From: Miscanthus floridulus
Lineage: Eukaryota > Streptophyta > Magnoliopsida > Poales > Poaceae
Length of the DNA stretch: 64,000 nucleotides
Direction of reading: 5' to 3'
NCBI RefSeq assembly: GCF_019320115.1
Contig: NC_089593.1
Span: 14,536,789 to 14,600,788 of the forward strand
The position numbers and the translations under genes are program-made. Below the pieces are notes generated by a model that saw only the letters and a list, made by a program, of their open reading frames with translations, was not told where the DNA came from and searched no databases. Shown piece by piece: positions 1 through 64,000 of this stretch (within the stretch, counting starts at the first letter, position 1; each line of letters opens with the position of its first letter).

Positions 1-1021
1 AAGAGGTCCGGTCGGACTCTGGTCTGAAGGGCCGAGAGTGATGGGAGCTCCGCTATGAGCTAAGTGTTCAAGCGTGTGCTCGAGGTTTTAACCTAGTGGT
101 TCTTGTTGTGGTGTGTGAGTGAACTTGGGATGTTGTGGACCGATTCTCTCTTTGGGAGAGAGGGCATCCCCTTTTATAGATGAAAGGGGTGGCCTTACAA
201 GTGTGTGTGAGAGAGAGTGTACGTATGCTAAGTCTTGTTGCCTATGTCGTCATGTACAAGGTGATTGTAGGCGTCCATAACACTGTTAATGTCAGATGCA
301 CGTGGTAGGTTGCGTCGTCTTCTTCTGGTATGGCAGGCGTCGGTGCCTGCCATACTGTTGATGTCCCAGAGATATGCAAGGGGTTTTACCATGCTCGTCT
401 GGTATGGGAGTTGCGGGCGCCCACAATACTGTAGGGCAAATGTCAGTGCCCACAACACTGCTTAGGTTCTAACATGCCTGAAAGGTTGCAGGGCACTCTT
501 CTGACATGTCCTGTCGGTACTGTCCTGTAGGTGTACAGGGTACGGTCCTCGGTATTACGGTTGACTTGAGTGTCCTACCTTACTTGCTTCGTTTGTTTCC
601 TGGTCCTCACGAGCGGGCGTCCCCGGTCGATTGGTCCCAGTTGGCTCCGATTGCGCCAGTCGGAGAAGAGTTGTAAGCAGGGGTTCGGTGTGTCCCTGGT
701 CGGAGACGGGGTTGAAGTCGGAAGTGGTGTTTGGCCAAGCCTTCCGGTTGGAGAGGCCGTCCGGTGGTGGGCCAGAGTCGGAAGCGAGCGCTGTTCCTCC
801 TTAGTGAGGCCTTCCGGTCGGAGAGGTGGGCCGGAGTTGGAAATCGGCGTCGTTCCTGCTCGGCCAGGCCTTCTGGTCGGAGATTGGATCGTCTTTTTAG
901 CCTGTCGTTTAGACATTCGGGTCGGCCCAGGAGTTGCGCGTCATTCGCAACGTTTGTCTGCTGGGTCGAGCCTTTGTTGGGAAGCCAGTTCATGAGGGAC
1001 CCCGGGTTTATGAACCCAACA
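1..1021 (-). mobile_element. LTR retrotransposon LTR, truncated by window edge
   Basis: On the minus strand the sequence begins TGTTGGGTTC at 1021, a canonical TG start of an LTR, and runs leftward through a GC-rich U3 made of divergent short repeats around CCGGTCGGAG (about 600-900). It then passes a TATA box at 171-178 and a pyrimidine-rich R/U5 region that leaves the window. No internal domain or second LTR is visible, so it could be a solo LTR or one end of a full element, and the superfamily is not determined. Confidence 0.6.
171..178 (-). promoter_or_regulatory. TATA box of the edge LTR
   Basis: The minus strand reads TATAAAAG followed by GGGATGCC. This is a textbook TATA box placed between the GC-rich repeat region (U3) and the presumed R/U5 of the LTR. 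Confidence 0.6.
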
Positions 1022-1218
1022 ACAGTATTAATTGATGTTACATATTTCACCTTTACCGCTTCACTCATGGGCTTATATAAATATTAAAGTGCGTTAAGAA
1101 AAATATGTATTGGGCTTATGAAATTTGTTAGAATTTGTGTACATGAGCTTAGCAACGAGACCATATAAATTAGGGAACACAGACCGCCTACCGCAGTTTG
1201 ATTTGGCCGTGTACTTAA

Positions 1219-1546
1219 GGGGGGTGTTTGGTTAGTCCCTGTCCCATCGAATGTTTGGACACATGCATGAAGTATTAAATATAGACAAAAAAATAACTAA
1301 TTGTACAGATTGTGGCTAATTTGCGAGACGAATTTTTAAGTCTAATTAGTCCATGATTTGACAATGTGGTGCTACAGTAAATATATGCTAATGGCGGATT
1401 AATTAGGCTTAATAAATTCGTCTCGTAAATTAGTCTCCATCTATGTAATTAGTTTCATAATTAACTCATATTTAGTTCTCCTAAATAACATCCGAATGTT
1501 CGATGTGACATAGACTAAAATTTAGTTCATGGAATCAAACACCCCC
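1219..1546. mobile_element. Tourist-like (PIF/Harbinger) MITE
   Basis: Terminal inverted repeats GGGGGTGTTTGGTT (left) and AATCAAACACCCCC (right) bound about 327 bp flanked by the trinucleotide TAA, the target duplication expected of PIF/Harbinger elements. The interior holds the GAGACGAAT...AATTAGTCCATGATTTGACAA block that recurs in grass MITEs. Relatives are at 23396-23735 and, as a different subfamily, 54518-54760. Confidence 0.8.
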
Positions 1547-1621
1547 TAACATTATTGATTTGACGGGGTAAACTGGTACGTACTCCCAGATAGGGTGGAG
1601 GGATAGGGCTGCCCCTCTCTA

Positions 1622-1830
1622 GTCCTCCCTTCGTCCCTAATAACCGAGTTCAATTTTTTTCTCCAAATAAGAGCACATCTACGTATGACATAAACCAACT
1701 CTATTTTTTTTCTATTTTCTCTTTTTCTAAATCGCAATAATTACATTTTTATAGGGGTATATATGTAATTTCTCACTAGCATTGATATCTTCACCATAAT
1801 TCTAAAAGTGCACTTATTTTAGGACAGAGG
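1622..1830. mobile_element. Degenerate Stowaway-like MITE
   Basis: The left end CTCCCTTCGTCCCTAATAA resembles the Stowaway consensus, and the right end TTATTTTAGGACAGAGG is a decayed inverted match. No clean TA duplication was found. It lies directly against the next hAT MITE. Confidence 0.4.
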
Positions 1831-2106
1831 TAGGGATGAAAATGGATCGGATATAGATAGATATAATAGATATTACCTTTGTTTTCACATTTTTGTCCGG
1901 ATTCGGATTCGAATACGGATAGTGTCAACAATGCCAGATAGGATACAATTAGATATCGACATCATAAATATGCGATTTGAGTATTCGGATATGGATATGG
2001 TATCGAATGTTGAATATCCGGACTCGAATACGGACAGGTCTAAACTCCTCTAAACAAATTCGGTCTCGAATACGGTCAGAAAATATCCGTACCGTTTTCA
2101 TCCCTC
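1831..2106. mobile_element. hAT-type MITE
   Basis: The terminal inverted repeats TAGGGATGAAAATGG and CCGTTTTCATCCCTC bound 276 bp. The flanks GACAGAGG and GACAGATG match at 7 of 8 positions, consistent with the 8-bp duplication of hAT elements. The interior is rich in GGATATGGATATGG-type repeats and has no coding potential. Confidence 0.65.
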
Positions 2107-3651
2107 GACAGATGGAGTAGTGTCTTCGGTAGCTCCAGCCGCAGCTGCGCCACCTCAGTCCTAGAATGAATTTCATAAAATATACTATAGATACTGATAA
2201 TTGGCCAATCCTAGTCCAACCACCCACAGTAAAAAAAAACATTTTTTTTATAAGAGAAAGGAGGCTGTAAGGATTTTTTCAGCCTACCTCTCAACCTACC
2301 TATATGCTAGTTAGCTCTTCACCATTAATATATGATCCACTTATCTCTCTCACAAAGTTTTTCAGCTTTTGTGTCTAAGCCGGCTGTATAAGTTTACAAC
2401 CCGCCTCTCTTCTCTCTTCTCTCTTCTCTCTTCCGCCTCATCATTCAACCTGCTTTACACGCTGCTATTATACTTGCTCTAAACAGCACAAACAAGCCCT
2501 CGTCAGTCACACGCACACCCCTTGCAGAGTGCAAGACACAGTCTTGACTTATGGAACACAGTAGTAGCAGTATCTTACTACTAACTACCGAGAAGTTAAA
2601 CATTACTTTTAGCAAGATTTAGTGGGCTAATGATAGAGGGACAGGGTTATGACTGCCTTCGATTTAAACTAGTTACCTAGTTCATGTCTGTTTTGATCCA
2701 TATAGCTAATAAACTCCATATCTATCTACAGATGTATTAGAATACCCCTTAATTTTTTTTTTCCCTTCACTCTCTCCCACAACATCTCCCTTTCTCCCTC
2801 TCCACAGAGGTAACCAGAGCCTCCAAGGCGAGTCCATGGCAGAAATGATAGGTTCGTCGGCCACTGGCGCCTCCACTTCGTCGCTGCCGGCGTTGGAGGC
2901 AATGCCACGGTCATGACAGAGAGCAGGGGCGAAGGCAATCGGCGTCGAGGTGAGGCACTCAGCGACCATAAGGCCAGGTGGCGACAACCATAAGGCCAGG
3001 TGGCTGGATCAAAGAGGATGCTCTCCTCGGTGACGTGGCTGTCGCGGAGCGTAGGACGAGGCTGCAACGGAAGCGTCTACTCCCCCACTTTATTTGGTCC
3101 CGAATTACTACTTGGAGCCCCGGGCACGGCGGCGCATCGACGCCAGCCCTGGTGGAACGACTTCGGCTGGCGCGGATCGACAAGAAGCCTCATCCTCCAC
3201 TGCGAGGGAGAGGGGAGAGGTGGAGGACAAAAAGAGCCTTTTGCCTGTTATGATCACTTTTAGCTCTGGTTATTCTATCTCCAACTCTAACAATGACACC
3301 TAAAATACAAGATTTATTTGTCTTTTGGGTAGCGCTACTGACAAAAGGTTTAATACATATTCGGCATCTTTTCCAACAACCAGACCCAAAAGAGAATCCT
3401 TTCTGTAAATGGGTTTCCAGAAGAGAGGATGTCCATATTTGGGTTGTGCCTCTCAGGTAACCCAAAATAGGTCTCCCGTATAGCTACTCTGTTGGAGGCT
3501 GATTTTGGATCTCTTGCTATCCATTTTCGGTTTGGATGTCTATATGGGTTCCTTGTTAGAGACTGTCATAGCACGTTTCTATCGACTCCTAGTGAATGTT
3601 AGCGCTACCTTTTAATCGGTTCATCTAGATCCCACATCAGACTAAAAATTA
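2107..3651. other. Intergenic stretch without recognised gene
   Basis: No conserved domain, splice-linked exon or complete element was recognised. Around 2240-2490 there is a MITE-like segment ending GCTGCTATTATACTTGCTC. Overlapping open frames at 2700-3260 on both strands are GC-rich, overlap each other and match no family I know. The short phrase CATAAGGCCAGGTGGC occurs twice in tandem near 2967-3004. Confidence 0.4.
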
Positions 3652-3965
3652 GCGTCTCTGTCCCTAAATAACTGTCGCCGTTGACATACGTGTCATAAGT
3701 TTAACTCGCTTGGTAGAAAACACGTGCAAACATGAGCTGCTTTGATCGATTTGAACTTTGATCTTTGATCAAATTTATATATAAAAAAATACTAACGTTC
3801 CTGATACAAAATTAGTATCATTAGATTAGTCATATAATATATTTTTTATAATAAATATATTTGGAGACATAAATATTATTACTCTTTGCTATAAACTTGA
3901 CCAAGCATGAGCTGCTTTGATCGATACGGATCCCACGGTCGCATCGTTTTATGGTCCGAGGGAGT
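3652..3965. mobile_element. Stowaway-like MITE, rearranged
   Basis: The left end CTCTGTCCCTAAATAACTGTC and right end GGTCCGAGGGAG followed by TA resemble Stowaway termini, with the usual AT-rich interior (AAATATATTTGGAGACATAAA). The 20-bp phrase beginning CATGAGCTGCTTTGATCGAT appears twice inside (near 3730 and 3906), showing a small internal duplication. Confidence 0.5.
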
Positions 3966-4017
3966 ATCTTGGGAGCAGAGAGTACTCATGTAGCGCCTGC
4001 AACATTGCGTGTTTAGA

Positions 4018-4282
4018 GCAAGGGTTTTAGCTTCGGTTCCTGCAGGAGCTGTGCCAAACGCCTGTTTTGGAAAGGGCTCCACATGGGGAGCCGGTCAAGA
4101 GCCGGAGCTATTTTTTGCCTGCGCAGGAGAAGCCTCAAAAACGAGCTTCGCGCGGCTCCTTGCTGTGGGTTCACGTCGTCTAGTGCGAAGGAGCTGTTTT
4201 ACCAAACGTTTTTCAGAACAACTTCAGCTCCTCCAGAAAAACTGCTTCTTCAGAGGAGCCAGAGTCAGAACCATTTTCAGAT
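4018..4282. mobile_element. Putative TIR element with GGAGCC-type ends
   Basis: The left end GGTTTTAGCTTCGGTTCCTG and the inverted right end GGTTCTGACTCTGGCTCCTC are similar, and both sides carry GCCAAACG-type phrases. The organisation resembles 21260-21575, suggesting one MITE family. No target duplication was resolved. Confidence 0.4.
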
Positions 4283-4962
4283 GATAGCACGCATGGTGCC
4301 GCACCGTACGTGCATTCTTTGTTTGGTACAGCTTGTTGAGGTTGGGATTCGGTGTTTGGTTGTCGCGAGCCGCGGATCCATCCCTCCGTCCCGCTCCGCC
4401 GACTGCTGTGGTTTTTCGCGCGGGGTGGGGTGGTGTCCCGTTCGTTCCGTATCAAAGTTGAGATTGGAGTCGGAGCTCGTGCTTGCTTGTGCGTGCCATC
4501 ATGACTGACTCGATCGAGCTTGGAATGTGCAGGCAAGCCGAGTAAGTTTTCTTAAAAAGAAAAAAAAGAGAGAAAGAATTCATACTCTGAGGCTAGCTTT
4601 GCTTGTCCTCTTTGCATTAATTTATTATGTTGTTGTTGGTTGCGATGATTGAGGCTGTGATAAAGACGATGGAAGCTTGTCCCAAAAAAGCTAAGCTACT
4701 AGGTGAAGGTACCACACAATCTCAAAGTGGGGGTGGGCCGACTCATCATCTCGTCTCATTCTCATCTGCCGTTGGAATGGAATGCATGCTTTTATAATAA
4801 ATAAGGGCGGCTTGTCACGGATCGCGAAAGCCAAGCACCAAGCATACAGAGTATTATATTATACTAGGAGGAGTAGGACAATAGTAGGTCAAAAGGAGAC
4901 AAGCCAAGGCACGCAGCCGACAGAGACGCGATGGGTCGATGGAGTTCATTCCGGGCAATGTT

Positions 4963-4964
<2 letters not shown>

Positions 4965-5011
<47 letters not shown>
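4965..5011. repeat. Poly-G tract, 47 bp
   Basis: An uninterrupted run of 47 G residues. It creates spurious poly-glycine open frames on the plus strand. Such long G homopolymers can form quadruplexes and are difficult to sequence, so the exact length is doubtful. Confidence 0.95.
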
Positions 5012-5529
5012 CGGCCGGGGCACTGAATCGAAGAAATCATTGCAGCTCGTCTACTGTTGCGGTCAGTATAGGAGAGGGAAGGCTGGTTGGGTGGTGGCTT
5101 CCTTTGCTTTTGCTTTGCTTCAAAGCCATCTTTATAGCCAGATCTCTCTCTAGACCATGGTTAGTGGCTTAGTGCAGCTATCTATATGTCTAGGGCCCCG
5201 CCCGACCATCTATATCGCTGACTTCACTGCCTCTGCCTGGAGGAGTAGCAGGAGCTTTTATTATTACCCTACCTCCCTGCGCCGCTCACCTGCCTGCGTC
5301 ACTTGCTTTCTCACTGTTCATCCATCGCCCATCGCCGTTGGACGCACCGCTGACCCCGCCATGGCCGCTGGGGCACACGTGTCGTGGCGCCTCAGGTCTT
5401 CCCCGGTCGAGCCAAGGGCACCCATGAGCGTGGGCGGTGTTGGTGGTGCTCGCGCGCCACGGTTCGCCACCGACTCCCACCCTAACGTCCGGAATCGACT
5501 GGCCTGGCCTTCCCTCCCCTACGTTGTAT
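5012..5529. other. Intergenic stretch without recognised gene
   Basis: The open frame on the plus strand that covers this stretch (5157-5894) runs into simple TGTTGCA/GTTTCA repeats and matches no known family. I see no supported gene. Confidence 0.35.
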
Positions 5530-5877
5530 ATGTATGTTTCAAGTGTTTCAGTCGTTTCAGATGTATGTTGCAATTATTTCATCTTGATGTTGCACAAGTA
5601 GATCAGGGATGTTGCAAGTGTTTCAGAGACATGTTGCAAGCGTTTGTTCTAAATGTTTTATCTGTTTTCAAACGTCTGTTGCAATCTTTTTTTTTCTGCA
5701 TGTTGCATATGTTTCACACTTATGTTGTAACAGTATGTTCCAAAATGTTTCAGTCTTACGTTGTAGCAAGTGGTTTCATGTTGCAAAATAAAAATCTAGA
5801 TGTTTCGTGTGTTTCACACACATATTGTAAGTGTGTGTTCTCAATATTTCATCTACTTTCAAACGTATGTTGCATTC
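5530..5877. repeat. Degenerate TGTTGCA/GTTTCA repeat region
   Basis: About 350 bp built from variants of ATGTTGCAAGTGTTTCAGA. The same composition resumes for a few dozen bases after 9896 (TTATGTTGCAAGTATTATATG), so this repeat is the original target into which the solo LTR at 5878-9896 inserted. The parent element type is not known to me. Confidence 0.6.
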
Positions 5878-8800
5878 TGAAAGCCCTAGTTTAGTTTTGG
5901 ATAATTGAAAGGTCCTAATGGCTAGAGGGGGGGGTAAATAGCCTATAAAAATTTCTACAACAACACTACGCAAAAGTGGTTAGACAAATATGAGGCGAAG
6001 CGAATATTGCTCTAGCCTACTAAGAATGCAAGCCACCTATCATAATTCTAGTTGCTATTGTCTATAAGCACTCAAAGACTATGTCACTATACTAAATTAG
6101 TGAGCTCTCAAAGACTAACTAAAGAGCCTCACTAACCACTAGACACGACTCTTGCTTGCCCTCAAAACTAGCTACACTAAAGCGCCAAGCTACACTAAAA
6201 AATGTAAATACGCGGGAAGGATGGAGTGTTATACCGCCGTGTAGAGGAATGAGCCAATCACCAAAGGAGCCAATCAATCACAAGAATGAATACCAATAAA
6301 GACCAATCACATCGGAATCAAATGATGACACAATGATATTTTTTTACCGAGGTTCACTTGCTTGCCGGCACGCTAGTCCTCGTTGTAGCGATTCACTCAC
6401 TTGGAGGTTCACACGCTAATTGGCATCATACGCCAAACTCTCAATAGGGTGCCACACAACCAACACAAGATGAGGATCACACGAGCCACGCGCAATTCAC
6501 TAGAGTTGCCTTTCGTGATCTCCCATGGGGAAGGCACAAGAACCCCTCACAATCACAATGATCGAAGATGGAGACAATCACCTTTTTCCTCTCGACGATC
6601 CACCAATCATCGGGCCGTCTAGGTGTCGGCAAACACCAAGAGTAACAAGAACTCCACCAGCCCAAATCGCCCAACTAGTGCCACAAGATGCTAGAACACT
6701 AAACACTGCACTAGAGGCTCTCCAATCTCACTCAAGATGATGAAATCAAGTGTGCAAGTGAGTGGAGTGGTGTGCTCAGCTCTCAAAGGGTGTATGTATA
6801 TTTTAGAAGTGCCAAGAGAGTGGTCAAGACCGGCCACTAGCTCTATTTATAAGTTCACAAGCAAATAGAGTCGTTACCCCTTTAGAGCAGCTTTCTGCGA
6901 GGCACCGGACACAGCGGTGCCTGGCACCGGGCATGGCGGTGCCCCTCCTAATGGTCACTTTCCAATGGCCAAAAAAACTAGCTGTTGGGGCACTAGACAG
7001 GGTGGCGGTGACCACCCGGCCATCTGCCCGAATACCCCCTTCCCTGGATTTTTTTGGCAGTGCACCGCCCTTAGGGCGATGGTGCCCACGGCGGGGACCA
7101 ACCCCATTTCACCAGTCTCTGAAAGAAATGGCGATGGCATCGCCCTCCTTGCAGCGGTGACCGGGTGATGCACCGCCCTCTTGGCGGCGGTGTACACCGA
7201 ACGCACCGATGCCCGCTTCACTTCGCCTGAGTCTTGGCCATGTCTAGGTGGGCACCGCCCTAGGGGGTGGTGGTGCCACCGGACACATAGTGGCGGTGCC
7301 TCTAGGGCAACTCGCTGCTCTCGGCCTCCTAGCCGATCACCGCCACAGGGGTGGCGGTGCACCGGACAAGGGGTGGCGGTGCTCCCATGGCATCCCCCAA
7401 GGCGAGTTTCGCCTCCTTTTCTTCACTTTTCTCACCACCTTTGTAAATATGCTAACACTCCAAGTGTTTTACCATCACATGCAGGGTGTTAACATTTTCA
7501 CAATCATTTTTCAAAGGTTAATCACTTTCTCACTGAATGTGCACTAGGTCTAAAATGAATGTGTATGTTTTCCAACACCTAGTGGCACTAGATGATCAAG
7601 TTATCCGATAAGAGCTCCCCTCTTAATTGTACGACCATCCATCCTAAATGTGATCACACTCGCTAAGTGTCTCAATCACCAAACCAAAAGGCTCCTATTA
7701 AGTTTCACCTTTGCCTTGAGCTTTTTGTTTTTTTCTCTTTCTTCTTTTCCAAGTCCAAGCACTTGATCATCATGGTCACCACACCATCATCATGATCTTC
7801 ACCATTGCTCCATCACTTGGAATAGTGCTACCTATCTCATGATCACTTTGATAAACTTGGTTAGCACTTTGGGTTTCATCAATTCACCAAAACCAAACTA
7901 GAGCTTTCAATAATTGATGAAACCTATGGACTAATCCTAAGTGCTAAGTGTGTAGACAAGAGAGGATAGTCCATTCCAAGTGGTGAAGCAAGAGGATGAT
8001 CATGATGGATGCTGATGACCAAAAGATGATCAAGTGCTCAACTTGGATAAGAAGAAAGAGAAAAACAAAAACCAAGGAGATCAAGGCAAAAGGTATTGGT
8101 TAGGTTTTTAGTTTTGGTGATCAAGACACTATAGAGAGTGTGATCACATTTAGGATCGATAGTCATACTATAAAGAGGAGAAATTTTTGGCTAAACGGTT
8201 TATCGAGTGCCATTAGGTGACATGATTCTTGCATATGTATTTAGGAACCTAGTGTGCTAACTTTGACCCTTGTAAAATGCTTTGAAAAATGCTAACACAT
8301 GGGCACATAAAGTTCTACACTTTGTGGTTAGCAAGTTGTAAGCAAGGGCGAAGTGGTTGTGGACTTAGAAAAAGGAAAGGAGGAGAAGTCACGCGGCCGG
8401 ACTCTGGCGCTGGGGTGACCAGACTCACCCCGAGAGCGTCCAGTCAATTTTAGCCGAGTTGACTACGTTGGCTGAGAGCGAGGAAGAGCGACCAGACGTT
8501 AGCCATGCATCCGGTCAGTTGATCTAGAGGCGGCGTAGGACGTTGTGGCGATCGGACATAGGAGCCAGCGCGCGACCGGACGTGTAGGGCTTGCGTCAGG
8601 TCCGCGCTGACGTACGCTGGCGTTAGCATTGTAGGAGCGTGCGAAGGAGCGGAGACTTGATCGAACGTTGAGGCGTGTCAGGTTAACCTCGAGCCGACAT
8701 GTCCGGTCAGAAATTTGTTCTCTGGACCCTTACTGGACTCAACCTGACTCTGAGTTGCCCTAAGTCCGGTCACTTTAAGCAATGCGTCCGATCACAACTT

Positions 8801-9896
8801 AACACACGAGCGATCGGCTAGTGACCGTTGGAGATGGACGGACGAGGTTCAAAGGCGCGACATGTGGATGGTTGTAGGTGACCGAACGCTGGTTGACCGG
8901 ATGCAGGGGCACGTCCGGTCAGTGCATCCGATTAGCCCTACGTAGAGCCAATGACTCTATTCTTTGAGGGTGCCTATTTATAGTGTTTGGCCGGTTTGGG
9001 GCTCACTCTCTTGGCACTTTGACATACTTGACATCTTTGTGAACTTAAGCAAACACCTCCCACTCATCTCCATCATTGATTCATCATCATAGTGAGATTG
9101 TGAGTGATTCCAAGTTTATTTGCTTGAGTGATTGCATCAAGTGGCACTTGGGGATCGTTCTAGTTGTGGATTTCTTGTTTCTCTTGGTGCTTGCCACCAC
9201 CTAGATGGCTTGGAGCAGCGGAGGAGCTTCGGCGCGTGTTGGTGATTGTTTGTGACTGGCTCCAGTGATTGTGAGGGGTCTTGCACCTTCCTGGTGAAGA
9301 ACCGCAAGGTAGCTCTAGTAAATTGCACGTGTCATTGAGTTACCTCACTTGTGGGTAGGTTCTTGCACTGTTCATTTGTTGGACGAGGTTCGTGCAATAC
9401 CTCTTAGCCATCGAACCACCAAGTGTTGGTCGACACAATGGGGACTAGCGTGCCGGTAAGCACGTGGACCTCGGGAGAAAAATTATGTCATTCTTGTGAT
9501 TGAATTTCCTATGGTGATTGGTTGTCATCATATTATGATAGGTTCATTACTCTACACGGCGATATAATCACCCTACTCACTCTATTACTTTCTTGCAAAC
9601 TAGTTGTAGCAAGTTCTTTAGTGTAGCTAGAATTGAGAGCTTGCTTAGTAGCTTAGTTTCATCTAGTGGAGCTCTTTAGTGTAGCCTTATTGAGAGCTCT
9701 TAGTGAGTAGTGACTTAGCTCTTGAGTGTGCCTAGCGATCATAGCAACTAGAATTATTGAGATAGGTGGCTTGCAACCCTTATAGAGCTAGAGCGAATTG
9801 CATTACGTCATTTGTTATACTAATCAATTACTCTAGTGTTTTATAGAGTTTTTAAATAGGCTATTCACCCCCCTCTAGCCATATTAGGACCATTCA
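5878..9896 (+). mobile_element. Sirevirus-type Copia solo LTR (outer), split by a second LTR
   Basis: Starts TGAAAGCCCTAGTTTAG and ends CTAGCCATATTAGGACCATTCA, with the identical 5-bp duplication CATTC on both sides (5873-5877 and 9897-9901), so it is a solo LTR. It is interrupted after 28 bp by the inverted solo LTR at 5906-7909 and resumes at 7910. The U3-like part (about 8380-8960) is rich in ACCGGAC/GTCCGGTCA-type motifs, a known property of Sirevirus LTRs. It is a divergent relative of the LTR at 35994-50481. Confidence 0.85.
5906..7909 (-). mobile_element. Sirevirus-type Copia solo LTR (inner), inverted
   Basis: On the minus strand it runs from TGAAAGCTCTAGTTTGG (at 7909) to CATTAGGACCTTTCA (at 5906), 2004 bp, flanked by the perfect 5-bp duplication ATAAT (5901-5905 and 7910-7914). 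It inserted into the start of the outer LTR. Its variable region (about 6890-7390) is dense in CACCGCC/GGTGGCGGTG motifs instead of the ACCGGAC motifs of its relatives. Confidence 0.88.
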
Positions 9897-10349
9897 CATT
9901 CAAATTTTTTTTATGTTGCAAGTATTATATGTTGTATGGCTGGTGGCAAGTGGACTAGGCATGTGGCGCAATAGGGGGCCGAAGGATGGTGGTGCTGCGG
10001 TCGGGGCACGCTGGGGGCGTGCTCATTCTCAACTGCTCATACCAGCTCCTGAGTGCTGCTCGCGTGGAGAGAGAAGGGGGTCAGGGGCGACTGGCAGACA
10101 CAGAGACAAGGCGCACGTGGGGCAAGGCGAAGGCGGACAGAGGAGGGCTGCACGGGCGTCTGGACATGCGCGTCCGTCTGATCGCCCGGGTGCTAGCCAT
10201 GCCCTTCATTATATGTACTGTGGCCGCAATTATAGTAGCAGCTTCTCTAAATGTTACATTGGGGCTACCCTGACGACGGATCAGACAGACGGATGGATGG
10301 ATCACGTCGTAACGTCGCATTGGATCGGATCCCCTCATGTTGACTAATA

Positions 10350-10583
10350 CTCCCTCCGTCCGCAAAAGAACGCAATTAGGGGGGTGTGTCAGTCAAATTG
10401 ACTCAAGTTTGACCAAGTTTATAGTAAATAATATTAACGTTTATGTCTCCAAATAAATTTATTATGAAAATATATTATATAATTAATCTAATAATACTTA
10501 TTATGTATCATAAATATTAGTATTTTTTATATAAATTTAGTCAAAATTTAAACGGTTTGATTTCTTAAAAAAGACGGAGGGAG
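10350..10583. mobile_element. Stowaway MITE
   Basis: CTCCCTCCGTCCGCAAAAG at the left and GACGGAGGGAG at the right form the Stowaway terminal inverted repeat, flanked by TA on both sides. It is 234 bp with an AT-rich interior. Confidence 0.9.
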
Positions 10584-11000
10584 TAGTACTTGCCTTGCCT
10601 CTGTCTGCCTACTGTAAAATGTCCTGCCACCGTTTCCCTAAACCCCGGTCAGAGACATACGATCGAGGTAAATATGCAGCATCGCATTTGTTCACATCAT
10701 CCTTTGGGGACCCTCTGGCCTTGTGCATGGTAACAAATCTAGCCAAGCACATGCATGTGCTATCTCTCCCATCGATTCGATTTCCTGTGGAGGCCGGACT
10801 TCATCCGGACAGCATCCTCCTCTCCGTCCGGCGTTGATTGCCGCCCGGCCCGTTCATGTCATGACATGCCTCCATCCGCACACCAAACCGCCTACAGCAA
10901 TTGATCGATAATGCAATCGATCGATAATAATAAGGTCCGTGCAACCCACCACCTTGCACGCAGCATTGATAGGTCGTTTATTTCTAGAACGTGACACATG
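10584..11000. other. Intergenic stretch without recognised gene
   Basis: Overlapping short open frames (10595-10911) match nothing I recognise. No element boundaries are seen. Confidence 0.4.
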
Positions 11001-11120
11001 CAGCATGTTCGCTTGCTCGTATACGATCGTGGATTATAAGTTAGAATAATATTTTTCTCTCACATCAAACTAGCTAGCAGTAAATAATCCACGATCGTTT
11101 ACGACGAAATGAACATGCTG
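11001..11120. mobile_element. Short foldback MITE
   Basis: CAGCATGTTCGCTTGC...GATCGTGGATTAT at the left is mirrored by ATAATCCACGATCG...GAACATGCTG at the right. This makes a ~120-bp element that is almost entirely inverted repeat. The target duplication was not resolved, so the superfamily is open. Confidence 0.65.
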
Positions 11121-11317
11121 ATGCTTATTAATTGCTTGCTTAGATACAGTAGACGACGTCGAACTCGCGGTGTTTTTTTTCACGGTTCTCTCACGACGTA
11201 GAATTTGCTTGTCTGGTAACCAACATTATGAGGGACCAATGATCTAAAACACTTGACCCGCTTGAATGAAGTTTGACTCGACGACCGCCCCAAGGGTTAT
11301 ATTAGCTAGGGTCATGA

Positions 11318-14300
11318 CACTAGTGCACTGTGCACATATGGGTAACCGTTCTGGTTGGGAAACCCCCTCTAGTCCTGATTTTTTAATCGGGATTATCAAT
11401 CCGGGACTAAAGGTCCGCCATTTAGTCCCGGGCCTTACAACCGGGATTGAATAAGGTCATTTAGTCCCGGTTGGTTATGGGGCTCCAAACCGACTCCCGA
11501 GGGCACGCAACTCCAATCCCGGTTGTTACCTTTAGTCCTACATTGGGCCTCCACTCGGGACTAGAGGTCTTTCAATACCAGTTGATGGTCTAATCCGGTA
11601 CTAAAGCCAAATTTCGGTGTGCGCCAAAACTGCCGTCGTTTTCCGCCCATGCAACAGTTTTTGACATTTCCTTTAACATAAAGAGGTTGAAAAATTAGAA
11701 ATTGCGTAGTAAAAAAATATAGCACAAAAAATTACAATACAAAATTGCTTTCGTATACAATTTATAATGCTTTTGTTTCATGCTTTAAATGTTTAATAAC
11801 ATAAGCTATAAATTATAATTACATTTTAAAAATTTAAATTTCAAATCTGAGAAATTCAAATATAGTTTTCCTTGGCAAGATGATTTCAAATGAAAAAGTT
11901 GACAACTACAAAGTTGCATAACTTTTCGAGATCTACAACTTTTGTTTTGGATGTTTCTCCATTTGAGGTCATTTTAAAAATTCAAATTTAAAATTTAAGA
12001 AATTTAAACATAATTTTCCTTGATAAAATGATTTCAAGTCAAAAAGTTGTCAACTATAATGTTGTGTAATTTTTTGAGATCTACAACTTTTATTTTGGTC
12101 ATTTTTTCATCTGACAAAGTGTTAGTGCACATTGTTCACAAATTTACATCTCTCTCTTATAGCCACTTTGTCGGACGAAGAAATGACAAAAATAAAAGTT
12201 GTAGATCTTGATCAGTTCTACAACTTTTATGTTTATGAATTTCGCAGCTGAATTCATTCACTTCTTTAAAATGCTATTTGAAGTTGCCATTTGTTGAGAA
12301 TCAAATTTTAAATTGATAAAATAAATTGACATGAAAAGATGACCAAAATGAAAACCGTAAGAACACAATAAATTGACAGAGCATGAATTTAGAAAATTTT
12401 AGAAAAAAATCATCAAATTTGAAGTTAGTATCACGGAGAAAGACTAGTTACAAATTTTAGCCAGAGATTAAAAAGAAAAATCAAACTTCTTTAAAAATTT
12501 AATTTCAAACAGAATTTTGAAATAGTAGATGATTCCAAATGAAAAAGATGTCAACTACAAAGTTGCATAACTTTTCGAGATCTGCAACTTTCATATTGAT
12601 TGTTTCTTCATTTGAGGTCATTTTAGAAATTCAAATTTCAAATTTGAGAAATTCAAACATAGTTTTCCTTGCCAAGATGACTTCAAATGAAAAAGTTATC
12701 AACTACAAAGTTGTTTAACTTTTCGAGATCTACAACTTTTATTTTAGATATTTCTTCATCCAAGGTCGTTTATGAGACGCATGCGATATAAAAAACAATA
12801 ATAAAGATCTTAGAGAACCTTAGAATAAATATTTAGGGTACATATACGATAACAAAGACCTAACAATAAAATTACATTTACGATAACAATGACTTTTCTA
12901 TAAGTAGGTCAATGTTACAATCAAAGTGTACCAATACATTATAAAATAACCAACTTAAAAACATTCTTCTAGCATCAAAGTAGGGTCAAATAGGTGCCAG
13001 AGGATGCCAGAGGTGGATGACGAACTACGCCTATTTGGAGACGAAGGGGGTGGTTGTGCGAGCTCCGATGAACCCATGCCTCTCAGAAGACAGTACATTC
13101 ATGCCTTGCATGGATCCATCAATCTGCGGATAGCCTATTCATGCCTTGCATGGATAGACAATCCATAGACAGTCCAGAGTACACCGTATTTGATGGATCC
13201 ATCAACGTAGCAGACAGCCCATGCAACAATTATGTTGCTTCTCCAGGCTTCGACGTTGCTCCATCTTCAAAAATATTCTTCTAGTACCTCTTGTGTGCAT
13301 CATTGCTGACTACGTGTAATAAAATTTGCATGTGGAGGACTTTCTCCCACACAGTGGCCATATATGTGGATAGAAAATTGGGCGAACAACAACGGATGAA
13401 TTGGGATAAAATTGGACGCAACAGAACACTGCATGCATGTCGTCCTGGGAGATGAATGGCGCCCAATGGCCGGTTTTATAAGCATGAGAAGTGGGGTGGT
13501 AGGTGGGATGAGTGGTGATTAAGCGGCGTGGTAGGTGGGAGCTGTGGTGGTAGGTGGGGGACTTTTAATCCCGGTTTGTAACACAAACTAAGATTAAAGG
13601 TACACTTTAGTTCCGGTTTGTAGTATAAATCGGGACTAAAAGGGTGTTTCTTTCTGTTTATTATAATTACATAATGCCTTGTGTTTTTATTTCTCTGATT
13701 TTTTTTATTTGCATATGCATTTCAATCCTACACGGGTTAAATTTCAATCCATGCAAACATAATTATAATATCCATACGAATAATCTTATGAACATAATTA
13801 ACTTGCATACAAACATAATTAAAATATCCATACAAATAAACCAAATTAAACATAACCATTCGAATAAACCTAATTAAATATAACCATATGAATAAACCTA
13901 ACTAACACATGGATCTTAACCAGCTGTAACCCCAGCATGTCTTCACTACCAGTAGTGTATGTCTCGGATTGTGTAACCATGATCATTGTCTATGTAATGC
14001 AAGGCCCGCACTAAAATACTCTCCATTGCCTCACAACACCGAGGACATGGCATCCCATAGATGTAGCCTACTAACAGAATATCGATGGTCTGGTTCTGCC
14101 TAAATCTCACACAATACTGGATGTCAATTGTCGTCCTCTGGCCCATCGCTTCCACGAAGTCCCAAGCGTACCCCAGTCGCTTAATAGCTTGCGTGAGAAT
14201 GGGCTGCAAGCCACATGTAGCATAGATGAAATCATAGAGCAAAATCTACAAGCGGACAAACAAAAAATATCAGGAAGCGCTCATATAATAATAAAAATAA

Positions 14301-14915
14301 ATAAACTTTACTCTTATATCATATACGACGTACCACATCCATTTGGTTGAATATCGCATGCCTCTCGCTTACTCGCGGCACATCCATACTATGCTGACGT
14401 AAAGCATCTATCTTCGAGGACGAGAAATCAAGCATCCATCTGGCCGCCTAACTGTCGTTCAGTCTGCACGATGTCGTGGCGGACCTCATTATTGTACCTA
14501 ATGGGGATATCGAAGGCGAGACTGCATATCCATAACTCGTCTCCTTCATCATTCACGACCTCACTTGTGGTCGTCTCGAAGATGTCCAACACCCCGAGCA
14601 ACCGTAGTCCTGCTTTCAACCACTTGACCGGTTTTATAGTCTATGACATATGCAACAATCATGCTATGAGTGAATGTATATATGCAAAAAATATATTAGC
14701 ACGTAAAACTTAAAATATTCCATACTATTGATGGGTCTGGGTGACGTGGAACGGCCCTATCTGGCGATGACGCGAATGGAAGATCTTCAGGATGGAAACC
14801 TGGTTCCTGTGGCTGGGGAAATCCGCCGCTATTCATCGTAACTAAAAAACAAAAAAAAATCCCAATAAGTATAGAACCCCATATAAATATACTATGCAAC
14901 AATATATATTAGAGA

Positions 14916-14983
<68 letters not shown>

Positions 14984-15669
14984 TGCCAAGTAAACTTCAA
15001 CATTTTGCACATAATTTTTTTTAACAATTATTAACTCTCATCAAGAAATAATGTTTCTAACAAAGATCTAGAAAACTATAAATGTTTAAGGTTATGTAGA
15101 AATAATGTATAAATAAAAATAAAATCTACCATTATTATGCTTATTACTAAATCATGAAATGATCTACATTATTAGCAATAAAAGATTAGAAGATGAAGTT
15201 GCTCACCTTTAGAAGATTGAAGATGAAGCCGACGGCCGAGAGCAAGAACTTGCTCCCCCAAGCGAGAACACGGATGAACACACGCGCACAAGCAAAGACC
15301 AAAGATTTAAGCGCCTGTGTCTCGGGCTGAGGGGACAGTGAAAGCGGGTAATATAGGTGGGATCTTTAGTCCCGGTTGATGGACCCTACCGGGACTAAAG
15401 GATCAACCTATAGTCCTGGTTGGAGCCAAAACCTGACATAAAATGCCAGCGGGACCTTTGGTCTTAGTTGGTGGTTCCAACCGAGATTGAAAGGCGACCT
15501 TTAGTCCTGGTTTGTACCATAGACCGGGATTAAAGGTTCCTGCTACACTATTCGTTGGGTAGAGAATTCTAGTCCCGGTTGATGGTTTCAACCTAGACTA
15601 AATCTCCTATTGCTCCCAGACCAAATTCTGGCTGAGACTAAAGCCAAAAATTAAAAGTCTCTAGTAGTG
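11318..15669. mobile_element. Non-autonomous CACTA (En/Spm) element
   Basis: Left end CACTAGTGCACTG and right end TCTCTAGTAGTG bound 4352 bp. Both subterminal regions are packed with TTTAGTCCCGGTT and its complement (11380-11600; 13560-13640; 15360-15610), the arrangement expected for transposase binding in CACTA elements. The internal 11860-12760 holds about five copies, some inverted, of a ~100-bp unit containing AACTTTTCGAGATCTACAAC. No transposase domain remains. Open frames at 13946-14242 and 14428-14619 (minus) could be remnants of captured sequence but match no family I know. The 3-bp flanks (TGA, TCA) do not match exactly. Confidence 0.8.
14919..14980. repeat. (AT)n microsatellite
   Basis: About 31 uninterrupted AT dinucleotides inside the CACTA element. 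They produce an artefactual Tyr-Ile repeat in translation. Confidence 0.97.
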
Positions 15670-15950
15670 TCACGAGGCTGGGGGTCCTCGAATGACATAA
15701 CTTGCTGCTAGGAACAGGTAAAGACCGTTGCATCTGTTGTAGCAGTCTCGAACATCACCCTTGTATACAAAGGCCCTAGCAGCAAGGTGTTATTCTAATA
15801 TAAGTTGTTTTGCAAGTCATCAGCATGCCCCTATATCTACGACTACTTCTATGCCCCCGATTCCTTGGTGAGCTAAGATTATTAGATAGATGGCCCATCT
15901 TGTTAGTTGTAGCCTGAAACTCCATTTTTGTATTTAATAAATCGGATTTG

Positions 15951-16501
15951 CTAAACAACATCCGGTTGTTTTAGCGGCCGTGGACGTGCGATTTTCTAGC
16001 CGCAGGATCTGACACGCGAGACTCTCTCCGCTGTCCGATATGACTTGCTCTTTCTGGGCAAGGGTGCGCCTCTGCGAGCCTGCTGGCTGCTGCTGCATCC
16101 TGCATGTGACCGCACAGAGAGAGGGGAGACCGTAGAGAGAGAGAGAGAGAGAGGGTGGTGGCCGCGCATGGAGGCTCTGGACCGGCGCACGGGACCCTAG
16201 GTCTGCTCCCATCAATCATCTTTATAATTTGTATTTTTTTCTGAAATTTTTTAGAACAATTCGAATAATTTGACATATATTTATCTGATGTCTGGAATCC
16301 ATAGAGATAATTTATATTTTTTTAAAAAATGACATATATTTGTGTTATTTTCAAATTACATCACTATGTCTAGTAAATTACACCGAAGAAGTTATTGTAA
16401 ATATAGTAATAAGGTGATGTAAATATAGCTATAAGACAGTGTAAGTGTATCGACAAAAATCTGATTGTTGGGAGAGGCTAAAACAACCGGTTGTTGGTTA
16501 G
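15951..16501. mobile_element. TIR element, ~551 bp, superfamily unresolved
   Basis: CTAAACAACATCCGGTTG at the left and CAACCGGTTGTTGGTTAG at the right belong to terminal inverted repeats of about 25 bp matching at 23 positions. The interior contains a (GA)n run and no transposase. No clear target duplication was found. Confidence 0.6.
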
Positions 16502-16904
16502 ACGTTTGGCTTGCCCTTCATGTTTCACTCAAAAAAAAGGTATGGCATGGATGGCTGGCGGTTTATGAACTATGTATGTTTGATGACAAACTTCTGATGT
16601 TGATCTTAGATGATGTCAACTCATGTGATGTTAACTGATGTATCGTTGAACCTACGCTGTAAGACTTAAAACTTATATTTTTATGAGAAGTGAACTTGTG
16701 TGAACTATATGTGCACCTATGTGACATGATCCCAGATGAACGCTTGCTGGTAGCTAGATAGTTAGCATCGATCAGTGGTGCTACCAGGGGACGACGTGCT
16801 GGGTTAGCTAGATTAAGTTGAGTGTGGGTCAACGGTGATAGCTTAATTTAGTCCGATATACAATTGGAGGGTCATCACAAAAAATACGTAATTCTGAAAT
16901 AGGC

Positions 16905-18590
16905 ATATGGTAGATTGAGTTATGCTTTTTTAATTAGTTTTCTTATATATAATGCTGATGATACTTTGTTGATACTGCCAGGAGATGCAAGAGTGCTCTT
17001 TAACCTCAGGGGTTTGCTTAGGCCCATCTCAGATTCTACTGGGCTCCATGTGAATTTTAACAAATCTTTCCTTGTGCCAGTTAACATGGACAATAACAGA
17101 GCTTCTCACCTAGCCAACACCTTTGGTTGTCAGGTTGGCAGTATGCCATTTACCTACCTTGGTCTTCCTCTGGGAACAACCAAACCTTCTCTGCTTGAAT
17201 TTACTCCAATAATATCCAAAATTAAAAGAAGACTGTCTGGCATCAGTAAATTTCTTTCTTATCATGTAAGGCTGACCTTGGTCAATTCTATGTTCTCTGC
17301 TCTCCCAACCTTCTTCATGTGCAGCCTCAAACTTCCACCTCAAGTTATCAAGCAGATAGATGTTTTCAGAAAACATTGCTTATGGAGTAAATGTGACATC
17401 AATAGGAAGGGCTCATGCCTAGCTGCTTGGGAAACAGCTTGTAAGCCAAAGGTTCAGGGAGGACTGGACATAATTGACATCCAAAAGCAGAATGATGTCC
17501 TCCTGATGAAATTTATAGATAAATTTTATAACTGTGCAGATGTCCCCTGGGTGAAGTTGACATGGTCCAAATTTTACTCCAATGCACAAACTCCCCCTCA
17601 AGCAAGATGTCCTGTTGGTTCTTTTTGGTGGAAGGATGTATTAAAACTCTTTGGAAAATTCCAAGAATTGGCAATCTGCTCCCCTAATAAAGGTAACACA
17701 ATCCTTTTCTGGTCAGATTCCTGGACTGATCAGCCCCTCAAGGATAAATTTCCCCAGCTGTTCTCTTTTACAAAGAAGCCCAAATGCTCAATTAGATTCT
17801 TTTTGGATCACAATGTTGATAGAACACTCACCCTGCTCCTGTCTAGTATAGCTGCTGATCAACTACAGGCTGTTGACACCCTCCTGATTGAAAGAGACTG
17901 GGATAATGAGATGCATGATATATGGAACTACTCAAGGGGTTCTTCGAAATTCAGTAGCAAAAAGGCCTACAATATCCTAATAGGTTTCACTGCAGCTTCC
18001 CCTCTTTTTCAAATGGCTTTGGGGCTCGAGCAATCCAGGGAAACATAAATTTTTCTTCTGGCTTCTGCTAAGGGATAGATTGAACACAAGAAATATTTTG
18101 AGAAGAAAGAATATGGATCTGGATGATCACAATTGTGCGCTTTGCAACTCAGGAGTGAAGAAACTATCTTCCATCTTTTCTTTGAGTGCTCTTTCAGTAA
18201 TAACTGCTGGTCAACTATACCAATAACCTGGAACTTGAACCTCACACCCCTTGATATGATACTACAAGCCAGAGCTGATTTTGATAGTGTTATTTTTAGA
18301 GAAATCTTCATAACATGTTGCTGGGTGATCTGGTGTACAAGAAATGGTGTCATCTTTGATAATGGTAGAGCTGATGTCAATGAATGGAAGAGACACTTCA
18401 AGAATGAACTTGGATTGGCTTGTACCAAGGCCAAGCCTGCAAGACAAGCATCACTTAGCTCTCGGAGAGATAGCTATCTGTAATAGGAAAGTTTTTTCTT
18501 TTGGGCCTGGTTGCCTTGTACTCTCCTTTTTGTTTTAGCCTTTTGTACATAACATTCTTTCGTTTAATTGAAAAGGGGAAAAAATAGGTA
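16905..18590 (+). mobile_element. 5'-truncated L1-type LINE fragment (ORF2 C-terminal part)
   Basis: The reading frame opens in the reverse transcriptase just before the catalytic motif (NADDTLLILPG). It continues through GLHVNFNKS and FTYLGLPLG, a block typical of plant L1 RT, and on through the region that leads into the RT-associated zinc-binding domain. The main frame stops at 18048. Homology (FFWLLLRDRLNTRN, CALCNSG) continues in another frame to about 18200, so at least one frameshift is present. The 3' end has the TTTTGTACATAA...TTTAATTGAAAAGG tail usual in grass LINEs. It lacks endonuclease and the RT N-terminus, and is therefore a dead copy. Confidence 0.85.
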
Positions 18591-19217
18591 GGGGATTTCC
18601 CCGCTGATTCGGTCAATAATGTGTCACCCGCTGCCACCTCGTTCGCTTTGCTCTTGTCGCCGCCCTGCTTAGCAGTACCATGGATCTGATCAGTTCACAA
18701 CCCAACATGCAACTTAGTACTACCTGCTAGACAGAGATCTTGACCATCAAAACCTATCGTCTATATCGCTACCTGGTATAGGCAACTTTGCTAGACACTG
18801 ACCCAATGTCTTATCCCAAAGAGGCCCCCCATGTGCCTGGGGCTAGCTGTGCCGTGAGCTGAGCAAAACGCCGAGCCGCCGGGTCGGACCGTGCAAAGAT
18901 TAGGGCGTCGGCAGCGTTGGTCAGGCGACTGCATCGGAATGATGGCCGGGCGGTTGGATCTATCTGGTCTCGTCTCTCGTCCAGGACAAGCAGTCAGCAG
19001 AGCAGCCTGTCTGTCGTCTCACTCTCGCCAAGCGCGGAGACTATTTTTTATACTCCGTACATACTAGCTTAGCACAGGATCCGCGGCCATGTGATTGCTT
19101 GCATTGTCGGCAGTGCACGAGCACGGACACAATCGCTCATGAACGGCTGGCTGAATGGCTCGGACGCTCGGTTGCCTTGCCATGCGCGGTGTTCACGAAG
19201 CTAAGCACACGTACCCG
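18591..19217. other. Intergenic stretch without recognised gene
   Basis: No domain or element boundary recognised. Confidence 0.4.
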
Positions 19218-19538
19218 ACGTACTATCTTTGTCTGCTGTCAGGAAGGTTTAAACTTTAAATCATCGATTAAATCAGTTCAATACTACCAACAAATCAATC
19301 AACAAATATCCAATTGATTTTTACGAGAAACTTTTCTGCATTCAAGTGCTCTTTGATATTACCCTTCTAGCCTTCTAAGAAAGGTTTCGAGTTTGCAAAA
19401 GATTAAGGCCTCGTTCGTTGTTTAGTGGGGATTGAGGGCTGGAAACTGATCATCATTGCTATTATAAATAGACTTGTCATTCCATCCAAACTGTTCCAGA
19501 CCTCCGTTCTCCGGTAAACGAAGTGAACTCTCAAACCC
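19218..19538 (+). repeat. Long direct repeat, copy 1
   Basis: 321 bp starting ACGTACTATCTTTGTCTGC and ending GTGAACTCTCAAACCC. It is nearly identical to 20668-20991, with a few single-base changes and 3 bp of indels. The two copies flank a 1.13-kb segment that contains the exon-capturing hAT element. Confidence 0.92.
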
Positions 19539-19736
19539 GGGCGTGTTTGGAACATAGTTTTTCATAGGAATTTTGGAGGATTTCATTCCTCTGGAAAGAA
19601 AGCCTGTGACTACGTTTGGAACATAGGATTCGCAGTTTCTGTTCCGGAGGAAAGGCTTCCAGCTACGTGTGTTTCACGGGAAATAAAACATCCACCGTGA
19701 CCCAAGGGAAAGCTTCTCTCTCTCGTTTTCTCCCGT

Positions 19737-19737
19737 C

Positions 19738-19777
<40 letters not shown>
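19737..19777. repeat. (TC)n microsatellite
   Basis: An uninterrupted CT dinucleotide run directly abutting, and partly supplying, the 8-bp target site CTCTGACT of the adjacent hAT element. Confidence 0.9.
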
Positions 19778-19781
<4 letters not shown>

Positions 19782-19782
<1 letters not shown>

Positions 19783-20630
19783 AAAGATGGCAATGGGGAC
19801 CCGCGACCCGATACCCGACGGGTATTTACTCCATTAGGGTCTAAATATGGATTAAACACACTACCCATGGGTACATAAATGGACCAAACCCTTCACCCAT
19901 CAGGTACGCGGGTATGGGTATGTTCCAGCAGTCCCCGTAACCGTTTACCCATAGGTGAAAAATACCCGGCCATCTGAAAGAGATCAATGCTCCGTGGTTA
20001 GACTACAGATTCTGAAAAGTAATGCAGGTAGCGAGAAACAAATATGCTTGCTAGTAACCTTGGTCATATTTGGTGCAAAAACCATAGCAATGTTGCGAGC
20101 ATTCATCTTGTTGTAGCTTTCATTTTCCACCACATCTGTCATGAGATTGATGGCCCATTCAAGCAATGCTGCTTCAACAGGAGATAGGGTACTTGCAAGA
20201 TGGCTACACTCTTCTTCAGTGTTGCAGTGCATCACTTGTTCTGGAGTCAACGAGTCCAATACTCCACTTGAAAGTTCCCAAAACCATATCTATAATCAAT
20301 AACTTCTACATTAATCATGACTAATGTAGAGGAGAAACTAAATGGAAAGGAATCTTAATTTGCAGAAGATATTATTATATGCTATTATTTGTCTAATTTT
20401 ATGTGCTCTGGTTAGTGGTGGTTGCTGTTGAATTGTTGATTTTCATGTGCGTGAATAAATTATTGGCGGGTACGGGTGACCCGATGGGTATGATTTATCC
20501 GGCCGGGTATGGGTCTGAGGAAAATTCCCCACCCATGACGGGTATGGGTATTCTGGCGGTACCAAATTTTTATGGTGGGAATAGGTCTGGGGTGGCCATA
20601 CCCGATGGGGATTTACCCATTGCCATCTTA
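19782..20630. mobile_element. Non-autonomous hAT with captured host exon (Pack-hAT)
   Basis: 849 bp. Left end TAAAGATGGCAATGGGG and right end CCCATTGCCATCTTA form the terminal inverted repeat, followed inside by the GGGTAT/ATACCC-rich subterminal sequence typical of plant hAT elements. The 8-bp duplication CTCTGACT is perfect (19774-19781 and 20631-20638), fixing both ends. No transposase is present. The cargo is an exon of a Rho/Rop GTPase-activating protein with flanking intron sequence (20059-20289, minus). Confidence 0.92.
20059..20289 (-). pseudogene. Captured RhoGAP-domain exon of a plant RopGAP
   Basis: The 231-nt exon encodes 77 codons, including LDSLTPEQVMHCNTEEE and NARNIAMVFAPNMTK. 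These are characteristic of the RhoGAP domain of plant CRIB-containing RopGAPs, which stimulate GTP hydrolysis by ROP GTPases. It is bounded by a usable acceptor (TATAG before ATATGG) and donor (AAG followed by GTTACT), so intron-exon-intron genomic DNA was captured, not cDNA. The frame is open, but no other RopGAP exon is nearby. It is a gene fragment carried by the hAT, not a functional gene. Family identification is from remembered conserved sequence. Confidence 0.88.
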
Positions 20631-20667
20631 CTCTGACTCCTTCCTCCCGCCATGGTGATTGAACCCT

Positions 20668-20991
20668 ACGTACTATCTTTGTCTGCTGTCAGGAAGGTTT
20701 AAACTTTAAATCATCGATTAAATCAGTTCAATACTACCAACAAATCAATCAACAAATATCCAATTGATTTTTACGAGAAACTTTTCTGCATTCAAGTGCT
20801 CTTTGATATTACCCTTCTAGCCTTCTAAGAAAGGTTTCGAGTTTGCAAAAGATTAAGGCCTCGTTCGTTGTTTAGTGGGGATTGAGGGCTGGAAACTGAT
20901 CATCATTGCTATTATAAAAATAGACTTGTCATTCCATCCGAACTGTTCCAGACTTCCGTTCTCCCGGTAAACGAAGTGAACTCTCAAACCC
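20668..20991 (+). repeat. Long direct repeat, copy 2
   Basis: Second copy of the repeat at 19218-19538. It differs by small insertions (two extra A in the TATAAAAATAG region, one extra C in CTCCCGG) and a few substitutions. Confidence 0.92.
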
Positions 20992-21025
20992 TTAACCTCC
21001 TTTTCTTTCTCCATTCTTCTCTGTC

Positions 21026-21026
<1 letters not shown>

Positions 21027-21061
<35 letters not shown>
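21027..21061. repeat. Poly-C tract, 35 bp
   Basis: Uninterrupted run of 35 C residues just downstream of the second long direct repeat. Its length is uncertain for technical reasons. Confidence 0.95.
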
Positions 21062-21259
21062 TATGTGCCACTTCTTTTTCTCCAACCGTGCAACAACAGA
21101 CTCATCATGCAGAAAAGGAGTAGGAGCCTAGCAGGCAAAGAATATAATTTTGGTGGCCATGGCACACTACTGAGCATGAAGGTAACGCAAAAACACAAGA
21201 GCTACGCAGCGGCGTGAGTAGACCAGGTGTCAAGATCACAGAGGAGATAGACATTGGTC

Positions 21260-21575
21260 CTATTTGGTATGACTCTAGTTCCAGTTTCTTGCAAGGAGCC
21301 ATGCCAAACGGCCATCTAAAAAATGGCTCCCTGCAAGGAGTCTAGGAGAGCTGCAATTTTATGCTAAGGAGTCGGAGGCAAAAAAAAAAGTAGCTTCTCA
21401 AAACATTATACATTTTTTTTTACAAAACTACCACTAGTCATCTTTTTTACAAATGTTTTCAAAACTACCACCAAAAAAGTGAAAAGTTACTTCACGTGAA
21501 AGTTAAAGCCATTTTAGGAACATGAAAAGTTAGAGCCGTTTTAGGAGCTAGAGCCCTACCAAACAGAGCCAAAGT
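21260..21575. mobile_element. Putative TIR/MITE element with GGAGCC-type ends
   Basis: The left end CCTATTTGGTATGACTCTAG and the complement of the right end (GTTTGGTAGGGCTCTAGCTC) form an imperfect inverted repeat, with GCAAGGAGCC and GTTAGAGCCG phrases inside. It is similar in style to 4018-4282. It has no coding potential. Confidence 0.45.
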
Positions 21576-22016
21576 GGTGACCATGGCTCAGGAGTTTGGC
21601 AACTTGAGAAAAGAATGCCTAAAAAAAGGTCTACCTTTAATGCTTCATCCGACATTCATCCAACGTCTAAACAAAATATGTTAGTACTCAAAACAGATTA
21701 GATTGCGATTTTGATGGCCAAAGGTCTAGATTCCTGCCTGGATGCGAAGTTGCCCAGCAGGCAGCAAGCAAACAGCACCTGGGGAGTTTAGTTGATTGGG
21801 TGAGCGCTGCAGGCTAGGCGTCATCCAAACAGCCCGTAGTGCTCCGGTGCATCCAACAACGTAACTCTTTGGCTGACCTTATAATTACATTGAGATCCCC
21901 AGACTAGATATTGGTCAAAACATAGCTTATGGATAGTTATACCATTTATACCATCAAAAACATTCGTCTGCTCAACAGTAGGGTTTAACCTACTAGGCTG
22001 CTGCTACATGGCTACA
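21576..22016. other. 3' flank of UTP25
   Basis: Presumed 3' UTR and downstream sequence of the minus-strand gene. AT-rich, with no other feature recognised. Confidence 0.4.
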
Positions 22017-25000
22017 TCAGCAGAAGACAAACATGCCCTTGTCCGAGGAAATCAACCTTCGTGCGGAAGATGTCCCAACAATCCGCTCTAACTGCAAGTT
22101 AGCAACAAGTCAGTTCACACGAAGACGAAGGATAACTAACATGCTGGTCGAGATTAACTCATGGAGTCAAGGAATGCATATGAACTTCTAAAAGATACAG
22201 CATAAGAAATTGGATATATATTATATATACAAGAGCTAACAAATAATCAGGAGAGAACTGCATGTGAAACTGTTGAGCATCAACCAAAACTAGGTGAGAC
22301 AAACTTTCAAACAGAAGCTCAAAACCCGAAAGCTTGTCATTTTCATCTTGAATCCAAACTTTGTGAAATATGATAGTGTGACCACAAACATTAAAATAAA
22401 TTTGTTCATACTGCTAACTGAACAGCTGAACTGCATGATAGAATGGATCACAAACTCCATGAAATAAATGTTTCTGCAGAGCATGAAATTAATAGCAGGA
22501 CAAGATTACAGTTTCCACGATGGAACCAAACTAAGTGAAATAGTGAACTCACCTTAAGAAGATCTAGACGAGAGAAAAGAACATTGCACTTCCGGATTTC
22601 TGATTCGCCTAGCATATTTACAAGCTGAAAGGAAGATACAAACACAAGGGAGATTAACTTTCAAAACCTCTTCACCGTAAACCGTGAGACAAAGCAATGA
22701 AATTGCAATTTAGTCAATACCTCCGGATAAAATTCTTTTCTCCCTGGCAATGAATAAATTAGTAAATGTTTTGTTCCCCTGATCTGCACGTCAAGAAATA
22801 ATGATGAATATCCTAGACAATACAGCTAACACAGAAACAACAGGAATCACATAATACAATAAGTAATGCTTCAGACAATTTTACCTTGTATCGATGGTAG
22901 AAGTGAGATCTTTCACTATAAAGCAAGATCTTTTTCTTGCCCTCAAAAAACCAGAGTTTTGAACGAGATATATCCTGTTGAGATGTAGCCCTGATTTGGG
23001 AGCACATCGAGAGAAAAAACCACTTGTCTTAAGACTAAGGGAGATAACGTAAATTGAACAAATAAAATAATCTATAATGAGGACGGTCTACTCACTCTCC
23101 AATTCGACAAAAGGACGCTTCCTTAGATTTTAAGAAATTGCTTATTCGAATATATTCAAAGTATGAACTCACGAATAGCAGCAATCCACCCTGCATTGCA
23201 CTAGACAATTAGCAAACCTTGCAAGAGACGGTCATTGTAGGAGCATGAACATTATCAATATATTTTTTCTCGAATACGCAGGAGAGCTGCATATCATTTC
23301 ATTAAGAAGAAGAGTTGCAAAGTACAACTCCCACAGCACTCACACACCCCTTAACATTATGAATATTTACAGGAGATGCCAAACATTAAGAACTAATGCC
23401 TTGTTTAAATCCAGGGTGTAAAGTTTTGGGGAGTCAAATCAGGTGTCACATGGGAGTGTCACATGGGGTGTTCAAATGCTAATAAAAAAACAAATTACAG
23501 AATCCGTCAGTAATCCGCGAGACAAATTTATTAAGCCTAATTAATCCGTCATTAGCACATGTGTTACTGTAGCACCACGTTGTCAAATCATAGCTAATTA
23601 GGCTTAAAAGATTCATCTCGCAAATTAGTCGCAAACTGTGCAATTAATTATTTTTTTAGTCTATATTTAATACTCCATGCATGTGTCCAAACATTCGATG
23701 AGATAGGGAGTAAACTTTAGGGGGAGGAACTGGTTCCTACAAAATTTCAGAAGTATCAAACACAACTGAACATTAGTACACAACAGATATAGAGCATACC
23801 TCATCCAAGTCTTGAATCTTTGGATATACCTGTAACACATCATAAATAATAAAAAGGACACATGTATTAAATAATATATTGATACACATTTATATCTGGA
23901 ATAGATCACAAAATGTGGTGAAATAAAAACTCCAGAATTTTCTGCAGCAGCCAAGACACTGTCATGGTGGGGCACACCTAAAGGCCACATGCCAATAAGC
24001 CTCCCTCAGCTTGAGCTAGCCCAGCCGAGTAACTGAGTAAGCTAGATATTTGCTTAGAGATTTAGTCAAGTTGATAAGACCAGTTAGCTGGTTATCAGAT
24101 AAGTTTACTGACTAGACTGTCAAGATAGTTCGATTTGCTAGGATGTTTGTAGAATTTGAACTAGCCTAAGTACACTTTGAAGGATTGTACAAAGTTGCTC
24201 AGATTATTTTGTAACTAGTAAATCCTTCATTATAAGAAATATACTATTTGAGCTAACTCCAGTACATTGGCAGATATATATCTTATACAAGCATAAAAGA
24301 ACAGACCTTGTTGCAGAAATAATCAAAGCGCACATCGTCAGCTTCAGCAATAGAAGATGCATCAAATCGCTCATACACCTGTTTAGTAATTGCACATTGA
24401 AAAGGATTAGAATAGTTAATAACTGTTTTGGTAAATAAGATGCATGAACTTTAGTACTGAGGAGGATTCTGTATCCATGGCATTAAGACTTTGTTTACAC
24501 AAATATATCTATGAGCAATATTTAAGTTTTATTCACTATATATGCAACAACGTGGCAAAATCAGAATGGATAAGAGCATTCACCTGCCGCAAGTCAAGTT
24601 GTATTTTGGGAAGAACACCTGCATACTCGGTCACCATTTTAATCTAGTAGAAGTTGTAAAACTATTAGTTCATCAATACATGTACTCCCTTAAAGGGCGG
24701 AAACAAACAGCTAAGTCAGTGATTTCAATCACAGCATACCTTTCCTTCATAATTTAAGCATAATCCGTTAAATAAAGCATTAATCTCTGCATAACATGGA
24801 AAACAATTGAAATTTGAAATGCACATAGGTATATGAACAAACAAATGGACAACTATGTAATAGATGCAAAAGAAGCTTGCATAGCACCATTAAATTATCA
24901 TTTATCAACCTCATAACTAATCAAGGTCTCACGGTTCCTGTGCATAACAACTAGTCACCTTGAGCACCAGGTTCTACGTTACTGAAAACATGAGGAGAAG

Positions 25001-28000
25001 AGGGAAGGGGGCAAGTTAAAAGCACATTCCAGCTGAATCCATACCTGGTGTAAGGTATGAGCTTAACAGTATTGTCTGCCGATAGTACTGTGCATGCCGA
25101 TCCAAGTACCTTGGACATCAATGTACAATCTTAATTAATATGGATATAGTTTGAGAATACACATAAATAACTAATAATAAATCGCCATGAAAATTGACAG
25201 TCCAATATACAGAGAGTCGATGTTATCAGAGCATGAACCTAAAAATATTCAAGGAAACAGAATTACCATGGCCTAATTCGCATCACATTGGTTCCATGTT
25301 CTTTTGATGGCAACTGATTAAGTTGTTCAAACACAGCCTCCAGATGCTCCCAGTTCTACATCCATGCATAAACTCTCATTTGTACCAAAAGGTATAAAAC
25401 CAAATATAAGTTGAAAAACATGTAAGCCATGAAGTTTACCTGCATAGATATCACATCCACATGATCAACAACCACTATCTGCATACAAACCATTTTAGAA
25501 ATAAGTAAACAAGGAGAAAGGAGAAACAGAAGGAAAAAAATGCACTCTGTTCCATTACTAAGTACAAGTCTATGTTGAGATACAAATTTTTGAATTAGTT
25601 CTTGTTCAAATAGACTAATACATTGTCAATCTGCAACATAAAATATTCTCAAGTACTTTGGGTGAAAGATACAATTTATACGTTTTTTTTCATGTGAATC
25701 TGGATTGTCAACATATTATTTATGGTTTAACAAAAAGACTTGTATCTAGTAATGAGGTGGCGAATACATCATAGGATCAAGGGAACTAACTTCAATTGAA
25801 GATAGGAAATCAAAATCATTCTCCTTGCCATGTTCTCCTCCATCAATTTTCTGATAACATAAAAGCATAAAGCATAAACAATAGAACTCCATAACAATAA
25901 ACATGTTCTAGAAGTTCAATTTAACGTAATTGATTAGAAAGCAAAGTTATGTGATGAGATGAAAGAAATTGGCGTTTAACAATAAAAAAACAAAATAAAG
26001 ATAAAAAGTTTATGGGTGCTATATAGCTAAGTTCTAATGGTGTGGCATACAGAAGACTTTTAGATGGGATAACCGCCTTAATCGCTGGTAGACTTTTTGT
26101 TTATTTGGATCACAAAGAATTTTGTGTGGCGTACCAGTCAGGCCTTTAGATTTTTCCCCCTTTCTAGGAATAGCGTGTGAGCAATTTGGCAAAGAAGGAA
26201 CAAGATGGGCCATTGAGAAGAAGTTTTCTATTAAGACAACAGAGTATTTTCTGCTGGATTGTCTTGTTTGCAGGGATGGAGTTTGCTACAAAAGGAGGGG
26301 AACAAGATGAAGATTGACAAGATCATAGCAGGGATGCTGAAATGGCTTGGTTTCAGTGTTTTATACCCCCATCAAAGTTCAGTATATCAGACAAATCTCC
26401 AATCATGCTTGAAATGCCTAAACTTGATGACGCTATTTATTGCTTTCAATAATACTGTTTCGTCCATCCAATCAGACAGGTGCCATCATTTAGATTGACC
26501 AATCCAACAGCTAATCTCTATGAAGGCTTTCTTAATGCATTTTCCTCAACCAGCATTTTCCCGAGGATCCTGTCCTGCAGCAGTTGCTACTTCTCAAATC
26601 CATCACACTAGAAGTGTAGTGCCATTTACATTTACCTGTACCCATATCCAAATAAAGTTCATCTTCTGTTTGCAGCTTCGGACTCAGAGTATATGAGATG
26701 TGACTTCGGCACTACTACTCGGGAGAAGGAAGATATTAGTTTGGAAGATCAAGTAGTGCCTCGGAAGGATACCTTTCGATATTTAGGATCAATGCTACAG
26801 AGAGAGGGGGATATTGATGAAGATATTAGCCATAGAATCAAAGCAGGGTGGATGAAGTGGCGCCAAGCATCTGGTGTCCTATGTGACAAAAGGGTACCAC
26901 AGAAGCTAAAAGGCAAGTTTTATAGGACGGCGATTAGACCTGCTATGTTGTATGGTGCAGAATGTTGGCCTACGAAAAGATGACATGTTCAATAGATAAG
27001 TATCGCAGAAATGCGTATGTTGCGTTGGATTTGCGGTCATACAAGAAGGGATCGAGTTCGGAACGATGATATACGTGATAGATTAGGGGTAACACCAATT
27101 GAAGAAAAACTTGTCCAACACCGGTTGAGATGGTTTGGACATGTCCAACGGAGACCTCCAGAGGCACCGGTGCGTAGTGGAATCCTAAGTCAGGATAGTA
27201 ACGTGAAGAGAGGCAGAGGAAGACCGAAGTTGACTTGGGTAGAGGCAATAAAAGGAGACTTGAAAGGATGGAATATACCCAAAGACTTAGCCTTAGATAG
27301 GAGTGCTTGGAAAACAGCTATTCACGTGCCTGAACCTTGATTGCTTCTGCTGGGTTTCAACTCTAGCCTACCTCAACTTGTTTGGGACTTAAAGGCTTTG
27401 TTATTGTTGTTGTTCTAGGACTAGCGTGTGAGCAATTTGGCAAACAAGGAACAAGATGGGCCATTGAGAAGAAGTTTTCTATTAAGACAACAGAGTATTT
27501 TCTGCTGGATTGTCTTGTTTGAAGGGATGGAGTTTGCTACAAAAGGAGGGGAACAAGATGAAGATTGACAAGATCATAGCAGGGATGCTGAAATGGCTTG
27601 GTTTCAGTGTTTTATACCCCCATCAAAGTTCAGTATATCAGACAAATCTCCAATCATGCTTGAAATGCCTAAACTTGATGACGCTATTTATTGCTTTCAA
27701 TAATACTGTTTCGTCCCGATCAAGACAGGTGCCATCATTTAGATTGACCAATCCAACAGCTAATCTCTATGAAGGCTTTCTTAATGCATTTTCCTCAACC
27801 AGCATTTTCCCGAGGATCCTGTCCTGCAGCAGTTGCTACTTCTCAAATCCATCACACTAGAAGTGTAGTGCCATTTACATTTACCTGTACCCATATCCAA
27901 ATAAATTACATGGCCTAACAAGTTCTGCCATCAGCACTATGATACATTCTGCATACTCCCATTCTACGAAGCAAGATTGCAAAACCACCAAAAAAAATCA

Positions 28001-31000
28001 GCTTCTTGCTGGCATACAGCTGTTCCCACCTGGATCTCCCCACAATACTACTGGCAAACCACCACCAGTCAATGTTATCAAGTCGTCTGACTAATCGCGA
28101 TTAGTCAGCCTGATCGGTGCCTTGGCAATCAGCTATGCACTATGATTAGTCGCGATTAGTCACGACTAGTCAGGATGATCGGTGCCATGGCAACTAGGAT
28201 TGATTAGACGATTTGATAATATTTCACCAGTGTCATATCCTAAGTATTCTAGCAATTTCCATATACTTTTCAGTAGTACATCAAATTCTAGATCAATGGG
28301 ACAACAGCATACAAGGTCTGCCCAGAATAAGAGTAATGTACAACTGCAGAACATGAGTAAGTACAGGTTATCAAGTCTATGAAGAAATCTTGTTTTTTGA
28401 AAAAAAAAATACTTACACGTTTCAGCGCTAAAGGAGATGCAACTATTATATCAGAAGAATAGAAGTTACTGTACAGCTTAATAGATTTCCTGCAGAAACA
28501 TTAGTGCAAACGTTAATTATTTAGATGTTCTCAGTTGATGTGCTAGAAAAAAATAATTAGAGCATATATTCTCTGGAAGACTAGCTTATCTGTTTCTGAA
28601 AGTTATTTTTTTGGTTTTAAAAAGTACATAACATTGTATTCCCTTCGTTTCAAAAAATAAGGCACGGTATGACTCGTGGCAGTCTCCAAACTAAACTTTG
28701 AGCATTAATTTCTCATAATATATTATTGATAATGGCAATATCACGTTCATAAGAAAAAAAATCAAATATGAACCCAATGGTTTTTTTAATAAATACTATC
28801 TACATATTGTTAGATTAATTGTTGATCAAAGTTCATGAAGTTTGATCTTAGACTGCGTGTAGCTGTGTACAAAGAAACAAAGTATGCCACCTGCCACACA
28901 AATGAGTATCATAGACTAAAATTTTTTAATTTAAGGCACCACAACTATTATAGACTAGAACAAACAGCATCATTAAATTACAAAGAATGTGAAACAACTT
29001 CTATTCCATAACCAATATCTATTTAAAAACACCATAACACCTGATGCATTACCAGCAAAGATTTTTTTGAATCAAATTTTTTTTTGCAAAGTGAGTTTCA
29101 CGAATGAGGACAACTGAATTTAAATGACAAAGTCTGAAAATAGAAGATCAAATTATCGAACCGTTGCAAAAGACAAAGACAAGCACGTGACTATGCTTGT
29201 TTTGTAGAAGGTAAAGATTCAGTGAAGTCCAGGCAAATGGATGACTACTGAACATTGTAATGATGGAAATAAGATTATGACATGAGGGGATTTCCAACAA
29301 AGGACTAAAATAAAAGCTGCTGATTGAATCTCGAAATGGGAACATAGTGAAATATAGAGTTACAGATCCTCGACTCAGTATATATTGAAATCCAAACTTT
29401 CAATTAGTCATGTGATAGTAAAAGGAGGAAAGACCATTTTAAAGAATAATAATCTGTGGGAAGTGTAGAGAAACAAGCTGCAGTCTGAAAATGAAAATTA
29501 TTATAAGCAACTTAAATACTTAATACTCCTTCCGTCCCAGTATATTAGGCGCAACTCCCTTGTCCGCACAAACCAAGAAATGCATTTACTCCTGCCCAGC
29601 TCCAAGGAAAACGCTTCACTTCTTCTGCCTCATGCAAGATGCTGTACGAGGGAGAGACAGAGAGAGAAGATCTTGTGCCAGTGTCTAGCTGCATGCGTGT
29701 GGGAGCCAAGGAGTGTCCATCCAACACCACACTAAATGTTGCATGCACGAAACAGGAGCCCAGAAGCTGCCACCCTGTATTCTGGGACTACGAGAAAAGG
29801 TAGTTGCGCCTTCTATGAAGGAATGGAGGGAGTAAATATTAAGTAATTATATAGAATACTCACTTCGTTAATTTTACACCAAAAAGAAAGTGATCATCAA
29901 TGTCTCCAGCAAAAAGAAGATCAAAGTCTGCAGGTTTTGTGCTATGTTCAGGTCTCCCCTCGTCATCTGATTCACCAAACTCCTTTTTAAATTGTCCCAT
30001 GGCACTATCCTAGAGAAAAGAGAAAGATATCACTTAGCACCAGAAATAAAAGCATTATTATTGATATGGTTACATAACCCTATCAGCTATTGTATCAGCA
30101 GAAAACAGGATCAAATGTATGTATAGGGATAATTGGATTTTTTTTTTTATAAATTTGCTTCGCATCTTGAAGAAATCAGAACCCAAATCATTGCATATAA
30201 ATATAAGGAAATGAAAATTTTACCTTTTGTGACAATGGGGAAAGCTGGATCAATCTCTTCACAATGCGTCGCGCAAAACTTTTGAGAGGTAACAAGAAAA
30301 GAACCTAAAAATATATTTAGGCAAAAGAAAACAGGATTAATATGATGTATCTTAAAGAGAGGGGCTAGGACAAGATTAAACTTGTGGCTATATATATGAA
30401 AGTCACCCCTCCCTAATGGGTGTGAGGTGTTCTCCTATCTTCCTACATATTTGAGAAATCAGGGAATCAACATAAAGGTCACATGCATCTTAAGAAGCAT
30501 GACATGCCATGGTTTATAATTACACAAAAGGATAATGTAGCCGAGCTCTACAGATCACATATAAAACATAATTCCTCATAAATTTTGAGTAAACATGAGG
30601 AGTCTAACTGTCGAGACAGCTTAATTTGTTCTTATAACCCTATCCACCTCACATAATTATGTCTTTTTCTTCTTGACAACACACATCACAAAGAAAATAT
30701 TGCAAAACAAATGCAGGATAACACACTAAAAGGGCGTACCCAGTGCAGAGAGCTTCCGCTCTGTGCGGGGTCTGGGGAAGGGTGTCAGTGGCAAGCCTTA
30801 CCCTCGCCTGTGCAATGCAAGAAGACCGCGACTCGAACCCAGGACCTTCCGGTCACAGGCGGTAAGACTCTACCGCTTGCACCAGGCCCGCCCTTCAGGA
30901 TAACACACTAAAGTACAACTAAAAATATCTGGTAGTGCAATCTCAGTTAATGTATCCATGGCAACAGAACAGGTGCTCAACATTTCAATATTTTTTATGC

Positions 31001-31320
31001 GATATACCTTCGGGCGCGTAAAACCCTGATCAAGGTATGTCTTATCATCCGAAATATCTCTGTCAGCATCATTCCTAAGCTTCGCGTCATTTCTAATTAC
31101 AACATGTCGCGTCCTATGAACATGATTCAACTGCACAAGTAGTACGCTCTGCAGATTAGCCAGCACCATTAAAAGGTTCAAGAATAATATCATGACCACA
31201 AAGAGATAGTAAAGCTTACAGCATGCATAAGATATGCGTCCATGGTACTGGAATCAGGACCATTACTTTTCAGATAAAATGGCTTCTTATTGCAATGCAT
31301 TATGTCACGATAACTGTTAC
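22017..31320 (-). CDS. UTP25: UTP25, U3 snoRNA-associated nucleolar protein, C-terminal 18 exons
   Basis: UTP25 (digestive-organ expansion factor family) is a DEAD-helicase-like nucleolar component of the small-subunit processome, needed for 18S rRNA maturation. Exons 5' to 3', all with GT-AG boundaries and compatible phases: 31320-31220, 31130-31008, 30304-30224, 30009-29864, 28489-28417, 25850-25791, 25478-25440, 25355-25267, 25109-25045, 24786-24740, 24643-24584, 24378-24307, 23829-23800, 23190-23096, 22990-22885, 22783-22721, 22624-22553, 22091-22017 (TGA). Together they give about 464 codons. Family blocks include NKKPFYLK, LDQGFTRPK, FYSSDIIVASPLAL, DFLSSIE, WFFEGKKKILLYSERSHFYH and the terminus DKGMFVFC. 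No stop or frameshift was seen. The N-terminal portion (acidic region and first exons) was not found. The sequence upstream of 31320 becomes intron-like and is then occupied by a chromovirus and the gap. Introns carry an RTE LINE, a SINE and MITEs. Confidence 0.93.
23396..23735. mobile_element. Tourist-like MITE in a UTP25 intron
   Basis: Contains the conserved GCGAGACAAATTTATTAAGCC...GTAGCACCACGTTGTCAAATCA block of the element at 1219-1546 in the opposite orientation. Left end ATGCCTTGTTTAAATCC. The right end is diverged and no clean TAA duplication was seen. It lies in the intron between the exons at 23829-23800 and 23190-23096. Confidence 0.65.
26163..26656 (+). repeat. ~493-bp direct repeat flanking RTE LINE, copy 1
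   Basis: From TTCTAGGAATAGCGTG to CATATCCAAATAAA. It matches 27413-27905 at all but about four single bases and one small complex indel (CGTCCATCCAATCAG versus CGTCCCGATCAAG). The RTE insertion starts immediately after this copy. Confidence 0.93.
26657..27412 (+). mobile_element. 5'-truncated RTE-type LINE
   Basis: Encodes the C-terminal end of an RTE-clade non-LTR polyprotein in two frames. The first is 26693-26983, with DTFRYLGSMLQREGDIDEDI and MLYGAECW. The second is 27011-27340, with MRMLRWICGHTRRDR, RWFGHVQRRPPEA and RGRGRPKLTW. The break between them (near 26983, after GAATGTTGGCCTACGAAAAG) shows an early stop or frameshift. It ends with CTTGTTTGGGACTTAAAGGC and a short TTGTTATTGTTGTTG tail typical of plant RTE elements. 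It sits in the UTP25 intron between 28417 and 25850. Confidence 0.92.
27413..27905 (+). repeat. ~493-bp direct repeat flanking RTE LINE, copy 2
   Basis: Starts directly after the LINE's TTG-repeat tail and ends CATATCCAAATAAA, followed by unique TTACATGGCC. With copy 1 it brackets the LINE exactly, as a target-site duplication would. Confidence 0.93.
28632..28890. mobile_element. Degenerate Stowaway-like MITE in UTP25 intron
   Basis: Left end ATTCCCTTCGTTTCAAAAAAT resembles a Stowaway terminus, with an AT-rich interior similar to other copies in the window. The right end is poorly preserved. Confidence 0.4.
29526..29832. mobile_element. Stowaway MITE in UTP25 intron
   Basis: CTCCTTCCGTCCCAGTATA at the left and CTATGAAGGAATGGAGGGAG at the right, both flanked by TA. 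It is 307 bp, with GGCGCAACT/AGTTGCGCC continuing the inverted repeat inside. Confidence 0.88.
30731..30896 (-). mobile_element. tRNA-derived SINE (Au-like) in UTP25 intron
   Basis: On the minus strand the head reads GGGCGGGCCTGGTGCAAGCG with a pol III A box (TGGTGCAAGCGG) and a B box (GGTTCGAGTCG), followed by a tRNA-unrelated body ending in CTGGGTACGCCC. It is flanked by a perfect 16-bp duplication AGGATAACACACTAAA (30715-30730 and 30897-30912), which marks recent L1-type retroposition. It lies between UTP25 exons 31008 and 30304, in the same orientation as the gene. Confidence 0.88.
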
Positions 31321-31963
31321 CTACAGTAATACATTAAGAATAAAATTATATCTACCATTAAGGAAAATAGAAAGCATACCATACATCGTACTGTGAGCAC
31401 ATTTAAAAAGAGAGCCCTAATTTGGCTGTTTAGTTACTGTATATCATAGAAAGTAGGGTTGGGAATTGACTGGTCGAGCTAAAATTGTATCAGAACCCTT
31501 CTTTTCCGCAATATGATTAGACCAAGGATCGAATAGGCATACACCATGAATAGACTTCACTCTTTGGGATTTAGATAGAACAACTAAAAGTGCTATCTTG
31601 TTCCATATACAAAAAGTAACACAAATGGCCAAGTGTAAGATCAACACTTCAGTAACAGTGGTAAAAAAAGTCACCAGGCAACAGCTGGTTCATGCTAGAT
31701 TCTAGAAAAAACGGCCAGAGGCGTTATATCAAAGAGATAATTTGGATCATTGCCTCGGATTGGTTAACAATTGTGTTGAATCATCAGTAAGCTTGATGTG
31801 GATTTATGACCACACTGGACATACATCTAAAAAATAAATTACCAGACTTAAATTCGCCATGCGCTTCTTCTTTAATATAATGATACACAGCTCTCATGCA
31901 TGTTTGGGGAAAAAAATCGCCATGTGGCCCAAGTACCAGTGGTTTATTCCACATTGGTATTTT

Positions 31964-32189
31964 TGTTGGGTGATTACAGTAGCTGTCAAGGGCGTTGAGC
32001 CCCCGGGTAGCTGGACCTCGGCTACAGAGTTCGTAGCCTTGATCCGTCTTCTCCGGTGAGGGTGATCCCCCAACCGCAGGCTTGGTTGGAGAGAGAGGTA
32101 GGGGATTAGATGAATAATATCTTTCTTGACCTCCTCAATAGTCTGTTACAGGAATATATGGCCATAGGCCTTAACTAACCGGAGCAACA
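31964..32189 (-). mobile_element. 3' LTR of the chromovirus
   Basis: 226 bp from TGTTGCTCCGGTTAG (at 32189) to ATCACCCAACA (at 31964) on the minus strand. A purine-rich tract ATTAGGGGAGCA precedes it (32190-32200), as expected for the polypurine primer. The short length fits small-LTR chromovirus lineages such as Reina. The partner LTR is not present because the element is cut by the gap. Confidence 0.75.
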
Positions 32190-32239
32190 TGCTCCCCTAA
32201 TTTAGGAACTAAAATAGAAGGCTATCTTTATTTCCTAGT

Positions 32240-35200
32240 CTAGCCACTGGAGCTGACCACGCCCTGCGCGTCTAGCGCGTCCAGGTGCGCGCCCACCGCG
32301 CGCTCAGCGCGCTCTGCGTCGCGGCGCACGTCACGGGCCCGGCGGCGTCTGGAGTACGTGCGCCCGACCATGACATCTCTCCCCCCATCGAGGAGCAGCT
32401 CGTCCTCGAGCTGGAACTCCGGATACTTGGTGCGGAACATGTCGACATCTTCCCAAGTAGCAGACGCGGCGGACTCGCCCTTCCACTGGACAAGGACCTG
32501 ATGCACCCCGTGAGCCAACCTGAAGCGCACGGCACGTTCTGGTTCTGGGGCAACAGCGCCATGATGCAGAGGCGGCAGGGGTGGGGCTGTGTCAGGCGGC
32601 GTTCCCTGGAATTTCTTGAGCAGGCCGACGTGAAACACGTCATGAATGCGTGCTCGAGGTGGCAAGGCGAGGCGGACAGCGACGTCGTTGATCAGCTCGG
32701 TGACGCGGTACGGTCCGAAGAAGCGGGGCTTGAGCTTGCCGGTAACAGCTTGGGGCAGCGAAGATGCCGCACGCTGGCGTAGCCGAAGGAGCGCCCAGTC
32801 GCCCACCTGGTAAGCGACGTGGCGGTGCACCTTGTCGTAGTGCAGCTTCTGCATCGCTTGAGCTTGCTCCAGCCTGAAGCGGACGTCGGCCAGGAACTCC
32901 TCGCGCTCCTCCATGCTTTGGGCGACCGCAGCCACCCGTGTGTCCCCCGGTTCGTACGACCGGATGGACGGCGGCTCGCGCCCGTAGACGACGCGGAAAG
33001 GCGTATCCTGCAGCGAAGTCTGGTAGGCGGTGTTGAAGACAAATTCCGCCCATGGTAGCCACCGGAGCCACTGGCGTGGCCTGTCTCCCGTGAGGCATCG
33101 CAAGTACATGATGATGACGCGGTTAGCAGCCTCCGATTGCCCATCCGACTGTGGATGGAACGCCGTCGTCATGTGTAGCTTGGTACCCATCAGGCGCATG
33201 AGCTCCCGCCAGAATGTCGACGTGAAGACCGGGTCCCTGTCCGACACCATGGACTGAGGCACGCCGTGTAGGCGAACGACGTCGGTGAAGAAGGCTTGCG
33301 CGACTGACTCGGCGGAGTATGGGTGTGCCAGAGCGATGAAATGGCAATACTTGCTGAACCTGTCCACCACGGTTAGTATAACAGATTTGCCACGGACGCG
33401 GGGCAGCGCTTCGACAAAGTCGAGGGCGACGTCGGTCCAAACGCCCTGAGGCACCGGTAGCGGAAGAAGCAGACCAGCCGGGTGCAAGTGCTCCGACTTG
33501 TACTGCTGGCAGACGACACACGTGCGCACCAAGTCCTGCACTAGCTGCTTCATGTTAGGAAAATGGAAGTCGTGCCGCAGGCGATGCAGCGTGCGCTGAA
33601 CCCCCTCATGTCCGTCTTCGTGAACTGCCACCATGATCTCCTGAACCAAGGGAGAAGCCGGCGGTATGTAAAGTCGGCCGGCAAACTGTATCATGCCGTC
33701 GGCGATCGACCAGTGATCCCCGCGAGAGCCGGCGTTGATGTCTTCACGGAGGGCCATCAGAGCCGGATCCGTGTGCTGTGCCTGGCGGAGACGATCGACG
33801 AAGTCGAAGCGTGGCGCTGAAAGTACCAGGAGCGCCCCCTCCTCTGTGTCACGCCTAGAGAGCGCGTCGGCCACAGCGTTCACCGCACCCGGCTTGTACT
33901 CCACGGAGAAGTCGAAGCCCAGCAGCTTGCCCACCCAGTGGTGTTGCGGGATGGTGGCCAAGCGCTGATCCAGCAAGTACTTCAAGCTGTAATGGTCCGT
34001 CTTGACGAGGAAGCGGCGGCCCCATAAGTATGGCCTCTAGTGGCGCACAGCATGGACCAGCCCGATCAGCTCCCTTTCATATGCGGCGAGAGCGCGGTGG
34101 CGTGGTGCCACGGATCGGCTGAAGAAGGCGATGGGGTGCCCTTCCTGAACCAGCACCGCCCCAAAGCCATGTGACGAGGCGTCGCACTCGACGACGAAGT
34201 TTTTGGTGAAGTCCGACATGGCCAGGATGGGAGCCGTTGTGACCGCTGCCTTGAGCGCGTCAAAAGCTGCAGCGGCCTCCGCATTCCAGGAGAAGCCATC
34301 CTTCTTGAGGAGGGTGGTCAGCGGTGCCGCGACAGCTCCGTAGTTGTGGACGAACTTGCGGTAGTAGCCCACCAGTCCGAGGAACCCGCGCACCGCTCGC
34401 GCCGAGCGAGGCACTGGCCAGTCGTGAATGGCCTGTACCTTGGCCGGATCCATGGCGACGCCTGCCTCCGAAATGACGTGGCCGAGGTAGGAGACGGAGG
34501 TGACGGCGAACGCACACTTGGAGCGTTTAACGAAGAGGTGCTGTTGGCGTAGCTCGGCGAGGACGGCGCGTAGGTGACGAAGATGATCCGCCCAGGACTT
34601 GCTGTAGATCAATATGTCGTCAAAGAACACAAGTACAAAACAACGTAGGAAGGGGCGGAGTACATCATTCATGAGAGCCTGGAACGTTGCTGGGGCGTTG
34701 CAGAGCCCAAACGGCATGACCAAAAACTCATAAAGGCCGTCGTGGGTGCGGAACGCCGTCTTGTGGATGTCCGCCGGCCTCATGCGCACCTGGTGGTACC
34801 CCGAACGCAAGTCGAGCTTTGGAGAAGAATCGGGCGCCATAGAGCTCATCCAGCAGCTCGTCGACGACCGGGATCGGAAAAGCGTCCTTGACCGTGAGCG
34901 CGTTCAACGCGCGGTAGTCGACACAGAAGCGCCACGACCCGTCCGGTTTCTTGATGAGGATGACCGGGGAGGAGAACGCCGAGTCGCTGCGGCGGACGAT
35001 GCCTTGCTCTATCATGGCGGCGCACTGTCGCTCAAGTTCGTCCTTGTGAGCCGCCGGGTACCTGTACGGGCGCACCACCACCGGAGGGGAGCCGGGCTTG
35101 AGGACGATGTGGTGGTCGCGGCCCCTCGCTGGTGGCAGGCCAGACGGCTCGGCGAAGACGTCAGCGAAGGAGTGCAACAGCCCCTCGATGAGGGCGTCGT

Positions 35201-35240
35201 CGGTCGTGGTGGCGAGGAGGGGCCGGCGCTGATGTGGTGC
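32240..35240 (-). pseudogene. Chromovirus (Ty3/gypsy) pol: RT, RNase H, integrase, chromodomain
   Basis: Read on the minus strand. RT begins near 35150 ([18 protein letters not shown]) with catalytic FFDDILIYS near 34620. RNase H follows ([18 protein letters not shown]), then the integrase zinc finger (TCVVCQQYKS) and catalytic core (DVALDFVEALP, SDRDPVFTS, HPQSDGQSEAANR). A C-terminal chromodomain (HQVLVQWKGESAASATWED) directs chromoviruses to histone marks. Two lesions are visible. An extra A near 34823 shifts the frame inside RT (FFSK / LDLRSGY). A TAG replaces the conserved Trp codon in RNase H near 34036 (VRH stop RPYLWGRRF). Gag and protease are missing because the gap begins at 35241. 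The copy is inactive as assembled. Confidence 0.92.
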
Positions 35241-35340
35241 NNNNNNNNNNNNNNNNNNNNNNNNNNNNNNNNNNNNNNNNNNNNNNNNNNNNNNNNNNNN
35301 NNNNNNNNNNNNNNNNNNNNNNNNNNNNNNNNNNNNNNNN
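35241..35340. other. Assembly gap (100 N)
   Basis: Exactly 100 N, a conventional gap of unknown size. It separates a minus-strand chromovirus from a plus-strand Sirevirus end, so the true relation between them is unknown. Confidence 0.99.
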
Positions 35341-35993
35341 GGATCAATTAAAATCTTGAACACACAAGTAGGGGGAGCAAGCTCATGAACTTGTATGGTG
35401 CATTTGAATGTGCATTTCATATGTTTGCTTGCATGACACAAGTTCTAAATTTCAACATCCATGCTTGTGTGGTGTATGCTAATTGTAAATTTGCATGATG
35501 AAATGAAAATCTAGTATGCATAGGTCATCAAATTATTTCATTCCCATGAATTTACAAGTGGTATCTAGCTATCAAGTGGTATCTAGCTAAAGTAACTAGA
35601 CTTATATTCATCATATGGAAACTAGACCCTTACTTGTAATTTTGATCTCATGGGGTATTCTAGTTTTTATGTATGTCTAGTTACTAATGGTGCTAAGGAT
35701 GGTATAATGGTGCACTCTGATTGGTATCACGCTTCAAAGGTCCATCTCTTATACCTTAGCATCATTTGGTAGAAATTGTCTCCTATATTTCCTATCTAAG
35801 CATATGTGCAAAGCTACAATCCAAACTCTTAGCACATATGTAGGGGGAGCAATTGCTATCATATGGAGTTCATGAAACTTGTCCATATCCTTTACACATG
35901 GTAAATATGCTTGGGCAAGCAACATGAATTCAATTGAATCTTATTTCATATCTTTGTATAAGGGTTGTCATCAATTACCAAAAAGGGGGAGAT
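35341..35993 (+). mobile_element. 3' internal region of a Sirevirus (Copia), non-coding
   Basis: Non-coding sequence with repeated polypurine-like phrases AGTAGGGGGAGCAA (near 35369), TGTAGGGGGAGCAA (near 35841) and AAAAAGGGGGAGAT immediately before the LTR. Multiple polypurine tracts upstream of the 3' LTR are a described trait of Sireviruses. The rest of the element is lost in or beyond the gap. Confidence 0.75.
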
Positions 35994-36631
35994 TGAAAGC
36001 TCTAGTTTGGTTTTGGTTAATTGATGATACCCTAAGTGCTAACCTAGTTTATTAAAGTGATCATGAGATAGGTAGCATTATTCCAAGTGATGAAGCAATG
36101 ATGAAGATCATGACAATGGTGATGGCATGGTTGTGATCAAAGGCTTGAACTTGGAAAAGAAGAAAGAGAAAAACAAAAGGCTCAAGGCAAAGGTATAAAA
36201 TAAAGGAGCCATTTTGTTTAAGTGATCAAGACACTTAGTGAGTGTGATCACATTTAGGATAGATAGCCGTACTATTAAGAGGAGTGAAACTCGTATCGAA
36301 ATGCGGTTATCAAAGTGCCACTAGATGCTCTAATTCATTGCATATGCATTTAGGATCTAGTGGAGTGCTAACACCCTTGAAAATATTTGTGAAAATATAC
36401 TAACACATGTGCACAAGGTGATACACTTGGTGGTTGGCACATTTGAGCAAGGGTGAAGGAGATAGAGATGATAGAGGGTCAGTCTCGCTGTTTTTCAACT
36501 GACCGAGCGCTGGTCTCAGGGGGACCGGCGCGTCCGGTCAGGCGTGGCAGTGGTGTCTTGGCGTCGGTCATGTGACCGGACACTGGGCCTCTGACTGACC
36601 AGACGCTAGAAGGATGCGTCCAGTTAGAGCT

Positions 36632-37538
36632 TGTTGATGCAAAAGTGATCTGCAAACACAAAGGGCTAATACCCGAATCGATATCCAAAGCGTGCCAGTC
36701 GATTTGACCTGCTAATCGACAAGGATGAAGAAACGAACACTTTGGTCCTGACAACAGCGATACGCCCGGAAGTCACGGCCAAGAGGTGCTCACGCGGAAC
36801 TCGAGAATCGCCGAAGATCGCACTGAAGCGATGCAGCTCGCCGAATCAATGAGAACTCGTAAAAAGAAAAATATGCAAATTGACGAAGTCGCCGAAAAGT
36901 AGATGTAAATAGGAGTAAAAGTTGGTTTTGATATTGATTGATGTTTTTTATTACATTGCCCTTTACTCCATATTTATACCCTGATCTAAAGAGACACAAC
37001 CAAACACAACTAGGACACCAATCCCGTATCTAAGGAAACACGTGACTCTTACACGAATTATAACCTAACAAATACAGAAAAGGAAACCAACTCCTATCTA
37101 TTTCCCTGTCCGCCTTAATTACGATGGAAATCTCACTGTCCTCCTTCCCATCGGCATACCCCCTATTTCATCGGCAGCAGGCTTCAAGTCTTCCTTCATC
37201 GGCATACTCCCTGCTTCATCGGCAGTAGTCTTCAAGTCTTCCTTCATCGGCATACTCCCTGCTTCATCGGCAGTAGTCTTCAAGTCTTCCTTCATCGGCA
37301 TACTCCCTGTTTCATCGGCAGTAGTCTTTAAGTCTTCCTTCATCGGCATCGACAACAACTCCTCCAACCTCATCGGCAACGCCCGAGTCCAAATCAACCT
37401 TTCCATCAATCATCACCAACTATCGGCAACCATTTTTACAAACTGGCTTTCATTGGCTATCAAAGTATTCAATAACTTTCCCCTTGCCGATTGGTCCACT
37501 CCGATTATTTTGACATGTGCAAAAAAACGGTGTCAACA
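36632..37538 (-). repeat. 3' LTR of the Tat element
   Basis: Minus strand TGTTGACACCG to GCATCAACA. The TATA box TATAAATA at 36971-36978 separates a U3 of about 560 bp from R/U5. U3 holds four tandem 48-bp units. Confidence 0.95.
37149..37340. repeat. Four tandem 48-bp units in the LTR U3
   Basis: Units at 37149, 37197, 37245 and 37293, each with two CATCGGCA motifs (CATCGGCATACTCCCTG and TTCATCGGCAGTAGTC). The same array is in the other LTR at 48824-49015. Because 48 is divisible by 3, it stays open as a 16-residue repeat on the minus strand, giving a 96-aa frame in each LTR, which I regard as incidental. Confidence 0.93.
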
Positions 37539-37555
37539 CATGCCCCCCAATTTTG
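37539..37555 (-). promoter_or_regulatory. Polypurine tract of the Tat element
   Basis: Minus strand AAAATTGGGGGGCATG immediately upstream of the 3' LTR start TGTTGACACC. Expected site of plus-strand DNA priming. Confidence 0.75.
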
Positions 37556-37961
37556 GAGTATAAAACCATTAATGCTCCGAAATTTACTCCAGATAACGCT
37601 TGCCTTTGCCCAATTACCGTAACTCATTCTCCAAGCCAAAACTTGATTTGTTATCAAATCCAATCAAATCTAATCTTGATCCACGCACCTCAGTAAATAT
37701 CGCACAATCGCCAACCACTCTTGCCTTGATTGAGATACCAAAATAATAACCCATCGGCAAGATCCTAACATGATAATGCTGCCATTTTAAGAATTAAAAT
37801 ATCATGTATCAATATCCCTTCCAAGTCATGATTGCTTGTTATTAACTCATCTGTACAATCCCCTGATTATCGCGCGAATAGTTACCATATCCCCCTGCAC
37901 CGCCTTGACCTATATACGCGCGTCATAGAGATAAGTCCAAAATACCCTTATCCTGGCCGGC

Positions 37962-37971
37962 TTATAAATAG
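37962..37971 (+). promoter_or_regulatory. TATA box of the antisense PMD gene
   Basis: TTATAAATAG lies 163-172 bp upstream of the ATG at 38134 and is followed by a C/T-rich leader. This is consistent with a dedicated RNA polymerase II promoter driving transcription opposite to the retroelement. Confidence 0.55.
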
Positions 37972-38133
37972 ATTTCTCCAGAACCCTCATTTTCTATCTT
38001 CAGCCTCCAATCCTTGGCATTCTCTCTCTCCGGCGGCGACTCCGACGAACAACCGCGCGACCTCAACCAACCAGAACCCTTCTCCGGCGCTAACTTCAAG
38101 TCCCCGGCTCGTATCTCCACCTTCCTCAAGACA

Positions 38134-41100
38134 ATGGCCATCAACTTCGACGTCCCCGCGGTTCGCTCCACTTCCATTACCTTTTACTTTGATCTTTTTG
38201 CAAATTTATTCAGTTGGTGATTTTTCTTTTCTTCTGTCTTCTGGATTCCATAACCTTAGGAACTGCGCAACAAATTAGTTATCCCAACCGATCAGCCACA
38301 CGTCCAATGCCTTGGACCAATGGGCAACCCAGATCCAACCGATCTGATCGACGCAGAGGTTAACAGAATCCCCTTTAGAGCCCAAAATTTCTCTCTGAAC
38401 TTGTGGAAAGACACATTCCGATCTTGGCCCAAAACCACCAAAGGGTGGAAAGATTGGTATTTGAGGGTCAATAGATCGATGCAAGTATACTGGGCAGAGC
38501 GAAAGTTAGACCAATGTATCAGGCTCTCTATTGCCGACATGCAGAAAAATGAATCAATGATAATTGCAGCTGCTTATTTCTGGTCAGATACGACCAATAC
38601 TTTTATGTTTGGACATGGCCCAGCTACCCCTACCCTTGCCGATGTCCACATGCTTACTGGCTTGGACATCTCAACTGCCGATGAAGGCTCCATCTATGGT
38701 AGAAAGCCTGAATATAGAGTGAATACCCGTAACATCGGCGGTTGGACAGGATATATTCAAGAATACCAGAAAACCGGGACACCTAGCCAGAGGGAACATG
38801 CCACATTCCTGAATATGTGGTTAGAAAAATTTATCTTCTGTGGCCGATCAGTAGGACCAACCAACGCCTTCCTCCCTGCAGCTGAACTTCTGGCTAATGG
38901 CGTAAGGTTTCCTCTTGGCCGATACCTTCTGAGCTCTACTTATCATCTTCTTCACCAAGTGTCTCAGAAACTCCTGCTTGGCGAACCCATCGGCAACCTG
39001 GGAGGCCCGTGGTGGTTCATCAACATGTGGCTGAATGCCCATATGCACAAACGTTTGCAATGGGACTTCTTTGCTCAACAATTCCCACGAGAAATTGCTG
39101 AAGATTACGTGCTCGGGGATGATGAATCGGCAACACGCTCACCCCTCAATTTTGGTGAAGCCATAATTGTCCTTCCTGGAACAGAAGCCAACGAAGACCA
39201 AATCGGCAGATTCTTTCAAAGCTTCTATAATGGCCTTTCTCGTGATCATAGGGCCTGGGTGCCTTACATCGACGAAGAAAACAGATTCCCCCTTCTTTTC
39301 AACTTTGCCGATGACACTCTGAATCAAGATAATGAGCTCATGATGGCTATCATCACTCCCAGGGCAATTCCAGTAAACACATTCGGCAGCGGGAAAAACA
39401 CCAACATTACATATGAATTTTACAACCCATCGGCAGTATCCCGCCAATTGGCTTTTGGGCAACTGCCAATCAAACTCTGCTTTGCCGATGTGATCAAACC
39501 CAGGGAAACAATCACCTGCGGAACAGACTGGAACAAGGTAGTACAACTTTCTCCTGATGCCGATACCACAGATGTTGATATATCCACCTGGACACCAATA
39601 TCTTTCATCACCGAGTCATACAAGCAATGGTGGCGAGAGTGGAAAGAGCAACTGTTCGCGACTTCTGCTCACACATATCGGCACATGATCGATTCTGAAT
39701 ATGCCATCCCTGACGACGCGGTAAGTTTCCTTGAACTCCCTTCTGCTTTTCTTTTCATTTATTAGTAACTGATTCCCTTGTAACAGGTTAACAACCCAGC
39801 ACCATCGGTGAGCAAAAGTGGGAAACCCTTCAACCTCCGGCCTATTTCCCCAACATCGCCGATCGGCTACAACGCTCCCACCTTAGCCGCTTTGACCCAC
39901 CAGAAGATTCGTACTAAGACCATCACTTCTAAGTCCAAATTGGCTACATCCAGGGCTACCCCATCGGCCGCTGCTACAACCTTGGTCAAAGCCTTTAAGG
40001 TAACAACCTTGTCTATTTATTTATTTTCACTTATGCCGATCACAAACTACATTAACCTTAATCATTAGGGGGTAAGAGCCGCTACGGGATCGTCATCGGC
40101 AATTCCGCCGATATCAAGCACCACTCCTTCAGAGGTAGCTTCTTGACTTTACATTTTATCTGTTAAATATCATATCTCACACTTGTTTTGCAGCAACAAC
40201 TGGGCACATCGGCAAACGTACCAGATGCCCAAGCTTCACAACCAACAAGTGTTGATGCCCCCCAGCCAATCATTGCCGATGTCCAAGCAAAGCGCAAAGC
40301 TTCAACAGATACTGAAGCACAGCCAAAACGACAAAGGTCTATGCCGATCCCTGCATCTGCCCCAATGTCATCGGTCATCATACCTCAAGAGCCTACCACC
40401 GATGAAGTCACAGAGGATATCCCATCGGCAAGCTCAGCCGATCCACACGACATACTCCAGGTTGCTTCCTCCAGTCAAGCACAGGAAATTGCCTTGAAAC
40501 AGGTAAACCGATCAACCTATCTGATTTTACAATACTCATACTTACCCCCGATTGATCTCCTTGTCTTTCTTTCAGGAACAAGATTCCCCGAACAGCCTAT
40601 TTTCCTTTGCCATTGACATTTCTGACGATGATGGAGAGGAAACAAGTTCTTCCCTTGCACTGGGAACAATATCGGCAGAAACTAAATCCAAGTTGGAAAC
40701 CCTCCTGAACTTGCTACAGCAAAGTACCGCCCAACTGGTAGATGACTCGGACCCCGCAAAGGCAATCTTCAAAACAATTCATGGCCAGGTCCCTGCCGAT
40801 GTTGAAGAAATACTCTTCCCAGCAGCTCACTTAGAAAGCCGTCAACTGCAATATCAACGGGCTGCTCAGCGCATTGCCGATAGAGCAGCTCAAGCTCAAC
40901 TTAAAGGAGAGATGCTACAACTGAAACAAATCGCTGATGAGAAGCACAAGGGCATCGTCAACTTGCAGACTTCGGGTGCTGCACTTAAGCAGAAAATCTT
41001 GGATCTATCGGCAAGGAAGGCAGCTCTATTGGCTGAATTGAAAGAAATTGATGCAGCCTTAACTCATGTTCAACAAGAAGAAAGCCAGCTACCCAATGCT

Positions 41101-41271
41101 GTCAAAGCCCTTCAGCAAGAAAGAGATATCCAAGCTCGCAAAGCTTTAGCCATGAAGAAGAAACTCAAGCCTGTGGAAGGTGCTGCCGATGACGATATCA
41201 AAGAAATGGAAGAAGCTGACCAGATTCGCCTGCGTGCGATATTAGCTATCCAATCCTTGCTGAACGTGTAA
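38134..41271 (+). CDS. Plant mobile domain (PMD, aminotransferase-like) protein, antisense gene in Tat element
   Basis: Six exons with GT-AG introns and unbroken phase: 38134-38160, 38260-39720, 39787-39999, 40069-40134, 40194-40502, 40576-41271 (TAA). They encode about 923 aa. The large second exon carries the PMD fold (DMQKNESMIIAAAYFWSD, GPATPTLADVHMLTGLDIS, GPWWFINMWLNAHM). PMD proteins occur in plant genomes as MAIN/MAIL-type nuclear proteins acting in silencing and as transposon cargo. The middle exons are low-complexity and Ser/Pro/Lys-rich, with a basic AKRKASTDTEAQPKRQR that could be a nuclear signal. The last exon forms a long coiled coil (about residues 770-900). The start ATG (AGACAATGG) follows a TATA box at 37962. 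Stop and integrase stop are only 86 bp apart, tail to tail. No lesion is visible. Function is inferred only from family membership. Confidence 0.88.
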
Positions 41272-41357
41272 TCTTATTTATTGTATCGGCACTTTATGAG
41301 ACATTGATACCCTTGCATAATTCTTAGCCGATAATACTGTTATCGGCACTTATACTT

Positions 41358-44300
41358 TTATGCATCTGTCCAGATACTAGGGTAATATTTCTTTAAATAT
41401 TTTCCATTTAACGCTCTGGGAAACACAACCCCTTCGAGGGTTTCTAAAATATATGCATTACCAGGAATAGACTGATTTATCCGATATGGACCTTCCCAAT
41501 TAGGAGACCACTTTCCAAACTTTGAACTTTTAGTCCCAATCGGTAAAATCAATTTCCAGACCAGATCTCCATCGGCAAACTCTTTTACTTTCACCTTCTT
41601 GTCATACCATCTAGCTACTCTTTTCTTATTTTCTTCAATACTAACTAAAGCCCTTAACCGATGACCTGCCACATCTTCCAACTCATCTTTCATAAGAGTA
41701 TTATACTCATCGGCTGTTAGCTGATTTTGAGAACGTATTCGTCTAGAGCCAACCTTAATTTCCCAAGGCAACACTGCATCGTGTCCATATACTAACTGAT
41801 AAGGCGTTACTTTGGTTGCACCATGGCATGACATCCGATATGACCACAAGGCTTCATTTAATACTGTATGCCACCTCCTAGGATTTTCTTCAATTTTGCG
41901 CTTAATAAGTTTGATGATCCCTTTGTTAGAAGCCTCAGCTTGACCATTAGCTTGAGCATAATATGGAGAAGAATTTAAAATTTTAATTCCCATACCTACA
42001 GCAAACTCATCAAATTCTCCCGATGTAAACATAGTACCCTGATCGGTAGTGATAGTCTGAGGAATACCAAATCGGTAAACAATATGCTCTTTCACAAAAT
42101 CAATCATATTGACCGATGTAACCTTTTTTAGAGGAATCGCCTCAACCCACTTTGTGAAATAATCGGTAGCAACCAGAATAAATTTATGTCCTTTACTCGA
42201 TGGCGGATAATCTGACCAATGAGATCAATAGCCCATCCCCAGAACGGCCATGGTTTGATTATAGGATTCATAGCCGATGCAGGCGCTCTTTGAATATTAC
42301 CAAACTTTTGACACCCCTGGCATCCCTTAAAATATTTAAAACAATCTTCAAGAATAGTCGGCCAATAGTACCCATTCCTTCTGATCATCCATTTCATCTT
42401 GAAAGCCGATTGATGTGCCCCACATACTCCTTCATGAATTTCACCCATCAAGCTTTTCGATTCATCATTGCTAACACATCTGAGTAAAATTCCATCTATA
42501 GTTCGATAATATAATTCATCATCGAGGAGCACATATTTGGTAGCTTGGAACCTTATACGTCTCTTAACCTTTCTACCTGGATCCTTTAAATAATCGACAA
42601 TCTCTTTCCTCCAGTCATCGGTATCAACTGCCGATGTTAGCACTTCCTGAATGGTCTGATACCCTGAAGCATGCTGAGCTAGTCGATTAGCTTCCTCATT
42701 ATGCAATCGAGAGATATGCTCAAGACGAAAATCTCTAAATCCTTTCAATAATTGCAAACACCTTTCATAATACGAAATCAAGGCCTCACTTCGGCATTCA
42801 TAAGTTCCAGCCAATTGATTTATAACTAGCATAGAGTCACCAAAAATTTCAACAACATCGGCATGTATCTCCTTCAGCAATTCTAACCCCTTTATCAAGG
42901 CTTGGTATTCAGCTTGATTATTTGTCGCTGTAGCAACAATCGGCAATGAAAACTCATACTTCTTTCCTTGAGGTGAAATTAACACAATGCCGATACCTGC
43001 CCCTTCACCACATGTGGACCCATCGAAGAAAAGTGTCCAGGGAGCAATCCCCAGAGAATCCACCGTGTTACAATGCTGAGTGACGAAATCAGCCATCACT
43101 TGCCCTTTAACTGCCTTAGCTGATTTGTAGCGTAGTTCAAATTCTGATAATGCTAAAATCCACTTGCCGATTCTACCACTTAATATCGGCATCGACAGCA
43201 TATACTTGACCACATCGTCTTTGCATATGACCATACACTCGGCAGATAACAAATAATGCCTTAATTTGACACAAGAAAAGTATAAGCACAGACACAATTT
43301 CTCGATAGCCGAATACCTCGTCTCAGCATCCACTAATCTTCTGCTCAAATAATAAACAACACGCTCCTTCCCTTCAAATTCTTGAATAAGAGCTGAACCG
43401 ATAACTGTATCCTCAGCTGACAAATACAACCTGAAAGGCTTCCCATGTTGAGGTGGAACTAGCACTGGAGGATTTGATAAATATTTCTTAATTTCATCAA
43501 GGGCTAATTGCTGTTCAACTCCCCATACAAATTCCTGATCAGCTTTTAATTTAAGCAGTGGGCTGAAAGCCTTGATCTTACCCGACAGATTAGATATGAA
43601 TCTTCTAATGAAATTAATCTTACCGATCAAAGATTGCAATTCAGTCTTATTGGCAGGAGCAATCACCTTGTTAATTGCATCAATAGACTTCCCACTGATT
43701 TCAATGCCCCGTTGATGCACCATAAAACCCAAGAATTGTCCTGCCGATACACCGAATGCACATTTATTAGGATTCATCTTCAATCCATGCCTCCTTGTGC
43801 ACTCCAGTATCTTTCGTAGATCGGCTAAATGTGCTGTGATATCCCCAGACTTAATCACTACATCATCAATGTAGATCTCCACTAATGTGCCGATGTACTC
43901 ATGAAAAATAAAGTTCATAGCCCTTTGATAAGTAGCACCGGCATTTTTCAAACCAAACGTCATGACTATCCACTCGAACAACCCCACATGTCCTGGACAT
44001 CTGAAAGCAGTCTTGGGAATATCCTCCTCAGCCATGAATATTTGATTGTAACCTGCATTACCATCCATGAAGCTAATAATTTGATGTCCAGCCGCAGCAT
44101 CAATCAACAAATCAGCAATCGGCATTGGATAGCCATCCATCGGTGTGGCTTTGTTGAGATTCCTGAAATCAATACAAACACGAAGTTTTCCATTTTTCTT
44201 ATAAACAGGAACCACATTAGAGATCCACTCTGCGTATCGACATTGCCGAATAAACTTTGCTTCAATTAACTTAGTTATTTCGGCCTTAATGTCAGGAAGT

Positions 44301-44593
44301 ACATTAGGGTTGCATCGGCGCGCTGGCTGCTGATGTGGCCGAAATCCAGATTTGATAGGTAACCGATGTTCAACTATCGATCGGTCTAACCCAGGCATCT
44401 CAGTATAATCCCAAGCAAAACAATCTTTATATTCTTTTAACAAATCTGTTATTCGCTGCTTACACTTAGAATCTAACTTAGCACTAATAAAAGTAGGCCT
44501 CGACCTATCACCATCACCGATATCTACTTCTACTAAATCATCTGCCGATGTGAACCCTTGGCCTAATTTTCCGTCATCGGCAAACCTATCCAT
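41358..44593 (-). CDS. Tat element pol: RT, RNase H, archaeal-type RNase H, integrase (one frameshift)
   Basis: Frame 44593-42128 starts MDRFADDGKLGQGF. RT spans roughly residues 60-330 with catalytic EIYIDDVV near 240. RNase H follows (YYLSRRLVDAETRYSAIEK). A second, archaeal-type RNase H (TLFFDGSTCGEGAGIGIVL, NNQAEYQALIKGLELL, IFGDSMLVINQL) is diagnostic of Tat elements. The integrase zinc finger is HEGVCGAHQSAFKMK and CQGCQ. Near 42218 a T appears to be missing (minus strand GGTCAGATTATCCGCC), shifting the frame in the integrase core. The core continues in another frame to 41358 (ITTDQGTMFTS, YYAQANGQAEASNKG). The rest is intact. The lesion could be real or a homopolymer error. The initiating ATG overlaps the gag-protease stop as TAATG. 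Confidence 0.93.
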
Positions 44594-47500
44594 TAAAACT
44601 CCTCTTCAGAACCGACTGCTTGGATCGGTGGAATCTCATAATCAGCAACTCTAAGGAACTCTTTTTCCCAAGCTTCTCCTGATATGCATTTGGTTCGCTC
44701 ATAAGTATCTGATTCTGCCGATGCGATGATATAAGAAGAATCACCAGGGACGACCTCAATCTTATCCCCAATCCACTGTACGAGGCATTGATGCATTGTA
44801 GAAGGAACACAACAATTAGCATGAATCCAATCCCTCCCTAGAAGCAGATTATATGCACCCTTGCCGTTGATAACAAAGAACGTCGTTGGCAAGGTTTTGC
44901 TGCCGATGGTCAATTCAACGCACACTGCCCCTTTAGCCGGTGACACATTGCCTTCAAAATCTTTCAACATCATATCGGTTTTGGTCAAGTCTTGCTCTCC
45001 CCTACCAAGTTTCCGATACATCACATAAGGCATAATATTAATCGCAGCTCCTCCATCAATAAGTACCTTAGACACAGGCTGCCCATCAACTCTGCCCTTC
45101 ACAAATAAAGCCTTAAGATGCTGTCTCTCGTCATCGGTAGGTTTCTCAAAAACAGCCATCATTGGATCTAGCGTTAGCTGAGCTACTTGATCAGAGAAAA
45201 CAACTTCTTCCTCATTATCAGATATTGCCAGAAACTCCATCGGCAACATGAATACCATATTAACATCTGCCGATGGACCCTTATTTTTGTGTTTTATTTG
45301 CCACTGCTGATGACCAGGCCTTTCATTGGAGGAATTTTCCTCCTGGTATAAATCCTCCTGACGCTCACGTTGCATCCTCCTTCTCTGCGTCTTTGTCAGA
45401 CCCTCTGGGCACCATCGAGGAAACTTGGTCTTCCAAACCGGCTGATAACAAGTCCTAGTTGATTCTACGCGACGTATATTAGGGTCCCTGTAGAATATTT
45501 CCTCATCGGGAACTCTTGCGTTTGCCATCTCCTCAAGCTCCTCTTGATTCCTTGGAAAATATCCAGCGCGTTTACCAAGCCTCTCATGTACACTAAGTCT
45601 GCCCCCCAGCCGATCATGCACTGATGCTCTGCCTCTGATCGGCTCGTTGATAGACAAACCCTGATTTACACGTTGAAACCTCCTTTCTGAACGATTGACT
45701 CCGTAATAACCATTACACTCAGGGCAATTTTCAACAGTTGGCAATTTAATACCTTCTTCCCAGCAATGGATGAAGAACGGACATCTGCAATGATCTTTAT
45801 GTCGATTCCACTCTTCCTGACGTCTCATTTCTTGCTGTTGCCGATATCGGTCATTACGTTGATGCCAACCCTCCTGCTGCCTTCGATGAGTAATCACAAT
45901 GCCAGGTCGAGGAGGTTTTTTGGAACTACTGCTTTCTCCTAGCAAACCCTTACTTTTTGCATCATCGGTAGTTATCCGATGTTGGGGGTCTACTGACGCA
46001 TTTTTCTCAGCAGCCTCTGACGTCAACACCTTGGTCTTTCCTTTGGCATCCAACGTATTTGCTGGAAAAGGATGTTGATCAATTTTCATCGGCTTCTGGG
46101 TCTTGGAAATACCAAACTTAATTCTCCCAGATTCAATAGCCGATTGTAACTGTTGCCTGAATACCTTGCACTCATTTGTACTGTGTGAAGTTGCATTGTG
46201 CCATTTGCAGTACAAAATCTTCTTCAACTCTTCTGCCGATGGGATCACGTGATTAGGTGACAGCTTAATTTGGCCCTCTTGAAGCAGAAGATCAAATATT
46301 TTATCGGCCTTGGTGATATCAAAGGTAAACTTTTCTGGCTCTTTTTGACCAAAGGGACATGATATCGGCTTTTTATTCTTAACCCACTCAGCTAAGCCGA
46401 TAACTGGTTCTTCATCAGAGTCAGAATCTCCTACTTCTTCAACAAATGATACCTTTTTACTCCAGTTCTTTTTAGGTTCAAAAACCCTAGTATCTTGATC
46501 AGAGATCCTTTGCACAAGATGACTGAGGCTTTCAAATTCCTGAGAAGCATATCTGTCCTTAAGATGTGGCAATAACCCCTGGAAAGCCAAATTGGCAAGC
46601 TGCCGATCATCCAGCACCAGGCTGTAGCACTTATTTTTTACATCTCGTAGCCTTTGTACAAAGCTTTCTACCGATTCATCATTACGCTGTCTCAATTTTA
46701 CTAAATCGGTAAGCTTCTTTTCATGGATTCCAGCAAAGAAATACTTGTGGAATTGTTTTTCTAGATCAACCCAAGTAATAATAGAATTTGGTGGCAATGA
46801 AATGAACCATGTAAATGCTGATCCAGACAAAGATGATGAAAATAATCGAACTCTTAATTCATCTCTGTTAGCTGCCTCTCCACATTGAATAATGAAGCGA
46901 TTGACATGTTCCATTATGGATGTATCATCTTGCCCAGAGAATTTAGTGAAATCCGGTACCTTGTACCGATTTGGGAGAGGAATTAAATCGTATGCAGGAG
47001 GGTATGGGGTCCGATAAGAATAAGTATTGACCTTGGGCTTTATCCCAAACTGATCCTTCATAATCTCTGCTATCTTATCGGCCCAAAAAGCATCAGCCTC
47101 CTGCTGACGAACTGGTTGAATTTCTACAGGAGGTGCCTGCTGACATCCTTCCACATATCTTTGTGGCCCACGATCTCCAGCAATCGGCATATTTGCCGCT
47201 ACTTGTGGTCCATTAACCTGTTGGAAAGGATTCATCGGCTGGGCTGCCGATGCTTGATTCTGGAAACCAGCTTGCATATGACCTTGTTGAATCCCTACAA
47301 CCTGCTGATTTCGCTAAACTGTATGTTGAACAGGTAACTGTCCTGACCAATCATTATTAGAACTCATCGGCACAAAACTTACCGATGGCTGGTAATTTGC
47401 TGATATTGTTGGATAATTATAACTGGTTTGAGGCATGAACTGAACCCCAGTTTGACTCATAGCAGGGGCTTTCTGCTGCATCGGCAGTACGCTCGCCGAT

Positions 47501-48270
47501 GGACTTGAATTGAATGTTTGAATCATAGGCATCTGGAAACCTCCTGGAGTTGGTTGTACAGAAGTAGTTGCGGCATATTGAGGCACTTGAGCCATCGGCG
47601 AAACGGCCGATGATATAGGCGCTCTTGCTGCTGCATCAAATACTTGAGGTAATCTAGGATTGAAAGCAGATGACTCTGGAGGCATGTCATATCCCCACCA
47701 ATTAGTAGGAATCTGGTTATTCTGAGACACAGGACCTGACATAGCTGATGCCGATAGATCTGTATTAAGTTGAACTCGCCCTCCTGGTAACACCTGATCT
47801 GATTGTATCGGTGTAGATTGTATATTAGGTGAACTTGCCAATACTGGAGGGGAAGTAACTTCTGTACCCACAACGGCCGAAGGAGCCGATGGAGTTTTGA
47901 CAGATGCCGGCTCTGGTTGATGATAGGCAGGCCCAACGTAATGTGGTGCCGCTTGTCCTTCTTTGAGAGTTCGAACCACAGCATTATGAACAGTATTGGA
48001 CAGCACATTGGAATGATTAATCAAAGCATGATTTACTGCAGAATTAACCATCTCTTGAAGTTTACCAGGATTGGAGTCAAAGGTCACCTGCCGAGGCAAC
48101 GGCAAATCTTGCTTCTGGATGACTTGTCCACTCTTGTTCAAGCTAAACGATCTCAGACAAAGCTGCTTGTATTCTTCTACAGCCTTTTCCATAGCCTGCC
48201 TCTGTTCTTCCTTGAGATCTTCTTCTGATACTGCGATAATGTTCCCTGGATCGATCTCGGAGTTGAACAT
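44593..48270 (-). CDS. Tat element gag-protease, with one in-frame TAG
   Basis: Starts MFNSEIDPGNIIAVSEEDL at 48270, just inside the primer site. The N-terminal ~318 residues are Pro/Gln/Ser-rich. A TAG at 47316-47314 follows QLPVQHTV, after which the same frame continues (RNQQVVGIQQGHMQAG) to 44593. The capsid-type retrotransposon gag domain lies around residues 410-560 (VPDFTKFSGQDDTSIMEHV, FAGIHEKKLTDLVKLRQR). A zinc-knuckle-like segment (CKWHNATSHSTNECKVF) follows, then a retroviral-type aspartic protease with VLIDGGAAINIMP and LLLGRDWI. The TAG may be a CAG-to-TAG mutation. Its context is not the classical readthrough context. Gag assembles particles and protease processes the polyprotein. 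Confidence 0.9.
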
Positions 48271-48281
48271 ATTGGTTGAAG

Positions 48282-48303
48282 TGTCCCACCGGGCGTGCCA
48301 AAA
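48282..48303 (-). promoter_or_regulatory. Candidate primer binding site
   Basis: Minus strand TTTTGGCACGCCCGGTGGGA lies four bases after the end of the 5' LTR (…ATCAACA), where a tRNA primer site is expected. The complement ends in GTGCCA. I could not assign the tRNA species. Confidence 0.6.
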
Positions 48304-48307
48304 GATG

Positions 48308-49213
48308 TGTTGATGCAAAAGTGATCTGCAAACACAAAGGGCTAATACCCGAATCGATATCCAAAGCGTGCCAGTCGATTTGACCTGCTAATCGACAAGG
48401 ATGAAGAAACGAACACTTTGGTCCTGACAACAGCGATACGCCCGGAAGTCACGGCCAAGAGGTGCTCACGCGGAACTCGAGAATCGCCGAAGATCGCACT
48501 GAAGCGATGCAGCTCGCCGAATCAATGAGAACTCGTAAAAAGAAAAATATGCAAATTGACGAAGTCGCCGAAAAGTAGATGTAAATAGGAGTAAAAGTTG
48601 GTTTTGATATTGATTGATGTTTTTATTACATTGCCCTTTACTCCATATTTATACCCTGATCTAAAGAGACACAACCAAACACAACTAGGACACCAATCCC
48701 GTATCTAAGGAAACACGTGACTCTTACACGAATTATAACCTAACAAATACAGAAAAGGAAACCAACTCCTATCTATTTCCCTGTCCGCCTTAATTACGAT
48801 GGAAATCTCACTGTCCTCCTTCCCATCGGCATACCCCCTATTTCATCGGCAGCAGGCTTCAAGTCTTCCTTCATCGGCATACTCCCTGCTTCATCGGCAG
48901 TAGTCTTCAAGTCTTCCTTCATCGGCATACTCCCTACTTCATCGGCAGTAGTCTTCAAGTCTTCCTTCATCGGCATACTCCCTGTTTCATCGGCAGTAGT
49001 CTTTAAGTCTTCCTTCATCGGCATCGACAACAACTCCTCCAACCTCATCGGCAACGCCCGAGTCCAAATCAACCTTTCCATCAATCATCACCAACTATCG
49101 GCAACCATTTTTACAAACTGGCTTTCATTGGCTATCAAAGTATTCAATAACTTTCCCCTTGCCGATTGGTCCACTCCGATTATTTTGACATGTGCAAAAA
49201 AACGGTGTCAACA
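48308..49213 (-). repeat. 5' LTR of the Tat element
   Basis: 906 bp, one substitution and one 1-bp indel from 36632-37538. It carries the TATA box TATAAATA at 48646-48653 and the four 48-bp repeats (48824-49015). Confidence 0.95.
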
Positions 49214-50481
49214 GAGCTGACGTAGCTGCATAGATGTCAGGGTAGCTGACCGGACGCTGGGTGTGTCCGGTCAAGGTCGTCCGGACACAACCGGTCAAGT
49301 TTTGCCGTCTTTAGGAGCTTACTGGAAATGACCGGACTCTGGGTGTTCGGCGTCCGATCACATACGGCAGAGCGTCCGGTCATGTCATGACTGTTGAGAT
49401 CAAACGACTCCTGTTTAACACAGGATGACACGTGGCCGCCATCGGGCGACCGGACACTGAGCCCTACGTCCGGTCAATAGGACCGGAGCGTCCGGTCACC
49501 CCGATCAGTGCCTAGTGAAGGGGTACAACGGCTCTATTTCATGGGGGCTTCTATTTAAGCCCCATGGCTGGCTCTAGCTCACTCTCTTGCACATTTTTCA
49601 TTGACATAGCAACCCTGTGAGCTTAGCCAAAGCACTCCCACTCATCTCCATCATTGATCCATCATCTTTGTGAGATTGGGAGAGAATCCAAGTGCATTGC
49701 TTGAGTGATTGCATCTAGAGGCACTTGGTATTCATGTTGCGCTATGGATTTCGCTTGTTACTCTTGGTGGTTGCCACCACCTAGACGGCTTGGTGCAGCG
49801 GTGGAGGATTGGCACGAGTTGGTGATTGTTCATGGCTATCTCCGGTGATTGTGAGGGGATTTGTACCTTCCCCGGCAGAGTGCCGAAAGGTAACCCTAGT
49901 GGATTGCTCATGTCATTGAGTTACCTCACTTGCGGGTAGGTTCTTGCGGTGTCCAATCGTGTGGACGAGGTTTGTGCAACACCTCTTAGCCGCCGAACCA
50001 CCAAGTGTTGGTCGACACAACGGGGACGTAGCGTATTGGCAAGCACGTGAACCTCGAGAGAAAATCGGTTGTCTCTTGCCATTTGGCATTCTCTCGGTGA
50101 TTGATTTCATCTTCATCTTGTGATTGGTTCATCCCTCTACACGGCAGTATAATCACCCTACTCACTCTTTTATATTCTTGCAAACTAGTTGTGGCAAGCT
50201 CTTTAGTGTAATTAGAATTGAGAGCTTGATTTGTTATTTAAGTTAATCTAGTGGAGCTCTTTAGTGTAGCAAGATTGAGAGCTCTTAGTGAGTAGTATCA
50301 TAGCAAGTTGTGTGTCTAGTAATCATTGCAACTAGAATTGTTGGATAGGTGGCTTGCAACCCTCTTAGAGCTAGAGCAAGTTTGCATTACGCTATTTGTC
50401 TTACTAATCAAATTGCTCTAGTTGATTTATAGAATTTTAAATAGGCTATTCACCCCCCTCTAGCCATATTAGGACCTTTCA

Positions 50482-50640
50482 ACCTTCCTTGCTGTTGCAC
50501 CTCTCATGATCGCGAGTGCGAGAGATAGAGGCAAGAAGAGGAGCATCTCAGTGAGCTGCTTTATCTTCCCTGCTGCACCTCTCATGGTCACGAGCATGAG
50601 GGAGATAGAGGCATTTACCTCTCACGGTCGAGAGAGAGGC
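50482..50640. repeat. Two tandem copies of a ~75-bp unit leading into the hairpin
   Basis: The phrase TGCACCTCTCATGRTC followed by GAGATAGAGGCA occurs twice (near 50494 and 50573), and a partial third copy runs into AAGAAGAGGAGTGG, the first arm of the hairpin at 50641. Confidence 0.6.
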
Positions 50641-50738
50641 AAGAAGAGGAGTGGAAGAGAAGCGCTATCGCCGTCGCTGCTACTCCAGAGGAAGGAGGAT
50701 CGCGACGGCGATAGCGCTTCTCTTCCACTCCTCTTCTT
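50641..50738. repeat. Perfect 37-bp inverted repeat with 24-bp loop
   Basis: Arm 1 is 50641-50677 (AAGAAGAGGAGTGGAAGAGA and on) and arm 2 is 50702-50738 (ending TCTTCCACTCCTCTTCTT). All 37 positions pair, around a 24-nt loop. RNA from either strand would fold into a strong stem of microRNA-precursor size. The origin is unknown. Confidence 0.9.
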
Positions 50739-50879
50739 CTGGAGTACAAGAAATGCGCAGGGCAAACCAGGGATACCAAAGTGCATTGAGTACCCCTTGG
50801 CTTGCCCAAATAAGCGAACCCCCTTAATCGCAAAACTTCCATTAGCACCTAGATCAAGCAGCCCCCGCTGTGCCTAGAT

Positions 50880-51292
50880 GCCGGTAGTACCTAATCTTGA
50901 AGGCCTTCTCCCAACGCCGTTGCTGCCGTCGGATGAGTTGGAGGAGCGCCATGAGGCATACTTCGTAGGAAAGTAATGGTGATGCAACTATGTTGTGGGT
51001 AATTAAGAAATGGGGAAATAACTCACCTTGAATTTACTACCGCCGGTACACCAAACAGTCGTGTAGGGCCGGCGGCCATAACGCCAATCCCAGTCGTCTC
51101 GGCTTTTCATGCGACGGAGAAAATACCACTGCCGCATTTATTGTTAACATGTGGGTGGTAGAAGTTTCAACTGCTGGTTTCCTTCCTTAGGAGGCCTCGC
51201 TATCGGTCCAACCAGCGGTGGAAGTATACACCGTCGCTTCTATCGCTACAGTAGTGAAAGTGGTGATAGTGATAAATCAATCTGTAGTAGTG
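50880..51292. mobile_element. CACTA-type terminus, partial
   Basis: The segment ends TCTGTAGTAGTG, the inverse of a CACTACTACAGA terminus, and contains repeated phrases on CGGTGGAAG/CCGTCGC that look subterminal. No matching left end was found, so the start given is arbitrary. Confidence 0.4.
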
Positions 51293-52814
51293 TATTTTTA
51301 ACTAACCAAATCTTTTTTAATAGTTTCTTTATCTCTTATGGCTTTCTCATCTGAAATTCTTTATTTTCTTAATTTAAGCATGCATCCAATTTACTCGGAT
51401 CTTCCGAGAAAAAAGCCGGACGAGGAGCGGATATGGAGTTCTTCTCGACTGCGGAAACTTACAAATTTGACAGGATATTTGGTAGCTGTTTATTTTTAAG
51501 GAGCCCTTTTTACCAAACTATTAGAGAACACTTTTGCTAAAATGTTGAAATACGGAGTTGTTTTATAAAAATCCCCCAGATGCTCTAAATAAATTAGAAT
51601 AACCAAATAACCACTTTGGTCCGATAGGACTGAGTTGCCATTCCAATCTGGTTGGCACGACCAGAGTCCCACATTTGCATGCCATGCCTCTGCATAGATT
51701 GTTGCCATAAGATTGTCCTATCACGCGATGCATATAGATTGTCAAAAGTCTGAGGTCTATGGTCCCAGTCTATGCCTCGCGTGTTGGCCTGGCCCATGAC
51801 CTCGCGTTTTGGCCTAGTCTAAGCACGACACAACCTAATGGCCGTTGTGCCCATGCTAGTTTGGCCTGATGTACATGCCGTGCCTGGGTCACTACCTCGC
51901 CACGTCACTCTAGCTAGGCTCCACACAATTAGTAGGAGGCCGACTAAGGTTCATCACAGCCACCTCCACCTCTCATATATAGTGAACACATTCCACTCAA
52001 AAAATAAATAAATATATGTGAACACACCAAAACCCTAACTTGCTAACTCCAATTTCCATCTCACCCAATAGACATTCATCCACATGCCGCACTGTGTTCC
52101 CTCTCAAACACCCCTATTCCCATTTCCTTCCCTTCCACTGCGCCTTCCTCCTTCAACGGAAGCTCTCCTCCACGCTCTACTCCAATATTGGCTCCCCTTC
52201 CCCTTCTCCACTAGTGCGAGCAACAGTGGCGCATTGGTAGGGGTAGGGGCGCGGTGGGATCGGTGAGCCCTCAGCCCATACTGACACAACTAAGCCAGTG
52301 TAGACCCGTGCCTAGGCCAAAGCCACATCCATTGGCAGGCACCACATGTCACAGTGAGCAAATAGTGTTGTGCCAGCCCGACACTAATCGAGTTGTGCCT
52401 TAATGGGTCCATGCCGTGTGCCGTCTAGGTTGTCCATTTGGATATAAATCTTATAACCAAAAAGATCCAAAATTATATATCAACTCATGCATTCAAAGAT
52501 AGGCTTGGACACTGCCCACTAATTTGGCATTGCGGAACCCCACCTGTATGCATGTAAGAGTGCGTTTGGTAGGGCTCTAAACTCTTGTAGAAATGTTTCG
52601 GATCTAGATTCTCCCTTAAAACATTTCAGGTGACGAATCGGAATCACTTTGTGAAAGCGTTTGGCTGATATACTTAATTAATCACCTCTAAACTGCCAGG
52701 TGATGAATTTGGTGAAACCAGCCTTTGTTCGACTCATGTTTCTAGGCAAGAAACTAGAAACGTTTCTACGCCAAAAAGTTTCCTGCTTTCACCGTTTAGT
52801 AGTTTTGAACGCAA
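51293..52814. other. Intergenic stretch without recognised gene
   Basis: From about 51770 to 52450 the sequence is rich in GGCCTGGCCCATGCC/GTGCCAGCCCG phrases, as in subterminal regions of some hAT or Mutator elements, but no ends were found. Around 52560-52840 a TTTGGTAGGGCTC phrase suggests a degraded MITE. Confidence 0.35.
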
Positions 52815-53995
52815 TGGCAGGAGCTCTGCCTTTCAATTAAGTGATAATGAAAGAGAGTTTATGTACAAGCAAAAGAGAGGCACACTCCATAGTGGAGCAT
52901 TATAGGGAAGCACTGTCCACTAGGGGAGGCAGCAGCTATGCATAAGCAAAAGCTCTCTTTCTGTCCTCTATATCTTCCTTAATTCTTGCAGCCACCTGTA
53001 GTACTGTTTATGTTGTTGAAAATTCTCATGTTTTTCTCTTTCCAAATATTCTAGAATGTGTAGATTATCACCACGTTCTGCCTTCTACGTTCAGAGTTAG
53101 GCACTCTGCTCACCACCTCCTCCCACTATGTTCTGATGTGGTCATGTGGATAGGGGCAACTTCGAGGTGTGACTGCAGCTCAGTGAAGTTCTCCCAAGAG
53201 AGGATTTGGACCCAAACCGCCTTTGCAAAGGGACAACACAAACAAAGGTGAAGGCCGGTTTCTAAGGGTCCATTGCAAAGCACGCAGTGTTCTTGGTCTG
53301 GCCACCCTCTCTTTTGTAGGTTGTGCGCCGTAGGAATTTTGTCTTGTACTAGAATCCAGGCGAAGATGTTACATTTGTTCTCCACTTGTGCTCTCCAGAT
53401 TTGGTCGCTATGGAAAACACCGAAGGAGCCTCTGAATTAGATCCGGTAAGCTGAGCAGGTGGAGTAAGCACCATCCAGGGTCCATCGCTAGGTGATGGAA
53501 TCCTGAACTCCCTGTTGCAGGTGTATGTCCTGGATCCTTAACCAAAGGGACGACGCGAATTTTTCAATGTGGACAGCCGAGGTGATTCTCCCCCTTAGCG
53601 AGCGCATCCAATTGTTGTTCTGAAGCTCCCGTTGCACTGTTATGTTCTTTCTCGAAATAAGCTGGAACAAGTGTGGGGCTAGATGCTTGGGAGCTTCTCC
53701 CTCGAGCCAGTTATGGTGCCAAAATCGAGCCTTTGTGCCATCACCCAGCGTTATTATGATTGAGTTGAAAAGTAGGCAATCGACATTACTGCAAGGAAGC
53801 TCCAAGCCAAGCCACGGCTTGGACTGTTCTACCCATTCCTGCCAGAGCCATTGTAAACGGAGAGCTCTACCAAATCTATCAAGGTCAGGCACCCCTAAGC
53901 CTCGAAGATCCTTGGGTCTGGTAACTGTTGGCCAGTTAATCAGACAGTGACCGCCATTTGCATTGTCTTTAGAAGTAACTAGCTGAGAATCTGGA
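52815..53995 (-). mobile_element. L1-type LINE fragment, 3' end of ORF2
   Basis: On the minus strand the frame at 53892-53488 (GDGTKARFWHHNWLEGEAP) and another at 53385-53110 (KIPTAHNLQKRGWPDQEHCVLCNGPLETGLHL) are separated by a frameshift. Both match the C-terminal region of plant L1 ORF2, including the RT-associated zinc-binding domain with its CVLC...H pattern. The 3' end reads TTGTACATAAACTCTC and TTAATTGAAAGG. RT and endonuclease are absent. Confidence 0.8.
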
Positions 53996-54517
53996 AAATT
54001 TCAGCTTGCCGAATTAACGCACTATCAGCACCTACTTCCAACTAATTTGGCGGTATATTAGTGCTAGCCCAAGTCAAATGTATCAGCTGTTTTAGGAAAT
54101 CCAAACGGCCTGCATTGCCAACCGGGGCCACTTATATAGCAAACAAAAAGGCACAGAAAGGTTTGTTTGGAATGCAGGAATTTCGCAGGAATTTCACATG
54201 ATTTAGTTCAAGTTCACAGGAAAATGTAGGAATAGGGAAAAATTCCCGCGTTCCAAACAGGCCCTTACATCAGATGGTTCGCAGTTCATGTTTTGTTCTT
54301 GTTCCATGTTGGAATTTCCTGCAAATGTTTCTCTGCCTCCTCAACAACTGGTTGTTGGGAACCGCAGCCACTGAAACAATCATATCCGCGGTAGACAGCT
54401 CCAAACTATACACTGTATGTGCAGAAGGATTGTCTTGACTACTTAAAACTATTGGTCCAGTGTATTTATCCAGAGGTGTTCGCGTGAGTATCCACGCTCC
54501 ATGGATATCGTACCTTC
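53996..54517. other. Intergenic stretch without recognised gene
   Basis: Contains a degenerate element-like segment (about 54160-54270: TTTGTTTGGAATGCAGGAATT ... TTCCAAACAGGCCC, an imperfect inverted pair). Confidence 0.4.
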
Positions 54518-54760
54518 AGCACGTGTTTAGTTGCCACCCTAAATTCTAAAAAAGTGCTAAGTAGCTATCACATCGAATCTTGCGATACATGCATGGAGCA
54601 TTAAATGTAGACGAAAAAAAACTAATTACACAGTTTGGTTGGAAATTGCGAGACGAACGTTTTGAGCCTAATTAGTCCATGATTGAATACTATTTGCCAA
54701 ATAAAAACGAAAGTGCTACAGTAGCCAAATTTCCAACTTTCACCCAACTAAACACACGCT
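54518..54760. mobile_element. MITE of the GTGTTTAGTTG family
   Basis: AGCACGTGTTTAGTTG at the left and CAACTAAACACACGCT at the right are terminal inverted repeats. The interior carries the grass block ATGCATGGAGCATTAAATGTAGAC ... GAGCCTAATTAGTCCATGATT. The right end abuts the LINE coding sequence directly and no target duplication is seen. Confidence 0.75.
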
Positions 54761-54763
54761 CAC

Positions 54764-56161
54764 TTTGTGGATGATTGTATTGTCTTCTCTGAAGCGTCGC
54801 AGAGGGAGGCCGATAGGCTTCGAACGATCCTTGATATTTACAGCAGAGGCTCGGGGCAGCAGGTAAACCGTGACAAATCTGCTATCTTTTTTAGCAAGAA
54901 TTGTCTGGATGAGGTGAAGGAGGTGGTGCGGCAAGAGCTGAACATAGATACTGAAGCTTTGTCAGACAAGTACTTGGGCTTGCCAATAGCGCTTGGCCGA
55001 TCTACCACTGAGGCGTTTGAATTTATGCCGACCAGAGTTAAGGGCCTTGTTGGCACTTGGAGCGGCAGACAGGCGAGCAGAGCAGGAAGGGAGGTTCTTC
55101 TCAAGTCGGTGGCACAAGCGGTTCCCACTTACTCAATGAGCTGTTTTCTCCTTTCCAAAACAACCTGCAAGAAGATGAGATCCACAATTGCCAACTATTG
55201 GTGGGGCAGATCAGCAGATAACCGACGAATACATTGGCTACGTTGGGATGGTTTGACTCAACACAAGTCGGTGGGAGGCATGGGTTTTCGTGATCTGCAC
55301 CTTTTCAATAAGGCAATGTTGGGAAAGCAAGGCTGGCGTCTGATTACTCGGGTGGACAGCTTGTGTGCCAGAGTTCTCAAAGGAAGATACTTTCGTGACT
55401 CATCCTTTCTAGACAGCTCGCGGAAGAGGCATGCTAGTCACACCTGGAGATCAATCATGGCTGGGAAAGAAGTGCTTGTCCAGGGCCTGATCAAGAGAAT
55501 AGGAAATGGGGTTTCGACAAACATCTGGCAAGATAGATGGATCCCAATGTACTTCAATGCCAAGCCGATTGCGCCCAGTGAGGGGCAAGAGGTAACGCTG
55601 GTGTCGGATCTTATGCTCGACTCGGGTCAATGGAATGAAGAACTGATAAAGGCTGTCTTCCTTCCAATTGATGCGAGGGCTATCCTTCGTATTCCTCTAC
55701 GGTCACAAGAAGAGGACTGGTGGGCGTCGGAGCCAGAGAAATTTGGTGATTACACAGTGAAGTCGGCATATAGGAAACTACATGGGCCCAGTACGGATCA
55801 TGCTGGACTGGTACCTGGGGTTTCGAATGATGCATCCTGGAATAAGCTGTGGAAACTTAATGTCCCGCCCAAAGTTAAGGTATTTTGGTGGAGAGTGCTA
55901 CATGAATTCCTACCTGCCAAAGATATTCTTAACCGGCGTCATATTGAACCGACTGGTTTCTATGAGGTGTGTGGACCAGACAAAGAATCAATCAAACATG
56001 TCCTTACTGAATGCACCATTGCTAAACTGTTTTGGAGAGAAGTCAGGGTTCAAATGGGTGTCAAGCTTCCCCGGCTCCACCCTATTACTTGGGCAAGTGA
56101 TTTACTGTCCGAAGGTTTTTGCTCTGAAAAGGACCGATGTCTCTTCATAATTGGGATGTAA
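54764..56161 (+). mobile_element. 5'-truncated L1-type LINE (ORF2 from RT catalytic motif to zinc-binding domain)
   Basis: The frame is open for 464 codons. It enters exactly at the RT catalytic motif (FVDDCIVFSEAS), continues with GQQVNRDKSAIFFSKN and KYLGLPIALGR, then the long connector (WWGRSADNRRIHWLRWDGL). It ends in the RT-associated zinc-binding domain (WNKLWKLNVPPKVKVFWWR, CGPDKESIKHVLTEC). It stops at 56161 without the usual RNase H or tail, and the CACTA element at 56178 begins 16 bp later. No stop codon inside, but it lacks endonuclease and most of RT. Confidence 0.88.
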
Positions 56162-56177
56162 TCTTTATCGTTGCAAA

Positions 56178-57609
56178 CACTACTACAACGCAGGATATAG
56201 TAATGCCAACTTGTGTTACTATAGGTTGGAAAAAATGTTACTAGCTCTTAGTAACATTTTTTTGGTCCAATTGGCTATGTTACTAGAGACTGGTTTATTA
56301 TAACATATCTACTTGTCTACAGGAACATTTGTCTAGTGTTACAATGATTTTTGTTATAACACTTTTTTTTTTTGCTCTAGTAACACTTCACATTATGGTT
56401 GAACGCATAATTTGTAACACATTTATTTATTTATCGGAACTAGGCGCAGAATTGACTTTCTCTAATGAAGGTAGATGAACATAATACACTTGTTCTAACT
56501 GCATGATCATGATGTACAACTAAGAGTTGTTGGTCACTAAGAGAATATGTCAAATTAATGTAGGCTGGGTCCATGGTGCTATTAATGACTTCAAAATATC
56601 CTAATAAGGCCAATGTAGCCTATGCAACTCTCTTCAGCACTGATTCAAAAGCCATTGTTGGTGGAGTTAAGACAGAAAGTCAATTCTACAAAGTGTGTAT
56701 CAATCATGCTATAGCAAAAGATGAGCCATTAGTGAGGCCCGTGCCTGGGTGTAACAATATTGGTGATGCTCAAGCTAAAGGACTCCCAATTGCTTGGCCT
56801 TCGAGGTTTGTATGTTCAAACTAGCTTTCTTAAATTTACATCAATATACATATGTGGCCTAATTTGTAATATTACAACTTACATTTTCTTTGCAGGTTAA
56901 AATGATTAATGGTTGAATTCCTACATCAATGTGAACAAGAAGAAGCAATGGACTTTATGAATCCCATCTTGTTCTTGAAATTTTCTTTCTAGTATGGACA
57001 ATGTGTGTTTGCTCTCTAGAGCTATATCGTTATGTACATACACTATGATTTGATCTGAACAAGCACTATGTTTAAAATCATCCTACAATATGTGGATCTT
57101 GCTATGATTATGGAAATTTGTGGTTTATGTGATTTTGCAATGTGTCATGTTTGTGTGATTATATAATAATATGTGTGCCACATGTATAGGAGAAATAAAT
57201 ATTTGTTTCATAACCTGAATATGTTACAATAGATATAAAATAGTGTTACAAACCATGTGTTCCTTTGTTCCATACTGTGCTCTACCATAATGTAGAAGTG
57301 TTAATAGAACTAAAAAAAGTGTTACAACAGACAACACTAGGCAAATGTTCCGATGAATAAATAAATGTGTTACAAACTATGCGTTCAACCATAATGTGAA
57401 CATTGTGAAGTGTTACTAGAGCAAAAAAAAGTGTTACAACAAAAATCAATGTAACAAATGTTCATATAGACAAGTAGATGTGTTATAATAAACCAGTCTA
57501 TGGTAACATAGCCAATTGAAACAAAAAAAAATGTTACCAAAAGAGCTAGTAACACTTTTTTCAACCTATAGTAATATAGGTTAGTGTTGCTATATCCACT
57601 GTAGCAGTG
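56178..57609. mobile_element. Foldback CACTA element
   Basis: CACTACTACAACGCAGGAT at the left and TCCACTGTAGCAGTG at the right bound 1432 bp. The first ~280 bp and last ~270 bp are long imperfect inverted repeats of each other (for example ACACATTTATTTATTTATCG against GATGAATAAATAAATGTGTT), rich in GTGTTACTAG/CTAGTAACAC. The middle carries a transposase-derived fragment (56573-56824). Flanking trinucleotides AAA and ATG do not match. Confidence 0.8.
56573..56824 (+). pseudogene. CACTA Tnp1/En-Spm-type transposase fragment
   Basis: 83 codons including VAYATLFSTDSKAIVGG and AKDEPLVRPVPGC, ending AKGLPIAWPSRFV. This block is conserved at the C-terminus of plant En/Spm (Tnp1-like) proteins. It has no catalytic domain and ends at a splice-like boundary (TTTGTATGTTCAAACTAG). 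It is a remnant within the non-autonomous element. Confidence 0.7.
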
Positions 57610-57639
57610 ATGAAGATTATAATCCTGTTTCTATATGAT

Positions 57640-57641
<2 letters not shown>

Positions 57642-57673
<32 letters not shown>
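57642..57673. repeat. Poly-G tract, 32 bp
   Basis: Uninterrupted run of 32 G between the CACTA element and the PDR promoter region. Length uncertain. Confidence 0.95.
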
Positions 57674-57674
<1 letters not shown>

Positions 57675-57789
57675 AGCTCTAAACAATACAGTGTATGTGG
57701 ATGTGGATGAATGAATTCGGTAAGCTGTCTGTGTACATCGATGCCATTGCCATGTACAGACAAAAGGAAAGAAATTAAGGAGTCAACCC

Positions 57790-57972
57790 ATGCCTGCGGC
57801 TGTATCTGTATGCCCAAGTCAACATGTCTGCATGCAGCTGTATCTGTATGCCCAAGTCAACATGCCTGCATGCAGATGTATCTGTATGCCCAAGTCAACA
57901 TGCCTGCATGCAGCTGTATCTGTGTGCCCAAGTCAACATGCTTGCGGCTGTAGCTGTATGAAGTCAACATGG
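57790..57972 (+). repeat. 38-bp minisatellite with W-box in every unit, PDR promoter
   Basis: Units at 57800, 57838, 57876 and 57914 (last truncated), plus a partial unit to 57972. The consensus begins CTGTATCTGTATGCCCAAG and continues with TCAACATGCCTGCATGCAG. Each unit contains AGTCAAC, whose complement is the W-box core TTGACT. Counting the flanking copies near 57781 and 57963 there are six in about 190 bp. The array lies directly upstream of a TATA-like box and the PDR start codon. Confidence 0.9.
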
Positions 57973-57987
57973 CTGCTCTTCCTACAT

Positions 57988-57998
57988 ACTATAAGTGG
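57988..57998 (+). promoter_or_regulatory. TATA-like box of the PDR gene
   Basis: ACTATAAGTGG lies about 80 bp before the chosen ATG (58075), leaving a plausible short leader starting near 58020. Confidence 0.45.
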
Positions 57999-58074
57999 GA
58001 GACAAGACAACAGCAAGTGCAGGACGACGACAACGAGTAGTAGGAGGGAGGGCAGCGCGCGCATGCGCATTGTG

Positions 58075-61000
58075 ATGGATCATCAAGATGCCGGAGATGG
58101 CGAGGAGCGCCAGCAGCAGCTGGATGATCGTGACGATGAGCAAGACCATGTGCTGTCGTCGCCACCGGAAGAGGATGGAAACCAAGAGCAGGTACCGTTA
58201 CCACCGCCGTCATCGTGGCGGGCTTCGGCGGCCAGCTTCAGGGAGAGCCTGTCCCGCTCCCTCTCCTCCTCCCGCAACGAGCAGGAGAAGGACGACGAGG
58301 TCGAGCTGAGGTGGGCGGCCGTCGAGAGGCTGCCCACCATGGACAGGCTCCACACCTCGCTGCAGCTCCATGCGGACCAGCAGCAGGTCGTGGACGTGCG
58401 CAGGCTGGGCGCGGCGGAGCGGCGCATGGTGGTGGACACCCTCATCGCCAACATCCACCGGGACAACCTCCGGCTGCTCCGCAAGCAGCGCCAGAGGATG
58501 GACCGCGTCGGCGTCCGCCCGCCCACGGTGGAGGTGCGCTGGCGCGACGTCCAAGTCGAGGCCGAGTGCCAGGTGGTGCACGGGAAGCCGCTCCCCACCC
58601 TCTGGAACGCCGTCGTCTCCAGCCTCTCTGTACGTTCTTACGATCGATCAGCGCCTAGCTCTCTTTGTGTGTGAAGGCCCCCCTCCCAATCAGGACTAAA
58701 GGATGGGGTTTTAGTCCTGGATTCGCAGTCCCGGTTAGGGTGGGGTTCCCAATCGGGACTGTAGTTCAGTTCTGCACTAGCCTGCGTTGTTCGCTCGCTC
58801 TCCTGCATCCGTTACATGCATCCATTGTTCCATCGATCAGGTGGTGAGCACCATACTGGGCCTCAACGACCGCCAGCAAGAGGCCAGGGTGCGCATCCTC
58901 CACGGCGTCAGCGGCCTCGTCAAGCCGTCCAGGCTGACGCTCCTCCTGGGACCCCCTGGCTGCGGCAAGACCACACTCCTCAAGGCGCTCGCAGGGAAGC
59001 TCAACGCCACCGGTCTCAAGGTGACAGGAGAGATAGAGTACAATGGCGTGGAGCTGAATGGCTTCGTTCCGGAGAAGACGGCGGCTTACATCGACCAGTA
59101 CGACCTTCATGTCCCTGAGATGACTGTCAGAGAGACTATAGACTTCTCTGCAAGATTCCAAGGCGTTGGCAACAGAGCAGGTAACTGTCCAAATCAAATT
59201 AACGGAGAAACAGTCACTCTCACTACCACTGTATAAATCTTTGTCAGAGATCATGAAGGAGGTGATTCGAAGGGAGAAGGAGGCCGGCATTACCCCTGAC
59301 CCTGATGTCGACACTTACATGAAGGTAAACCACTAGTAGTTTATCATGCATGTTTTTCCAAGTGTGTCCACATCATTTTTTTTATATAGTTTACTTATCA
59401 GTACATTCCTCTCCTTTTCAATATCTAATTAACAAGCAAATCATGCATGCAATGTGCTCAGATTCTAGCTACTTTAATTCTGTGGGGCATTATTATATTA
59501 TTACATCTTTTTTTTCATAGGCGATATCTGTGGAAGGTTTAGAAAGGAGCATGCAAACGGACTACATTATGAAGGTACTACTATATAGACATATACAGTA
59601 ATAATTGTCGCCCGAGGAATATACGTATTATTAAGAATCTTTCTATAGGAATATAATATAAGCTCTTCCTCAACTGACAGATTATGGGACTTGACATATG
59701 TGCTGACATAATGGTGGGAGATGCAATGAGAAGAGGTATTTCAGGCGGTGAGAAGAAGAGACTTACCACAGGTGATTCCACGACATCTCAAATTATTTGA
59801 GGGCGTCCCAACTACAATTATGTAGGGATTCAATTAAAATGCTACAATTCATTGACTAATAAAAAAATCTATAATGCGGATGGAATGATATATAGTCCAT
59901 TTCATTTCTTCTTGTTGGGATCCCCATATGCATTGTATATAAATTTTTTAAGAATTAGTTCAATTTCACATGAAAAACGTAGGATTTAACACACGCGTGC
60001 CCGGGGGGTGGGGGGTGTGGGTGGTGGGGGGGGGGGGGACTTTGATTCCCTTTGTTGGTGAATAAGAACATATGATGCTGAGAAGCACCAGCCTTGTGGA
60101 CATGGACATCGAGCTTTTGAGACCCTCCAGGCCAGTATCCAATATAGCGGTTCTAGGTTTGATGTATGTGCTTATCACGTTTGTGCCAAGTTCCCTCTTA
60201 TTCATTTTGGGACTAGGGCGGATTCCAAAAAGGACTTAGGGTTGCTGCTAGTACGGCAGTACTTAACTAATAGAGTAGACACTGTTTTGGTGGACTTATT
60301 ACATGTGTACCAAGTTAACATGTCGGTTTGCCAAAATCACATTTGAACATTATCTATATTATTATATAATCCTGAGAGCATTTCCAATAGATTACTTATC
60401 TCATCCCAATACTAAAAAACTACTAGATTACTTATCCTCTCCCCAATATAAAAAAACTTAAGTAACTACCAAAACCAGAGCCATCGATCGTCGTTGTTCT
60501 TGCCACATGGACTTTTCCGTCAAGCCGGTGCTATTGTTTTGAGGACAACTACACATGGGTCGTTCGCCCTTGCCCATCAAGCGAGCGCCGCGGACACGAA
60601 CCATACACTGGCAATAGCCAATGTTGCCTACACCCAAGCACGGGGCAGGTGGTGGATCCGTGTGTGAGGGAGCGCAACACCGGCAACCAACCCGCTTCCT
60701 TGAATATCTAGCCATAGGGGACTTCGAAGCTAGCGGATCCAGTTATATGGGGGAGCTCGAAGCGCGGGACGACAACCTCGAGGAGCAGGAGCAGCTTGCT
60801 CCGCAAACACAGGCACGAGACGAAGCAGCCGGCGTCGGGCCTCGGGAGCTAGGAAGGGAGAGGAAACGATGATTTTGGAAGTAGACACATAAATGACACG
60901 TGGGTCTCAAATGTCTGGGCAGATATAGGGTACTGGGTTTTGGTAGTTTGTTGGATGTGGGAAAGAAAAAACTACATTACTAATAATGAGAGAGAACCTA

Positions 61001-63785
61001 TATTCAGTTTTAGGGGATGGAGGATAAGTAATCTGTTGGAGATGCTCCAACGTCAGTAACTAAATTTAGTTGACTCAATCGAGGCTGCTTGTTGTCTTAC
61101 AGGAGAAATGATAGTAGGACCCTCGAAAGCACTCTTCATGGATGAAATATCAACTGGGTTGGATAGCTCCACAACATTTCAAATTATTTCTTGCCTCCAA
61201 CAGTTGGCTCATATCTCAGAGTCTACCATACTAGTCTCACTTCTTCAACCAGCACCAGAGACGTATGAGCTTTTTGATGATATTATCTTGATGGCTGAAG
61301 GAAAAATTGTATACCATGGATCTAAGAGTTGCATCATGAGTTTCTTTGAATCATGTGGATTCAAGTGCCCTGATAGGAAAGGCTTTGCTGACTTTCTCCA
61401 AGAGGTAAATATACAGAATTGGTTATGTAAAAACAAGTAGCATCATAATTAGCAGTTTCTATTACATTTCCTATAGCATTGCTTGTTCATAACATTTGTT
61501 GGGGGCATGGTATAATGCATTTAACAAAAAATAAGTCTCCCACTAGAACAAACGAGAGTATATGGAATATGTATCTTTGTCTCTCTACATCCTACAAGGG
61601 AGAGTTGTGTCTTGACCATTGACCTTCACCACCAGAATCCTGTCCTCTATCATTTGGTTTACAAGATTGGCCATATACTGATAGTCTTCATTGAGGAAAC
61701 AATCCGAATATCTATAGCTTTTGCAAACTCCAACAGAATTATCCTGTTTATGCAGTAATGCAGGCCAACCTTGCATGCCAAACTTTATCTACTTTCATTT
61801 TTTGCAATATGCAGAATAGCTAAACTAGACAGTTAGGTTGACATAGTGTTCTTAATAACTACTATTTATGTGGGCATATGTCTCAAGTTTCACTGTTTGT
61901 GTAACGTACAAAGGAGTAATATCTATAGTTTGTGAACTGTCTGGAAAAATGATTAACAAATGTACATATGAAGCAATAATCAAGTAAAGATTAAACTATA
62001 TATTAAGGTAATTGATTAACTTCGTTGGAAGCTAGGAATTCTTATTCTTCCATACTTATATATAGGTCTTATCGGAAAAGGATCAACAACAATATTGGAG
62101 CCGCGGTGGAGAATCATACAATTTTGTTACCATTGACCAGTTCTGTGACAAGTTCAAAGTGTCTCAAATTGGCCAGAACCTTGTTGGGGAGATTTCAAAG
62201 CCTTATGACAAATCAAAAGGGCATAAAAATGCCTTGTCCTGTAGTATCTACTCGTTATCCAAGTGGGAACTCCTCAAAGCATGTTTCGCAAGGGAGCTTC
62301 TCCTCATGAAACGAAATGCCTTCATCTACATAACAAAAATTGTTCAGGTAAGCCACATAGAAATGATATTTTGTAGAAAACATTGTCGATAAATACAAAT
62401 TGTTGAACATACAAATTTAGTATTATTAAACAAATATAAAGACTAATCACCTAATTTTGTAGTTCCACATGATTCACATGGAACTAAATATTGATGATCA
62501 TATGAAAATTACACATATTATTTGTAGCTTTGGCTATAGGGAGAAATGTATGGGATGTACACACACGCAAACAAACTATATGCACTTCCTACACAATTTG
62601 ATAGTTAAGAATTTTATTATGTGCTTATATGAACTACTTAACTACAGTATTATGGTGTAAAGTATGTCTTACAGTTGACATGAACTAAGATATGATTTTA
62701 CATTTTTCTTAGTGCGACCACTAGCAATTAATAGTTCACTATTATTGCAGCTTGCACTACTTGCTGCTATTACTGGGACGGTATTTTTGCGCCCACATAA
62801 GGGTGTTGATAGAGTTCTTGCTAACTATTACATGGGTTCACTATTCTATGCACTGCTCCTACTGATGGTGAATGGATTCCCTGAGCTTTCCATGGCAGTT
62901 AGTAGACTTCCAGTCTTCTACAAACAAAGAGACTACTACTTCTATCCTGCATGGGCTTATGCAGTACCGGCTTTTATCCTAAAGGTTCCAATCTCTTTAG
63001 TTGAGTCAATAGCTTGGACATCACTATCTTACTTCCTCATTGGCTATACTCCCGAGGCATCCAGGTAGGAATTACAATTTTGTTATGACTAATTTAATCA
63101 CATGATTTTTCTGTTATCAACTTTGGTAATAATGCTTGTGTGTCAACATTTTATCTGCATAAGCTTCTCTAATAAAGAGGTAAATCATGCATCTAATGTG
63201 TGTGTATATATGAGCATTTCCCCTAGTCTAGCCAAAAGAAGCATGGTTAGATTCTTTAACTAATTTTTCAGTGACCCCCTTTTGAGGTCAATTATATATG
63301 TTCCCCTTAGGCCTTATCTACTTCTAGTTTTCTAAGATTCAGTTACTAAATTTGCTAAAAATTAAGAGATTCATTTATAGATCTATAAGTTCTGACACAT
63401 GCCGTTTTGTGTGTAGATTCTTACGTCACCTTCTTATCCTCTTCCTAATCCACACTGGAGCATTGTCGATGTTTAGATGTGTCGCCTCTTACTGTCAAAC
63501 AATGGTGGCTAGTGTAGTGGGTGGTACAATGGCACTTCTACTCATCCTTCTATTTGGGGGTTTCCTCATTCCTCGTCGTAAGACATTCCCATGTTTTCAT
63601 GAATTTGTACTTCAAGCAAGATATTGGCCTACAACTATTGAACACAAACTACTAACACATTTTTGTGTCGAATTGCTACAGCATCCATGCCTAATTGGCT
63701 GAAATGGGGATTTTGGCTTTCACCATTATCGTACGCTGAGATAGGTTTAACTGAAAATGAGTTCTTAGCACCAAGATGGATAAAG
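58075..63785 (+). CDS. ABCG/PDR-type full-size ABC transporter, N-terminal half (runs off window)
   Basis: PDR proteins are plasma-membrane ATP-driven exporters of secondary metabolites, hormones or wax precursors. Exons: 58075-58629, 58841-59180, 59248-59324, 59521-59574, 59681-59771, 61103-61404, 62066-62347, 62751-63064, 63417-63577, 63682-63785, all GT-AG and in phase, about 760 codons. The N-terminal PDR domain ([20 protein letters not shown]) leads to NBD1 with Walker [10 protein letters not shown], signature [15 protein letters not shown] and Walker [18 protein letters not shown]. The first transmembrane domain follows ([56 protein letters not shown]). The second half lies beyond 64000. 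I chose ATG 58075 (GTGATGG) over 58063 for context. The frame stays open upstream through the minisatellite but is probably non-coding. Intron 5 (59772-61102) holds a TIR element. Substrate cannot be inferred. Confidence 0.93.
58680..58775. repeat. TAGTCCCGG-type CACTA subterminal fragment in PDR intron 1
   Basis: CAGGACTAAAGGATGGGG, TTTTAGTCCTGG, GCAGTCCCGGTTAGGG and CCCAATCGGGACTG are the same motif set as the ends of the CACTA element at 11318-15669. No CACTA terminus is visible, so this is a relic. Confidence 0.45.
60376..61047. mobile_element. TIR element in PDR intron 5
   Basis: GAGCATTTCCAATAGATTAC at the left and GTAATCTGTTGGAGATGCTC at the right are terminal inverted repeats, followed by TTATC/GATAA, bounding 672 bp. 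The open frame inside (60621-60872) matches nothing I know. The target duplication was not resolved, so the superfamily is open. It accounts for half of the 1.3-kb intron. A GT-rich G run (60003-60039) precedes it. Confidence 0.7.
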
Positions 63786-64000
63786 GTAAACTTTGACATA
63801 AATAATTTGTACCGACAGTTGTGCACTCCATGACAAAAGCATGCCCCTTGATCCTCGGAAGCATGACATATTTTCTTATACAATATATTTGCGTTCTCAA
63901 GTTTACTGCCCTTTTCGCAGAACTTGTAAGCGAGGTATACATGCGAGATTAGTAGGTTGATTATCATAGTACATGGTGCATGTTTATATATGTAAGGATA

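Follow-up and report, generated by a model that had tools for sequence, protein, structure and literature searches.

A hexamer saturates a Tat-type retrotransposon that carries an antisense plant mobile domain gene

A complete retrotransposon with an antisense gene

The 64-kb stretch of DNA that we analyzed (the window) contains a complete LTR retrotransposon (Table 1), flanked at both sides by the 5-bp target-site duplication GAGCT. Its LTRs measure 907 and 906 bp and have TG..CA ends (TGTTGATG..TCAACA). Pfam matches to gag, protease, reverse transcriptase (RT), RNase H, and integrase are found on the minus strand in Ty3 order, and an antisense gene sits between the integrase and the 3' LTR, as Tat-type anatomy requires. 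These features support a Tat-type Ty3/gypsy element, a lineage name that is based on anatomy and not on an RT tree. VANDAL (MULE) elements are DNA transposons that have neither LTRs nor reverse transcriptase, and the LTRs and gag-pol genes thus rule out this identity here. The family is large: 86 of 6832 first-look candidates in the 2.68-Gb genome were scored, and all are 98-100% identical. Minus-strand Ty3-like pol frames at 32240-34903, near a 100-N gap, belong to another retroelement in which the hexamer described below is not enriched.

Table 1. Coordinates of the element and its parts in the window
Feature	Position	Strand	Remarks
Ty3/gypsy (Tat-type) LTR retrotransposon, complete	36632..49213	-	gag-pol on minus strand; 99 ATCGGC/GCCGAT
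3' LTR	36632..37538	-	48-bp tandem repeats at 37149-37349; 12 motifs, 11 in the same orientation
Antisense gene, exon 1	38320..39726	+	plant mobile domain (PF10536); predicted fold matches DNA-bound VANC21
Antisense gene, later exon blocks	39787-39999, 40069-40134, 40191-40460, 40573-41268 (span 39787..41268)	+	basic linker, weak DUF1409 match, long helices (coiled coil)
Inverted pair ATCGGC-N6-GCCGAT	40095..40112	.	
Integrase (rve) frame	41358..42224	-	motif-poor
Reverse transcriptase, RNase H, integrase zinc-binding frame	42128..44605	-	15 motifs
Gag + aspartic protease frame	44593..47313	-	18 motifs
Inverted pair ATCGGC-N6-GCCGAT	47234..47251	.	
Inverted pair ATCGGC-N6-GCCGAT	47594..47611	.	
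5' LTR	48308..49213	-	99.8% identical to 3' LTR; 12 motifs

We compared the antisense gene with those of other Tat elements. Retand/Tat elements likewise have antisense ORFs in a long stretch that separates pol from the 3' LTR, and a DNA-binding regulatory role has been proposed for their TRP28 protein (PMC11963269). Unlike in Retand, the gene in the window encodes a plant mobile domain (PMD) and a DUF1409-like part: a scan of three antisense frames gave no match to the TRP28 domain (PF04195) at E 0.01, and the PMD was found instead, with a PF10536 match of 83 bits against a curated cut-off of 34.9. In a structure comparison, the predicted structure of the PMD part matches VANC21, an anti-silencing protein of Arabidopsis VANDAL21, and the PMD protein of the element is thus predicted to share the VANC21 fold. 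There was no VANC21 sequence match for the antisense protein among PDB sequences, and Foldseek gave no significant match against PDB and BFVD. A structure model of the whole antisense protein was poor and was left out of the analysis.

Saturation by ATCGGC exceeds composition and codon effects

A sequence-only reading of this DNA had put about 99 copies of ATCGGC/GCCGAT in the element and a handful outside it. The exact count bears this out, with 99 sites in the element (58 ATCGGC and 41 GCCGAT) versus 10 in the other ~51.4 kb of the window, and no other hexamer is as frequent in the element as ATCGGC. The excess over random expectation, also claimed in that reading, was recovered in shuffles of the element (200 each) that preserve 2-mers (mean 4.5, maximum 12), 3-mers (mean 10.4, maximum 22), or 4-mers (mean 62.4, maximum 79). 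That the 4-mer shuffles retain ~62 of the 99 sites is expected when a single word recurs this often. The internal region minus the LTRs has 75 sites, compared with 3.6 and 7.4 in 2-mer and 3-mer shuffles, respectively. A hexamer scan in 24 windows of 5 kb across the 64 kb gave ATCGGC scores of 17.5-22.7 in the five windows lying mostly or wholly within the element and of 9.4 in one overlapping it by 1.7 kb; ATCGGC was not at the top in a window overlapping it by 0.9 kb, and the top hexamer scored at most 8.8 in windows without element sequence.

We next to these controls used synonymous-codon shuffles, which preserve both protein and codon usage (500 per frame, seven frames). The observed count was never reached in six of the seven frames: gag-protease (18 sites versus a maximum of 6), RT-RNase H (15 versus 10), the PMD exon frame (13 versus 7), N-terminal gag (7 versus 4), and two further antisense frames (5 each versus 4 each). 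The exception is the integrase, whose 2 sites were reached in 18 of 500 shuffles and represent no excess. The earlier argument that codon bias is insufficient thus stands for all frames but this one. Its companion, that several codon phases are used, applies to the longer frames, where all three occur, but not to N-terminal gag, where the 7 sites share a single phase. Together, the shuffles rule out composition, codon bias, and a single-frame origin, and the motif saturation exceeds composition and codon effects.

Both strands are used, as had been noted, with an internal split of 36 plus-strand and 39 minus-strand sites. Given this about equal use, we rejected a signal at the RNA level. The motif does span the entire transcript, and it might serve another step of the life cycle, such as RNA packaging, nuclear import of cDNA, or targeting of integrase to existing copies. 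We consider this very unlikely, as the near-equal strands argue against a single-strand RNA signal and integrase targeting needs no sites within the incoming element.

The sites are unevenly spread. The LTRs (13.2 per kb) and the central part of the antisense gene (14.5 per kb) are densely covered, and few sites fall in the integrase (2.6 per kb) or in the spacer that separates the antisense gene from the LTR (1.4 per kb); the earlier picture of sites throughout LTR repeats, gag, pol, and 3' spacer needs qualifying for the integrase and this spacer. The antisense gene holds 29 sites, of which, by the P0002 exon blocks, a single one is intronic, so that the claim of sites in both exons and introns survives essentially for the exons. 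The LTR sites lie in the 48-bp repeats, whose units range from 2 to 4 across 30 family copies. The context is mainly (C/T)ATCGGCA, with C or T before the core and A after it, and we found no flank conservation beyond one base on each side. Consequently, no longer sequence unit has been copied around with the motif. ATCGGT is also enriched in the element (29 versus 4.3 expected).

The core word is kept in divergent relatives

We compared the element with L069 and L070, two divergent elements from this genome. Their PMDs are 38.9% and 40.1% identical to that of the window, respectively, and L069 DNA can be aligned with the window element only in the integrase part and a few short stretches. Both nevertheless are rich in the motif, with 40 sites in L069 (3.2 expected) and 45 in L070 (3.0 expected). 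The base after the core is mainly T in both (T-type) versus A in the window element (A-type). The core word has thus been kept across two divergent relatives while the flanking base changed; whether related elements conserve the motif as they diverge was a check proposed in the earlier reading. L069 and L070 are 68-89% identical to each other over their aligned parts. There, 11 of 22 and 11 of 24 sites are common to both, where the background of identical 6-mers predicts 4.6 and 4.5 (P 0.002 each). The remaining sites are seen in one element only and have been gained or lost; both elements are decayed, so part of the losses represents decay. Retention above background beside many unshared sites is what would be expected if selection acted more on the density of sites than on their positions. 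Across 30 young family copies, 4 of 238 motif columns carry a shared variant, compared with 148 of 4089 other columns; such variants are thus less frequent in the motif, but not significantly so (P 0.14).

The ATCGGT variant (29 copies at 37538-48305 of the window) is enriched in the A-type element and not in the T-type ones (4 in L069, 6 in L070). The last core base may hence tolerate T in one family.

Seven inverted pairs of the form ATCGGC-N6-GCCGAT are present, 3 in the window, 4 in L070, and none in L069. Random placement of sites (5000 trials) gave a mean of 0.22 such pairs and at most 4, and no orientation or distance class exceeded 4 pairs in 1000 random trials. With one mismatch allowed, the window and L070 gain one pair each. 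Most sites are single half-sites, but there is a preferred inverted spacing of 6 bases. This fixed spacing, about one helical turn between half-site centers, suggests a protein dimer. Compact half-sites and inverted pairs are also what dimeric plant factors would use, and host factor sites are often present in LTR repeats. A host DNA-binding factor might thus read the motif, as part of a captured enhancer-like or boundary function. We regard this as unlikely: the saturation of coding DNA and the change from A-type to T-type flank better fit coevolution with an element-specific reader, and the DNA around the element, with 10 sites in 51 kb, shows no special host use.

As a control set we took 30 PMD loci from a Pfam PMD search, considered non-Tat because they have no match to the gag, pol, or later antisense exon of the window element. 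None of the 30 has a comparable word; their best scores are 8.8 (6-mer) and 10.3 (7-mer), compared with 26.2 and 32.3 for a 4.5-kb piece of the element. The motif excess might instead stem from codon usage, from a mutation bias that depends on context, or from spread through tandem duplication and gene conversion, a view that could draw on the variable LTR repeats and on the 62 sites left in 4-mer shuffles. Such an origin was already disfavored by the synonymous shuffles and the short flanks, and with the clean control loci and other 5-kb windows and the fixed inverted spacing, it is highly improbable. The strongest words in the control loci are ATGTTGC (12 copies, score 9.9) in L050 and CGCCGAG (9 copies, score 10.3) in L060, in 4 kb around the PMD gene in both cases; they might be element-specific words of lower density.

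Further candidate relatives were rejected. Sixteen genome matches to a double motif were found; each of the 8 loci examined carries 2-5 sites per 3-kb locus, and nothing in them matches the element proteins. Viral contigs yielded no relatives with PMD, RT, or P0006 queries. The dense-motif pattern occurs there in at least 120 stretches, of which 80 loci were counted; among the matches listed, site density peaks at 5.4 per kb, in a piece of 1.5 kb, and reaches 3.6-4.2 per kb in the next five, at a G+C content of 62-69% with one at 48%, and given these densities they were set aside. The 48% contig (L125) carries nine ATCGGC arrayed in about 100 bases (1972-2077), likely a coding-region repeat unrelated to the element.

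A putative protein-binding code and its probable reader

The saturation very probably represents a DNA-level code for protein binding. The element's own PMD protein is its probable reader, and anti-silencing seems a somewhat favored outcome. We envisage that the PMD protein would bind its own word, with CATCGGCA as a candidate site and CATCGGCT as a variant, and that it would do so as a dimer. Dense sites would raise its occupancy along the entire element, and this occupancy may lead to the loss of methylation or silent chromatin. As sites are found in gag, pol, and the antisense gene, beyond noncoding DNA, the whole element body and not the promoter alone would be marked as self. We cautiously prefer this combined reading, in which ATCGGC is the recognition site of a dimeric antisense-encoded PMD protein that strips the element and its copies of silencing marks.

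The best precedent comes from Arabidopsis. VANC21 is reported to bind YAGTATTAY, with motif density important for its location, and VANC target motifs vary at the last base between C-type and T-type subgroups (PMC5735166); VANCs cause the loss of silent marks (PMC5735166, PMC10398659). Here too, we find an element-encoded protein with a matching predicted fold, a short motif that is dense in the element (12.6 kb) and sparse elsewhere, and A-type and T-type flank variants, and motif-bearing tandem repeats of variable number are described for VANDAL21 as well (PMC5735166). The dense word of its own, the predicted fold, and the flank switch lend support to the sequence-only suggestion of a signal comparable to VANC motifs. 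Apart from the LTR retrotransposon standing in place of a DNA transposon, the main difference is one of place: the VANDAL motif is mainly noncoding, in one-orientation arrays, whereas ours is mostly coding, on both strands and partly in inverted pairs, with one-orientation arrays in the LTR repeats only. Our protein gave no sequence match to VANC21 in the PDB comparison, and an anti-silencing function would be assigned to it by analogy.

TnpA of the maize CACTA element Spm recognizes a short motif that recurs close to both ends of Spm; its sites are subterminal in a DNA transposon. It is a different protein, and in contrast to ATCGGC its sites are not dispersed through coding DNA. TnpA activates its own element, correlated with demethylation (PMC10398659).

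The PMD family also includes MAIN and MAIL1, which unlike the protein encoded here are host proteins promoting TE silencing (PMC7156037), and the effect of motif reading could possibly have the opposite sign. MAIN and MAIL1 are needed both for TE silencing and for the expression of genes sharing a common promoter motif, DOWN (PMC7156037, PMC9899485). The PMD protein might accordingly be an ordinary transcription regulator, either an activator of the LTR and antisense promoters or a self-limiting repressor, and the motif is indeed dense in the LTR and in the central part of the antisense gene. A role as regulators has been suggested for antisense proteins of retroelements (PMC11963269). We find this rather unlikely, since the 75 non-LTR sites across gag, pol, and the antisense gene would be superfluous for a promoter regulator, and the predicted fold matches that of an anti-silencing protein.

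A broader proposal can be made, if only tentatively and with more doubt than conviction: PMD and VANC may be one and the same DNA-reading module, a sequence-specific anti-silencing domain that arose in transposons. Tat elements would have rewritten their own coding sequence as a self/non-self code, with a password for the antisense protein about every 130 bases and families drifting to new passwords, and the domesticated host proteins MAIN and MAIL1 would be anti-silencers that were captured and became guardians. Among DNA transposons, VANC and TnpA are described examples of sequence-specific anti-silencing (PMC5735166, PMC10398659). If LTR retrotransposons, a large share of big grass genomes, used it too, this would contribute to an explanation of their bursts despite methylation, give a function to the enigmatic Tat antisense genes and the PMD family, and mean that coding DNA has been bent to hold a dense binding code. 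The sections of the Retand/Tat report drawn on here mention no saturating motif (PMC11963269). Among the matches listed in open-licence PMC titles and abstract starts, we found neither a saturating motif in a retrotransposon nor a link between PMD and VANC folds; a paper naming the hexamer alone could escape such a search.

Two other word clusters are present in the window. At 56210-57550, GTGTTAC/GTAACAC is clustered on both strands (GTAACA 19 versus 3.7 expected in 52501-60000) and adjoins a 38-bp tandem array at 57791-57945, possibly resembling the subterminal repeats of a CACTA-type DNA transposon. At 6900-7380, GCACCGC-related words occur in both orientations (CACCGC 14 versus 2.5 expected in 2501-10000) together with an enrichment of CACTAGA (8 versus 0.9 expected), and these are possibly the subterminal repeats of a CACTA element.
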